A DNA stretch of 50,557 bases. Source: Burkholderiaceae bacterium (lineage in GTDB: Bacteria > Pseudomonadota > Gammaproteobacteria > Burkholderiales > Burkholderiaceae_C). The translations under genes were made by a program, and so were the position numbers. A model generated the notes under the pieces. The model made no database searches. It was not told the DNA's origin and saw only the letters and a program-made list of their open reading frames with translations. The stretch is from assembly GCA_016790515.1 (NCBI GenBank), contig JAEUOY010000007.1, forward strand, positions 1-50,557, in the 5' to 3' direction. Shown here piece after piece: positions 1 to 50,557 of the stretch (positions are counted from its first letter, which is position 1; every line of letters starts with the position of its first letter).

Positions 1-898
1 GCAGCGGCAGATGGACGTCTACACGATCCGCACGCTGTGCGACATCGCCGACCAGTACGCCGACGGGCACGTGCGCTTCACGATCCGCAGCAACATCGAG
101 TTCATGGTCGCCGAGGAGCGCAAGGTCGCGCCCCTCGTCGAGGCGCTGAAGAGCAACGGCTTCCCCGTCGGCGGCACCGGCAACTCGGTCTCGATGATCG
201 CGCACACGCAGGGCTGGCTGCACTGCGACATCCCGGGCACCGACGCCTCGGGCGCCGTAAAGGCGCTGATGGACGAACTGCACGAGGAGTTCATCCGCGA
301 GGAGATGCCCAACCGCGTGCACCTCAGCACCAGCTGCTGCGAGATCAACTGCGGCGGACAGGCCGACATTGCCATCATCGTGCAGCACACCAAGCCACCG
401 AAGATCAACCACGACCTCGTGGCCAACATGTGCGAGCGCCCGGCGGTGGTGGCGCGCTGCCCGGTGGCGGCCATCCGGCCGGCGCTGGTCAACGGCAAGC
501 CGAGCCTCGAAGTCGACGAGAAGAAGTGCATCTGCTGCGGCGCCTGCTACCCGCCGTGCCCGCCGATGCAGATCAACGACCCCGAGCATTCCAAGCTGGC
601 GATCTGGGTCGGCGGCAAGAACTCGAACGCCCGCGGCAAGCCGACCTTCATGAAGATGGTGGCCAGCGGCCTGCCGAACAACCCGCCGCGCTGGCCCGAG
701 GTGTCGGCGATGGTCAAGAAGATCCTCTACACCTACAAGGAGGACGCGCGCTCGTGGGAGCGGCTGTCCGACTGGGTCGAGCGCATCGGCTGGCCGCGAT
801 TCTTCGAGAAGTGCGACCTGCCGTTCACCAAGTACCTGATCGACGACTGGCGCGGCTCGCGAGCCAACCTGAACGCCTCGACCCACATCCGGTTCTGA
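1..898 (+). CDS. dsrB: Dissimilatory sulfite reductase beta subunit DsrB (5' end cut by window)
   Basis: The frame is open from base 2, so the true start lies upstream; the ATG at 11 is internal. DsrB with DsrA forms the siroheme-amide/[4Fe-4S] reductase that, in sulfur oxidizers, runs backwards to turn DsrC-bound sulfur into sulfite in the cytoplasm. The fragment keeps the sulfite reductase cysteine region (TSCCEINCGGQ, then MCERP...RCPV) and the ferredoxin-type insert CICCGACYPPCPP. It ends FTKYLIDDWRGSR..., as DsrB proteins do. dsrE begins 10 bases after the stop and the rest of a dsr operon follows in order. DsrEFH and DsrL downstream mark it as the oxidative type. About 60-70 N-terminal residues appear to be missing, judged from family length. 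Confidence 0.96.
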   Translation, partial: QRQMDVYTIRTLCDIADQYADGHVRFTIRSNIEFMVAEERKVAPLVEALKSNGFPVGGTGNSVSMIAHTQGWLHCDIPGTDASGAVKALMDELHEEFIREEMPNRVHLSTSCCEINCGGQADIAIIVQHTKPPKINHDLVANMCERPAVVARCPVAAIRPALVNGKPSLEVDEKKCICCGACYPPCPPMQINDPEHSKLAIWVGGKNSNARGKPTFMKMVASGLPNNPPRWPEVSAMVKKILYTYKEDARSWERLSDWVERIGWPRFFEKCDLPFTKYLIDDWRGSRANLNASTHIRF

Positions 899-908
899 GG
901 GCCTGAAG

Positions 909-1268
909 ATGAAGATCGGCCTGCTCGTCAGCGAAGGTCCGTACACCCACCAGGCCAGCGACACGGCGTACAACTTCGCGGTCGCCGCGCTGGCCAAGGG
1001 GCACGAGATCCAGCGCGTGTTCTTCTACCACGATGGCGTCTACAACGCGACCCGGCTGACCGAGCCGCCGCAGGACGACCGCCATGTCGTCAACCGCTGG
1101 TCGGCGCTGAACGCCGAGCACAAGGTCGACCTGGTCGTCTGCGTTGCCGCGGCGCTGCGGCGCGGCATCAAGGACGAGGTGCTGGCGCCGGGCTTCCGCA
1201 TCTCGGGGCTGGGCCAGCTGGTCGAGAGCGGGATGAAGGCCGACCGGCTGGTCACCTTCGGGGATTGA
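909..1268 (+). CDS. dsrE: Sulfur relay protein DsrE
   Basis: 119 aa. DsrE is the sulfur-binding subunit of the cytoplasmic DsrE2F2H2 hexamer, which passes sulfane sulfur to DsrC. The single DsrE-fold domain carries Cys78 in DLVVCVAAALRRG, the same residue number as the active cysteine described for the Allochromatium vinosum protein. The C-terminal GLGQLVESGMKADRLVTFGD is typical of the family. A GAGG sequence at the end of dsrB serves as ribosome binding site. The stop codon lies just before the dsrF start, so translation is probably coupled. Confidence 0.96.
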   Translation: MKIGLLVSEGPYTHQASDTAYNFAVAALAKGHEIQRVFFYHDGVYNATRLTEPPQDDRHVVNRWSALNAEHKVDLVVCVAAALRRGIKDEVLAPGFRISGLGQLVESGMKADRLVTFGD

Positions 1269-1270
1269 CG

Positions 1271-1627
1271 ATGAAAAAGTTCATGTTCGTCAACCGCAAG
1301 CCGCCGTTCGGCACGGTCTATGCGCTCGAAAGCCTCGAGGTCGTGCTGATCGCGGCGACCTTCGACCAGGACGTGTCGCTGGCCTTCCTCGACGACGGCG
1401 TCTACGAGCTCGTCAAGGGCCAGAACCCCAAGGGCATCGGCATCAAGAACCATTCGCCGACCTACCGCGCGCTCGAGGGCTACGACGTCGAGAAGCTCTA
1501 CGTCGAGCGCGAGGCCATGGCCGCCCGCGGCCTGACCGTGGCCGACCTGCTGGTCGATGTCGAGGTGCTGTCCAGCGCCGAGATGGCCGAGTTGATGGCC
1601 GGGCAGGACGTGGTCCTGAGCTTCTAG
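1271..1627 (+). CDS. dsrF: Sulfur relay protein DsrF
   Basis: 118 aa from the ATG at 1271. A TTG at 1265 overlapping the dsrE stop would add two residues, but ATG with GGG about 7 bases upstream is preferred. DsrF is the structural partner of DsrE and DsrH. The protein starts MKKFMFVNRKPPFGTVYALE and contains FLDDGVYELVKGQ and KNHSPTYRALEGYDVEKLYV, all DsrF hallmarks. It has no cysteine, which fits its non-catalytic role in the hexamer. It lies between dsrE and dsrH in the usual order. Confidence 0.95.
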   Translation: MKKFMFVNRKPPFGTVYALESLEVVLIAATFDQDVSLAFLDDGVYELVKGQNPKGIGIKNHSPTYRALEGYDVEKLYVEREAMAARGLTVADLLVDVEVLSSAEMAELMAGQDVVLSF

Positions 1628-1637
1628 AGAGTCCGCG

Positions 1638-1937
1638 ATGCTGCATATCGTCAACAAGTCCCACGCCCAGACGCGCTCGCTCGAGAGCTGCCTGCGTCTG
1701 TCCCGGCCGGGTCAGTCGCTGCTGCTGATCGAGGACGCGGTCTATGCCGCGACCCGCGCCGCCGCGGCGAGTTCGGGCATCGCAGAGGCCGCGACGCGGC
1801 TGAAGGTCTATGCCCTGGCCCCAGACGTCGAGGCGCGCGGCATGGCCGGCAAGCTGGTCGACGGCGTGACGGCCGTCGACTACGGCGGCTTCGTCGACCT
1901 GGTTGTCGAGCATTCCACCAGCCAGTCCTGGCTCTGA
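1638..1937 (+). CDS. dsrH: Sulfur relay protein DsrH
   Basis: 99 aa, TusB/DsrH family. It completes the DsrEFH sulfur transferase. The N-terminal MLHIVNKSHAQTRSLESCLR has a cysteine at position 18, near the conserved Cys20 of characterised DsrH. LLLIEDAVYAA is the family signature, and the C-terminal DYGGFVDLVVEHSTSQSWL is also typical. It starts 10 bases after dsrF and is followed after 40 bases by dsrC, its interaction partner. Confidence 0.95.
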   Translation: MLHIVNKSHAQTRSLESCLRLSRPGQSLLLIEDAVYAATRAAAASSGIAEAATRLKVYALAPDVEARGMAGKLVDGVTAVDYGGFVDLVVEHSTSQSWL

Positions 1938-1977
1938 GCCCAGCCTGGTCCCATCACCCCGACATCTGGAGACGTCA

Positions 1978-2310
1978 ATGGGCATCGAAGTCAACGGCAA
2001 GAACTACGAAACCGACGAAGAGGGCTACCTCGTCAACCTGGCCGACTGGGACGAGGCCGTGGCCAACGTCATCGCCAAGACCGAGAACGTCGAGATGACG
2101 CCCAGCCACTGGGAAGTCGTCAACTTCCTGCGCGAGTACTACAACGAGTACCAGATCGCCCCGGCGGTGCGCGTGCTGACCAAGGCGATCGGCAAGCAGC
2201 TCGGCCCCGACAAGGGCAACAGCAAGTACCTGTACGAGCTGTTCCCCTATGGCCCCGCGAAGCAGGCCTGCAAGATCGCCGGCCTGCCCAAGCCGACCGG
2301 CTGCGTGTGA
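1978..2310 (+). CDS. dsrC: Sulfur carrier DsrC
   Basis: 110 aa starting MGIEVNGKNYETDEEGYLVNL; the ATG at 1978 follows GGAG, and the frame open further upstream is ignored because family members start here. DsrC carries sulfur as persulfide/trisulfide between DsrEFH, DsrAB and the membrane complex DsrMKJOP. The flexible C-terminal arm has both redox cysteines, Cys98 and Cys109, spaced CX10C with Cys109 second to last. This is the full, catalytically competent DsrC, in contrast to the cysteine-free paralogue at 11659. Confidence 0.98.
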   Translation: MGIEVNGKNYETDEEGYLVNLADWDEAVANVIAKTENVEMTPSHWEVVNFLREYYNEYQIAPAVRVLTKAIGKQLGPDKGNSKYLYELFPYGPAKQACKIAGLPKPTGCV

Positions 2311-2344
2311 CCCGGCCAGCGGCACCGCTCCTGCAAAGGGTCGC

Positions 2345-3073
2345 ATGTCTGGGCTCACGATCGGCTACGCGCTGCTGTTCTATGCCGCGACCGCCGTGCT
2401 GGTGGTCGGGCTGGCGCTGAAGATCCGCGTCTATGCGCGCACGCCTTCGCCGCTGAAGATCGCGACGACGCCGGCGCCGGTCACGCGCGGCGGCGTGGCC
2501 TTGCGGCTGCTGCGCGAGGTGGTGCTGTTCGAGAGCCTGTTCAAGTCCAGCAAGTGGACCTGGGCCTTCGGTTGGCTGTTCCATGCCGGCCTGCTGCTGG
2601 TGCTGCTGCGCCACCTGCGCTACTTCCAGCAGCCGGTGTGGACGCCGGTGGTCTGGGTGCAGTTCATCGGCACCTACGCCGGCTTCGCGCTGGTCGCTGG
2701 CCTGGCTGGGTTGTGGGCGCGGAGGGTCCTGGTCGACCGCGTGCGCTACATCTCGACGCCGTCGGACCACCTGCACCTGGCGCTGTTGCTGGCGATCGGC
2801 CTGTCGGGCCTGGCGATGCGCTTCGTTGCCCCCACCGACATCGTCGCGTTGAAGGCCTTCACGCTCGGGCTGATGCGTTTCGACTGGCAGCCGCTGCCGG
2901 CCGACCCGCTGCTGCTGCTGCACCTGACGCTGGTCGCGCTGCTGATGTTCGTGTTCCCGATCAGCAAGCTGCTGCATGCGCCGGGCCTGTTCTTCAGCCC
3001 GACGCGCAACCAGGTCGACAACCCGCGCGAGGCGCGCCACGTCACGCCCTGGGCCGAGGCGGTGGGGAAATAG
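2345..3073 (+). CDS. dsrM: DsrM, diheme cytochrome b membrane subunit of DsrMKJOP
   Basis: 242 aa from the ATG at 2345, preceded by AAAGGG. NarI-like integral membrane protein that passes electrons between DsrK and the quinone pool. About five hydrophobic helices are visible. Candidate heme b ligands His80/His90 (spacing 10) and His193/His211 (spacing 18) reproduce the spacings of NarI; a further His pair occurs in SDHLHLA at 142/144. The stop is one base before the dsrK start, so the two are translationally coupled. Shorter than some DsrM of sulfate reducers, but normal for sulfur oxidizers. Confidence 0.94.
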   Translation: MSGLTIGYALLFYAATAVLVVGLALKIRVYARTPSPLKIATTPAPVTRGGVALRLLREVVLFESLFKSSKWTWAFGWLFHAGLLLVLLRHLRYFQQPVWTPVVWVQFIGTYAGFALVAGLAGLWARRVLVDRVRYISTPSDHLHLALLLAIGLSGLAMRFVAPTDIVALKAFTLGLMRFDWQPLPADPLLLLHLTLVALLMFVFPISKLLHAPGLFFSPTRNQVDNPREARHVTPWAEAVGK

Positions 3074-3074
3074 C

Positions 3075-4571
3075 ATGGCCACCGCCGCATTCAAGACGCC
3101 CCAACTCAAGCCCTACCCGGTGATCCCGCTGGTGCAGTCCGGGGCGATGGCGCACAGCAAGCCATTCGTTGCGTCGCCGGCGATCCAGACCAACATCGGC
3201 TTCCCCGGCGAGCTGACCGAGGGCTGGGAGCAGCGCGCCGTCGCGAAGATGGGCGAACTGCTCGGCAAGTACCGCAGCCTGCGGGTCTACATGGACGCCT
3301 GCGTGCACTGCGGCGCCTGTTCCGACAAGTGCCATTACTTCCTCGGCACCGGTGACCCGAAGAACATGCCGGTCGCGCGCCAGGACCTGATGCGCGCGGT
3401 CTACCGCCGCTACTTCACCTTCGCCGGCAAGCACTTCCCGAAGCTGGTCGGCGCGGTCGACATGAGCAAGGAGGTGCTCGACGGCTGGTGGAGCTACTAC
3501 AACCAGTGCAGCGAATGCCGGCGCTGCAGCGTCTTCTGTCCCTACGGCATCGACACCGCCGAAGTGACGATGGCCGCGCGCGAGATCATGGACTCGGTCG
3601 GCCTGGGCCAGAAGTACGCCAACGAGATCATCGGCAAGGTCCACCGCATCGGCAACAACCTGGGCATCCCCGAGCCGGCGCTGGCCGACACCCTGGCCGG
3701 TCTCGAAGAGGACACCAAGGACGAGACCGGTCTCGACGTGCGCTTCCCGCTCGACGTCGAAGGCGCCGAGGTGATGCTGGTCACGCCGTCGGCCGACTTC
3801 TTCTCCGAACCGCATGTCGAGAGCCTGATCGGCTACGCCAAGGTCTTCCACGCCGCCGGCATCAGCTGGACGCTGTCGAGCAAGGCCAGCGAGGCCGGCA
3901 ACTTCGGCCTCTTCATCGGCAACTACGAGCAGATGAAGAAGATCTCGATGCGGGTCAAGGAAGCCTCGCAGGAGCTCGGCGTCAAGCGCATCGTGCTCGG
4001 CGAATGCGGCCATGCCTGGCGCGTGGCCTACAACTTCTGGAACACGCTGATCGGCCCGTTCGACTGGCTCGACCCGCGCTACCCGGTGCCGCAGCACATC
4101 TGCGAGCTGACCCACGACCTGATCCAGCGCGGCGCGCTGCGCTTCGACAAGGACAGGAACGACGACCGCATCGTCACCTTCCACGACTCGTGCAACGTGG
4201 CCCGCGCCTCGCGCATGGGCGGCATCGCCGGCGGCCAGTTCGTGATCCCGCGCGAGATCATCAAGGCGGTGGCCAACCGCTTCCACGACATGGCGCCGGG
4301 GACGATCCACGAAGCCACCTTCTGCTGCGGTGGCGGCGGCGGGCTGCTGACCGACGACCTGATCGAGCTGCGCGTCAAGGGCGCGCTGCCGCGCATGGAG
4401 GCGCTGAAGAACGTCGTCGACCGCCATGGCGTGAACTTCATGGCGACGATCTGCGCGATCTGCAAGGCGCAGTTCACCAAGGTGCTGCCGTACTACGGCT
4501 TCGACATGAGCATGGTCGGCGGCGTGCACCAGCTGGTCGGCAAGGCCATACGGCTCGGCGAGCCGCACTGA
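3075..4571 (+). CDS. dsrK: DsrK, HdrD-like iron-sulfur subunit of DsrMKJOP
   Basis: 498 aa. Cytoplasmic catalytic subunit proposed to act on the DsrC disulfide/trisulfide. It has two N-terminal [4Fe-4S] motifs, Cys76/79/82/86 (CVHCGACSDKC) and Cys145/148/151/155P (CSECRRCSVFCP). Two C-terminal CCG domains follow: one with GECGHAWRVAYNFWN, the other with DSCNVARASR, FCCGGGGGLLTDD and ICAICKAQF. These are expected to hold the noncubane cluster typical of HdrB/HdrD proteins. The ATG at 3075 is chosen because it follows GGGGA and sits against the dsrM stop; the frame is open upstream but overlaps dsrM. Confidence 0.96.
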   Translation: MATAAFKTPQLKPYPVIPLVQSGAMAHSKPFVASPAIQTNIGFPGELTEGWEQRAVAKMGELLGKYRSLRVYMDACVHCGACSDKCHYFLGTGDPKNMPVARQDLMRAVYRRYFTFAGKHFPKLVGAVDMSKEVLDGWWSYYNQCSECRRCSVFCPYGIDTAEVTMAAREIMDSVGLGQKYANEIIGKVHRIGNNLGIPEPALADTLAGLEEDTKDETGLDVRFPLDVEGAEVMLVTPSADFFSEPHVESLIGYAKVFHAAGISWTLSSKASEAGNFGLFIGNYEQMKKISMRVKEASQELGVKRIVLGECGHAWRVAYNFWNTLIGPFDWLDPRYPVPQHICELTHDLIQRGALRFDKDRNDDRIVTFHDSCNVARASRMGGIAGGQFVIPREIIKAVANRFHDMAPGTIHEATFCCGGGGGLLTDDLIELRVKGALPRMEALKNVVDRHGVNFMATICAICKAQFTKVLPYYGFDMSMVGGVHQLVGKAIRLGEPH

Positions 4572-4589
4572 ACCCAACGGAGACATTCC

Positions 4590-5879
4590 ATGGCCCACAT
4601 CGTGATCCTCGGTGCCGGCATCGGCGGCATGACCGCCACCTACGAGATGCGCGCCGCGCTGGGCAAGGAGCACAAGGTCACCGTGGTCAGCGCGGTCGAC
4701 TACTTCCAGTTCGTGCCGTCCAACCCCTGGCTGGCGGTGGGCTGGCGCAAGCGCGAGGACGTGATCCTGCAGGTCGGGCCGCTGCTCGAGCGCAAGGGCA
4801 TCGGCTTCGTCGCCAAGCCGGTGACGCAGATCGACGCCGACCACAGCAAGCTGGTGCTGGCCGGCGGCGAGGAACTGGCCTACGACTACCTGGTGATCAC
4901 CACCGGCCCCAAGCTCAGCTTCGACGAGGTGCCCGGTGCCGGGCCCATATCGTCAGGTGGGGGTGGCCACACCGACTCGGTCTGCTCGGTCGACCACGCC
5001 GAGACCTTCTGGGCCAAGTACCAGGAATTCCTGAAGAACCCGGGCCCGGTCGTGATCGGCGCGATGCCGATGGCCAGCTGCTTCGGCCCGGCCTACGAGT
5101 TCGCCTTCATCCTCGACACCGACCTGCGCCGCCGCAAGCTGCGCAACAAGGTGCCGATCACCTTCGTCACCAGCGAGCCCTACATCGGCCACCTCGGGCT
5201 GGGCGGCGTCGGCGACAGCAAGTCGATGCTCGAGTCGGAGCTGCGCGGCCGCGACATGAAGTGGATCAACAACGCCAGGACGACCAAGGTCGAGGCCGGC
5301 AAGATGTTCGTGACCCAGCTCGACGACCTGGGCGCGGTGTTCAAGGAACACGAGGTGCCGTTCAAGCTGTCGATGATGCTGCCGGCCTTCAAGGGCGTCG
5401 ATGCGGTCGCCGCGGTGCCCAAGCTGTGCAACCCGCGCGGCTTCGTGCTGATCGACGAGTACCAGCGCAGCAAGGCCTACAGGAACGTCTTCTCGGCCGG
5501 CGTCTGCGTCGCGATCCCGCCGGTCGAGGCGACGCCGGTGCCCACCGGCGCGCCGAAGACCGGCTACATGATCGAGACGATGGTCACCGCGATCGTCCAC
5601 AACATCGCCGACGAGCTGGCCGGCCGGCCGGTCTCCGCGCAGGGCACCTGGAACGCGATCTGCCTGGCCGACATGGGCGACACCGGTGCCGCCTTCGTCG
5701 CGCTGCCGCAGATCCCGCCGCGCAACGTCAACTGGTTCAAGAAGGGCAAGTGGGTTCACCTGGCCAAGATCGCCTACGAGAAATACTTCATGCGCAAGAT
5801 GCGCAGCGGCAACTCCGAGCCGATCTACGAAAAGTACGTGCTGAAGCTGCTCGGCATCGTGCGCCTGGCAGGCAAGTGA
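4590..5879 (+). CDS. SQR/FCSD-family FAD flavoprotein inside the dsr operon
   Basis: 429 aa, cytoplasmic or peripheral membrane, no signal peptide. The N-terminal Rossmann motif GAGIGGMTATYEM binds FAD, and DYLVITTGPKLSFDEVPG is typical of sulfide:quinone oxidoreductases. Cys132 and Cys164 (in SCFGPAYEF) match the first two redox cysteines of SQR; Cys280 and Cys306 are candidates for the third. The C-terminus is basic and amphipathic (WFKKGKWVHLAKIAYEKYFMRKM), as expected for membrane attachment. Its RBS (GGAGA) and short gaps put it in the operon between dsrK and dsrL, a position where A. vinosum has no gene. It may oxidize sulfide or a polysulfide to feed the pathway, or act on DsrC persulfide; the substrate is inferred only. 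Confidence 0.86.
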   Translation: MAHIVILGAGIGGMTATYEMRAALGKEHKVTVVSAVDYFQFVPSNPWLAVGWRKREDVILQVGPLLERKGIGFVAKPVTQIDADHSKLVLAGGEELAYDYLVITTGPKLSFDEVPGAGPISSGGGGHTDSVCSVDHAETFWAKYQEFLKNPGPVVIGAMPMASCFGPAYEFAFILDTDLRRRKLRNKVPITFVTSEPYIGHLGLGGVGDSKSMLESELRGRDMKWINNARTTKVEAGKMFVTQLDDLGAVFKEHEVPFKLSMMLPAFKGVDAVAAVPKLCNPRGFVLIDEYQRSKAYRNVFSAGVCVAIPPVEATPVPTGAPKTGYMIETMVTAIVHNIADELAGRPVSAQGTWNAICLADMGDTGAAFVALPQIPPRNVNWFKKGKWVHLAKIAYEKYFMRKMRSGNSEPIYEKYVLKLLGIVRLAGK

Positions 5880-5914
5880 ACCGCTGACCGCGCCCCACCC
5901 GAGGAGATTGCCCG

Positions 5915-7873
5915 ATGTCCGCCCTGCCCGACCGCACCGCCGGCCAGCCGCTGAGCTTTCGACGCTACAAGGACGGCGACCACAAGCCGCGGCCCTGGCA
6001 GCAGGAGATCTTCGACGCCGACCACTCGCACAAGTGCCCGACCTACATCCAGAGCACGCCGCCCTGCCAGGGCTCGTGCCCGTCCGGCGAAGACATTCGC
6101 GGCTGGCTCAACATCGTGCGCAGCATCGAGAAGCCGCCGGCCGGCATGCCCTGGCAGGAATATGCCTGGCGCCGCCTGACCGAAGCCAACCCGCTGCCCT
6201 CGGTGATGGGCCGGGTCTGCCCGGCGCCCTGCGAATCGGGCTGCAACCGCAACGAGGTCGAGGACTTCGTCGGCATCAATTCGGTCGAGCATTTCCTCGG
6301 CGAGTACGCGATCGAGCACCGGCTGGCGTACCCGAAGCCGGCGCAGACCAGCGACAGGAAGGTCGCGGTGATCGGCGGCGGCCCGGCCGGGCTGTCGGCG
6401 GCCTACCAGCTGGCGCGCAAGGGCCATGCGGTGACGATCTTCGACGAGCGCGCCGAGCTCGGCGGCATGATGCGCTACGGCATCCCGGGCTTCCGCACGC
6501 CGCGCGCCGTGCTCGACGCCGAGATCCAGCGCATCCTCGACCTCGGCGTCGAGGCGCGGATGAACTGCCGCATCGGCACCGACATCACGCTCGAGCAGAT
6601 CCAGGCCGATTTCGATGCGGTGTTCCTCGGCATGGGCGCGCAGTCGGGCCGGCCGCTGCCGGTCGAGGGCGCCGAGGCGCCGAACTGCGTCACCGCCACC
6701 GCGTTCCTGAAGGCCTTCAACGACGGCCGGCTGCGCCACGTCGGCAAGCGCGTCGTCGTCGTCGGCGGCGGCGACACCTCGATCGACGTCGCCACCGTCG
6801 CGCGGCGGCTCGGCCACATCGAGAAGGTCAACGAGACCGACCGGCCCGAGCTGGCGATCGCCAGCCATGTCGCGCAGGATGTCGCCGAGGCCTCGGCGCG
6901 GCAGGGCGCCGAGGTCACGCTGACCTCGATCTTTGCGGTCGAGAAGATGCAGGCCAGCCGCCACGAGGTCGAACATGCACTCGGCGAAGGCATCACGATC
7001 CGCGGCGGCTGGGCGCCGGTCAGGGTGATCCGCGACGACACCGGCCGCGCCACCGCGCTGCGGGTGGTCCGGTGCGAGGCGAAGATCACCGGCGGCCGAC
7101 TCGAGATCAAGACCCTCGAGGGCACCGAGCAGGACCTCGAGGCCGACCTGATCGTCTCGGCGATCGGCCAGGCGGTCGATTTCAGCGGCCTCGAGGCGCT
7201 GGACAACGGCAAGGGCGGCATCAGCGCCGACAGGAACTACCAGGTCCAGGGCCAGGCGGGAATGTTCGTCGGCGGCGACGTCGTGCGCCCGCACCTGCTG
7301 ACCACCGCGATCGGCCATGGCGCGATCGCCGCCGACGGCATCGACCGCCACCTGCGCGGCGAGGCGCAGGACAAGCGGCCGAAGATCGACGTGCACACCT
7401 GGGACATCCGGCGCAAGCTGGTCGAGAAGGGGCTGACGCTCAGCGAGGTGCATGAGCCGATCCACGGCACCGATTCGAAGAACGTCGCGATCCACAACTT
7501 CGACAACCGCTCCGACCGCTACGTGATCCCGCACGAGGAACTGTTCCTCGGCCATTTCCAGTACACGCCGCGGCACCGGCGCAAGGTGGTCACGCTGACC
7601 GCCGAGCAGGCGCTGAACAATTTCGAGGAGCGCGTGCTGCCGCTGACCGAGACCGAGGCGATCGGCGAGGCCAAGCGCTGCATGAGCTGCGGGCTGTGCT
7701 TCGAGTGCGACAACTGCGTCGTCTACTGCCCGCAGACGGCGGTGTTCAAGGTGCCGAAGTCGAAGTCGACGACCGGCCGCTACGTCGACACCGACTACAG
7801 CAAGTGCATCGGCTGCCACATCTGCAAGGATGTCTGCCCGACCGGCTACATCCAGATGGGGCTGGGGGAGTAG
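5915..7873 (+). CDS. dsrL: DsrL, NAD(P)H-dependent iron-sulfur flavoprotein
   Basis: 652 aa, the normal length for DsrL of sulfur oxidizers. It resembles the small subunit of NADPH-dependent glutamate synthase and is the electron partner of DsrAB, reducing NAD(P)+ in the oxidative direction. Order of parts: cysteine motifs (CPTYIQ...CQGSCPSGEDIRGW and VCPAPCESGCNR) for N-terminal clusters; FAD site VIGGGPAGLSAAY; NAD(P) site VVVVGGGDTSIDVA; second FAD segment with FVGGDVVRPHLLTTAIGHG; C-terminal ferredoxin with CMSCGLCFECDNCVVYCP and CIGCHICKDVCPTG. RBS is GAGGAG. dsrJ begins 5 bases after the stop. Confidence 0.96.
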   Translation: MSALPDRTAGQPLSFRRYKDGDHKPRPWQQEIFDADHSHKCPTYIQSTPPCQGSCPSGEDIRGWLNIVRSIEKPPAGMPWQEYAWRRLTEANPLPSVMGRVCPAPCESGCNRNEVEDFVGINSVEHFLGEYAIEHRLAYPKPAQTSDRKVAVIGGGPAGLSAAYQLARKGHAVTIFDERAELGGMMRYGIPGFRTPRAVLDAEIQRILDLGVEARMNCRIGTDITLEQIQADFDAVFLGMGAQSGRPLPVEGAEAPNCVTATAFLKAFNDGRLRHVGKRVVVVGGGDTSIDVATVARRLGHIEKVNETDRPELAIASHVAQDVAEASARQGAEVTLTSIFAVEKMQASRHEVEHALGEGITIRGGWAPVRVIRDDTGRATALRVVRCEAKITGGRLEIKTLEGTEQDLEADLIVSAIGQAVDFSGLEALDNGKGGISADRNYQVQGQAGMFVGGDVVRPHLLTTAIGHGAIAADGIDRHLRGEAQDKRPKIDVHTWDIRRKLVEKGLTLSEVHEPIHGTDSKNVAIHNFDNRSDRYVIPHEELFLGHFQYTPRHRRKVVTLTAEQALNNFEERVLPLTETEAIGEAKRCMSCGLCFECDNCVVYCPQTAVFKVPKSKSTTGRYVDTDYSKCIGCHICKDVCPTGYIQMGLGE

Positions 7874-7878
7874 GCACG

Positions 7879-8274
7879 ATGCGGCCTCGCGCACTGCGTG
7901 CCGTGCTGCTGGCGCTGCTGGCCGCCGGCGCGATCGCCGCGCCGTCGGGTGGCGTTCGCACGCCGGTGCCGGCGGTCGAGCCGGCGCTGCAGGGCCCCTG
8001 CATCGCCGATCCGGCAACGATGCGCCGCCAGCATCCCGACATGCTGCGCCACCAGCGCGACGAGACCGTGCACCAGGGCATTCGCGGCGCCAAGGCCAGC
8101 CTGCAGGGCTGCATCCGCTGCCATGCCAGCAAGACGACCGGCAGCGTCGCGGCCGCGAAGACCGACTTCTGCGTCGCCTGCCACAGCTACGCCGCGGTCA
8201 AGGTCGACTGTTTCGAATGCCATGCGAGCCGGCCGAAGGGCCTGGCCGCGAACCACGGAGCGGCCAGGCCATGA
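7879..8274 (+). CDS. dsrJ: DsrJ, periplasmic triheme cytochrome c
   Basis: 131 aa from the ATG at 7879. Periplasmic subunit of DsrMKJOP. The hydrophobic N-terminus (residues 5-20) is a signal or signal anchor. Three heme c sites are present: CIRCH at 78-82, CVACH at 98-102 and CFECH at 111-115. Cys41 in QGPCIAD corresponds to the free cysteine that gives one heme its unusual His/Cys ligation in characterised DsrJ. The stop overlaps the dsrO start as ATGA. Confidence 0.95.
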   Translation: MRPRALRAVLLALLAAGAIAAPSGGVRTPVPAVEPALQGPCIADPATMRRQHPDMLRHQRDETVHQGIRGAKASLQGCIRCHASKTTGSVAAAKTDFCVACHSYAAVKVDCFECHASRPKGLAANHGAARP

Positions 8275-9011
8275 CGCCCGGATCGCTGCAAGGCCTGGCG
8301 GGCCGCCGCAAGTTCCTCGGGCTGGCCGCCGCCGGCATGGCCGGCGTGGTGCTGGCGCCGGGCATCCACCTGATCGAGGTTGCGCAGGCAGCCACCGGCC
8401 CGGTGACGTCCAAGGTCCGCTGGGGCCTGCTGATCGACACCACGAAGTGCCGGGCCGGCTGCACCGACTGCGTCAGCGCCTGCAATACCGAGAACGGGCT
8501 GTCGGGCAAGACCGGGCCGACCGATGCGCAGTGGATCCGCAAGGTCGAGATCAGGGAGATCAAGACCGGCCGCACCTCGTCGCTGCCGGTGATGTGCCAG
8601 CACTGCGCCGAGCCGCCCTGCGTCGACGTCTGCCCGACCGGCGCTTCGTTCAAGCGCACCGACGGCATCGTGCTGGTCGATCGCCACAGCTGCATCGGCT
8701 GCCGCTACTGCATGATGGCCTGCCCCTACAAGGCGCGCTCGTTCGTGCACGAGCCGCTGACCGGCCAGAAGCCCGAGGTGCCACGCGGCAAGGGCTGCGT
8801 CGAGGGCTGCACGCTGTGCGTGCACCGCGTCGACAGGGGCCAGGGCCCGGCCTGCGTCGAGGCCTGCGCCAAGGCCGGCCACCACGCGATGCTGTTCGGC
8901 GACCTGAACGACCCCGCCAGCGAGATCTCGCGCCGCGTGCGCGAACTGGCCAGCACGCAGCTGCGCGCGGACCTGAGGCTCGACCCCGGCGTGCGCTACC
9001 AGGGGCTGTGA
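8271..9011 (+). CDS. dsrO: DsrO, Tat-exported iron-sulfur subunit
   Basis: 246 aa starting at the ATGA overlap with dsrJ; longer upstream starts would lie inside dsrJ and dsrL and are rejected. The twin-arginine signal GRRKFLGLAAAGMAG is followed by a cleavable region ending near AQA, so the protein acts in the periplasm. Four ferredoxin cysteine groups are visible: CRAGCTDCVSAC, CQHCAEPPCVDVC, CIGCRYCMMACPY and CTLCVHRV with a later CVEAC. It passes electrons between DsrJ and the quinone-reactive DsrP. Confidence 0.95.
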   Translation: MTPGSLQGLAGRRKFLGLAAAGMAGVVLAPGIHLIEVAQAATGPVTSKVRWGLLIDTTKCRAGCTDCVSACNTENGLSGKTGPTDAQWIRKVEIREIKTGRTSSLPVMCQHCAEPPCVDVCPTGASFKRTDGIVLVDRHSCIGCRYCMMACPYKARSFVHEPLTGQKPEVPRGKGCVEGCTLCVHRVDRGQGPACVEACAKAGHHAMLFGDLNDPASEISRRVRELASTQLRADLRLDPGVRYQGL

Positions 9012-9012
9012 G

Positions 9013-10221
9013 ATGAGCGACTCCCGCGCACCCTTCCGGCGGCTCGAAGAGCGGCTGTTCTACGGGCTGCTGGCGATCGGTGGCCTGGTCACGCTGGTCG
9101 GCCTGGCCGCTGCCCACCACATGGAGACCGAGGGCCACATCGCCACCGGCATGAGCAACCAGGTGGTCTGGGGCCTGCCGCATGTGTTCGCGATCTTCAT
9201 GATCGTCGCCGCCTCGGGCGTGCTCAACATCGCCTCGATCGGCTCGGTGTTCGGCCAGGCCGCCTACAAGCCGCGCGCGCCGCTGTCGGGGCTGCTGTCG
9301 CTGGCGCTGCTGGCCGGCGGGCTGATGGTGCTGATGCTCGACCTGGGCCGGCCTGAGCGGGTGATCGTCGCCGCCACCCACTACAACTTCAGGTCGATGT
9401 TCGCGTGGAACGTCTTCCTCTACTCGGGCATGGCGGCGATCGTCGCGATCTACCTGTGGACGATGTTCGAGCGGCGCATGAATCCGTACGCCCGCGCCGC
9501 CGGCATCGCCGCGCTGGTCTGGCGCTTCGCGCTGACCACCGGCACCGGGTCGATCTTCGGCTTCCTCGTCGCCCGCCAGGCCTACGCGTCGGCGGTGCTG
9601 GCGCCGCTGTTCATCGTGCTGTCGTTCGGCTGGGGCCTGGCGGTGTTCCTGATCGTGCAGTCGGTGATGTACGCGTGGAACGGCCAGGTGCTGCCCGAGG
9701 CCATCGCCCGGCGCATGGCCAGGCTGCTGGCGGTGTTCGTCGCCGCGTCGCTGTACCTGGTGTTCGTCTACCACGCGACCAACCTGTACTTCGCACGCCA
9801 GACCGCGTTCGAGGCCTTCATCCTGCTCGGACGCGGCGATCCCTCGGGGATGTTCGTGTCGCTGTTCTGGGTCGGCTACCTGGGGCTCGGCAGCCTGCTG
9901 CCGCTCGTGCTGCTGTTCCATCCACGCCTCGCCTCGCCGCGCGGCACGCTGGCGGCCTGCGCACTGGTGGTGCTGGGTGCCTTTGCCTTCCTGTTCGTCT
10001 TCATCATCGGCGGCCAGGCCTTCCCGCTCGAGATCTTCCCCGGCCATCAGGTCAGCAGTTCGTTCGCCGATGGCGCGGTCGAGATCTACCGCCCGCGGCT
10101 GCCCGAATGGCTGCTCGGCTTCGGCGGGCTGGGGCTGGCTTTCGTGCTGACGGCAGTGGGCATGCGCGCGCTCGACTTCCTGCCGCAGGACGACTTCGCG
10201 CTGCTGGCGTCAAAGGATTGA
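9013..10221 (+). CDS. dsrP: DsrP, NrfD/PsrC-family quinone-interacting membrane subunit
   Basis: 402 aa, highly hydrophobic with about ten membrane helices (for example residues 15-35, 50-75, 90-110, 130-155). No cofactor motif is seen, as expected for the family. It couples DsrJO to the quinone pool. It starts one base after the dsrO stop and is followed 4 bases later by dsrN. Order J-O-P-N is the same as in A. vinosum. Confidence 0.94.
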   Translation: MSDSRAPFRRLEERLFYGLLAIGGLVTLVGLAAAHHMETEGHIATGMSNQVVWGLPHVFAIFMIVAASGVLNIASIGSVFGQAAYKPRAPLSGLLSLALLAGGLMVLMLDLGRPERVIVAATHYNFRSMFAWNVFLYSGMAAIVAIYLWTMFERRMNPYARAAGIAALVWRFALTTGTGSIFGFLVARQAYASAVLAPLFIVLSFGWGLAVFLIVQSVMYAWNGQVLPEAIARRMARLLAVFVAASLYLVFVYHATNLYFARQTAFEAFILLGRGDPSGMFVSLFWVGYLGLGSLLPLVLLFHPRLASPRGTLAACALVVLGAFAFLFVFIIGGQAFPLEIFPGHQVSSSFADGAVEIYRPRLPEWLLGFGGLGLAFVLTAVGMRALDFLPQDDFALLASKD

Positions 10222-10225
10222 GTCG

Positions 10226-11647
10226 ATGACGCGGCCCGCGCTGATGATTTCCGCCGCCCACAAGTCGTCGGGCAAGACGACGCTGACGCTGGGCCTGGCC
10301 GCCGCGTTCGCGGCGCGCCGCGTCGCGGTGCAGACCTTCAAGAAGGGCCCCGACTACATCGACCCGATCTGGCTCGCACTGGCCAGCGGCCGGCCCTGCT
10401 TCAACCTCGATGCCTACCTGATGGGCGAGGCCGCGGTGAATTCGAGCTATGCCCGCCATGCCGCCGGCGCCGATCTGGTGCTGGTCGAGGGCAACAAGGG
10501 ACTGTACGACGGCCTGGCGTTGGACGGCAGCAACAGCAATGCCGCGCTGGCCGGGCAGCTGGGTCTGCCGGTGGTGCTGGTGATCGACGCGCGCGGCATG
10601 ACCCGCGGCGTCGCGCCGCTGATCCTCGGCTACCAGGCCTTCGACCGCACGATCCGCATCGCCGGAGTGATCCTGAACCGGCTCGGCGGCAGCCGCCACG
10701 AAGCCAAGCTGCGCGCGGTGATCGAGCATTACACCGACGTGCCGGTGCTCGGCGCGGTGCAGCACGACGACCGGCTGGCGGTGACCGAGCGCCACCTCGG
10801 GCTGGTGCCGGCGTCCGAGCTGGCCGACGCGGCGCAGCAGGTGCGCGCGCTGGCCGCCGCGGTCGAGTCGCAAGTCGACCTCGACCGGCTGCAGGCCGCC
10901 GCGGCAACGGCGCTGCCGGTGGCCTCCGAGGCCGTGGGACCGCCGTCTGCCGCCGGCCGCCGGCTTCGCATCGGCATCGCGCGCGACCGCGCCTTCGGCT
11001 TCTACTACGCCGACGACCTGCTCGCGCTCGAAGCGGCCGGCGCGCAGCTGGTCGCGATCGACACGCTCGCCGACACCCGGCTGCCGGCGCTCGACGGCCT
11101 GTTCATCGGCGGCGGCTTCCCCGAGGTGCACATGGCCGCGCTGTCGGCCAACACCGCGCTGCGCCAGGCGCTGCGCGAGGCGATCGCCGCCGGGCTGCCG
11201 AGCTATGCCGAATGCGGCGGGCTGATGTTCCTCGCGCGCTCGCTGCGCTGGAACGGACGCTGCCTGCCGATGGTCGGCGCGATCCCGGGCGACGTGGTGA
11301 TGCACGAGCGCCCGGTGGGCCGCGGCTACGTGCACCTGCAGGAAACGGGCGAGATGCCCTGGCCGGGCGGCGGCCCTGCCACCGCGGTGCGCGCGCATGA
11401 GTTCCACCATTCGAGCCTCGACAACCTGGGGCCCGACGCCCGCTTCGCCTACCGCGTGCAGCGCGGGCACGGCATCGACGGACGACACGACGGCGTCGTC
11501 GTCGGCCAGCTGCTGGCCTCGTACGCGCACCGCCACAGCGCCGGCCCCGACGGCTGGGCGCCGCGCTTCATGGCCCATGTACTGCAGCAGCGCCAGGCAC
11601 GGCAACGCGCCGCACGGCCGTCGCGACACGAAGCGCTGGCCGCTTGA
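10226..11647 (+). CDS. dsrN: DsrN, siroheme amidase (cobyrinate a,c-diamide synthase family)
   Basis: 473 aa. Glutamine-dependent amidation of siroheme to the siro(heme)amide of DsrAB. The N-terminal ATPase domain has the P-loop AAHKSSGKTTLTLGL and FKKGPDYIDPIW, as in CobB/CbiA. The C-terminal glutamine amidotransferase domain carries Cys330 in YAECGGLMFL and EFHHSS near the end. Its place in the operon and the methyltransferase at 12449 support a siroheme rather than cobalamin role; other cobalamin genes are absent in the window. Confidence 0.93.
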   Translation: MTRPALMISAAHKSSGKTTLTLGLAAAFAARRVAVQTFKKGPDYIDPIWLALASGRPCFNLDAYLMGEAAVNSSYARHAAGADLVLVEGNKGLYDGLALDGSNSNAALAGQLGLPVVLVIDARGMTRGVAPLILGYQAFDRTIRIAGVILNRLGGSRHEAKLRAVIEHYTDVPVLGAVQHDDRLAVTERHLGLVPASELADAAQQVRALAAAVESQVDLDRLQAAAATALPVASEAVGPPSAAGRRLRIGIARDRAFGFYYADDLLALEAAGAQLVAIDTLADTRLPALDGLFIGGGFPEVHMAALSANTALRQALREAIAAGLPSYAECGGLMFLARSLRWNGRCLPMVGAIPGDVVMHERPVGRGYVHLQETGEMPWPGGGPATAVRAHEFHHSSLDNLGPDARFAYRVQRGHGIDGRHDGVVVGQLLASYAHRHSAGPDGWAPRFMAHVLQQRQARQRAARPSRHEALAA

Positions 11648-11658
11648 GGAGACTCGCG

Positions 11659-12030
11659 ATGTCGATCGACGCCACCATCAGCGACAGCGGCATCCGCCGG
11701 CTGCCCGTCGGCGACCGGTTCGTCGAGACCGACAGCGAGGGCTACCTGCGCCGGCTCGACGACTGGTCCGAGGACTTTGCGCGCGCCCAGGCCGAGTCCG
11801 AAGGGCTGACGCTGACCGACGCCCATTGGCAGATCGTGCGCTTTCTGCGCAGCTGGTTCCACGAGCACGGCGTGCAGGCCCAGGTGCGGGTGATGATCCG
11901 CCACTTCAGCGAGGCCTGGGGGCCCGAACGCGGCAGCAACCACGCGCTGCACGACCTGTTCCCGAATGGCGGTCCGCAGAAGCAGGGCAACCGCATCGCC
12001 GGACTGCTGCGCACCAAGGGCGAACACTGA
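11659..12030 (+). CDS. DsrC/TusE-family paralogue without cysteines (RspA type)
   Basis: 123 aa from the ATG at 11659 (RBS GAGGAG); an upstream TTG overlapping the dsrN stop is less likely. The fold is clearly DsrC-like: FVETDSEGYLRRLDDWSEDFA, LTDAHWQIVRFLRSWF and the conserved KQ..RIAGL arm. Aligning that arm with the real DsrC puts Asn111 at the Cys98 position and Glu122 at the Cys109 position, and no cysteine exists anywhere in the protein. It therefore cannot carry persulfide. Cysteine-free members of the family have been grouped as RspA and suggested to be regulatory. A structural or competitor role in the DsrC interaction network is my inference. Confidence 0.88.
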   Translation: MSIDATISDSGIRRLPVGDRFVETDSEGYLRRLDDWSEDFARAQAESEGLTLTDAHWQIVRFLRSWFHEHGVQAQVRVMIRHFSEAWGPERGSNHALHDLFPNGGPQKQGNRIAGLLRTKGEH

Positions 12031-12055
12031 ACCCGCCATCCCAGGAGACCCGACC

Positions 12056-12403
12056 ATGTTCTCGATGTCCCGCAGCGCCGCCGCCGAGATCCTCGCCGCC
12101 GCCGAGCGCAGCGATGCCGCCGGCTTGGCCCTGCGCATCGCCGCGCGCCGCGAGGCCGACGGCTCGATCGGCTACGGCATGGGCTTCGACGACCACCGCG
12201 AGCGCGACAGCGCGCTCGAGTTCGCCGGGCTGCAGGTGCTGATCGCGCCGCCCAGCCTGCCGCTGCTGCAGGACACGGTGCTCGACTACGTCGAGCTCGC
12301 GCCCGGCCGGTTCGATTTCGTCTTTGCCGAAGGCGGGGCGCCGGCGCCCGAACCCGCCCCGGGCGGCTGCGGCAGCGGCGGTTGCAGCCGCTGCGGCGGT
12401 TGA
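12056..12403 (+). CDS. dsrR: DsrR, A-type carrier-like protein with a C-terminal cysteine tail
   Basis: 115 aa from the ATG at 12056 after AGGAGA. DsrR is an IscA-like protein described as acting after transcription in dsr expression. The IscA-type beta fold is recognisable (GYGMGFDDHRERDSALEFAGLQVLIAP, then LLQDTVLDYVELAPGRFDFVF). A. vinosum DsrR lacks the metal-ligand cysteines of IscA. Here the body also lacks them, but a proline/glycine-rich tail after residue 95 ends with Cys105, Cys110 and Cys113 (CX4CX2C). Whether the tail binds iron, zinc or a cluster is unknown. Confidence 0.8.
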   Translation: MFSMSRSAAAEILAAAERSDAAGLALRIAARREADGSIGYGMGFDDHRERDSALEFAGLQVLIAPPSLPLLQDTVLDYVELAPGRFDFVFAEGGAPAPEPAPGGCGSGGCSRCGG

Positions 12404-12448
12404 ACCCGGACCCGATGATCCGATGACCCGAGGACCGGACCCCGCACC

Positions 12449-13297
12449 ATGAACACCGTCGTCGACTTCCCGTTTTCCAGGCCGTGCGGATCGAACGGCA
12501 TCGGCCATGTCAGCCTGGTCGGCGCCGGCCCCGGCGACGCCGAACTGCTGACGCTGCGCGCGGTGCGCCTGCTGCGCGACGCCGACGTCGTCGTCTACGA
12601 CCACCTGGTGTCGGCCGAGGTGCTGGACTTCATCGGCCCCGCCGCGCGCCGCCTCTACGTCGGCAAGCAGCGCAACCGGCATTCGATGGTCCAGGACGAC
12701 ATCAACGGCCTGCTGGTGCGGCTGGCGCACGAAGGGCTGCAGGTGGTGCGGCTGAAGGGCGGCGACCCGTTCGTGTTCGGCCGCGGCGGCGAGGAACTGC
12801 AGCATCTGGCAGCCGCCGGCATCGCGTTCGACGTCGTGCCCGGCATCACCGCGGCCTGCGGCGTCGCCAGCCATGCCGGCATCCCGCTGACCCACCGCGA
12901 CCATGCGCAATGCGCGCTGTTCGTCACCGGCCACCTGAAGGACGGCAGCGCCGATCTCGACTGGCCGGCGCTGGCGCGGCCGCGCCAGACCGTGGTGATC
13001 TACATGGGCCTGGGGGCGCTGGCCCAGATCTGCGCCCAGCTGATCGCCCACGGCGCGCCGGCCAGCCTGCCGGCCGCGGTGGTCGAGCAGGGCACGACGG
13101 CGCAGCAGCGCGTCGTCAGTGCGACGCTGGCCGACCTGGCGCCGCGGGTCGCCGAGGCCGGGTTGAAGTCGCCCAGCCTGATCATCGTCGGTGAAGTCGT
13201 CGCGCTGAGCGACGAACTGGCCTGGTTCCTGGCCGATCCGGCGGCTGCGGCGGCTGCGGCGGCCGCGGCGGCGCCGCGCGCCGTGTCGGCCGGCTGA
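12449..13297 (+). CDS. cobA: Uroporphyrinogen-III C-methyltransferase (SUMT)
   Basis: 282 aa. SAM-dependent methylation of uroporphyrinogen III to precorrin-2, the first step to siroheme. Motifs: [54 protein letters not shown] and the GHLKDG segment. The oxidase/ferrochelatase domain of CysG is absent, so another enzyme must finish siroheme. As last gene of the dsr operon it raises cofactor supply for DsrAB together with DsrN. The C-terminal ~18 residues form an alanine-rich extension coded by a short tandem repeat. Confidence 0.93.
13241..13273 (+). repeat. 9-bp tandem repeat coding the poly-alanine tail of cobA
   Basis: Two exact copies of GCGGCTGCG (13241-13249, 13250-13258), a variant GCGGCCGCG (13259-13267) and a partial copy GCGGCG. 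The reading frame is kept because the unit is 9 bases, giving a run of eleven alanines outside the catalytic domain. Copy number may vary between strains without loss of function. Confidence 0.85.
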
Positions 13298-13302
13298 GGG
13301 CT

Positions 13303-14004
13303 TCAGCGGCTCGCGCGCGTGCCCGCGTCGAGCGCGCCGGCCTCGCCGCTGCCGCGCATCTCGACCGCGAACACCGCCGCCTCGACGCGCGAGCTGAGGT
13401 TCAGCTTCGACAGGATGTGGCGAACATGCAGCTTCACGGTGTCGTGGCTGATGTCCAGCGCCCGCGCGATCGCCTTGTTGCTCTCGCCGCGCGACAGGTG
13501 CTCGAGGATCTCGCGCTCGCGCTCGGTCAGCGAGCCCAGCAGGTCGGCCCGGTCGCTGCCCTTGCCGCCGCGCTGCAGCATCTGCGCGAGCTTCAGCGTC
13601 ATCGCCGGGGCGACCGCCAGCTCGCCGCCGGCGGCGCGGGCGATCGCCGCGATCACGTCCTCGGGCTCCATGTCCTTCAGCAGGTAGCCGCGCGCGCCGG
13701 CGCGCAGCGCGGCGGCGAGGTCGGCCTCCGAGTCGCTCATCGTCAGGAACAGTGCCGGCGTCTCGCAGCCCTCGGCGCGCAGCCGGCGCAGCAGCGCCAG
13801 ACCGTCGGTCCCCGGCATGCGCAGGTCGAGCACGACCAGGTCGGGCTTCAGCTCGCGCAGCGCCGGCAGCACGCGTTCGGTGTCGCCCAGCGCGGCGACG
13901 ACCTGCATGTTGCCGCGGTGCTGCAGCAGGTCGGTCAGCCCGTTGCGGCACAGCGCGTGGTCGTCGACCAGCACGATGCGCAGCGGCGCGGAGTTCGCCG
14001 TCAT
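13303..14004 (-). CDS. NarL/FixJ-type response regulator
   Basis: 233 aa. The N-terminal receiver domain has the acidic pair in VLVDDHALCRNG and phospho-acceptor Asp60 in LVVLDLRMPGTDGL. The C-terminal LuxR-type helix-turn-helix reads LTEREREILEHLSRGESNKAIA, then ISHDTVKLHVRHILSKL. It overlaps the kinase gene by ATGA and is its cognate partner. Its 3' end meets cobA with only five bases between the stop codons. Position between the dsr operon and the second DsrMK-like pair suggests it controls one or both; this is not proven. Confidence 0.92.
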   Translation of the reverse strand: MTANSAPLRIVLVDDHALCRNGLTDLLQHRGNMQVVAALGDTERVLPALRELKPDLVVLDLRMPGTDGLALLRRLRAEGCETPALFLTMSDSEADLAAALRAGARGYLLKDMEPEDVIAAIARAAGGELAVAPAMTLKLAQMLQRGGKGSDRADLLGSLTEREREILEHLSRGESNKAIARALDISHDTVKLHVRHILSKLNLSSRVEAAVFAVEMRGSGEAGALDAGTRASR

Positions 14005-15233
14005 GCGCTGGCGCCCGCCGCGGCGGCCGGCGAAACCGGGAAGCGCAGCCGCACCGCGGTGCCGCGGTCGCGCCGCCGGCCGATCTCGATCCGGCCGTGC
14101 AGGCGTCGCGCCCGCTCGCCCATGATCGCCAGGCCGAGGTGGTTCCCACCCGTCACTGCGCCGGCCGGCAGGCCGCTGCCGTCGTCCTCGACGACGATCT
14201 CGACGGCATCGCTGGCGCGGCGGATCGTCAGCCAGGCGTGCTCGGCGCCGGCATGCTTGGTGACGTTGGCCAGCGCCTCCTGCACGATGTGGAAGACCTG
14301 CGACTCCTGGTCGGCCGCCAGGTCCAGGTCGGGCACCGGATCGACGAACTGCAGCTCGACGCCGCTGCGCAGGCGGAAGCTGGCCGCGGCCACCTCCAGC
14401 GCATGGCGCAGCCCCTGCGGGTCGGCCGGGCTGTGCAGATGGGTCAGGATCTGGCGCAGCCCGATGTGCGCCTCGCTGACCGCCTGGCGCACGTCGGCGC
14501 ACCAGCGCAGCGAATTCGCGTCGTCGTGGTCGGCGATCGCCTGTTCGAGCAGCGGCATGCGCATCTTCGCGAAGGCCAGCGACTGGGCGACGGCGTCGTG
14601 CACCTCGGCGGCCATGCCCTGGCGCTCGCGGTTCAGCGTGGCGCGCAGGTTTTCCTGCTCGAGCCGGGCGTTGTCCAACGCCAGGCCCAGCAGCTCGCCG
14701 ACCGATTTCAGGATTGCCCGGATCGGGGCAGCGGGCTCCGCGGCCTGCTCGAAGAACAGGTTGTAGACCCCGAGCAGCCGGCCGCGGTGCTGCAGCGGCA
14801 CGACCAGCATCGCGCGGCAATCGTGGCCGAAGAAACCGCCCGCACCGTGCGCGGCGCAGCCGCTCAGGCGGTCGGTCCAGACCAGCTGCCGGGCGTCGGC
14901 GGCCACGCCGCAGTGGCCGCAATGGCGCTGCGACTGGCCATCGGGCCCGCAGGCGCCGGTGGGCACGCCGAGGCTGCCGACCAGCTCGAAACGCGTGCCG
15001 TCCTCCGACAGCGTACGCACCGCACCGGCCTGGGCCCCGGCCAGGTCGACGATCGGCGGCAGGAAGCGCCGCAGCAGCGCGGCGAGGTCGTGCCCGACCG
15101 ACACCCCGGCGGTGATGTCGGCCAGGATGCCGGCCATCGGCGCCGCGGCGTCGAGGGCACCGTCACGTTCGGCGGCCGGCAGGTCACGATTCGATTCGGG
15201 GGTCGACAAAGGCTGGATCCCTTCCGCCCGCAT
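14001..15233 (-). CDS. NarX-like GAF-domain sensor histidine kinase, soluble
   Basis: 410 aa. No membrane helix is visible, so it probably senses a cytoplasmic signal. A GAF domain spans about residues 45-195 and holds five cysteines: 95, 105, 108 (CGHC), 126 and 139. HisKA_3 dimerisation region follows with His212 in AAEVHDAVAQSLAFAK. The HATPase domain has ANVTKHAG and DDGSGLPAGAV...GLAIMGERARRL. The kinase class is that of NarX/NreB. The cysteines could bind a cluster or react with sulfur species; some cysteines in this GAF type are common in betaproteobacterial NarX relatives, so sensing by them is only a possibility. Confidence 0.9.
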   Translation of the reverse strand: MRAEGIQPLSTPESNRDLPAAERDGALDAAAPMAGILADITAGVSVGHDLAALLRRFLPPIVDLAGAQAGAVRTLSEDGTRFELVGSLGVPTGACGPDGQSQRHCGHCGVAADARQLVWTDRLSGCAAHGAGGFFGHDCRAMLVVPLQHRGRLLGVYNLFFEQAAEPAAPIRAILKSVGELLGLALDNARLEQENLRATLNRERQGMAAEVHDAVAQSLAFAKMRMPLLEQAIADHDDANSLRWCADVRQAVSEAHIGLRQILTHLHSPADPQGLRHALEVAAASFRLRSGVELQFVDPVPDLDLAADQESQVFHIVQEALANVTKHAGAEHAWLTIRRASDAVEIVVEDDGSGLPAGAVTGGNHLGLAIMGERARRLHGRIEIGRRRDRGTAVRLRFPVSPAAAAGASA

Positions 15234-15377
15234 CCGGACGTCTGCCCGGCAACACCGGGGCGGCGTTATTGAACCGCTGATTCGCCTCCTGCGCCATCGG
15301 GCTTCACCCCGGGAAGCGGAAAAATATCAGTTGCGGCGCATGTTGCCGGCTTCAAGGCCTCGGGACGCCCGGCGGCG

Positions 15378-15391
15378 TTGATCCGCATCAA
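15378..15391 (+). promoter_or_regulatory. Perfect FNR/Anr-type binding site upstream of the DsrM-like gene
   Basis: TTGATCCGCATCAA is an exact match to the FNR consensus TTGAT-N4-ATCAA. A candidate -10 TATCGT lies at 15414-15419, giving a transcription start near 15426, which places the site centre (15384.5) close to -41.5, the class II activator position. The start codon follows at 15483. The rest of the 249-base gap 15234-15482 shows no gene; it also holds the upstream region of the minus-strand kinase gene. Confidence 0.8.
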
Positions 15392-15482
15392 TCCCCGACC
15401 ACCGCCCGCGGCCTATCGTCGTTCGCCGTCGTCGGCCGCATCCGGCGCCCGATGGCGTACCTGATCGTCGCCGAGGACAGTC

Positions 15483-16166
15483 ATGGACCTGCTCGCCTTC
15501 GCCCGCGGCCCGGCGCTCGCCTTCTCGCTCGCCGTCTTCGCGCTCGGCACGCTCTGGCGCCTGGTGCACCTGTGGCGGCGGCCGCGCCTGCCCGACCTGT
15601 CACCGCCGCGCGAGGGCGCGCCGCCGCGCTGGCGCGGCGCAGTGAACGGCGTGCTCAGCGGCCTGTGGCCGCGCCGGGCCTTCGGTCAGCGCACCGCTCT
15701 GGCGACGGCCAACGGCTATGCCTTCCACCTCGGGCTGGCGCTGATCGTCTTCGGCTATGCGCCGCACATCGCCTTCGTGCAGCGCCTGACCGGCCTCGCC
15801 TGGCCGGCGCTGCCCGACCCGGTGATGTACCTGGCCGCCGCGGTCACCATCGTGTCGCTGCTGCTGGCCATCGCGATGCGCATCGCCGATCCGGTGCTAC
15901 GGCTGATCTCGAACGCCGACGACCGCATCAGCTGGGCCCTGACGCTGCTGCCGGTGCTGACCGGCATGGCCGTGATCGGCGAGCCGTCGGCCACGATCCT
16001 GGCGCGCGGGCAGGTGGTCTACGGCGGCCCGCTGGCGCTGCACCTGCTGTCGCTGGAGCTGCTGCTGATCTGGTTCCCGTTCGGTAAGCTGATGCATGCG
16101 CTGCTGTTCGTGTTCTCGCGCGGGGCCACCGGCATCCGCTTCAGCCACCGGGGAGTGAAGCTGTGA
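15483..16166 (+). CDS. DsrM/NarI-like cytochrome b membrane subunit
   Basis: 227 aa. Paralogue of DsrM: its C-terminal FPFGKLMHALLF matches FPISKLLHAPGLFF of DsrM. His187 and His205 keep the spacing of 18 seen in DsrM and NarI; His82 and His95 are the likely partners, with a spacing of 13 instead of 10. The SDHLHLA histidines of DsrM are replaced by DRISW here. Five hydrophobic helices are visible. The gene overlaps the next one by GTGA, so the pair forms a quinone-linked complex. It is not accompanied by J, O or P homologues. Confidence 0.87.
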   Translation: MDLLAFARGPALAFSLAVFALGTLWRLVHLWRRPRLPDLSPPREGAPPRWRGAVNGVLSGLWPRRAFGQRTALATANGYAFHLGLALIVFGYAPHIAFVQRLTGLAWPALPDPVMYLAAAVTIVSLLLAIAMRIADPVLRLISNADDRISWALTLLPVLTGMAVIGEPSATILARGQVVYGGPLALHLLSLELLLIWFPFGKLMHALLFVFSRGATGIRFSHRGVKL

Positions 16167-17473
16167 ACACCGCCGCCACCGAACACCCCGCCAGGCCGAC
16201 CTTCGACCGCCAGGGTCCGCTCAGCGACGAGCAGCGGGTCGAGGCTGCGATGCGCAGCTTCGTGCGCGAATTCGGCCGCACCACGGCGCTGCACCTGGAG
16301 ACCTGCGTGCACTGCGGCCTGTGTGCCGACGCCTGCCAGTTCCACGTCAGCACCGGCGAGGCGAAGTACACGCCGATCCACAAGCTGCTGCCGCTGCGCC
16401 GCGCCTACGCGCGCGAGGCCGGGCCGTTCGCGCCGCTGGTGCGTGCGCTGGGCCTGGTCAAGCCGCTCGGCGTCACCGAGCTCGAGCAGTGGCAGGAATT
16501 GATCTACGACTCGTGCACGATGTGCGGGCGCTGCACCACCGTCTGCCCGATGGGCATCGACATCGCCGAGCTGGTCAAGGAGGCACGCCACGGCATGTTC
16601 AAGGCCGGCCTGGTGCCCGAGCGGCTGGCGCTGATGGACCGCACCGCGCGGCAATGGGGCAGCACCGCGACGCCGGGCGAGGACCTGCCCGACATCCTGC
16701 AGGAGGCGGCCGCCGAGCATGGCGTCGAGATCCCCTGCGACCTGGCCGCAGCCGAGATACTGGTGACTGCCGCGCCGGCCGAACTGGGCGAACACACCCG
16801 GGCGCTGGCCGCCGCCGCCAAGGTGCTGAACCGCGCCGGCGTGCGCTGGACGATGCACAGCGAGGGCTTCGACGCCGCGAACGTCGGCTTCAACAACGGC
16901 GACCTGGAGCTTCAGGAACGGCTGACGCGCTCGATCATCGATACCGCGCTGAAGATCGGCGCCAGGACCGTGCTGCTGCCCGAATGCGGCCATGCCTACG
17001 GCGCGGCGCGCTGGGAGGCGGCGAAGTGGTACGGCCGCGACCTGCCGCTGCGCATCGTCCACATGACCGAGTTCCTCGACGAGCTGATCGCCGGCGGCCG
17101 CATCCGGGTCAAGCCGGTCGGCCAGAGCGCGACCTTCCACGACCCCTGCCAGATCGTTCGCCGCGGCGGGCTGGAGGCGGCGGCGCGCCGGGTCCTCGCC
17201 GCGCTCGGCTTCCAGCTGATCGAGCTGCAGGACCACGGCCTCACCGGCTGGTGCTGCGGCGGTGGCGGCGGCGTGGTCTCCAACGTCCGTGCCGCGCCGC
17301 TGCGCCAGAAGGTGTTCGAGATCAAGCGCGCGCAGGTCGAGGCGACCGGCGCGCAGCGCTTCGTCACCAGTTGCGGCCAGTGCCGCATCACGCTGGAGAT
17401 GGGCGCCAGGCAGGTGCAATGGGGCAGGCCGGTCGAAAGCCTGCTGGAACTGGTGGCCGACAACCTGGACTGA
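16163..17473 (+). CDS. DsrK/HdrD-like CCG-domain iron-sulfur protein
   Basis: 436 aa, GTG start at the GTGA overlap with the DsrM-like gene. Two [4Fe-4S] motifs: Cys48/51/54/58 (CVHCGLCADAC) and Cys118/121/124/128P (CTMCGRCTTVCP). Two CCG domains: PECGHAYGAARW in the first; HDPCQIVRRGG, GWCCGGGGGVVS and SCGQCRIT in the second. The build is that of DsrK, HdrD and TmcB. It would exchange electrons between a thiol/disulfide or persulfide substrate and the quinone pool through its partner. The substrate is unknown; DsrC or another sulfur carrier is plausible because of the neighbours. Confidence 0.88.
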   Translation: MNTAATEHPARPTFDRQGPLSDEQRVEAAMRSFVREFGRTTALHLETCVHCGLCADACQFHVSTGEAKYTPIHKLLPLRRAYAREAGPFAPLVRALGLVKPLGVTELEQWQELIYDSCTMCGRCTTVCPMGIDIAELVKEARHGMFKAGLVPERLALMDRTARQWGSTATPGEDLPDILQEAAAEHGVEIPCDLAAAEILVTAAPAELGEHTRALAAAAKVLNRAGVRWTMHSEGFDAANVGFNNGDLELQERLTRSIIDTALKIGARTVLLPECGHAYGAARWEAAKWYGRDLPLRIVHMTEFLDELIAGGRIRVKPVGQSATFHDPCQIVRRGGLEAAARRVLAALGFQLIELQDHGLTGWCCGGGGGVVSNVRAAPLRQKVFEIKRAQVEATGAQRFVTSCGQCRITLEMGARQVQWGRPVESLLELVADNLD

Positions 17474-17524
17474 TCGGTCGCCTGCGCGGCGATGGCCTGC
17501 CGCGCCATCGGGGCTTGCCTCATC

Positions 17525-17536
17525 ACCCATTTGGGT
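17525..17536. promoter_or_regulatory. Inverted repeat upstream of soeA
   Basis: ACCCA-TT-TGGGT is a perfect 5-2-5 palindrome in the 235-base gap between the DsrK-like gene and soeA. A related half, CATCACCC, recurs 24 bases downstream. TATAGA at 17561-17566 could be a -10 box. This may be an operator for soeABC; no regulator can be assigned. Confidence 0.4.
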
Positions 17537-17589
17537 TACGGCCCCATCACCCGTCCCGGCTATAGACGCTGCAATGCCCCTTTGCGCCT

Positions 17590-17631
17590 AATGGCGACAG
17601 GCCATTGGCGACACCCGAATGGCGACCTGAG
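17590..17631 (+). repeat. Three 14-bp direct repeats upstream of soeA
   Basis: Units AATGGCGACAGGCC, ATTGGCGACACCCG and AATGGCGACCTGAG follow each other without gaps; the core GGCGAC recurs exactly every 14 bases (17593, 17607, 17621). They lie about 80-120 bases before the soeA start and just after a candidate -10, in the likely leader. They could be regulator half-sites or an RNA element. The remaining sequence to 17708 shows only a CCGGCC/GGCCGG inverted repeat. Confidence 0.6.
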
Positions 17632-17708
17632 AATTCCCCGATTGCCGGCAAGGCGGTCGTTCCCCCCAAAGCTGCCGGCCCTCGCGTCGGCCGGACGAGA
17701 CAAGCCTG

Positions 17709-20621
17709 ATGCCGGCCCCACCGCTGCACGACCCGCTGGCCGCGCCCGTTCCCGGCGCGAGCAGCGAGGTGCGCACGACCACCTGCTACATGTGCGCCTG
17801 CCGCTGCGGCATCCGGGTGCACCTGCGCAACGGCGAAGTGCGCTACATCGAGGGCAACCCTGAGCACCCGCTGAACAAGGGCGTGATCTGCGCCAAGGGC
17901 TCGTCGGGGATCATGAAGCAGTACTCGCCGGCGCGGCTGACGCAGCCGCTCAAGCGCAAGCCCGGCACCGAGCGCGGCGCCGGCGAGTTCGTCGAGATCG
18001 GCTGGGACGAGGCCTTCGCGACGCTCGAGGAGCGGCTGGCCCATCTGCGCGCGACCGACCCGAAGAAGTTCGCGCTGTTCACCGGCCGCGACCAGATGCA
18101 GGCGCTGACCGGGCTGTTCGCGCGCCAGTTCGGCACGCCCAACTACGCGGCGCATGGCGGCTTCTGCTCGGTCAACATGGCTGCCGGGATGATCTACACG
18201 ATCGGCGGATCGTTCTGGGAGTTCGGCGGGCCCGACCTGGACCGCGCCCGGCTGTTCGTGATGATCGGCACCGCCGAGGACCACCACAGCAACCCGATGA
18301 AGACGGCGCTGGCCAAGTTCAAGCGCCAGGGCGGCAAGTTCATCGCGGTCAACCCGATCCGCACCGGCTACGCGGCGATCGCCGACGAGTGGATCCCGAT
18401 CAAGCCGGGCACCGACGGCGCGCTGCTGCTGGCGCTGATCCACGAGATCATCGCGCTGGGCCTGTACGACCGTGAGTTCCTCGCCCGCTACACCAATGCC
18501 GGCCAGCTGGTCAACCAGGACGCGGCCAGCGACGAGTTCGGCCTGATGCTGCGCAATGCCGAGGGCGACATCGTCAACCCGCTGCGGCCGCACAACTTCT
18601 TCTGGTGGGACCGGCTGACGCAGCAGCCGGTGGCCGACCATGCCGAAGGCGCCGACCCGGCGCTGCTCGGCCGCTTCAGCCTTCCCGACGGCAGGCCGGC
18701 GGTGCCGGCGTTCCAGTTGCTGGAAGAGCGCGTCAAGCCCTACACGCCCGAATGGGCGGCCGGCATCACCGGGATCCCGGCGGCGACGATCCGCCGGCTG
18801 GCGCGCGAGATGGGCATCACCGCGCGCGACCAGAAGATCGAGCTGCCGATCCAGTGGACCGACTGCTGGGGCCGGCAGCACGACAGCGTGACCGGCAACC
18901 CGGTCGCCTTCCACGCGATGCGCGGGCTGGCGGCGCACAGCAACGGCTTTCAGACGATCCGTTCGCTGGCGATCCTGATGAGCCTGCTCGGCACGATCGA
19001 CCGCCCGGGCGGCTTTCGCCACAAGGCGCCGTACCCGCGTGCGGTACCGCCGAACGCCCGCCCGCCCAAGGGCCCCGAGGCGGTCAAGCCGAACACCCCG
19101 CTGAACGGCGCGCCGCTGGGCTGGCCCGAGAGCCCCGACGACCTGTTCGTCGACGCGGCCGGCGAGCCGGTGCGCATCGACAAGGGCTTCTCGTGGGAGC
19201 ACCCGCTGTCGGCGCACGGGCTGATGCACAACGTGATCACCAACGCCTGGCGCGGCGACCCGTACCGCATCGACACGCTGCTGATCTTCATGGCCAACAT
19301 GGCCTGGAACTCGACGATGAACACGTCCGAGGTCCGCACCATGCTCAACGACAAGGGCGAGGACGGCGAGTACAAGATCCCGTTCCTGGTCGTCTGCGAC
19401 GCCTTCCACAGCGAGATGACGGCGTTTGCCGACCTGCTGCTGCCCGACACCACCTACCTCGAGCGGCACGACTGCATGTCGATGCTGGACCGGCCGATCT
19501 CCGAGTTCGACGGGCCGGTTGACTCGGTGCGCGTGCCGGTGCTGCCGCCCACCGGCCAGTGCAAGCCGTTCCAGGAGGTGCTGGTCGAACTGGCCTCGCG
19601 GCTGAAGTTCCCGGCCTTCGTCAACGCCGATGGGACGCGCAGGTTCCGCGACTACCCCGACTTCGTCGTCAACTACGAGACCGCGCCGGGCTCGGGCATC
19701 GGCTTCCTCGCCGGCTGGCGCGGCAAGGGTGGCGAGAAGTTGATGCGCGGCGAGCCGAACCCGCGCCAGTGGGAGATGTACGCGAAGAACAACTGCGTCT
19801 TCCAGCACCACCTGCCGCCGTCGATCCAGTACATGCGCAACTGGAACCAGGGCTACATGGACTGGGCCCAGCAGGCCGGGCTGCGGCGCGACCGCGACCC
19901 GATCGTGATCCACCTGTACTCGGAGTTCCTGCAGCGCTTCCGCCTGGCCGCAGAGGGCAAGCACAAGGGCAAGCAACCGCCCGACCGGCTGCGCGAGCGG
20001 GTGAAGACCTACTTCGACCCGCTGCCGTTCTTCTACGCCCCGCTCGAACAACTGGCCACCGACACGACGAAGTTCCCGCTCAACGCGGTGACGCAGCGGC
20101 CGATGGCGATGTACCACTCCTGGGACTCGCAGAACGCCTGGCTGCGCCAGATCCACACGCACAACTACCTGTTCGTCAACACCCGCACCGCGCTGGCGGC
20201 GGGCATCGCCGACGACGCCTGGATGTGGGTCGAGTCGCCCTGGGGCAAGGTGCGCTGCCTGTGCCGGCACAGTGAGGCGGTCGAGCCGGGCACGGTCTGG
20301 ACCTGGAACGCGATCGGCAAGGCCGCGGGGGCCTGGCACCTCGAGCCCGGCGCCAACGAGTCGCGGCGCGGCTTCCTGCTGAACCACCTGATCAAGGAGG
20401 AACTGCCGGCCGCCGGCGGCGGCGCGCCGCTGTCGAATTCCGACCCGATCACCGGCCAGGCCGCCTGGTACGACGTGCGCGTGCGCATTTACCCGGCCGC
20501 GCCCGGCGAGCCGGCCGAGAGCTGGCCCCAGTTCGCGGCGATGAAGCCGGTGCCCGGGATGGGCGAGACACCGAAGAGGCTGCGCGGCTGGATGGCGGGC
20601 CGGATGAAGGTGAAGCCATGA
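17709..20621 (+). CDS. soeA: SoeA, molybdopterin subunit of sulfite:quinone dehydrogenase
   Basis: 970 aa, DMSO reductase superfamily. Oxidizes sulfite to sulfate. No Tat signal is present, which places the enzyme in the cytoplasm as expected for SoeABC and unlike Psr/Phs. The N-terminal [4Fe-4S] motif is CYMCACRC (Cys-X2-Cys-X3-Cys) with the fourth cysteine in VICAKG. Cys153 in GGFCSVN is the probable molybdenum ligand. Further molybdopterin-binding segments run through the middle (MIGTAEDHHSNPMKTALAKFK) and the C-terminal domain (MAMYHSWDSQNAWLRQIHTHN). It overlaps soeB by ATGA. Polysulfide or thiosulfate reductase is the alternative reading, less likely without an export signal. Confidence 0.9.
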   Translation: MPAPPLHDPLAAPVPGASSEVRTTTCYMCACRCGIRVHLRNGEVRYIEGNPEHPLNKGVICAKGSSGIMKQYSPARLTQPLKRKPGTERGAGEFVEIGWDEAFATLEERLAHLRATDPKKFALFTGRDQMQALTGLFARQFGTPNYAAHGGFCSVNMAAGMIYTIGGSFWEFGGPDLDRARLFVMIGTAEDHHSNPMKTALAKFKRQGGKFIAVNPIRTGYAAIADEWIPIKPGTDGALLLALIHEIIALGLYDREFLARYTNAGQLVNQDAASDEFGLMLRNAEGDIVNPLRPHNFFWWDRLTQQPVADHAEGADPALLGRFSLPDGRPAVPAFQLLEERVKPYTPEWAAGITGIPAATIRRLAREMGITARDQKIELPIQWTDCWGRQHDSVTGNPVAFHAMRGLAAHSNGFQTIRSLAILMSLLGTIDRPGGFRHKAPYPRAVPPNARPPKGPEAVKPNTPLNGAPLGWPESPDDLFVDAAGEPVRIDKGFSWEHPLSAHGLMHNVITNAWRGDPYRIDTLLIFMANMAWNSTMNTSEVRTMLNDKGEDGEYKIPFLVVCDAFHSEMTAFADLLLPDTTYLERHDCMSMLDRPISEFDGPVDSVRVPVLPPTGQCKPFQEVLVELASRLKFPAFVNADGTRRFRDYPDFVVNYETAPGSGIGFLAGWRGKGGEKLMRGEPNPRQWEMYAKNNCVFQHHLPPSIQYMRNWNQGYMDWAQQAGLRRDRDPIVIHLYSEFLQRFRLAAEGKHKGKQPPDRLRERVKTYFDPLPFFYAPLEQLATDTTKFPLNAVTQRPMAMYHSWDSQNAWLRQIHTHNYLFVNTRTALAAGIADDAWMWVESPWGKVRCLCRHSEAVEPGTVWTWNAIGKAAGAWHLEPGANESRRGFLLNHLIKEELPAAGGGAPLSNSDPITGQAAWYDVRVRIYPAAPGEPAESWPQFAAMKPVPGMGETPKRLRGWMAGRMKVKP

Positions 20622-21346
20622 CGCAGCTGGCGCTGGTCATCGACCTCAACGTCTGCGTCGGCTGCCATGCCTGCGTGACGAGCTGCAAGCAGTGGAACAC
20701 CTCGGGCTCGGCCGGACCGCTGAACGACTTCGACCCCTACGGCAGCGACCCGAACGGCACCTTCTTCAACCGGGTGCAGACCTTCGAGGTCGGCGAGTAC
20801 CCGAACACCCAGACGGTGCATTTCCCGAAGAGCTGCCTGCACTGCGAAGACCCGCCCTGCGTGCCGGTGTGCCCGACCGGCGCGAGCTACAAGCGCAAGG
20901 AGGACGGCATCGTCCTCGTCGACTACGACAAGTGCATCGGCTGCAAGTACTGCAGCTGGGCCTGCCCCTACGGCGCGCGCGAGCTCGACGAGGACCGCAA
21001 GGTGATGACCAAGTGCACGCTGTGCGTCGACCGGGTCACCGACAAGGCGCTGCCCGAGGCCGAGCGCAAGCCGGCCTGCGTGCTGGCCTGCCCGACCAAT
21101 GCGCGGCTGTTCGGCGACGTGCACGACCCGGCCTCGGTGGTCTCGCAGGCGATCGCCGACCGCGCCGGCTACCCGCTGATGCCCGAGTGGGGCACCCGCC
21201 CGGCCAATCACTACCTGCCGCGGCGCCGCACCACGATCACCCTGCATGCCGAGGACCTGCAGCGCATCGACAACCCGCTGAAGGTCGACGGCCGGCAGCC
21301 CGAACCCGCCCACCCCGTGCCCGGCCGCGAAGACTTCGCGACCTGA
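20618..21346 (+). CDS. soeB: SoeB, ferredoxin-type iron-sulfur subunit
   Basis: 242 aa, cytoplasmic. Four [4Fe-4S] groups in the DmsB pattern: CVGCHACVTSC, CLHCEDPPCVPVC, CIGCKYCSWACPY, and CTLCVDRV with CVLACP. It moves electrons from SoeA to SoeC. Starts at the ATGA overlap with soeA and ends 7 bases before soeC. Confidence 0.92.
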   Translation: MTQLALVIDLNVCVGCHACVTSCKQWNTSGSAGPLNDFDPYGSDPNGTFFNRVQTFEVGEYPNTQTVHFPKSCLHCEDPPCVPVCPTGASYKRKEDGIVLVDYDKCIGCKYCSWACPYGARELDEDRKVMTKCTLCVDRVTDKALPEAERKPACVLACPTNARLFGDVHDPASVVSQAIADRAGYPLMPEWGTRPANHYLPRRRTTITLHAEDLQRIDNPLKVDGRQPEPAHPVPGREDFAT

Positions 21347-21353
21347 AGCCAGC

Positions 21354-22286
21354 ATGCAGCCTGCCCTCTCCGTCATCCTGCTGACCACGCTGATCGGCGC
21401 CGGCCAGGGCCTGTTCCTCGCGCTGTACGCGGCCGAGCTGGCCGGCTGGGGCGGCACCGCGTCGCCCGAGAGCCACACCGTGCTGGCCCTCGGTGCGGCG
21501 GTCTCGGTGCTGCTCAGCGGCCTCGGCCTGCTGGCCTCGTTCTTCCACCTCGGCCACCCCGAGCGCGCCTGGCGCGCCGCGGCGATGTGGCGCAGTTCGT
21601 GGTTGTCGCGCGAGGTCATCGTGCTGCCGCTGTTCATGGCCGCCACCTTCGCCTGGGGCGCCGCCCATGCGCTGGCGCTGCCGGGCACCGGCTGGCTGGG
21701 CGCCGCGGCGGCAGGGCTGTGCGTCGCGCTGTTCGTCAGCACCGGCATGGTCTACGCGTCGATCCGCTTCCTGCAGGAATGGGCCAGCCCGCTGACGCTG
21801 CTGAACTACGGCCTGCTCGGCTGCGCCTCGGGGGCCACGCTGGCCGCGGCGATGGCCAGCCTGGCGGCGCCGTCGCTGGTCGGCGCCTTCGTCGCCGCCG
21901 CCGTGCCGCTGACGCTGCTGGGGCTGGTCTCGCGCTCGGCGTCGCTGCTGCGCAATGCGCGGCTGAAGCCGAAGTCGACGCTGCAGAGCGCGATCGGCAT
22001 CCGCCACCCGAAGATCACTCAGCGTGCGCAGGGCTTCATGGGCGGCTCGTACAACACCCGCGAGTTCTTCCACGGCCGCGGCGCGCCGCTGCTGCGCTCG
22101 GTCAAGTGGTTCTTCCTCGCCGCCGCGTTCGTGCTGCCGGTGGCGATGATGCTGGCCGGCCCGGCGTCCAGCGGCTGGCTGATCGCCGCCTTCGCGACCC
22201 AGTTCGTCGGGCTGATGGCCGAGCGCTGGTTCTTCTTCGCGCAGGCCAACCACCCGCAGAACCTGTACTACCAGGCGATCTCCTGA
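21354..22286 (+). CDS. soeC: SoeC, DmsC-type membrane anchor
   Basis: 310 aa with about eight membrane helices; DmsC family. It anchors SoeAB and passes electrons to the quinone pool. The N-terminal segment ILLTTLIGAGQGLFLALYA and FFHLGHPERAWRA are family features. The stop is directly followed by the ATG of the exporter gene. Confidence 0.9.
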   Translation: MQPALSVILLTTLIGAGQGLFLALYAAELAGWGGTASPESHTVLALGAAVSVLLSGLGLLASFFHLGHPERAWRAAAMWRSSWLSREVIVLPLFMAATFAWGAAHALALPGTGWLGAAAAGLCVALFVSTGMVYASIRFLQEWASPLTLLNYGLLGCASGATLAAAMASLAAPSLVGAFVAAAVPLTLLGLVSRSASLLRNARLKPKSTLQSAIGIRHPKITQRAQGFMGGSYNTREFFHGRGAPLLRSVKWFFLAAAFVLPVAMMLAGPASSGWLIAAFATQFVGLMAERWFFFAQANHPQNLYYQAIS

Positions 22287-23255
22287 ATGCCTGCGCTGCC
22301 GCTGTCCACCGAACCGCCGGTCTCGCGCCGGGCGTCGGTCTGCGGTGTCGGCCTGGTGCTGCTGCTGGCCAGCGGGGCGGCGCAGGCCGGTCCTGCCGCG
22401 GGCAGCGCGGCGCCCTGGTGGGTCTGGCCGCTGGCGCTGTTCGCCGTCTGCTTCGTGCTGGGCATCGTCGCGGTGCCGGCGGGCATCGGCGGCGGCACGC
22501 TGTTCGTGCCGATCGTCGGCAGCTTCTTTCCGTTCCACCTCGACTTCGTCCGCGGCGCGGGCCTGCTGGTCGCGCTGGCCAGCGCCTTGTCGGCCGGGCC
22601 GATGCTGCTGCGCAGCGGGCTGGGCAGCCTGCGCCTGGCGCTGCCGCTGGCGGTGCTGGCGTCGGCCAGCTCGATCGGCGGCGCGGTGCTGGGGCTGGCG
22701 ATGCCGGCCCATCTGGTGCAGATGCTGCTGGGCGGCGTCGTGCTGGGCATCGTCGTGCTGATGCTGGTCTCGAAGAAGTCGGAGTTCCCGCAGGTCGCGC
22801 GGCCCGATGCGCTGGCCCAGGCGCTGGCGCTGAACGGCGTCTTCATCGACGGCGCCTCGCGCCGGGTCGTGCACTGGCAGGTCCACCGCACGCTGCCCGG
22901 GCTGGCCGTGTTCCTCGGCATCGGCGTGCTGGCCGGCATGTTCGGCATCGGCGCCGGCTGGGCCAACGTGCCGGCGCTGAACCTGCTGATGGGCGCGCCG
23001 CTGAAGGTGTCGGCCGGCACCTCCAGCGTCGTGCTGTCGCTGGTCGATTCGTCGGCCGCCTGGGTCTACGTGAACAAGGGCGCGGTGCTGCCGATGATCG
23101 CCGTGCCCTCGGTCGTCGGCATGATGCTCGGCGCCCGGATCGGCGCGCGCCTGCTGAACGTGCTGAAGGGTTCGGTGATCCGCCGTATGGTCATCACCGT
23201 GCTGCTGTTCGCCGGCGCGCGGGCGCTGCTCAAGGGCCTGGGGCTGTGGCCATGA
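22287..23255 (+). CDS. TauE/SafE-family sulfite/anion exporter
   Basis: 322 aa. Eight or so membrane helices in two halves, each with the glycine-rich family motif (VPAGIGGGTLFVPI in the first, FGIGAGWANVPALN in the second). A cytoplasmic loop of about 50 residues links them. Family members export sulfite, sulfoacetate or related anions. Direct coupling to soeC (no gap) points to sulfite removal when oxidation is limiting. Overlaps the next gene by ATGA. Confidence 0.87.
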   Translation: MPALPLSTEPPVSRRASVCGVGLVLLLASGAAQAGPAAGSAAPWWVWPLALFAVCFVLGIVAVPAGIGGGTLFVPIVGSFFPFHLDFVRGAGLLVALASALSAGPMLLRSGLGSLRLALPLAVLASASSIGGAVLGLAMPAHLVQMLLGGVVLGIVVLMLVSKKSEFPQVARPDALAQALALNGVFIDGASRRVVHWQVHRTLPGLAVFLGIGVLAGMFGIGAGWANVPALNLLMGAPLKVSAGTSSVVLSLVDSSAAWVYVNKGAVLPMIAVPSVVGMMLGARIGARLLNVLKGSVIRRMVITVLLFAGARALLKGLGLWP

Positions 23256-23668
23256 CGGGCCGGCCGGCGCTGCAGCCGCCCGAGCAGCTGCGCTATGCGC
23301 GCGTGCTCGACGGGGCCTCGCGCATCGGCCTGGTCGTGCTGGTGCTCAGCTTCGCGGCCTACCTGAGCGGGCTGATGGGCTCGCAGGTGCCGCCCGAGCG
23401 CCTGCCCGGGCTGTGGATCCACCCGGTCGGGCGCTACCTGGAGCTGACGCAGTCGCCCACCGGCTGGGGCTGGCTGCCGCTGATCCACCTCGGCGACATG
23501 GCCGGGCTGATGGGCATCGCGATCCTCGCCGGCGGCTCGGTCGCCTGCCTGCTCGCGCTGCTGCCGCTGTATGCGGCGCGGCGCGACCGCGCCTTCGTCG
23601 CGGTCTGCCTGGCCGAGGTGGCGGTGGTCGTGCTGGCGGCCTCGGGCTGGCTGGCCGGAGGGCATTGA
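23252..23668 (+). CDS. Small integral membrane protein linked to TauE
   Basis: 138 aa with three clear helices (about residues 24-44, 82-105, 115-135). No motif I recognise. It overlaps tauE by ATGA and the stress protein gene by TGATG, so it is translated with both. Its context resembles the DUF1634 proteins often found beside TauE/SafE transporters; membership is uncertain. It may be an accessory subunit of the exporter. Confidence 0.75.
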   Translation: MTGRPALQPPEQLRYARVLDGASRIGLVVLVLSFAAYLSGLMGSQVPPERLPGLWIHPVGRYLELTQSPTGWGWLPLIHLGDMAGLMGIAILAGGSVACLLALLPLYAARRDRAFVAVCLAEVAVVVLAASGWLAGGH

Positions 23669-24501
23669 TGGCGCACGTCTTCTCGCGCCTGCTGCTGGCC
23701 ACCGAACACACCGAGTTCGACGTCGGCGCCGAGGCGCTGGCCTTTGCGCTGGCGCGCCGCTGCCAGATGCCGCTGGCCGGCGTGCTGCCGATCGTCAGCA
23801 ACTCCGAGTACGAGGCGCTGGCACCGCAGATCGTGGCTGCCGCCGAGGCCCAGGCGGCCCGGCGCATCGAGGCGCTGCAGGCGCAGGCGCAGGCCGTGGG
23901 CATCAGCCTGGACCTGCAGGCGCGCCGCGGCGAGGAGCCGTTCCAGGAGATCGTCGACGCCGCGGTCGAGGGTGCCGCCGACCTGCTGGTGATCCGCCGC
24001 CGCGGCAAGCGCAGCTTCCTGGCGCGGCTGATGGTCGGCGAGATGGTCGCCAAGGTCGTCGCCCATGCGCCCTGCAGCGTGTTGATCGTGCCGCGCGCGG
24101 CGCCGATGTGGTCGCAACGCGTGCTGGCCGCGGTCGACCCGCGCGCGGTGGACCTGCGCATCGTCGCGCAGGCCGCGGCGATCGCCGCCGAATGCGCGCT
24201 GCCGCTGTCGCTGGTGGCGGTGGCCGATGGCCCGTCGGCCGAGGCCAAGGCGCTGGCCGAGCAGGCGCTGCAGGCCGCCCGCGGCGCGGCGCAGGGCGTC
24301 GGGCTGCAGCCCGATCTGCTGTTGCGCAGCGGCCGCGCCCACGAGCAGATCCTCGCCGCGGCCGCCGAGTGCGCGGCCGACCTGGTCGTCGTCGGCCGCC
24401 ATGGCGAGAGCCGGCTGCTGCGGGCCTGGCTGGGCGGCGTGACGCAGAAGGTGGTCGGGCTGGCCGACCGGCCGGTGCTGGTCGCCGTGTTCTCGTCCTG
24501 A
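23668..24501 (+). CDS. Tandem universal stress protein (UspA) domains
   Basis: 277 aa made of two UspA domains. The first begins FSRLLLATEHTEFDVGAEALAF and ends APCSVLIVPR. The second begins SQRVLAAVDPRA and ends with VVGRHGESRLLRAWLGGVTQKVVGLADRPVLVAV. The GX2GX9G(S/T) nucleotide motif is only partly kept in the first domain (RRRGKRSFL) and degenerate in the second (GRHGESRLL), so ATP binding is uncertain. It belongs to the soe-tauE operon; its role there is unknown. Confidence 0.85.
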   Translation: MAHVFSRLLLATEHTEFDVGAEALAFALARRCQMPLAGVLPIVSNSEYEALAPQIVAAAEAQAARRIEALQAQAQAVGISLDLQARRGEEPFQEIVDAAVEGAADLLVIRRRGKRSFLARLMVGEMVAKVVAHAPCSVLIVPRAAPMWSQRVLAAVDPRAVDLRIVAQAAAIAAECALPLSLVAVADGPSAEAKALAEQALQAARGAAQGVGLQPDLLLRSGRAHEQILAAAAECAADLVVVGRHGESRLLRAWLGGVTQKVVGLADRPVLVAVFSS

Positions 24502-24528
24502 CCGACAGCGCAAGGGAGCCCTGACACC

Positions 24529-25155
24529 ATGAGCGACGCACTGAACTACCTGGTCAAGGCCCGGCCCGAGGCGATGGGCCATTACTTCGCGTTCCTGAAG
24601 GACGCCGGCAAGCACCTCGACCCGAAGACGCGCGACCTGATCTCGGTGATCACCAAGGTGCATGCGCAGACCGAGCGCGGCTTCAGGCAGTACCTGGGCC
24701 GCGCGCTGCGCAACGGCTGCTCGCCGATGGAGGTGCTGGACGCGCTGCTGATGGCCTTCCCGGCGCTGGGCCTGGCGAAGATCGTCTGGGCGGTCGACAT
24801 CATCCTGGCGATGGACCTGCCCGGGTTCGACCCGGCCGCGCTCGGCGCCGCGCCGGCCTGGCACGACCTGATGGCCGCCGACGATCTCGCCCCGGGCGAG
24901 ACCCGGCGCATCGAGGTCGACGGCCGCGGCCTGTTCGTGCACCGCGAGGGCGACGACTGGCGGGTCTACGACAGCCGCTGCCCGCACCAGACGACCAACA
25001 TCCCGCAGCTGGCGCTGCAGGGCTGCACGCTGACCTGCCCGAAGCATGAATGGGCCTTCGACATCCGCAGCGGCGAATGCATCGCCAAGGGCAGCAGCCC
25101 GCTCAGGCGCTGGGACAGCAAGGTCGAGGCCGGCCGGCTGCTCGCGCGCTGGTAG
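24529..25155 (+). CDS. AhpD/carboxymuconolactone decarboxylase-like domain fused to a Rieske ferredoxin domain
   Basis: 208 aa. Residues 10-95 form an AhpD-like helical domain. The redox CXXC of AhpD is replaced (VHAQ around 44-47) and the following His by Tyr55, so the usual peroxidase chemistry is lost. Residues 115-208 are a Rieske domain with ligands Cys151-Pro-His153 and Cys170-Pro-Lys-His173, sixteen residues apart, normal for [2Fe-2S] ferredoxin-type Rieske proteins. RBS AAGGGAG lies before the ATG. It closes the soe-tauE-usp run and is probably cytoplasmic. The fusion is unusual; function unknown. It could donate electrons to or regulate the sulfite enzymes. Confidence 0.83.
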   Translation: MSDALNYLVKARPEAMGHYFAFLKDAGKHLDPKTRDLISVITKVHAQTERGFRQYLGRALRNGCSPMEVLDALLMAFPALGLAKIVWAVDIILAMDLPGFDPAALGAAPAWHDLMAADDLAPGETRRIEVDGRGLFVHREGDDWRVYDSRCPHQTTNIPQLALQGCTLTCPKHEWAFDIRSGECIAKGSSPLRRWDSKVEAGRLLARW

Positions 25156-25210
25156 CCCGTCGCCCCCGAGTTTTCACCACGACCCGTTCACCTTCACCAG
25201 GAACAAGACC

Positions 25211-26512
25211 ATGACCCGCCAGACCACCGTGTTCAAACTCACCCCGCTGGCGGCGCTGCTCGTCGCCGGCTCGGCCTTCGGCACCAACGGCTACTTCCCG
25301 CATGGCTACGGCATCAAGGCCAAGGGCATGGGCGGCGCGTCGGTCGCGATGGCGCAGGACAGCCTGGGCGGCGCGACCAACCCGGCCAGCATGGTCTTCG
25401 CCGGCGCGCGGGTCGACGCCGGGCTCGAGTGGTTCTCGCCGCGGCGCGACGCCTCGCGCAGCGGCGCGGCGTTCCCGACGCTCAACGGCAGCGTCGACAG
25501 CGACAGCACCAACTTCTTCGTCCCCGAGTTCGGCTACAACGCGATGCTCAAACCGAACCTGTCGCTGGGCGTCACCGTCTATGGCAACGGCGGCATGAAC
25601 ACCGACTACCCGCAGGGCAACTTCAACTGCGGCGGCGGCCCGGCCAACATGCTGTGCGGCAGCGGCCGGCTGGGCCAGGACCTGATGCAGCTGATCGTCG
25701 CGCCGACGCTGGCCTTCAAGCTGGCGCCGCAGCATTCGGTCGGCATCGCGCTGTTGCTGGGCTACCAGCGCTTCGAGGCCTACGGCCTGCAGGCCTTCGA
25801 CAATGCGCCCGGCTTCCCGCCGTTCACCGGCGCGCCCGGCAGCGTGACCAACAAGGGCTACGACAGCTCCACCGGCGTCGGCGTGCGCCTGGGCTACATG
25901 GGCCGCCTCGGCGACAGCGTCACCGTCGGCGCCGCCTACGCGCCGAAGATGAACATGGGCAAGTTCGACAAGTACAAGGGCCTGTTCGCCGGCCAGGGCG
26001 ACTTCGACATCCCCGCCCACTACGCGCTGGGGGTGTCGATCGCCGCCACGCCGACGCTGACGCTGGCCTTCGACTACGAGCGCATCGACTACAGCGGCGT
26101 CGCCTCGGTCGGCAACCCCAGCTCGGCGATGGCGCCGCTGGGCGCCGCCAACGGCCCGGGCTTCGGCTGGAAGGACATCGACATCTACAAGTTCGGCCTG
26201 CAGTGGCAGATGAACCCGGCCTGGACGCTGCGCGCCGGCTACAACCACGGCGACAACCCGATCAGCGGCAGCGATGTCACGTTCAACATCATCGCCCCGG
26301 GCGTCGTGACCAGCCACTACACCGCGGGCTTCACCTGGGCGATGAGCGGCGGCGACGAGCTCAGCGGATCGCTGATGGTGGCGCCGAGCCAGAGCGTCAC
26401 CGGCGCGTCGATGTTCAACTCGCCGGCCCTGCTGGGCCCCGGCAACGGCGGCAACGAGACGATCCGCATGCGCCAGATGTCGATCGGCCTGGCCTGGAGC
26501 CGCAAGTTCTGA
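25211..26512 (+). CDS. FadL/TodX-family outer membrane transport protein
   Basis: 433 aa from the ATG at 25211 (AGGAAC upstream); earlier in-frame starts overlap the preceding gene. A signal peptide ends near SAFG. The mature N-terminus TNGYFPHGYGIKAKGMGGASVAMAQDSLGGATNPASM is the FadL plug signature, and the protein ends with Phe like most outer membrane barrels. FadL proteins pass hydrophobic molecules. Placed between soe and fcc genes, it may import or export hydrophobic sulfur or simply lipids; context only. Confidence 0.88.
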   Translation: MTRQTTVFKLTPLAALLVAGSAFGTNGYFPHGYGIKAKGMGGASVAMAQDSLGGATNPASMVFAGARVDAGLEWFSPRRDASRSGAAFPTLNGSVDSDSTNFFVPEFGYNAMLKPNLSLGVTVYGNGGMNTDYPQGNFNCGGGPANMLCGSGRLGQDLMQLIVAPTLAFKLAPQHSVGIALLLGYQRFEAYGLQAFDNAPGFPPFTGAPGSVTNKGYDSSTGVGVRLGYMGRLGDSVTVGAAYAPKMNMGKFDKYKGLFAGQGDFDIPAHYALGVSIAATPTLTLAFDYERIDYSGVASVGNPSSAMAPLGAANGPGFGWKDIDIYKFGLQWQMNPAWTLRAGYNHGDNPISGSDVTFNIIAPGVVTSHYTAGFTWAMSGGDELSGSLMVAPSQSVTGASMFNSPALLGPGNGGNETIRMRQMSIGLAWSRKF

Positions 26513-26540
26513 TCGGCCGCCGCGCGACTCTCGACCGGGT

Positions 26541-27689
26541 TCAGGGCCGCGCGTAGCTCGCGCTCGCCTCGGGCCCGAAGTGATCGCTGGCCGCCGGTTG
26601 CGGCGGTGACTGTGCCTCGTGCGGGCGGTCGACCCACCCGTCGGTCAGCATCGCCGAGGCCCAGATGGCGCTGAGCGTGACCCACGAGGTCATCGTGAAC
26701 ACCGCTGCGCCCGAGACGCCGGCGCCGACCGCGCAGCCGCCGGCCAGCATGCCGCCGAAACCCATCAGGATCGCGCCGGCGATGTAGCGCCTCATCGCCT
26801 GGCCGCCCTGGAAGCCCTCGAGCTTCAGCTCGCGCCACAGCAGCGCCGACAGGAAGGCGCCCAGCGCGACGCCGGGTACCAGCCCGAGGTCGAACTTCAG
26901 CGCCTGGCCGGGCGGCGACAGCACCAGCATCAGCGTGTCGGCGGCCGGACCGGTGAACGACAGGCTCTGGATCGGGATCACCAGGTCGAAGGCCGCGCGC
27001 GAGATCAGGTAGGTCGCGAGCCAGGCGGCGGCGACCATCACGCCGACGCCGATCGCGCCGAACCAGCCCCAGAAGCGCACCCGCTGCCGCCAGCCCCAGA
27101 CCAGCGCCGCGCCCAGCCAGACCGCACCGAACAGCAGGCCGCCGGTGTGGCCCCAGCCGGTGATCACCAGCAGGTCGCGCGCCGAGCCGCCGTCGACGGT
27201 CCACCAGCCCGAGATCGCCAGCCGCAGCGGCGACAGCAGCCCCGACAGCGCCGACTGCGCGGTGACGGCGAACACCAGCCCCGACAGCAGCGCGCGCAGG
27301 TTGCCCTGTGCGGCCAGCACCAGCAGCCGGCTCGAGCAGCCGCGCGCCAGGATCATGCCGGCGCCGAACATCGCGCCGCCGATCGCCGCGCCCGACAGGC
27401 TGCCGCGGTTGGCCAGCTGGCGCGCTTCGCGCACGTCCATCACGCCGGCGAGGATCAGCGCCTGCGTCAGCAGCACCGCGGTCGAGAAGGTGAACAGCCA
27501 GACCGTCAGCTTGCCCTCGCGCGTGCCGCGGGCGAACTCGATCACTGCCGAGCGCAGGCAGAAGCGCGAGCGGTGGGCGAAGAAGCCGAACAGCAGCCCG
27601 ATCAGGCCGCCGGCCAGCGTGATCGTCCACATTTCACCCAACCGGGTGATCAGGGATTCGAGGTTCATCGCGGCGGCCGGCGCCTTCAT
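26541..27689 (-). CDS. YeeE/TsuA-family sulfur-compound transporter
   Basis: 382 aa, about ten helices. The three cysteines that relay thiosulfate in TsuA/YeeE are present: Cys44 in RSRFCLRSAV, Cys118 in ARGCSSRLL and Cys319 in AGGCAVGAG. It thus likely imports thiosulfate or another sulfane sulfur anion. It lies 58 bases downstream of fccB and is probably in one operon with fccAB. An alternative start is the Met at residue 8 (27668). No tusA-type gene follows. Ends 28 bases from fadL, tail to tail. Confidence 0.87.
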   Translation of the reverse strand: MKAPAAAMNLESLITRLGEMWTITLAGGLIGLLFGFFAHRSRFCLRSAVIEFARGTREGKLTVWLFTFSTAVLLTQALILAGVMDVREARQLANRGSLSGAAIGGAMFGAGMILARGCSSRLLVLAAQGNLRALLSGLVFAVTAQSALSGLLSPLRLAISGWWTVDGGSARDLLVITGWGHTGGLLFGAVWLGAALVWGWRQRVRFWGWFGAIGVGVMVAAAWLATYLISRAAFDLVIPIQSLSFTGPAADTLMLVLSPPGQALKFDLGLVPGVALGAFLSALLWRELKLEGFQGGQAMRRYIAGAILMGFGGMLAGGCAVGAGVSGAAVFTMTSWVTLSAIWASAMLTDGWVDRPHEAQSPPQPAASDHFGPEASASYARP

Positions 27690-27747
27690 CCGTCATCAAT
27701 GATTTTCGGATGATCCACCGGCCGCGCCGGCGCCGGCTTGACCGGGA

Positions 27748-29022
27748 TCACATCAAGGTGTCGGCCCAGATGTTCCTCGCCCAGGCCTCGGCATAGCGGC
27801 CTTCGAGGTCGGAGCGCACGTCGGAGACGCCGCCCGAGCCGCCGATCGTGAAGAAGCTCTTCTTCGGCGTCTCGTACTCGTGCACGCTGGCGACATGGAT
27901 CACGTGGGTGGCGTCGACATAGCTCATGCAGACGTTGGTGATCATCGGGTGCGGGTTGACCTCCAGCCCCTGCAGCTCGGCGACGATCGCCGCGGCGGTG
28001 ACCTTGGCGTGCGAATTGGCCATGTGGCCCGACTTCGGCATGCCCTGGGCGACCTGGATCGCGTCGCCGATCACGTGGATGTGCTTCGCCGCGGTCGACT
28101 CGAAGTTCAGGAAGTGGACGTGGCACCAGCGGTTGTTGGCGTTGGCCAGCCCGGTCTGCACCGCCAGCGCGCCGGCGCGCATCACCGGCAGCACGTTCAG
28201 CACGTCGGCCTTCACGTCGTCCTGCACCTCGAACTTCACGGTGCTGGCCTTCGCGTCGACACTGGCCACCTTGTGCTGGGGCCGGTACTCGACCATCGGG
28301 CCGTACAGCTCGGCCCAGGCCTTCTTGAACAGCGGGCCCTTCGAGGTGACGTCGGGGTTGGCGTCGAGGATCAGCACCTTGGACTTCGGCTTGGCCTGCT
28401 TGAAGTAGGCGGCCACCACGCTGGCGCGCTCGTAGGGCCCCGGCGGGCAGCGGTAGGGCGCCTCGGGGATCGTGATCGCGTAGACGCCGCCGTCGCGCAT
28501 CGCCTCGAGCTGGCGTCGCAGCGCCATCGTCTCGGGGCCGGCCTTCCAGGCGTGCAGGATCTGGCCGCTGTCGTGCGCCGCCTTCAGGCCTTCGGTCTGC
28601 TCCCACTGGAAGTCGATGCCCGGCGCCAGCACGAGCTTGTCGTAGGCCACCGTGCCGCCGGAGGCCAGCGTGGCCACGCGCTTCGTCGCGTCGATCGCCG
28701 TCACCGTGTCCTGCACCAGCCGCACGCCGTGCTTCGCCGACAGGCCGGTGTAGGGGGTGGTGATGTCGGCCATCGACTTCATGCCGGCGATCACCAGGTT
28801 GGACACCGGGCAGGAGACGAACTGCGGATTCGGCTCGACCATCGTCACGTCGATGCGGTAGTCCGACAGCAATCGGGTGTACTTGGCAACGGTGGCGCCG
28901 CCGTAGCCGCCGCCGACCACCAGCACGCGCGCCTTCGACGGCGAACCGCCGGTCGAGGCGCAGCCGGCCAGTCCGAGGGTGCCGCCGGCCACCAGGCCGG
29001 CCAGGAGATGTCTGCGTTGCAT
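27748..29022 (-). CDS. fccB: FccB, flavocytochrome c sulfide dehydrogenase flavoprotein
   Basis: 424 aa. Oxidizes sulfide to sulfur in the periplasm with electrons to cytochrome c. The N-terminus MQRRHLLAGLVAGGTLGLAG has a twin arginine and ends in a lipobox with Cys21, so the protein may be a Tat-exported lipoprotein. FAD motif VLVVGGGYGGATVAK follows. Cys71 in QFVSCPVSN corresponds to the cysteine that binds FAD covalently. Cys192 (PYRCPPGPYE) and Cys365 (ITNVCMSYVD) correspond to the redox disulfide Cys161-Cys337 of A. vinosum FCSD. fccA lies 14 bases upstream. Confidence 0.93.
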   Translation of the reverse strand: MQRRHLLAGLVAGGTLGLAGCASTGGSPSKARVLVVGGGYGGATVAKYTRLLSDYRIDVTMVEPNPQFVSCPVSNLVIAGMKSMADITTPYTGLSAKHGVRLVQDTVTAIDATKRVATLASGGTVAYDKLVLAPGIDFQWEQTEGLKAAHDSGQILHAWKAGPETMALRRQLEAMRDGGVYAITIPEAPYRCPPGPYERASVVAAYFKQAKPKSKVLILDANPDVTSKGPLFKKAWAELYGPMVEYRPQHKVASVDAKASTVKFEVQDDVKADVLNVLPVMRAGALAVQTGLANANNRWCHVHFLNFESTAAKHIHVIGDAIQVAQGMPKSGHMANSHAKVTAAAIVAELQGLEVNPHPMITNVCMSYVDATHVIHVASVHEYETPKKSFFTIGGSGGVSDVRSDLEGRYAEAWARNIWADTLM

Positions 29023-29036
29023 GGTGTTGGCCGGTC

Positions 29037-29375
29037 CTATTTCTGGGCCGCGAAATAGGCGGCGACGGTCTCGAGCTGCTCCTGCGAGTAGCCGCGGGTG
29101 ATCTGGTGCATGATCGTCGCCGGTCGCTGGCCGTTGCGGAAGGCCATCAGCTGGTTCAGCAGAAAATCCTGCGGCAGGCCGGCCAGTCGGACCAGCGCCT
29201 GGCCCTGGACCGCGTGGCCGTCGGTGCCATGGCACTGCGCGCAGGTGGCGGCCAGCGCACGGGTGCGCAACCTCTGGGTGTCCTGGGCCAGCGCGGGCTG
29301 CGCGGCACACCAGGACCCGGCCAGGGCCAGCGCAAGGGCGAGCGCTCGCCCGCGTGCGGGGTCGGTGGTTGTCAT
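29037..29375 (-). CDS. fccA: FccA, monoheme cytochrome c subunit of FCSD
   Basis: 112 aa. Signal peptide to about residue 30 (QPALAQ). One heme c site, CAQCH at 45-49, with Met89 a likely axial ligand. This is the short, single-heme form; A. vinosum has a diheme subunit. It is the first gene of the minus-strand fccA-fccB-yeeE run and faces the SoxH-like gene across a 111-base divergent region. Confidence 0.9.
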   Translation of the reverse strand: MTTTDPARGRALALALALAGSWCAAQPALAQDTQRLRTRALAATCAQCHGTDGHAVQGQALVRLAGLPQDFLLNQLMAFRNGQRPATIMHQITRGYSQEQLETVAAYFAAQK

Positions 29376-29428
29376 CCGGTTCTCCGTGGTTTCAGCGGTT
29401 CGTGGGTCCGAAGCGGCGGCTCGTCGGG

Positions 29429-29479
29429 TTGCAGGCGCAGCAGCACCGAGCGTATAGTGTCCGGAATATCATTGAATGC
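29429..29479 (+). promoter_or_regulatory. Promoter of the SoxH-like operon with operator-like sequence, in the fcc divergent region
   Basis: TTGCAG (29429-29434) and TATAGT (29453-29458) are separated by 18 bases and form a plausible sigma-70 promoter with start near 29465. Directly at that start lies GAATATCATTGAATGC (29464-29479), which contains TTGAATG and the small palindrome CATTGAATG. The reverse complement of the heptamer, CATTCAA, recurs at the promoter of the ArsR-family gene (31468-31474). Both may be operators of that regulator. The region 29376-29486 also has to hold the fccA promoter. Confidence 0.5.
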
Positions 29480-29486
29480 TGATGCA

Positions 29487-30470
29487 GTGTTATCCCTGAG
29501 CCGGTGCTGTCGGGCGCTGCTGGCCGCCGCGTGGCTGGTCGCGGTGCCCTGGCTGAACGGTGCTGCGGCGGCTGAGCCAGCCACCGTGCCGATGGAAGTC
29601 GTGCGTGTCGCCGAGGGCGCGTATTTCGTCCAGGGCCAGGCGGCGCTGGGCTCGGCGGCGAACCAGAACTTCATCTCGAACGCGGGCTTCGTGATCACCG
29701 ACGACGGCGTGGTGGTGATCGACGCGCTGGGCTCGCCACCGCTGGCGCTGCGGCTGGTCGCCGAGATCCGCAAGCTGACGCCGCTGCCGATCCGCCAGGT
29801 GATCGTGACCCATTACCACGCCGACCATGTCTACGGCCTGCAGGTCTTTCAGGCGCTCGGCGCGACGATCGTCGCCCATGCACTGGGCCGCGACTACCTC
29901 GGTTCGGACACTGCGCGGCTGCGCCTGCAGGCCAGCCGCGAGGAGCTGTTTCCGTGGATCGACGAGAACACCCGGCTGGTGGCGGCCGCCCGCTGGATCG
30001 GCAGCCCCGACCCGCATGCCGAGACGCTGATCCGCGTCGGCCGCACCGATTTCGTCCTGCGGCCGGTCGGCCCGTCGCACACCCCCGAGGACCTGGTGGT
30101 GTTCGTGCCCTCGTCGGGCGTGCTGTTCTCGGGCGACCTGCTGTTCCGCGGCCGCATCCCGTTCATCGGGCAGGCCGACAGCGGCGGCTGGATCCGCGCG
30201 CTCGAACGCATGCTGGCGATGGACCCGAAGGTCGTCGTCCCGGGCCACGGCCCGCCGTCGACCGATCCGCGCGCCGACATGGTGCTCACGCGCGACTACC
30301 TGGTGTACCTGCGCGACCGCATGGGCGAGGCCGCGCGCAGCATGGAGCCGTTCGACGAGGCCTATGCCCGCACCGACTGGAGCCGCTTCAGCGGCCTGCC
30401 GCTGTTCCAGGCGGCCAACCGCATGAACGCCTACAACACCTACCTGCAGATGGAGCACGAGGCCAAATGA
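29487..30470 (+). CDS. SoxH-like metallo-beta-lactamase-fold hydrolase
   Basis: 327 aa from a GTG at 29487, chosen because it starts the signal peptide (SLSRCCRALLAAAWLVAVPW, cleavage near AAAAEP); a TTG at 29472 is the alternative. Zinc motif THYHADH is present with a later His in GPSHTPEDLVVF, Asp in FSGDLLF and His in VPGHGPPS. It belongs to the group containing SoxH and the 'quinoprotein relay' metallohydrolases, exported to the periplasm. The stop overlaps the next gene by ATGA. A link to sulfur metabolism is inferred from fccAB and the neighbours. Confidence 0.83.
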   Translation: MLSLSRCCRALLAAAWLVAVPWLNGAAAAEPATVPMEVVRVAEGAYFVQGQAALGSAANQNFISNAGFVITDDGVVVIDALGSPPLALRLVAEIRKLTPLPIRQVIVTHYHADHVYGLQVFQALGATIVAHALGRDYLGSDTARLRLQASREELFPWIDENTRLVAAARWIGSPDPHAETLIRVGRTDFVLRPVGPSHTPEDLVVFVPSSGVLFSGDLLFRGRIPFIGQADSGGWIRALERMLAMDPKVVVPGHGPPSTDPRADMVLTRDYLVYLRDRMGEAARSMEPFDEAYARTDWSRFSGLPLFQAANRMNAYNTYLQMEHEAK

Positions 30471-30988
30471 CGCCGCCGTCCGCCCCGCCGTGGCGCCGCC
30501 GCGAGTGGCTGGCGGTGCCGTTTGCGCTGGCGCACGGCGCCGCCGCCGCTGCGCCGTCCGCACCGGCCGCGCCGGGCGACAAGCCGGCGCTGCCGGCGGT
30601 TGCGCTGCTCGACGGCGCCACGCTGGACCTGGCCGCGCTGCACGACACGGCGCTGGTGCTGGTCTTCTTCGACACCAGCTGCGCCTATTGCCGGCGCCAC
30701 AACACCCGCCTCGAGCAACTGGTGCGCGCGACCCGCGGCCAGCCGCTGCGGGTGCTGGGCGTGGCCGGCGACCGCGATCCGGCGCTGGTGCGCGACTACC
30801 TGCGCCGGCAGGGCTGGACCTTCGCGGTCACCCTCGACACCGACCGGCTGCGTCCGCTGCTGACGACGCGGCGCGTGGTGCCGATGACCTGCGTGCTCGA
30901 TCGCGGCGGCCGGCTGCGCGAGCTGATCCCGGGCGAGATGGCCGAAGCCGACGTGCTCGACCTGGCACGCTGGGCCCGGCCGGCCTGA
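30467..30988 (+). CDS. TlpA-like thioredoxin-fold protein, exported
   Basis: 173 aa. N-terminal RRREWLAVPFALAHGAAAAA is a signal sequence with a Tat-like arginine run. The thioredoxin fold has the redox pair Cys72-Ala-Tyr-Cys75 in FFDTSCAYCRRH. It is likely a periplasmic thiol reductant, comparable in place to SoxW-type proteins next to sulfur genes. Overlaps the SoxH-like gene by ATGA. Confidence 0.85.
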   Translation: MTPPSAPPWRRREWLAVPFALAHGAAAAAPSAPAAPGDKPALPAVALLDGATLDLAALHDTALVLVFFDTSCAYCRRHNTRLEQLVRATRGQPLRVLGVAGDRDPALVRDYLRRQGWTFAVTLDTDRLRPLLTTRRVVPMTCVLDRGGRLRELIPGEMAEADVLDLARWARPA

Positions 30989-31021
30989 CAATCGCTCCCT
31001 CACCGACCCGGAGGTCTGCGC

Positions 31022-31396
31022 ATGCGACTCGCCCATGCCCTGTCGATCCATCGCCGCGGCGTCGCGTTGGCGCTGGCCGGCCTCGCGCTGGCGGCGCTGG
31101 CGCTGGCGCCGCGGGCCGGCGCCGACAGCGCCACGCCGGAGATCTTCCGCGGCGCCGACCTCGTGCTGGGCGAGCAGCTGCTGAAGACCCATCGCTGCGC
31201 CGAGTGCCACACCCGCCACGTCGGCGGCGACGGCAGCGACATCTACAACCCGCAGGGCCGCATCTCGACCCCCGGTGCGCTGCGCGGCATGGTCGACCTG
31301 TGCAGCACCGAGCTGAAGCTGCAGCTCTTCCCCGAGGAGGTGACGGCGGTCGCCGCGGTGCTCAACCGCGACCATTACCGCTTCGGCGCCCGCTGA
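31022..31396 (+). CDS. Small monoheme cytochrome c
   Basis: 124 aa, strong RBS GGAGG. Signal peptide to about residue 34. One heme c site CAECH at 59-63; a further cysteine occurs in MVDLCSTEL. Not recognisable as SoxX or SoxA. It ends the SoxH-like/thioredoxin-like operon and could be an electron acceptor or a thiol-linked redox protein. Confidence 0.82.
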   Translation: MRLAHALSIHRRGVALALAGLALAALALAPRAGADSATPEIFRGADLVLGEQLLKTHRCAECHTRHVGGDGSDIYNPQGRISTPGALRGMVDLCSTELKLQLFPEEVTAVAAVLNRDHYRFGAR

Positions 31397-31458
31397 CGCG
31401 GCGGCGAGCCCGGGCAGCCCCGGCGCGAACAAGGCTTCATCGGTCCATCCGTGCTTGC

Positions 31459-31477
31459 CAATACAATCATTCAACTT
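31459..31477 (+). promoter_or_regulatory. Promoter and operator-like sequence of the ArsR-family gene
   Basis: TACAAT at 31462-31467 is a good -10 box, embedded in CAATACAATCATTCAACTT. The heptamer CATTCAA (31468-31474) is the complement of TTGAATG seen at the SoxH-like promoter. A repressor here would block its own transcription. No convincing -35 box was found. Confidence 0.5.
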
Positions 31478-31493
31478 CGCTTCCACGACAGCC

Positions 31494-31856
31494 ATGGTCT
31501 CGCAAGCCAGCACCAATGGAGATGCGGTCTTCGAATCGGTGGCCGAGCTGTTCTCGCTGCTGTCCACGCCGGTGCGGCTGAAGATCATCAGCGCACTGTG
31601 CAACGGCGAGAAGAACGTCTCCGAGCTGCTGTCCGAGATCGACACCACCCAGCCGAACATGTCGCAGCACCTGTCGACGCTGTACCGCGCCGGGGTGCTG
31701 GGCAAGCGCCGCGACAGCACCCAGATCTACTACCGCCTGCAGAGCGAGCGGGTGGCCACGCTGTGCCGCGCGGTCTGCACCCAGGTGGCGATCGAGATGG
31801 ACCCCGAGGCGTCGATCGACCCGTCCGAGCGGCTGCTGCCCGGCACCACGCGCTGA
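31494..31856 (+). CDS. ArsR-family repressor of the SqrR/BigR (persulfide sensor) type
   Basis: 120 aa from the ATG at 31494; an upstream TTG would include the operator-like sequence. Winged helix-turn-helix: STPVRLKIISALCNGEKNVSE, then TTQPNMSQHLSTLYRAGVL and KRRDSTQIYYRL. Cys36 lies in helix 2 and Cys91 plus Cys95 in the last helix, the pattern of the dithiol pair that forms a tetrasulfide in SqrR and BigR. No metal-binding CXC of ArsR/SmtB is present. It probably derepresses the sulfide-oxidation genes beside it when persulfides accumulate. Confidence 0.85.
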   Translation: MVSQASTNGDAVFESVAELFSLLSTPVRLKIISALCNGEKNVSELLSEIDTTQPNMSQHLSTLYRAGVLGKRRDSTQIYYRLQSERVATLCRAVCTQVAIEMDPEASIDPSERLLPGTTR

Positions 31857-31881
31857 GCGGCGTCGCAGCCGCTCCGAACGC

Positions 31882-32307
31882 TCAGGTCGCGACGCAGGGG
31901 TATTGCGCGGCGAGCGCCGCGGTGTATTCGGCGATCGGCCCGGCATGCCGCTCGGCGCCGGCGAAGCCGGTCTCGCCGCCGAAGTAGACCCAGGCCTCGA
32001 TCGCCTCGCCCCCGCCCGGGTGCGGCTGCACCCGGATGCGCCGGCGCACATACCACTGCGGGTCGTCGACCTGTTCCAGCCGGTCCATCGCGGCGAGGGT
32101 CTCGTCGTCGACCTCGAACAGCTGGCCGACCACCGGCAGGCCCTCGCCGGGCCGTTCCAGCAGCCAGGGCAGGCAGCGCGGGCCGACGATGTACAGCGGG
32201 TGCGGCTCGACGGTGACCACGTCGCCGCCGACGCGCCGGCCGCGGTTGACGTGGAAGTTGCGGAAGCCCTGCTTCAGGGTGCCGAAGACGAAGATCAGGT
32301 GCGCCAT
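31882..32307 (-). CDS. Gamma-glutamylcyclotransferase/AIG2-like protein
   Basis: 141 aa. Motifs VFGTLKQGFRN (substrate-binding loop) and LFEVDDETLAAMDRLEQV are typical of the AIG2/GGACT fold, with YGTL replaced by FGTL. The acidic residue of the second motif is the likely catalytic base. Members act on gamma-glutamyl amines or glutathione breakdown products; substrate here is not known. It converges on the ArsR gene with 25 bases between stops. Confidence 0.82.
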   Translation of the reverse strand: MAHLIFVFGTLKQGFRNFHVNRGRRVGGDVVTVEPHPLYIVGPRCLPWLLERPGEGLPVVGQLFEVDDETLAAMDRLEQVDDPQWYVRRRIRVQPHPGGGEAIEAWVYFGGETGFAGAERHAGPIAEYTAALAAQYPCVAT

Positions 32308-32399
32308 GCGGCATTCTCGACCGGATCCCGGCGGGCCCGGCCACCGCTGGCAGCGTCGATCTTCGGCCGGCCCAAAGAAGGCGTATTCGGGTTTTCACT

Positions 32400-32424
32400 T
32401 AAATAAATCCGATTGATTTATTTA
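32400..32424. promoter_or_regulatory. AT-rich palindromic operator before the sugar transporter
   Basis: Arms TAAATAAATC (32400-32409) and GATTTATTTA (32415-32424) are exact inverted repeats around a 5-base centre, striking in a 70% GC region. A candidate promoter, TTGATT (32413-32418) and TACAGT (32435-32440) 16 bases apart, overlaps the right arm. The ROK regulator at the end of the operon is the likely binder, since ROK repressors such as Mlc and NagC use similar AT-rich palindromes. The rest of the 214-base gap shows no gene. Confidence 0.72.
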
Positions 32425-32521
32425 TCAAGACGGCTACAGTTCGCTCAGCCCGGAAACGGGCGTACTGCCACCGATCCGATCACCGGGCCCTGGGGCCCGA
32501 CCACCGAACTGGAGACATGCC

Positions 32522-33532
32522 GTGAACCTGAAGACCCCCCTCGCCATCGCCGCTTCCGCCGCCCTGCTGCTCGCCACCGGCGCCGCCATGGCCCAGTCGC
32601 AGCCGGTGATCGGCCTGATCACCAAGACCGAGACCAACCCGTTCTTCGTCAAGATGAAGGAGGGCGCCGAGGCCGAGGCCAAGGCCAAGGGGGCCAAGCT
32701 GCTCAGCGGCGCCGGCAAGACCGACGGCGACAACGCCGGCCAGATCGCCCACATCGAGAACATGATCGCCGCCGGCGCCAAGACGATCATGATCACGCCC
32801 AGCGACTCGAAGGCGATCGTGCCGGCGATCAAGAAGGCCCGCGACAAGGGCGTGATGATCATCGCGCTGGACAGCCCGACCGACCCGGTCGACGCCACCG
32901 ACGCGCTGTTCGCCACCGACAACTACCAGGCCGGCGTGCTGATCGGCCAGTACGCCAAGGCCGCGCTCGGCGCCAAGCCGGCGAAGATCGTCACGCTCGA
33001 CCTGTTCCCCGGTCACCCGGTCGGCGCGCAGCGCCACAACGGCTTCCTGAAGGGCTTCGGCCTGGCTGCGCCCGATGCCAAGAGCAACGAGCTCGGCAAG
33101 GCCGCCGAGGTGGTCTGCATGGCCGACAGCTTCGGCGACCGCGCCAAGGGCCAGACGGCGATGGAGAACTGCCTGCAGAAGGTGCCCGACGTCAACATCG
33201 TCTACACCATCAACGAGCCCGCCGCAGCCGGCGCCTTCAACGCGCTGAAGAAGGCCGGCAAGGACAAGGGCGTGATCATCGTCTCGGTCGACGGCGGCTG
33301 CGACGGCATCAAGGACGTCGGCGCCGGCGTGATCGCCGCGACCAGCCAGCAGTACCCGCTGAAGATGGCGGCCATGGGCGTCGCCGCCGGCGTCGAGTAC
33401 GCCAAGACTGGCAAGAAGGTCGCGGGCTACACCGACACCGGCGTCACGCTGATCGCCGCCAAGCCGATGCCCGGCGTCGACAGCAAGGACGTCAAGACCG
33501 GCACGGACCTGTGCTGGGGCGCCAAGAAGTAA
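32522..33532 (+). CDS. frcB: Sugar ABC transporter periplasmic binding protein (FrcB-like)
   Basis: 336 aa, GTG start after GGAGA. Signal peptide ends at AMAQ. LacI-like binding fold: PVIGLITKTETNPFFVKMKEGA, then AALGITPSDSKAIVP-type segment and DNYQAGVLIGQYA. Family CUT2 (ribose, xylose, fructose). The fructose assignment rests on resemblance of the whole gene set to rhizobial frcBCA; ribose or a related sugar remains possible. Confidence 0.83.
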   Translation: MNLKTPLAIAASAALLLATGAAMAQSQPVIGLITKTETNPFFVKMKEGAEAEAKAKGAKLLSGAGKTDGDNAGQIAHIENMIAAGAKTIMITPSDSKAIVPAIKKARDKGVMIIALDSPTDPVDATDALFATDNYQAGVLIGQYAKAALGAKPAKIVTLDLFPGHPVGAQRHNGFLKGFGLAAPDAKSNELGKAAEVVCMADSFGDRAKGQTAMENCLQKVPDVNIVYTINEPAAAGAFNALKKAGKDKGVIIVSVDGGCDGIKDVGAGVIAATSQQYPLKMAAMGVAAGVEYAKTGKKVAGYTDTGVTLIAAKPMPGVDSKDVKTGTDLCWGAKK

Positions 33533-33543
33533 GCCGCCGCTGA

Positions 33544-33577
33544 CGCCACCGTGGTGGCGCCGCCCCGCAGCCGGGGC
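33544..33577 (+). other. Two adjacent RNA hairpins between binding protein and permease genes
   Basis: CGCCACC-GT-GGTGGCG (33544-33559) and GCCCCG-CAGC-CGGGGC (33562-33577) are perfect inverted repeats in the 84-base gap. No T-run follows, so this is not a clear terminator. Hairpins at this place commonly protect the binding protein mRNA or lower expression of the permease genes. Confidence 0.65.
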
Positions 33578-33616
33578 GCGCCGCCGCATGTCCCCAAGCC
33601 TCACCGGGAACCCACC

Positions 33617-34576
33617 ATGTCCACCCTGAAAGACAAGCTGCCGCCGATCGGCCAGCTCGGCCCCTTCATCGCGCTGCTGATCGCCTGCGTGTTCTTCGCC
33701 ACCCAGTCCGACCGCTTCCTGACCGGCGCCAACCTGAGCCTGGTGCTGCAGCAGGTGATGGTGGTGGGCGTGATCGCGATCGGCCAGACGCTGATCGTGC
33801 TGACCGCCGGCATCGACCTGTCCTGCGGCATGGTGATGGCGCTGGGCAGCATCGTGATGACCAAGTTCGCGCAGGACTTCGGGCTGCCCGGGCCGCTGGC
33901 GATCCTGTGCGGCATCGCCGTGACCGCCGCCTTCGGCTTCCTCAACGGCACCCTGGTCACCCGCATCAAGCTGCCGCCGTTCATCGTCACGCTGGGCACG
34001 CTGAACATCGCCTTCGCGATCACCCAGCTGTACTCCAACGCGCAGACCGTCACCGAGGTGCCGGCATCGATGACCTTCCTCGGCAACACCTTCGCGATCG
34101 GCGGCACCGAGGTCAGCCTGGGCACCGTGCTGATGATCCTGCTGTACCTGGGCGTCTGGTTCTGGCTGCGCGAGACCGCCGCCGGCCGCCATGTCTACGC
34201 AGTGGGCAACAACCCCGAGGCGACCCGCCTGGTCGGCATCCCGACCGACCGCGTGCTGATGGGCGTCTACGTGCTGGCCGGCGTGTTCTACGGCATCGCC
34301 TCGCTGCTCAGCGTGGCCCGCACCGGCGTCGGCGACCCGAACGCCGGCCAGACCGAGAACCTCGACGCGATCACCGCGGTGGTGCTCGGCGGCACCAGCC
34401 TGTTCGGCGGCCGCGGCGTGATCCTCGGCTCGCTGATCGGCGCGGTCGTCGTCGGCGTGCTGCGCAACGGCCTCACGCTGATGGGCGTGGCCTCGGTCTA
34501 CCAGGTGCTGATCACCGGCATCCTGGTGATCCTGGCGGTGGCGATCGACCAACTGTCCCGCAAGGGCGCGCGTTAA
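33617..34576 (+). CDS. frcC: Sugar ABC transporter permease (FrcC-like)
   Basis: 319 aa, RBS GGGA before the ATG at 33617. About nine to ten helices of the RbsC/XylH/FrcC class. Family segments: LTAGIDLSCGMVMALGSIV, the EAA-like loop AVGNNPEATRLVGI and GGTSLFGGRGVILGSLIGA. It forms the homodimeric channel for the sugar bound by the upstream protein. Confidence 0.87.
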   Translation: MSTLKDKLPPIGQLGPFIALLIACVFFATQSDRFLTGANLSLVLQQVMVVGVIAIGQTLIVLTAGIDLSCGMVMALGSIVMTKFAQDFGLPGPLAILCGIAVTAAFGFLNGTLVTRIKLPPFIVTLGTLNIAFAITQLYSNAQTVTEVPASMTFLGNTFAIGGTEVSLGTVLMILLYLGVWFWLRETAAGRHVYAVGNNPEATRLVGIPTDRVLMGVYVLAGVFYGIASLLSVARTGVGDPNAGQTENLDAITAVVLGGTSLFGGRGVILGSLIGAVVVGVLRNGLTLMGVASVYQVLITGILVILAVAIDQLSRKGAR

Positions 34577-34597
34577 GACTCATCAGGAGCACAGATC

Positions 34598-35386
34598 ATG
34601 GCAACCGAAAAACTCGTGATGAAGGCCACCGGCCTGGTCAAGCGCTACGGCCAGGTCACCGCGCTCGACGGCGCCGACTTCGAGCTGCGTGCCGGCGAGA
34701 TCCTGGCGGTGATCGGCGACAACGGCGCCGGCAAGTCCAGCCTGATCAAGGCGCTGTCGGGCGCGACGATCCCCGACGAGGGCACGATCGAGCTCGACGG
34801 CAAGCCGATCAGCTTCAAGAGCCCGATCGACGCCCGCCACGCCGGCATCGAATGCTGCTACCAGGACCTGGCGGTGGCCCCGGCGATGACGATCACCGAG
34901 AACCTGTTCCTCGGCCGCGAGCTGCGCCGCGACGGCTTCGCCGGCAACGTGCTGCGCATGCTCGACAAGAAGAAGATGCTCGAGACCGCGATCGCCCGCA
35001 TGGCCGACCTGAAGGTGGGCATCCGCTCGATGACCCAGCCGGTCGAGACGCTGTCGGGCGGCCAGCGCCAGTGCGTCGCGGTGGCGCGTGCCGCGGCCTT
35101 TGCCGAGCATGTGGTGATCCTCGACGAGCCGACCGCCGCGCTCGGCGTCAAGGAGGGCAACATGGTGCTGGAGCTGATCCGCCGGGTCCGCGACAAGGGC
35201 CTGCCGGTGATCCTGATCAGCCACAACATGCCGCATGTGTTCGAGATTGCCGACCGCATCCACGTCGCCCGGCTCGGCAAGCGCGCGGCGATCCTGAACC
35301 CGAAGAAGATCAGCATGAGCGACACCGTCGCGGTGATGACCGGCGCGATGCCGCCGGAGAAGATCCCCGACGAATGCCTGGCCTGA
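34598..35386 (+). CDS. frcA: Sugar ABC transporter ATP-binding protein (FrcA-like)
   Basis: 262 aa. Walker A GDNGAGKSSLIK, signature LSGGQRQ, Walker B VVILDEPTAAL and the switch His in LISHNMPHV. It has a single nucleotide-binding domain, like FrcA, whereas RbsA-type proteins are double length; this supports a fructose-type system. RBS CAGGAG. Confidence 0.87.
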   Translation: MATEKLVMKATGLVKRYGQVTALDGADFELRAGEILAVIGDNGAGKSSLIKALSGATIPDEGTIELDGKPISFKSPIDARHAGIECCYQDLAVAPAMTITENLFLGRELRRDGFAGNVLRMLDKKKMLETAIARMADLKVGIRSMTQPVETLSGGQRQCVAVARAAAFAEHVVILDEPTAALGVKEGNMVLELIRRVRDKGLPVILISHNMPHVFEIADRIHVARLGKRAAILNPKKISMSDTVAVMTGAMPPEKIPDECLA

Positions 35387-35396
35387 CCCGAGGACG

Positions 35397-35858
35397 ATGA
35401 CCATGCTCAAGGGCATTCCCCCGCTGCTGACGCCCGAGCTGCTGAAGGTGCTGGCCGAGATGGGCCACGGCGACGAGATCCTGGTGGCCGACGCCAACTT
35501 CACCGCCGCCAGCTTGGGGCGGGGCAAGCCGGTCGTCGCGCTGCCCGGGGTGGGCGTGCAGCAGGCCTGCGCGGCGCTGCTGGCGCTGCTGCCGCTGGAC
35601 GCGGCGGTGGACCGGCCGGTGGCCTACATGAAGGTCTGCGACACGCCCAACGGCTACCGCAGCGCGCTGCAGCGTGAAGTGATCACGGCGCTGGAGGCCG
35701 GCGGCCATGTGCAGCCCGGACAATGCGAGGCGATCGAACGCTTTGCCTTCTACGACCGCGTGAAGACCGCCTATGCCATCGTCCACACCGGCGAACTGCA
35801 GCCCTACGCCAACTTCATCCTGAAGAAGGGCGTGCTCGGCGAGGTCCTGCGCGCCTGA
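35397..35858 (+). CDS. RbsD/FucU-family sugar mutarotase
   Basis: 153 aa; Met at 35403 is an alternative start. Family motifs: MLKGIPPLLTPELLKVLAEMGHGDEILVADANF, with the catalytic-type His in GHGDE, and a C-terminal TGELQPYANFILKKGVL. Members interconvert anomers of ribose, fucose or related sugars. In the operon it would prepare the imported sugar for a kinase. No sugar kinase gene other than the ROK regulator follows. Confidence 0.87.
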   Translation: MTMLKGIPPLLTPELLKVLAEMGHGDEILVADANFTAASLGRGKPVVALPGVGVQQACAALLALLPLDAAVDRPVAYMKVCDTPNGYRSALQREVITALEAGGHVQPGQCEAIERFAFYDRVKTAYAIVHTGELQPYANFILKKGVLGEVLRA

Positions 35859-35868
35859 CGATCCGACG

Positions 35869-37104
35869 ATGGAGCGCGCCGCGATGCCCGACCGCAGCAC
35901 CCAGCGACTGAAGCCGCGCGGCTCCAGCCAGGGCGGGCTGCGGCAGTACAACGAGCGGGTGGTGCTGCAGGCGATCCGGCTGCACGGCGCGCTGCCGGGC
36001 GCCGAGATCGCCCGCCAGACCCAGCTGACCGCGCAGACCATCTCGCTGATCACCAAGCGGCTGGAGGCCGACGGCCTGCTGGTGCGCGGCGAGCCGCAGC
36101 GCGGGCGGGTCGGCCAGCCCTCGGTGCCGCTGTCGCTGAACCCCGACGGCGCGTTCGCGATCGGCATCAAGGTCGGCCGCCGCAGCGTCGACGCGCTGCT
36201 GGTCGACTTCACCGGCGCGGTGCGCCGGCGCTGGACGTGCAACTACCGCTACCCCGATCCCAAGGCGCTGCTGGCCGAGATCGGCGCGCGGCTGGCCGAC
36301 ATCCAGGCCGAGCTGACGCCGGCCGAGGTCGATCGATTGCAGGGCGTGGGCATCGCCGCGCCGCTGAACCTGGGCGGCTGGCAGACGCTGCTGGAGATGC
36401 CGCCCGAGGTGGCGGCGCAGTGGCAGGCCTTCGACCTGCGTGCCGAGGTCGCCGCGCTGACCGAGCTGCCGGTGTCGCTGCTGAAGGACACCGCGGCGGC
36501 CTGCGTCGCCGAACTGGTGGCCGGGCGCGGGCGCAGCATCCAGAGCTTCCTCTACGTCTTCGTCGACACCTTCGTCGGCGGCGGACTGGTGCTCGACAGC
36601 CACCTGCGCGGCGGCCTGCACGGCAACGCCGGCGCGATCGGCTCGCTGCCGCTGGGGTTGCACGACGGCGCCGGTACCGCGCCGCCGGCCCAGCTGCTGA
36701 GCGTGGCCTCGCTGCTGAACCTCGAGCAGCTGTACCAGGCCGCAGGCCTGGACCTGGCCGCGCTGGCCGATGGCCGCGCGCTGCAGCCGCCGTGGGCGCC
36801 GCACACGGCGGCCTGGCTCGGGCAGGCGGCCGCCGCGCTGGCGCTGGCCGTCGACAGCGCGGCCTGCCTGCTCGACCTCGAGGCGGTGATCGTCGACGGT
36901 TCGTTCGGCCGTGAACTGCAGGCTGCGCTGGTCGCCGCGCTGGCCACGGCGATGGACCGCTACAGCTGGGAGGGCGTCACCCGTCCGGCGCTGCTGCCCG
37001 GCACCATCGGCTCCGACGCGCGGGCGCTGGGCGGCGCGCTGCTGCCGCTGCACGCCAACTTCTCGCCCGACCGCGAGCTGTTCCTGAAGATCGCCGCCGA
37101 GTGA
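35869..37104 (+). CDS. ROK-family transcriptional regulator
   Basis: 411 aa. N-terminal winged helix (GGLRQYNERVVLQAIRLHGALPGAEIARQTQLTAQTISLITKRL) joined to a sugar kinase-like ROK domain. The ROK consensus is weak: the DxGxT phosphate motif is changed (IGIKVGRRSVD) and the zinc CXCGXXGC motif is missing, so kinase activity is unlikely. It most likely represses the transporter operon through the palindrome at 32400 and releases it on sugar binding. Confidence 0.86.
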   Translation: MERAAMPDRSTQRLKPRGSSQGGLRQYNERVVLQAIRLHGALPGAEIARQTQLTAQTISLITKRLEADGLLVRGEPQRGRVGQPSVPLSLNPDGAFAIGIKVGRRSVDALLVDFTGAVRRRWTCNYRYPDPKALLAEIGARLADIQAELTPAEVDRLQGVGIAAPLNLGGWQTLLEMPPEVAAQWQAFDLRAEVAALTELPVSLLKDTAAACVAELVAGRGRSIQSFLYVFVDTFVGGGLVLDSHLRGGLHGNAGAIGSLPLGLHDGAGTAPPAQLLSVASLLNLEQLYQAAGLDLAALADGRALQPPWAPHTAAWLGQAAAALALAVDSAACLLDLEAVIVDGSFGRELQAALVAALATAMDRYSWEGVTRPALLPGTIGSDARALGGALLPLHANFSPDRELFLKIAAE

Positions 37105-37129
37105 GGCCGACAGGCGCGCCGGGCATGGA

Positions 37130-38059
37130 TCAGTCCGCCGCCAGGTCGGCCAGGCTGGGCCCGCGCGACACCTCGGGTGCGGTCGGCGCGGTCCAGCTCA
37201 CGCCTTCGTCGGCGGCCCAGCGCGCCAGCCGGCCATCGGCCAGCGCGCTGCCGATCACGCCGTCGATCGCAGAGCGCACGTCGGCGGCCGGCTGCAGCGT
37301 CACGAAGCCCAGGTTGACGCCGATCGGCCGCCGCCAGGGCGAGGCCACCAGCTCGCCGTCGGCATGCTGCAGCCGCCAGCCGTCGAACATCGCCAGCGGC
37401 AGCAGTGCGGCGTCGAAGCGTGCATCGGCACGGGCCAGTTCGCCCAGCAGGTCCTCGCGCTGGCCCAGCGACACCGATCGGCTGCGCAGCGCGCCATTGC
37501 GCCAGACCATCGCGACCGCACCGCCCAGCGTGCCGGTGGTGACGCCGAGCTTGCGCTCGCCGAGGTCGGCCAGGCCATTCAGCGGCGGCGAGCCGCCGCG
37601 CTGCACCAGGCCCAGCGAGACCGCCTGGTAGGCGCGACCGGCGGCCAGCGGGCCCAGCACGATGAAGGGCCGCTCGCGCTTGCGCCTGGCGCCGGGGTAG
37701 TCGGGCGTGCGTGCGCTGGCCCGGGTCGGCGTCCCGAAGTCGCCGGCCAGCAGCGGGAAGCCGCTGGCCGCGTCGCACACCCCGGACGACAGCAGCGCGT
37801 TGACCTCGTGGGCCAGCGTGCTCTCCTTCTCGTACTCGGACTCGAACGGCACCACCACCAGCTCGCGGCCCATCGCCGCGGCGGCGGCGCCGGCGATGCG
37901 CACGTCCAGCCCGCGCGGCGCGCCGCCGGCCTGCCACGACAGCGGCGGGTTGTCCGCCGCCATGCACACCGTCAGCGGCGCCGACCAGGCCGCGGCGCCG
38001 AAGAGCAGCGCGGCCAGGCCCAGCGCCGCCCGCGCCGCCTCAGTTCTCCTTGCCGCCAC
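37130..38059 (-). CDS. Periplasmic binding-like protein of the XoxJ type
   Basis: 309 aa, GTG start; its first 20 bases overlap the cytochrome gene. Signal peptide ends near AWSA. The fold is that of family 3 solute-binding proteins (LTVCMAADNPPLSWQAGGAPRGLDVRIAGAAA). As third gene after a PQQ dehydrogenase and a cytochrome c it occupies the position of XoxJ, thought to help activate the dehydrogenase. No transporter genes accompany it. Confidence 0.78.
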   Translation of the reverse strand: MAARRTEAARAALGLAALLFGAAAWSAPLTVCMAADNPPLSWQAGGAPRGLDVRIAGAAAAAMGRELVVVPFESEYEKESTLAHEVNALLSSGVCDAASGFPLLAGDFGTPTRASARTPDYPGARRKRERPFIVLGPLAAGRAYQAVSLGLVQRGGSPPLNGLADLGERKLGVTTGTLGGAVAMVWRNGALRSRSVSLGQREDLLGELARADARFDAALLPLAMFDGWRLQHADGELVASPWRRPIGVNLGFVTLQPAADVRSAIDGVIGSALADGRLARWAADEGVSWTAPTAPEVSRGPSLADLAAD

Positions 38060-38468
38060 GGGTTCCCACGTAGGCCCACAGCACGGCGACCTGCTCGGGC
38101 GTCAGCGCGTCCTTGAACGAGGGCATGTTGCCCTTGCCCAGGGTCACGCTCTGCTGGAAGCGATCGGGCTGGTCGAGCGGGAACTTGCGCAGGTCGTAGA
38201 CCGTGGTGCCGGCGTTGACCATGTTGCGGCCGTGGCACTGCGCGCAGGTGCGGTGGAACTGCTCGCGCCCCTGCTCGATCAGCTCGGGCGCGAAGCGTCC
38301 GGCGGTGGCCTGCGCCTGGGTCGCCATCGGCAAGGCCAGCACCAGCCCGGCCAGCCGCAGCCAGCGCCGTTGCGCGCCTGCAAGCGGACGCCGTGGATCC
38401 GGCTCTGCCGGTCCACTGGCGTCGCCCCCCTGGGGGGGAGCGCCAAAGGCGCTGCGGGGGGGGGTCAC
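38040..38468 (-). CDS. Monoheme cytochrome c (XoxG-like) partner of the PQQ dehydrogenase
   Basis: 142 aa if the GTG that overlaps the dehydrogenase stop (GTGA) is used; no better in-frame start exists before the signal helix RRWLRLAGLVLALPMATQAQA. The mature protein has heme site CAQCH and Met ligand in KGNMPSF. It should take electrons from the dehydrogenase. The N-terminal 35 or so residues are coded by a GC-rich hairpin repeat and look non-native, so the start is uncertain. Confidence 0.75.
   Translation of the reverse strand: MTPPRSAFGAPPQGGDASGPAEPDPRRPLAGAQRRWLRLAGLVLALPMATQAQATAGRFAPELIEQGREQFHRTCAQCHGRNMVNAGTTVYDLRKFPLDQPDRFQQSVTLGKGNMPSFKDALTPEQVAVLWAYVGTRGGKEN
38424..38464. repeat. 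GC-rich hairpin repeat at the 5' end of the cytochrome gene
   Basis: CCCCCC-T-GGGGGGG (38425-38438) is followed by the perfect hairpin AGCGCC-AAA-GGCGCT (38439-38453) and a nine-base G run. The arrangement resembles the short interspersed G/C-run hairpins common between genes in Comamonadaceae-type genomes. It lies right after the dehydrogenase stop, so it may end or attenuate transcription and yet be read as coding for the cytochrome N-terminus. Confidence 0.7.
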
Positions 38469-40135
38469 GGCAACGCGAAGGTCCACAGCGAGCCGCCGGC
38501 CGGCGTCGCGGCCATGCGTTCGTCGCCCAGCAGGGCCCAGACGCCGCCGGCGCCGACGGTGATGCTCACGTACTGCTTGCCCTGGTGTTCCCAGGTGACC
38601 GGCAGGCCGATGATCCCCGAGCCGGTCTGGAACTGCCACAGCGGCTTGCCGTTGCCGGCATCGACGGCCATGAACTCGCCGGTGGCCGCGCCGGTGAACA
38701 CCAGGCCGCCGCCGGTCGACAGCGTGCCGGCCATGCTCGGCTGGCCCGGCCAGGCCATCTGCCACTTGCTCTTGCCGGTCAGCGGGTCGATCGCGCTGAG
38801 GTAGCCGTGCGGCTGGTCCTTGGGCATGTCGACGCCGCGGAAGTCGACGCCCAGGTACCACTCGCCCTTCTTGTACTCGGCCTTGGCCAGCTTGTACGGC
38901 CAGCTGATGTTCAGCGTGTTGGCATAGGCCAGGCCGGTGGCCGGGTTCCATGACATCGGCTGCCAGTTCTTGCCGCCCAGCACCGAGGGCCAGACCATCT
39001 CGTCGCCGCCGGCGCGGACCCGCTTGGTGACTTCGCTCTCGACCGGCCGGCCGCTGGCGAGGTCGATCCGGTCGGCCCAGTTGACCTTGACATAGGGGTT
39101 GGCCGCCAGCAGCTTGCCGTTGGCGCGGTCGAGCACGTAGAAGAAGCCGTTGCGGTTGGCCTGCATCAGCACCTTCCTCGGCTGGCCGGCGACGTTCATG
39201 TCGACCAGCATGCCGACTTCGGTCGCGTCGTAGTCGTAGGGGTCGTTCGGGCTGAACTGGTAGTGCCAGACCAGCTGGCCGGTCTTGGGCCGGAACGCCA
39301 GCACCGAGCAGATGTACAGGTTGTCGCCCTTGCGCAGCTCGGCGTTCCACGGGCCGCCGTTGCCGGTGCCCCAGTAGACGAGGTCGAGCTCGGGGTCGTA
39401 GGCGCCGGTCAGCCAGGTCGGCGCACCACCCTTGCTGTGGGTGTCGCCGGGCCAGGTGTCGCCGCCCTTCTCGCCCGGCGCGGCGGTGGTGTAGAGGCGC
39501 CACAGCTGCTTGCCGGTGGCCGGGTCCCAGCCGTCGATGAAGCCGCGGGTGCCGTATTCGCCGCCGGCGATGCCGGTCATCACGACGCCGTTGGCCACCA
39601 GCGGTGCGCCGGTCATCGCGTGGCCGTTCTGGTAGTCGGCGGCCTTGCTCTTCCAGAGCTGCTTGCCGGTCTTGGCGTCCAGCGCGATGACCTGCGCATC
39701 GAGCGTGACGCGGTAGAGCTTGCCCTCGTAGATCGCCGCACCGCGGTTCAGGATGCCGCAGCAGGCCATCTTGAACACGTCCTGCGGCAGCTCGATCTCG
39801 GACTTCCAGATCTGCCTGCCGGTCAGCGGGTCGATCGCCATCGTCGCGCTGTGGGTGGTGACGTACATCACCCCCTCGTGAACGATCGGCTGGCTTTCCT
39901 GGCCCTGCGGGTTGTTCAGGCTGTAGCTCCACTTGGGCACCAGCTTGCCGACGTTGCCGGCATCGATCTGCTTGAGCGGGCTGTAGCGCTGGTTGTTGTA
40001 GCCCATGCCGTAGGTCAGCACGTCACCGGGGGTGGTGGCGTCGGCCGTCAGCGCGGCGGCCGACTGCGCCATCGCGGCCGGCGCGGCCAGCGTTGCCAGG
40101 GCCGCAGCGGCGGCCAGCCATCGGGTCATCTGCAT
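38465..40135 (-). CDS. PQQ-dependent alcohol dehydrogenase, lanthanide type
   Basis: 556 aa; ATG at 40135 with AGGAG seven bases upstream. Signal peptide ends at AMAQ. Eight-bladed propeller enzyme oxidizing alcohols in the periplasm. Adjacent Cys125-Cys126 form the vicinal disulfide ring. Metal ligands Glu193 (GGEYG) and Asn259 (GTGNGG) are present. Catalytic Asp301 is followed two residues on by Asp303 (PYDYDAT); MxaF has Ala there, and the extra Asp marks lanthanide-using XoxF and PedH enzymes. Sequence around the blades is not close to classical XoxF, so the alcohol substrate is open. Confidence 0.87.
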   Translation of the reverse strand: MQMTRWLAAAAALATLAAPAAMAQSAAALTADATTPGDVLTYGMGYNNQRYSPLKQIDAGNVGKLVPKWSYSLNNPQGQESQPIVHEGVMYVTTHSATMAIDPLTGRQIWKSEIELPQDVFKMACCGILNRGAAIYEGKLYRVTLDAQVIALDAKTGKQLWKSKAADYQNGHAMTGAPLVANGVVMTGIAGGEYGTRGFIDGWDPATGKQLWRLYTTAAPGEKGGDTWPGDTHSKGGAPTWLTGAYDPELDLVYWGTGNGGPWNAELRKGDNLYICSVLAFRPKTGQLVWHYQFSPNDPYDYDATEVGMLVDMNVAGQPRKVLMQANRNGFFYVLDRANGKLLAANPYVKVNWADRIDLASGRPVESEVTKRVRAGGDEMVWPSVLGGKNWQPMSWNPATGLAYANTLNISWPYKLAKAEYKKGEWYLGVDFRGVDMPKDQPHGYLSAIDPLTGKSKWQMAWPGQPSMAGTLSTGGGLVFTGAATGEFMAVDAGNGKPLWQFQTGSGIIGLPVTWEHQGKQYVSITVGAGGVWALLGDERMAATPAGGSLWTFALP

Positions 40136-40275
40136 CGATCGTCTCCTGTGGATCTGCGGCTGGGTGCCGCTTCGGCGGGCTCGTCGGCACCGCAGCCGGC
40201 ATGGTGCAGGCTGCCGGCGCGACTGTCCACGCCTTGCGGGCATTCCCTAGGTCGCCCCGGGCGCCGCGCTGCCGG

Positions 40276-41520
40276 CTAACGCCGCCCGAACATCATCTGC
40301 CGCGCCAGTGCCGATTTCAGCGGCGGCAGTGCCTGCAGCGCCGCCAGCCCCAGCGCGCGCGCCGCCGGCAGCCCCGGCCAGCGCCAGGTGAAGCTGCGGG
40401 CCAGGAAATCGGTCGCGGCGATCATCGACCAGCGGTCGGCGCCGCGTTCCCATTCCAGCCGGCGCAGCAGCGGCGCCAGGCCGTCGGGCGCGGCATGGCG
40501 CAGCGCATGCACCAGCGCGGCGGCGTCGCGCAGCCCGAGGTTCAGGCCCTGGCCGGCCACCGGGTGCAGCGTCTGCGCGGCGTTGCCGATGCGCACGATC
40601 GCGCCGTCGACCAGCGTGCGCTCGGCGTTGAGCCCGAGCGCGAAGTGCTTCAGCGGCGACAGCGCGACCACCCGGCCGGCAGCCGCGGGCAGCAGCGTGT
40701 CGAGCAGCGCGATGCGCTGGGTGTCCGACAGCGGCGCCACCGGGTCGTCGTCGCTGGGCACGCACCAGACCAGCGCGGCGCAGGCGCTGCCGTCGGCCGC
40801 CGGCGGCAGCGGCAGCAGCGCCAGCGGGCCATCGCGGGTGAAGCGCTCGACCGCCCGGCCCGGCGTCGCGCCGGCCAGCGTCGCGGTGCCGACCCAGGCC
40901 GTCTGCCGGTAGTCGCGGATCACCGCCTTGCGCGCCTGGTCGGCGAACACGCCGCCTTCGGCGACCACCGCCAGGTCGAAGTGCTCGGCGATCGCCGCGT
41001 CGACCTCGACGCCGCCGGCCACGCTGCCCGCGCCGCCGAGCGGCCGCACGTCGGTCACCGGCTGGCCGAAGCGGCTGTGCAGGCGCTGCGGCTGCGCGCC
41101 TTCGGCGGCCTGCCAGGCCCGCTGCAGGCAGGCCACCAGCGTGCCGTAGGACAGCACCGCGCCGAGCATCGGCACAGCCTCGTCGATGGCCCGCAACTGC
41201 ACCGCGTCGGCGGCGTGGCGCAGGCGGATCGTCGGCGGCGCCTGCGACACCAGCACCTCGGTGATCGGCTGCACCCCGGCCGCCGGCCAGGCGCCCAGCC
41301 GCTGCAGCATCTGCACGCTGCCCAGCGCCAGCGCCAGCGTGCGCGGATCCCCCGCCAGGTCCTGGTCGGCCGGCCGGGCGTCGAACAGGCTGATCTCGGC
41401 GCGCGGCAGCTGCTGCGCCGCCTGCAGCGCCAGCGCCAGCCCGGCCGGCCCGGCGCCGACCACCGCGATGCGCCAGGCCTGCGTGGCAACGGCATGGGGT
41501 CGGGACGTCGCATCGGTCAT
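40276..41520 (-). CDS. UbiH/UbiF-family FAD monooxygenase
   Basis: 414 aa. FAD motif IAVVGAGPAGLALALQ, the DP..RTLALALGS segment and the second FAD motif IGNAAQTLHPVAGQGLNLGLRDA (Asn instead of the usual Asp in GDA). The C-terminal R-rich region is that of ubiquinone hydroxylases. Likely one of the ring hydroxylations of ubiquinone synthesis. It overlaps the gene upstream on the same strand by ATGA. Confidence 0.87.
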   Translation of the reverse strand: MTDATSRPHAVATQAWRIAVVGAGPAGLALALQAAQQLPRAEISLFDARPADQDLAGDPRTLALALGSVQMLQRLGAWPAAGVQPITEVLVSQAPPTIRLRHAADAVQLRAIDEAVPMLGAVLSYGTLVACLQRAWQAAEGAQPQRLHSRFGQPVTDVRPLGGAGSVAGGVEVDAAIAEHFDLAVVAEGGVFADQARKAVIRDYRQTAWVGTATLAGATPGRAVERFTRDGPLALLPLPPAADGSACAALVWCVPSDDDPVAPLSDTQRIALLDTLLPAAAGRVVALSPLKHFALGLNAERTLVDGAIVRIGNAAQTLHPVAGQGLNLGLRDAAALVHALRHAAPDGLAPLLRRLEWERGADRWSMIAATDFLARSFTWRWPGLPAARALGLAALQALPPLKSALARQMMFGRR

Positions 41521-42140
41521 GAGCAGCCTTCCAGCCAGCCGACGTCGGGCATGCGCCCGGCGCGCAGCGTGATGATGCGGCCGGCGTCGTTGCTCTCCAT
41601 CACCAGCGCGAAGCGGCGATCGGGGGAGTAGACCGTGAGCATCCGGCCCTTGTCGAAATAGGGATGCGGCGCCGACGCCAGCCGCCTGCCGTAGACCTGC
41701 TGGGCCCGCAGCAGGCTGTCGCCCACGTGCAGGCCGCTGGCGGTGGCATAGCGGACATCGCGGGTCTCGACGCGGGTGATCACCTCGCTGGCCACGGTGT
41801 AGCGCACGCCGGGCTGGGCGGCGGTGCTGCGGTAGTGGCAGGCCTCGGGCGCCGCGCCGGTGGCCGGCGCGGCGCCGGATCGGGCGTCGGGTGTCAGCGG
41901 CCGGCCCAGCGCCGCCTCGGCCTGGGCCGGCGCCTGGCCGGCGGCGGCCGGGCCGAGGCCGTAATAGGTGAAGCGACCCGACGGGCCTGCGGCCGGGCCG
42001 GACCTGGCGGCGGCCGGCGCGGCGCAGGGGCCGCTGCAGGCGGCGGCGAGGCCCAGCGCCAGCAGGCCGCCGGACAGGCGCCGAAGCCGGCGCCCGCCCT
42101 GCGCGCGGGGCAGTGAGGGGGGCAGCAGGGGGACGGTCAC
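41517..42140 (-). CDS. Hypothetical exported protein, possibly lipoprotein
   Basis: 207 aa from a GTG at 42140. The N-terminus has arginines and then LSGGLLALGLAAAC, a near lipobox. The middle is Ala/Pro-rich; the conserved-looking C-terminus (YTVASEVITRVETRDVRYATASGLHVGDSLLRAQQVYG...) resembles small outer proteins with a domain that sets a 'step' between start time and value, but I cannot name it. It is coupled to the UbiH-like gene. Start uncertain. Confidence 0.65.
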   Translation of the reverse strand: MTVPLLPPSLPRAQGGRRLRRLSGGLLALGLAAACSGPCAAPAAARSGPAAGPSGRFTYYGLGPAAAGQAPAQAEAALGRPLTPDARSGAAPATGAAPEACHYRSTAAQPGVRYTVASEVITRVETRDVRYATASGLHVGDSLLRAQQVYGRRLASAPHPYFDKGRMLTVYSPDRRFALVMESNDAGRIITLRAGRMPDVGWLEGCS

Positions 42141-42220
42141 CGCGGGGCACCCGGTGGTCTCGAACGGGCGCAACGATAGCGCATGCCTGCGATGCGGCGG
42201 CGCGCCGCCCGGCTGCCCGC

Positions 42221-42955
42221 TCAGGCGGCCGCTCCGGCCGCGCCGAGGTCGGGCCGTTGCAGCCGCAGCGCGGCCAGCTGCGCCGGCGTGCCCAGGTTGT
42301 GCCAGGGGCCTCGCAGCAGCTCGCCACCGAGCCGGCCGGCGGCCGCGCTGGCGAACAGCCGAGGCCCCAGCGCGGCGCGTTCGCCCGGCCGGATGCCCTC
42401 GACCAGCGTGCGGCGCACCAGCGCCAGGTTGGCATAGGTCCAGGGCCGCGGCTGGCCGTCGGGCGGACGCCGCAGCCGGCCGTCGACCAGCGCGAAGTCG
42501 CCCGCGGCGTGGAAGTCGGGGTTGGGCACCAGCCACAGGTGGGCGTCGTCGCTGCCGGCGGCAAAGCGCTGCGCCGTTGCCGCATCGAAGGCGAAGCCGG
42601 GCGCGACGATGTCGCCCGAGACCAGCCAGAAGCAGTCGCCCAGCAGCGGCAGCGCCTTGGCGATGCCGCCGGCCGTCTCGAGCGCGCCGCCGTGGTCGCG
42701 GCCTTCCATCGAATAGTGCAGCACCAGGCCGAAGCGCCGGCCGTCGCCGAGGATCGCCGGGAACTGCTCTTCGAGCCAGGCGGTGTTGATCACCACCTCG
42801 CGCACGCCGGCGGCGGCCAGCGCCAGCAGATGCCACTCGATCATCGGCCGGCCGGCCACTGCCAGCAGCGGCTTGGGCACGCGGTCGGTCAGCGGCCGCA
42901 TGCGCTCGCCGCGGCCGGCGGCGAGCACCAGGGCTTTCAGGGGTTCGGCGCGCAT
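42221..42955 (-). CDS. murU: Nucleotidyltransferase, MurU-like
   Basis: 244 aa from the Met at 42955. N-terminal LKALVLAAGRGERMRPLTDRVPKPLL is the sugar-phosphate nucleotidyltransferase motif. VSGDIVAP holds the metal-binding Asp. Length and pattern fit N-acetylmuramate-1-phosphate uridylyltransferase of cell wall recycling; a kinase partner (AmgK) is not in the adjacent 800 bases. Confidence 0.83.
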   Translation of the reverse strand: MRAEPLKALVLAAGRGERMRPLTDRVPKPLLAVAGRPMIEWHLLALAAAGVREVVINTAWLEEQFPAILGDGRRFGLVLHYSMEGRDHGGALETAGGIAKALPLLGDCFWLVSGDIVAPGFAFDAATAQRFAAGSDDAHLWLVPNPDFHAAGDFALVDGRLRRPPDGQPRPWTYANLALVRRTLVEGIRPGERAALGPRLFASAAAGRLGGELLRGPWHNLGTPAQLAALRLQRPDLGAAGAAA

Positions 42956-43028
42956 CGGGGCGGCAGTGTAGGCCGTCTGCTTCGCGGTTCCCACGCCAGG
43001 GCCCGCAGGTCCTGGCCGACGTCCGGGC

Positions 43029-43607
43029 TCAGCCCAGCCCGATCGGCGCCGGCGCGGTCATCAGGATCTTGCTGAACAGCGGGCGGAAGGTCTCGTCGGC
43101 CTCGTGGCGGCCGGTCAGCGGGTCGCGGTTGTCGGCGAAGGCGGCGTCCAGCGTCGCCCAGTCGGCCTCGGTCAGGTGGTTGCGTGCGGCCGGCAGCACT
43201 TCGGTCTCCTCGACCGCCATGTGCGACAGGTAGCTGTCGATGTAGCGATCCATCGCGTCGACGAAGGCCTGGCGCCGGCTCTCGCCCAGCACCTCGTAGG
43301 CCAGCAGCGTGTGTTCGAGCTGGCGGATCGCGGCTTCGCCGCGGCCGTGGTCGGTGTCGAGCCGGTCGAGCGTGGCCGCCAGTTCGGGGCAGCGTTCGCG
43401 CACCCGCGGGAACAGCAGTTCGCTCTCCTTCGGGTGGTGCAGCCGCTCGGGGAACTCGTCGACATAGAACAGCATCGCCCGCAGCACGCCGAAATCGGGC
43501 GCATGGCCCTCGCGGTGGGCCTGGGCCACCAGCAGGCTCATCGACCGCAGCATCGCGGCAAGGGCCTGATGTTCATCGTGGATCACGTCGAGGGCGGGGT
43601 GGCGCAT
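43029..43607 (-). CDS. Hemerythrin HHE-domain protein
   Basis: 192 aa from the Met at 43607. Iron-ligand residues fit two HHE units: HDEHQALAAML with later FPERLHHPKESELLFP, and LEHTLLAYEVLG with MAVEETEVLPAARNHL. Such proteins bind O2 or NO or repair iron centres. A near-consensus FNR site lies 65 bases upstream of the start, suggesting oxygen-dependent control. Confidence 0.85.
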   Translation of the reverse strand: MRHPALDVIHDEHQALAAMLRSMSLLVAQAHREGHAPDFGVLRAMLFYVDEFPERLHHPKESELLFPRVRERCPELAATLDRLDTDHGRGEAAIRQLEHTLLAYEVLGESRRQAFVDAMDRYIDSYLSHMAVEETEVLPAARNHLTEADWATLDAAFADNRDPLTGRHEADETFRPLFSKILMTAPAPIGLG

Positions 43608-43665
43608 GGTCGGTCCGGTTCGCTGGAAGATGCTTCGAGATTGGCCCGGGCCCGCGTTCTGCGCC

Positions 43666-43679
43666 TTGCGAAAGATCAA
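43666..43679 (-). promoter_or_regulatory. FNR/Anr-like site before the hemerythrin gene
   Basis: TTGCGAAAGATCAA matches TTGAT-N4-ATCAA in eight of ten conserved bases (right half perfect). It lies in the 181-base divergent region between the hemerythrin gene and tkt. No other element is clear in that region. The site could also act toward tkt. Confidence 0.55.
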
Positions 43680-43788
43680 GGCCGGCAGCCTTCGCGGCCC
43701 GAATCATGGCGCTGCGGCCTCGGCAGCCGCCCGCTAAAATCGTCAGTCCGCCCGACGACCCACCACAGACGCCCCCGCGGCGCAGCGC

Positions 43789-46943
<3,155 letters not shown>

Positions 46944-46961
46944 TTCGCGGCGATCGGAGAT

Positions 46962-46997
46962 CACGAGGCCGGGATAGCATCCCGGCCTCGTGCTTTC
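46962..46997 (+). terminator. Rho-independent-like terminator after gap
   Basis: Perfect 14-bp stem: CACGAGGCCGGGAT (46962-46975), loop AGC, ATCCCGGCCTCGTG (46979-46992), followed by CTTTC. The T-run is short, as usual in high-GC species. It starts 18 bases after the gap stop. Confidence 0.88.
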
Positions 46998-47054
46998 GGG
47001 CCGTCTCGATGCCGCCCGCCGGCGGTTGGCGGTGAATCAGTGGGTGGCTGCGCA

Positions 47055-49031
47055 ATGGTGTTCCGATCGATCCGATGGCTGGGCCTGCTGCTGGCCGCGC
47101 TGGTGCTGGCCTGGGGCCCCGGCGGCAGCGCCCCGGCGCAGGCCGCAGGCGGGCCGCGGCAGGCTGCGGCGGCGCCGCGGGCGCCGGCCGAGGACCCCGA
47201 CGACGCCCGCGTCATCGTCAAGGTCCGCAGCGGCAGCGCGATGGCGCTGGAGGTCGCCGGCCGGCCGCGCCTTGCCGGCCGGCTGGGTCGGCAGCTCGCG
47301 CTGGCCTCGATGCAGGACGGCCATGTGCTGGGCCGCCGCACCCAGAGCCTGCGCGCGCGCGGCCTGTCGTCCAGCCAGCTGGCGGCGCGGCTGGCGGCGC
47401 TGCCCGACGTCGAGTGGGCGGTGCCGGCGCGGCGCAAGACCTTCACGGCGGTGGTGCCGAACGACCCGTTCTACGCCGACCACCTGACCGGCATCACGCC
47501 GGTCGTCGGCCAGTGGTACTTGCGTGCCCCCGATGCCACCCGGATGTCGGCGATCGACGCCGAGGCGGCCTGGGCCATCACCACCGGGTCGGGCGCGATC
47601 ACCGTCGCGACCCTCGACACCGGCGTGATCGGCTCGCATCCCGACCTCGCCGGCAAGCTGCACCCGGGCTACGACTTCGTCAGCCGCAGCAGCAGCTCGG
47701 CCGACGGCAACGGTCGCGATGCCGACGCCAGCGATCCCGGCGACTGGTCGACCACGGCCGACAGCTGCGGCGCCGCCGACAGCAGCTGGCACGGCACCCA
47801 GGTCGCCGGCCTGATCGGCGCGGCCACCGACAACGGCATCGGCATGGCCGGCGTCGGCCGCAACGTGATGGTGCTGCCGGTGCGGGTGCTCGGCAAGTGC
47901 GGCGGCTTCGACGACGACATCATCGCGGCGATGCGCTGGGCCGGCGGCCTCGGCAGCAGCCCGGTGGCCAATGCGCACCCGGCCCGGGTGCTGAACCTGA
48001 GCCTGGGTTCCAGCGGCAGCTGTTCGGCGGCCTACCGCGATGCGATCGCCGAGCTCAGCGCGGCCGGCGTGTCGGTGGTGGTGGCCGCCGGCAACGACAC
48101 CGGCCATGCCGTCAACGAGCCGGCCAACTGCCCGGGCGTGATCGCGGTGGCCGGCCTGCGCCATGCCGGCACCAAGGTCGGCTATTCGAACATCGGGCCC
48201 GAGGTGGCGATCGCCGCGCCGGCGGGCAACTGCGTCAACGACACCGGGCCCTGCCTGTACCCGCTGCTGACGACGACCAACGCCGGCAAGACCACGCCCG
48301 GCGCGAACATCTACAGCGACAGCTTCCAGACCTCGCTGGGCACCAGCTTCGCCGCGCCGATCGTCGCCGGCACCGTCGGCCTGATGCTGTCGGTCGACCC
48401 GCGCATGGCCCCGGCCGAGGTCAAGGCGGCGCTGCAGCGCTCGGCGCGGCCGTTCCCGACCAGCGGGGCCCAGGAAGCCGGCGCCACGGCCTGCCATCCA
48501 CCGGGCGCGGCCGAGCAGAACGAGTGCTACTGCACCACCAGCACCTGCGGCGCCGGCATGCTGGACGCCGGCGGCGCGGTGGCGGCGGCGCGCGATGCCT
48601 TGCTCGCGCCCACCGCGGCGATCGCCCTGTCGTCCGGCTCGCCGGTCGCCGGCGATAGCATCACCCTCAGCGCCGGCGGCAGCACCGTCAGCGAGGGCCG
48701 CACGATCGCCGGCTACCAGTGGACGCTGACCCGCGGCGCCGACCTGGCCGCGCTGGTCGGCGCCACCGATGGGGCCAGCGTGACCCTGGCCACCCGGGCC
48801 GCTGGCGAGGTGGTGGTGCAGCTGACCGTCACCGACAGCACGAACGCGAGCCGCAGCAGCAGCCAGTCGATCACGATCGCCGCCGCGCCGGTGGTGGTCA
48901 GCGCCCCGGCCGAGCCGGGCGGTGGCGGTGGCGGCGGCGCCCTGGGCTGGGGCTGGATCGCCGGCCTGGCCGCGGCCGTGCGGGTGCTGGCCCGCTCAGC
49001 GCCCGGTGCTGCCGGCGCCGGCCGGCGCTGA
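47055..49031 (+). CDS. Subtilisin-like serine protease (S8) with PKD-like domain and GlyGly-CTERM-like tail
   Basis: 658 aa from the ATG at 47055; a GTG at 47040 is less likely. Signal peptide ends near PAQAAG. Catalytic residues: Asp188 (TLDTGVIGSHPDL), His246 (SWHGTQVAGL) and Ser431 (GTSFAAPIVAG). A PKD/Ig-like domain covers about 520-610. The C-terminus has a glycine run (from about 622), then a hydrophobic helix (LGWGWIAGLAAAVRVL) and arginines, a sorting signal of the GlyGly-CTERM type cut by rhombosortase. The last 36 bases overlap the SPOR-like gene on the other strand. Confidence 0.88.
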   Translation: MVFRSIRWLGLLLAALVLAWGPGGSAPAQAAGGPRQAAAAPRAPAEDPDDARVIVKVRSGSAMALEVAGRPRLAGRLGRQLALASMQDGHVLGRRTQSLRARGLSSSQLAARLAALPDVEWAVPARRKTFTAVVPNDPFYADHLTGITPVVGQWYLRAPDATRMSAIDAEAAWAITTGSGAITVATLDTGVIGSHPDLAGKLHPGYDFVSRSSSSADGNGRDADASDPGDWSTTADSCGAADSSWHGTQVAGLIGAATDNGIGMAGVGRNVMVLPVRVLGKCGGFDDDIIAAMRWAGGLGSSPVANAHPARVLNLSLGSSGSCSAAYRDAIAELSAAGVSVVVAAGNDTGHAVNEPANCPGVIAVAGLRHAGTKVGYSNIGPEVAIAAPAGNCVNDTGPCLYPLLTTTNAGKTTPGANIYSDSFQTSLGTSFAAPIVAGTVGLMLSVDPRMAPAEVKAALQRSARPFPTSGAQEAGATACHPPGAAEQNECYCTTSTCGAGMLDAGGAVAAARDALLAPTAAIALSSGSPVAGDSITLSAGGSTVSEGRTIAGYQWTLTRGADLAALVGATDGASVTLATRAAGEVVVQLTVTDSTNASRSSSQSITIAAAPVVVSAPAEPGGGGGGGALGWGWIAGLAAAVRVLARSAPGAAGAGRR

Positions 49032-49802
49032 CGCGCTGGCGCCGCCCGGCGCTGACGCGCCGGCGCTGGCTGCTGCGGCGGCCGCTGCGGCGCCGGCGCC
49101 GGCCGCGCAGGCCCCGAAGCCCGGCCCGCTGGGCATCGTCAACCCCGCCAGGCGGGCGCGGGTGGTCGCGTCGGCGGCAGCGATGCGAAGCGTCGTCTGG
49201 CGTTGCGCCGGCCGCAGCGTGACGACCCGCGCCGTGCGCACGCCGCGCTGGGCCAGCCTGGCCAACGCGGCATCGGCAGCGCCACGCTCGTCGTAGCGGC
49301 CCAGGCTGAGCCCGGGCTGCAGCGCCGCGGCGCCGTGCAGTTCCTCGACCTCTATCTTCAGCCGCCTGAGCTCGTCGAGCTTGCGTTGCAGCAGCTCGCG
49401 TTCGGCAAACCGCCCCATGTAGACGATGAACTCGCCACGGTCCTCGACGACCAGCGCCTGCCAGCTGCCGGCCGCGAGTCCGGCGTCGCGCAGCGTGCGC
49501 TCGGCCGCTTCGGCCTCGCCGGCAGCGAACGGCCCGGCTTCCAGGCAGGCCAGCGCGCTCGCGCTGCTCGCGGCTGCAGCCGCCTGCGCGGCCGAGGCCG
49601 CGGCGCTGGCCAGCGCCGCGCTGGCGGCTTGCGGCGGCAGGATGCGCATGCCCTGGGGATTGACCTGGCGCAGCAGCCGCTCGGGTTCGCGCTGCTGCGA
49701 CGGTATGCCGCCGGCAGCGGCCAGGCGGTCGAAGGCGCCGAACTGCGCGGCCAGCAGCAGCGCGTTGCCCACCAGCAGCACGATCGCCAGGATTCTCAGC
49801 AT
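48996..49802 (-). CDS. SPOR-domain-like membrane-anchored protein
   Basis: 268 aa. One N-terminal helix (LRILAIVLLVGNALLLAAQF), then a region with alanine runs and a SPOR-like domain around 85-200 (CLEAGPFAAGEAEAAERTL, FIVYMGRFAERELLQRKLDEL, GLSLGRYDERGAADAALARL). The Ala/Gly/Ser-rich tail is coded by short repeats. It starts within the last codons of birA (7-base overlap) and is translated with it. SPOR domains bind denuded peptidoglycan; assignment is by pattern only. Confidence 0.75.
   Translation of the reverse strand: MLRILAIVLLVGNALLLAAQFGAFDRLAAAGGIPSQQREPERLLRQVNPQGMRILPPQAASAALASAAASAAQAAAAASSASALACLEAGPFAAGEAEAAERTLRDAGLAAGSWQALVVEDRGEFIVYMGRFAERELLQRKLDELRRLKIEVEELHGAAALQPGLSLGRYDERGAADAALARLAQRGVRTARVVTLRPAQRQTTLRIAAADATTRARLAGLTMPSGPGFGACAAGAGAAAAAAAASAGASAPGGASASAPAGAGSTGR
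49022..49060. repeat. 24-bp period direct repeat across the convergent gene ends
   Basis: CCGGCGCTGACGCGC occurs at 49022-49036 and again at 49046-49060, 24 bases apart. The first copy contains the stop codon of the protease; both code for part of the Ala/Ser-rich tail of the SPOR-like protein in the other direction. The period of 24 keeps the frame. Confidence 0.75.
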
Positions 49803-50557
49803 GCGTCGGCCTGCGGCCCCGCGGCGCGCAGACTCACCTCGCCGCTGGCCACCGGGCAGCGCCGGTGGTCCACCCGCAGCCACAGCGTGCCGGTCTCGTC
49901 GACGCCGTCGGCGACGCCGGTCGGCAGGTCGGGCAGGGTGGTCGTGACGGCGCGGCCGGCCAGCAGGTCGCGCGCGGCGAAGCGCTCGCGCAGCGGCGCG
50001 AAGCCCTCGCGCTCGAAAGCCAGCAGCGTGCGCACCAGCGGCTCGGCCAGGCGGGCCAGCGCGGCGGGCGCGGTCAGCCCGTACTCCAGCTCCTGCAGGC
50101 AGGCATAGCCCCAGCTCAGCGCCACCTCGGCGGTCTCGGCCGGCTGCGGCAGCAGGTTCAGGCCGATGCCGATCACCACCATGCGGCGGTCGCCGACCTG
50201 CACCGTCTCGATCAGGATGCCGCCGAGCTTGCGCCCGCCCTGCGGTGCCGCCGGGTCGACCAGCAGCAGGTCGTTGGGCCACTTGATGCCCAGCCGGGGC
50301 CGTACGCCGGGCCCCAGCGGGTCGAAGGTCTCGGCCACCGCCAGGCCCACCGCCAGCGACAGCCCCGACCAGTCGGCGGGGGCCAGCGCCAGCGCCAGCG
50401 AGAAGGTCAGCGAGGCGCCCAGGCTCGATTGCCATTCCTTGCCCTGGCGGCCGCGGCCGCGGCTCTGGTGCTCGGCCACCAGCAGGCAGGGCTGGGTGTC
50501 GGCCAGGCGGCGGCCCGGGCCCCGCTGGGGGCCGGCCGAGACCCTGGCGGCGCCCCG
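49796..50557 (-). CDS. birA: Biotin-[acetyl-CoA-carboxylase] ligase BirA (5' end cut by window)
   Basis: The frame continues to the window edge, so the start lies beyond 50557; the GTG at 50479 is internal. The ligase motif reads LLVAEHQSRGRGRQGKEW; KWPNDLLL and GGILIETVQVGDRRMVVIGIGLNL follow, with the C-terminal domain to the end. It transfers biotin to carboxyl carrier protein. No N-terminal DNA-binding domain can be judged from this fragment. Confidence 0.92.
   Translation of the reverse strand, partial: RGAARVSAGPQRGPGRRLADTQPCLLVAEHQSRGRGRQGKEWQSSLGASLTFSLALALAPADWSGLSLAVGLAVAETFDPLGPGVRPRLGIKWPNDLLLVDPAAPQGGRKLGGILIETVQVGDRRMVVIGIGLNLLPQPAETAEVALSWGYACLQELEYGLTAPAALARLAEPLVRTLLAFEREGFAPLRERFAARDLLAGRAVTTTLPDLPTGVADGVDETGTLWLRVDHRRCPVASGEVSLRAAGPQADAC

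Follow-up and report, generated by a model that had tools for sequence, protein, structure and literature searches.

A hydrogenase-free Isp1-Isp2 gene pair between the dsr and soeABC genes of a Burkholderiaceae bacterium, with a possible role in electron exchange between quinone and DsrC

What does a second pair of genes for a membrane protein and an iron-sulfur protein do in a genome already equipped with dsrMK and dsrJOP? We addressed this question in a window of 50,557 nucleotides, the whole stretch of contig JAEUOY010000007.1 analysed here, in which a plus-strand dsr cluster (11-13297) runs from dsrB, cut by the contig end, through dsrEFHCMK, an SQR-like gene, dsrL-J-O-P-N, dsrC2 and dsrR to cysG. 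The pair lies between this cluster and a soeABC-like molybdoenzyme operon downstream (17709-22286, plus strand), and consists of an isp1-like gene (15483-16166, plus strand; 227 amino acids with five long predicted helices) and an isp2-like gene (16163-17473, plus strand; 436 amino acids), whose GTG start overlaps the isp1-like stop by 4 nt; GC3 is 0.95 and 0.94, respectively. The first-pass annotation had read the two genes as a second DsrMK-like complex without J, O or P partners. The absence of partners holds, as none lies beside 15483-17473 and the JOP-bearing true dsrMK occupies 2249-10221 of the same window. The divergent NarX/NarL-like kinase pair that it described is likewise present on the minus strand, as a LuxR-type response regulator (about 13303-14004) and a GAF-HisKA_3-HATPase histidine kinase (14001-15233; 136 of 553 bits for NarQ, 119 of 578 bits for NarX), but it belongs to the dsr cluster and not to the Isp pair. 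In G616 and G681 the kinase pair stays with dsr and is directly followed by soeA, with the Isp genes on another contig, and we therefore rejected it as a dedicated regulator of the pair.

Judged by its sequence, the pair encodes Isp1 and Isp2 with no hydrogenase rather than a second DsrMK, and its closest kin are the subunits that handle membrane electron transfer in group 1e [NiFe] hydrogenases. In these enzymes, found in Thiocapsa, Allochromatium and Acidithiobacillus, the gene order is hynS-isp1-isp2-hynL, and electrons from periplasmic H2 are thought to travel via Isp1 to Isp2. Hydrogenase operons account for 50 of the best 80 loci among 472 confirmed relatives, and the window Isp2 shares 74-80% identity with the closest hydrogenase-linked Isp2 proteins of its clade versus 31% with the window's own DsrK. 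Scores against NCBIfam models (bits obtained of the cut-off) support this assignment, with Isp2 reaching 174 of 400 for DsrK, 199 of 735 for TmcB, 169 of 750 for HmcF and 46 of 333 for GlcF, and Isp1 reaching 89 of 240 for TmcC and 79 of 275 for HmcE; the separation from DsrK, TmcB, HmcF and HdrD is drawn from such HMM scores and one DsrK outgroup on a very long branch. The window's own DsrK passes its cut-off (579 versus 400 bits). In the profile comparison the DsrM model gave no match to the 227-residue protein, yet the window's own DsrM also misses that cut-off (161 of 300 bits), so that the DsrM cut-off alone proves little. On identity and relatives we rejected a second DsrMK, and the family scores agree.

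The biochemical outline drawn earlier, of an HdrD-type CCG iron-sulfur protein with a membrane protein, was borne out. Isp2 has two 4Fe-4S motifs and a CCG domain marked by C329, C364, C365, C404 and C407, and its cysteines are invariant in the 31 rows aligned. Isp1, which probably binds haem b, carries four candidate haem ligands (H82, H95, H187 and H205), kept in 118/118 Isp1 rows.

In the source family, gene order indicated that the pair and a whole Isp hydrogenase occupy the same places beside dsr and soeABC. In the trees, the window Isp1 falls in a 25-row clade (support 100) composed of 24 hydrogenase-free rows and the second isp1 of L034; because L004/G264, L005/G355 and L042/G525 each enter twice, the 24 free rows stand for 21 genomes. 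Hydrogenase-free Isp1 proteins form clades of their own in the tree, and the window Isp2 sits in a 16-row clade (support 100) with five hydrogenase-linked members. One further Isp2 tree contained two stray DsrK matches (G616dsr, G681dsr) and a broken G695, and no count was taken from it. In a draw of genomes from the order, flanks were read in 30 of the 46 positive genomes (20 hydrogenase-linked, 10 free); contig ends truncate some loci, L052, L054 and L085 among them, and two places appear under two labels each (L042 and G525; L038 and G810). Between the kinase gene and soeABC, G595 and G557 carry an entire Isp hydrogenase, whereas the window, L035 and G622 carry only the pair. Behind the kinase gene, an Isp hydrogenase extends up to the contig end in G671, and the pair stands alone in G525 and G754. 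The place behind soeABC and an SQR-like gene is taken by the pair in G264 and G752 and by a hydrogenase in G689 and G810. None of the source family's genomes had two matches at E <= 1e-60.

Departure from the hydrogenase-linked form is concentrated in Isp1. The segment between TM4 and TM5 (residues 161-187; 15963-16043, plus strand), predicted to be periplasmic, measures 27 residues in 24/24 free rows of the window clade (21 genomes) versus 19-20 in 69/69 hydrogenase-linked rows, and free and hydrogenase-linked proteins differ by eight fixed changes in Isp1 and none in Isp2. By the predicted topology, this segment would be the docking face for the hydrogenase.

We next consider the company that the pair keeps. 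Among 399 genomes of the family, dsrB occurs in 20/21 with a window-type pair versus 14/378 without (Fisher p 1e-23, uncorrected for kinship; G595 was scored positive from a partial match under the family cut-off), and soeA is usually present too, in agreement with the expected co-occurrence with dsr and soe genes. Free pairs taken alone gave the same picture (dsrB in 9/10 family genomes; p 8e-10, kinship again uncorrected). L036, L039, L044 and L047 have no dsr gene within their 10 kb flanks, yet have dsrB in the genome, and DsrC keeps both C-terminal cysteines in 13/13 clusters where it was read. The association is not general, since dsrB was found in 0/3 genomes of a sister sublineage in the same Isp1 clade (L106, L109, L113) and in 1/6 of the family's free pairs of the 41-43% tier, indicating that free pairs as such need no Dsr. 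Absence of dsrB from bins is, however, weak evidence, as L105 carries dsrL-J-O-P-N-R and no dsrB was found in its genome. Conversely, 14 of the family's 34 dsrB genomes lack a window-type pair, two of them carrying a distant one.

A perfect FNR-type palindrome, TTGATCCGCATCAA (15378-15391, plus strand), lies 105 nt upstream of the pair, one of two such motifs found in the window with at most one mismatch (0.09 expected). Its centre at 15384.5 is 41.5 nt from 15426, and a start assumed there would put a putative -10 element, TATCGT (15414-15419, plus strand; 4/6 letters of TATAAT, chosen on sequence and spacing only), exactly at -12 to -7. The palindrome and the class II spacing to this hexamer are present; a generic sigma-70 scan found no promoter at TATCGT. 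FNR-type boxes precede 13/44 hydrogenase-free pairs (0.2 expected; the count leaves out L042, the same place as G525, and L085, whose upstream side is cut off), and the source genome has an FNR gene encoding the Cys cluster, but only 3/18 close hydrogenase-free pairs have a box, so that it is not a fixed trait of the window clade. In L035 the box keeps the same position (-105) with one mismatch, and in G528 it is perfect, at -113. FNR probably induces the pair at low oxygen in the window and some relatives.

Together, the missing hydrogenase half and the sulfur-oxidation genes alongside suggest that the pair has been reused for electron transfer between a sulfur carrier and the membrane. With the Isp1 face rebuilt and the haem ligands, Isp2 and the CCG site unchanged, the job that remains would most likely be transfer among quinone, haem b, iron-sulfur clusters and a cytosolic disulfide. 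Isp1, a NarI-like membrane protein, is predicted to hold two haems b, and Isp2, an Fe-S/CCG protein of the HdrD/DsrK/TmcB type, would be its partner in the cytosol; the substrate is most likely the DsrC disulfide or trisulfide of the adjacent dsr system, the direction may run either way depending on the state of the quinone pool, and FNR would switch the pair on when oxygen is low. We infer the topology, the quinone site, DsrC as the partner and the action of FNR. That the pair is an Isp complex no longer coupled to H2, linking quinone to a cytosolic disulfide of the DsrC type by electron transfer, is in our judgement an even bet; the dsrMK and JOP genes that the window genome already possesses count against it. 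More tentatively, and somewhat less probably, Isp1-Isp2 may be a general base for disulfide reduction that can carry, interchangeably, a hydrogenase head, a formate dehydrogenase head or no head at all. In Dsr-type sulfur oxidisers the headless version, for which Isp1 has a lineage of its own, would be a dedicated and partly FNR-controlled quinone:DsrC oxidoreductase beside DsrMKJOP, with Isp2 tradable with hydrogenase operons.

The pair might instead serve a different oxidoreductase, one that binds the rebuilt face of Isp1 or supplies it in some other way, the hydrogenase having been replaced and not just dropped, an alternative that we consider unlikely but worth taking seriously. Related pairs do occur inside formate dehydrogenase operons and may serve that enzyme: L127 has alpha, beta and gamma subunits, FdhE, SelA and SelB over their cut-offs, L129 shows the same order, an FDH3 beta passes its cut-off in L094, and the formate dehydrogenase-linked Isp1 segments are also changed (27 or 16 residues). 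The window-clade segment was moreover lengthened to a constant 27 residues and not eroded, and an SQR-like gene, whose flavoprotein is a candidate partner, adjoins the pair in G264, G752, L037 and L113. However, in the window 9.6 kb separate the pair from the SQR-like gene, which belongs to the dsr operon, and close free pairs outside dsr-soe clusters have no recurring neighbour except in the sister genomes L040/L044, the genes beside these outlying pairs being photolyase-related, ExoD/Band7/NfeD, PFK/TGT and abhydrolase.

It is improbable that the pair is a passenger, the remnant of a lost hydrogenase operon without function for Dsr, although it lies inside a dsr-soe island and both slots also hold hydrogenases; free Isp1 forms its own clade, carries fixed changes and keeps its haem ligands intact, which is not decay, and the dsrB link persists where the pair sits elsewhere. 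Continued service in a hydrogenase with unlinked HynSL is more doubtful still. Three Woeseiaceae-type free pairs do keep a hydrogenase-type segment (18-19 residues), and two of the three genomes have an unlinked HynL relative (68% and 58%). The window-clade segment, by contrast, is changed, and the window ORFs include neither hynS nor hynL beside the pair. A search of its own genome, an 82% complete draft, gave only a HoxH-like large subunit and no close HynL, and among 10 further free genomes of the window clade none contained a HynL relative of at least 60%; two had a relative at 55-59%, of a kind that also adjoins the Isp enzyme in G408, G409 and G411. Within the scope of this draft and these 10 genomes, we rejected a hydrogenase partner elsewhere in the genome. 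A strict DsrMK paralogue is barely credible, as is a partner for a flavin dehydrogenase of the EtfD, GlcF or lactate-oxidase kind: the Isp2 fold matches mycobacterial EtfD first (TM 0.73 on query), then LutA and HdrB, but the identities and family scores given above stand against it, and the SQR-like gene is the sole recurring flavoprotein neighbour.

Electron transfer from Isp to DsrC has already been proposed for Isp complexes (PMC5944118). PMC11018855 describes isp genes as having been regarded as confined to two hydrogenase subgroups, invariably between the structural genes, and adds one more Isp case, itself beside a hydrogenase; among the literature matches listed, no title or abstract opening concerned hydrogenase-free Isp pairs. 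If correct, a hydrogenase-free, dsr-tied Isp complex would separate the disulfide end of the enzyme from its H2 end, offer a natural two-subunit system for asking whether Isp/DsrK/Tmc-type proteins work with DsrC, and give reverse-Dsr sulfur oxidation a second path for electrons at low oxygen.

Compared with known systems, the pair shares with group 1e Isp1-Isp2 its sequence family, isp1-isp2 order, four haem histidines, CCG cysteines, chromosomal slot and dsr company, but it is a two-gene unit of its own with no hynS, hynL or maturation genes alongside, and its Isp1 has the longer TM4-TM5 segment (27 versus 19-20 residues) and the eight fixed changes. With DsrMK it has in common a NarI-type membrane protein, an HdrD-type Fe-S protein and a presumed exchange with DsrC, yet it differs in the 31% identity of Isp2 to the window's DsrK, the score under the NCBIfam DsrK cut-off and the co-presence of a true dsrMK. 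Like TmcBC/HmcEF of sulfate reducers, it is a two-subunit core without JOP and finds its best NCBIfam matches there (TmcC 89, TmcB 199 bits), although these scores are far under the cut-offs (240, 735) and no other Tmc/Hmc-type gene was seen alongside. Finally, the Isp pairs in formate dehydrogenase operons (L127, L129, L094, L097) are also hydrogenase-free with an altered segment, but they are tied to that enzyme, whereas the window Isp1 belongs to a different clade.

The pair comprises two plus-strand genes overlapping by 4 nt, which encode proteins of 227 aa (15483-16166) and 436 aa (16163-17473); the window is the entire contig (G000:C83) of a 5.0-Mb draft genome that is 82% complete. Pfam detected 4Fe-4S and CCG domains in the large protein and no domain in the small one, and NCBIfam matches to TmcC/HmcE and TmcB/DsrK/HmcF all fell far under cut-off. 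The small-protein model (pLDDT 88) was closest to NarI (best E 0.0035, TM 0.52), with no structural match below E 0.001, and the large-protein model (pLDDT 92) was closest to EtfD (TM 0.73), followed by LutA and HdrB. The decisive clue to identity was the Methylovirgula plasmid pHY1, where a relative of the pair lies beside a [NiFe] hydrogenase. Using pHY1 HynS and HynL, the structural subunits, as probes, we recognised hydrogenase operons in 50 of the best 80 of 472 relative loci, ordered hynS-isp1-isp2-hynL or hynS-isp1-hynL-isp2, and found neither hynS nor hynL beside the pair in the other 30. Such gene order marks Isp-type (group 1e) hydrogenases (PMC7735108, PMC3325256). The two genes are therefore isp1 and isp2, rather than the DsrM-like/DsrK-like pair proposed in the first-pass annotation.

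From a dsrB truncated at the contig end, the plus strand carries dsrEFHC, dsrM, dsrK, an SQR-like flavoprotein gene, dsrL, J, O, P and N, then a second dsrC-like gene, dsrR and cysG (some dsr names are tentative, assigned by gene order); two minus-strand genes, for a LuxR-type regulator and a histidine kinase with a GAF domain, come next, followed on the plus strand by the pair and soeABC. The second DsrC-like protein (11644-12030, between dsrN and dsrR) is without the two C-terminal cysteines, as in 9/9 family clusters read (window counted), and may have a regulatory or scaffolding role. The SQR-like protein (4590-5879, between dsrK and dsrL) is far under the type III SQR cut-off; its relatives adjoin free pairs, that is, pairs without hynS/hynL beside them, at L004/G264, G752, L037 and L113, and are found close to hydrogenase operons at L038/G810 and G689. 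Four GAF-domain cysteines of the dsr-linked kinase (14001-15233; residues 105, 108, 126 and 139), conserved in 14-16 of 16 rows, may form a metal, Fe-S or thiol sensor for the dsr cluster.

The pair is located between the kinase gene and soeABC in the window, at locus L035 (4.7 kb before soeA) and in genome G622 (8.5 kb before soeA), and behind the kinase with soeA on a different contig in G525 and G754. A full hydrogenase operon occupies the stretch between kinase gene and soeABC in G595 and G557, and one behind the kinase runs up to the contig end in G671. Behind soeABC and an SQR-like gene stand pairs in G264 and G752 and hydrogenases in G689 and G810, while in G695 the pair is ~13 kb past the kinase. 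Another pair lineage (44% Isp2 identity, isp2 ahead of isp1) adjoins dsrN-dsrR-kinase-regulator at L105 and lies ~9 kb behind soeC in G103 (L111/L125), with a dsr cluster, kinase and regulator ~37 kb off. The remaining close free pairs have no common neighbours, sister genomes apart; since dsrB nonetheless persists in the genomes of four of them (L036, L039, L044 and L047), their distribution argues for a pair-dsr link that is functional and not merely positional.

All dsrB and soeA counts that follow are raw genome counts, with relatedness ignored. Across 399 genomes of the order, an Isp2 relative (E <= 1e-60) was present in 46, dsrB in 84 and both in 36, an overlap that mostly reflects the established association of Isp hydrogenases with sulfur oxidation, because 20 of the 30 loci (among these 46) with flanks read were hydrogenase operons; the other 10 were free, with dsrB in 7/10 of their genomes (p 1e-4 against pair-less genomes, kinship ignored). 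In the sharper test, 399 genomes of the family, a window-type pair (72-83% identity) occurred in 21, dsrB in 34 and both in 20 (Fisher p 1e-23, kinship ignored), counting a partial pair match in G695 and a partial dsrB match under cut-off in G595. Only G528 (93% complete, 6% contamination) had the pair without dsrB, and 14 dsrB genomes were without a window-type pair, two of them carrying a distant one. The 21 loci comprise 11 hydrogenase operons (dsrB 11/11) and 10 free pairs (dsrB 9/10), and these genomes contained no second match at E <= 1e-60, four first-look candidates being scored per genome. Pooling all draws, dsrB was found in 16/18 window-type free-pair genomes, the exceptions being G528 and that of L040. 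soeA (E <= 1e-200) was found in 13/17 free window-type genomes tested (window not counted), 10/11 hydrogenase-linked, 1/6 distant free-pair genomes and 0/3 congeners. Free pairs can also live without Dsr, perhaps using another carrier, as shown by the sublineage L106, L109 and L113 (dsrB 0/3) and the family's 41-43% tier (1/6).

In an Isp2 tree built by a quick method (105 Isp2 and one DsrK outgroup, the outgroup and L114 on long branches), the window falls in a clade (support 100) of 16 members, 11 without and 5 with a linked hydrogenase; across the tree the hydrogenase label switches 10 times, at least 8 forced by strong branches. The Isp1 tree (118 rows), in contrast, needs only 4 changes, 2 of them forced, so that the membrane subunit Isp1 goes with the hydrogenase, whereas the Fe-S subunit Isp2 seems to have been exchanged between free and hydrogenase-linked settings. 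Hydrogenase-free Isp1 forms four sets: the window clade, with 24 free rows (21 genomes) and the second isp1 of L034 (100); 12 free and 2 formate-dehydrogenase-linked rows (98); 4 free and 3 FDH3-type rows (99); and three Woeseiaceae-type rows (99). L034 (7557-13046; Rubrivivax SCN 70-15, a metagenome bin) reads hynS, its own isp1, a window-type isp1-isp2 and hynL, either a natural Isp2 exchange or a chimeric assembly. At L127 (9640-18140) and L129, the pair is part of a formate dehydrogenase operon (genes for the alpha, beta and gamma subunits, then fdhE, selA and the pair, with selB nearby), whose alpha ORF starts at profile position 201, fitting an in-frame selenocysteine codon. FDH3-type pairs occur in L094 and L097, and in L051, L052, L053 and L093 free pairs follow a gene that groups with the cytochrome b561-like gene from the L094 FDH3 operon, with no recognised formate dehydrogenase gene beside the pair.

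The segment between TM4 and TM5, measured from G161 to H187 of window Isp1, spans 19-20 residues in 69/69 hydrogenase-linked rows and 27 in 24/24 free window-clade rows (21 genomes). It has 26-29 residues in the second clade (12 free rows), 27 in two FDH-N-linked rows, 16 in seven rows of the FDH3 clade and 18-19 in the three Woeseiaceae-type rows; in two of the three genomes behind the latter, a relative of the hydrogenase large subunit is encoded away from the pair (68% and 58%). The order of the helices and the positive charge of the first loop would make this segment periplasmic, and published models of archaeal Isp hydrogenases place HynSL outside the membrane, in the periplasm (PMC11018855). 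Eight fixed Isp1 columns (window positions 92, 112, 115, 162, 169, 174 (an insertion), 183 and 192), mostly at helix ends of this face, separate 17 free from 11 hydrogenase-linked close relatives, and Isp2 has none in the same comparison. One face of Isp1 has been rebuilt in window-type free pairs. The four candidate haem histidines of Isp1 are present in 118/118 rows, and no variation was seen at the five CCG cysteines or the two 4Fe-4S motifs across 31 Isp2 rows.

The perfect FNR box noted in the first pass is an exact palindrome (15378-15391) not expected by chance; if this site lies at -41.5, TATCGT would occupy the -10 position. An FNR-type protein (L188) whose N-terminal part carries a C-x2-C-x5-C cluster is encoded in the genome, flanked by frames that we take, from their translations, to resemble hemN and ccoG. 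FNR-type boxes (<=1 mismatch, within 300 bp upstream) precede 13/44 hydrogenase-free pairs, five of the 44 being formate-dehydrogenase-linked, compared with a mean of 0.2 and a maximum of 2 in 200 dinucleotide shuffles of the same sequences. Among close free pairs they precede only 3/18 (the window, L035 and G528), such that FNR control is predicted to recur among free pairs without being fixed. A 400-bp scan found boxes at 8/43 hydrogenase operons, the upstream side being cut off in some.

Group 1e enzymes are considered to support H2-dependent sulfur respiration (PMC7735108), and Isp2 shows similarity to heterodisulfide reductase (PMC10892978). One paper reports that sulfide raises isp1-isp2 transcription in Allochromatium and proposes that H2 electrons could pass via the Isp complex to the DsrC disulfide (PMC5944118). 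With the H2 end removed, the haems b of Isp1 could face the quinone pool and the cytosolic CCG cluster of Isp2 could face DsrC, which retains both C-terminal cysteines in 13/13 clusters read (window counted). Given the published proposal, these remaining ends and the intact cysteines, we favour a putative role as a quinone-linked oxidoreductase for the DsrC disulfide, alongside DsrMKJOP, which the window organism would use at low oxygen. It might run in either direction, with electrons from DsrC thiols entering quinone during sulfur oxidation or flowing the opposite way when electrons are in excess. The dsrB-less sublineage and the 41-43% tier count against a DsrC role.

According to PMC11018855, isp genes were believed to occur only with hydrogenases of groups 1e and 1g, always between the structural genes; the paper adds one further case, still hydrogenase-linked. 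Among the matches listed in our literature search, which covered few subscription papers, none described a hydrogenase-free Isp pair, and we rate this pair as a variation on the known Isp complex.
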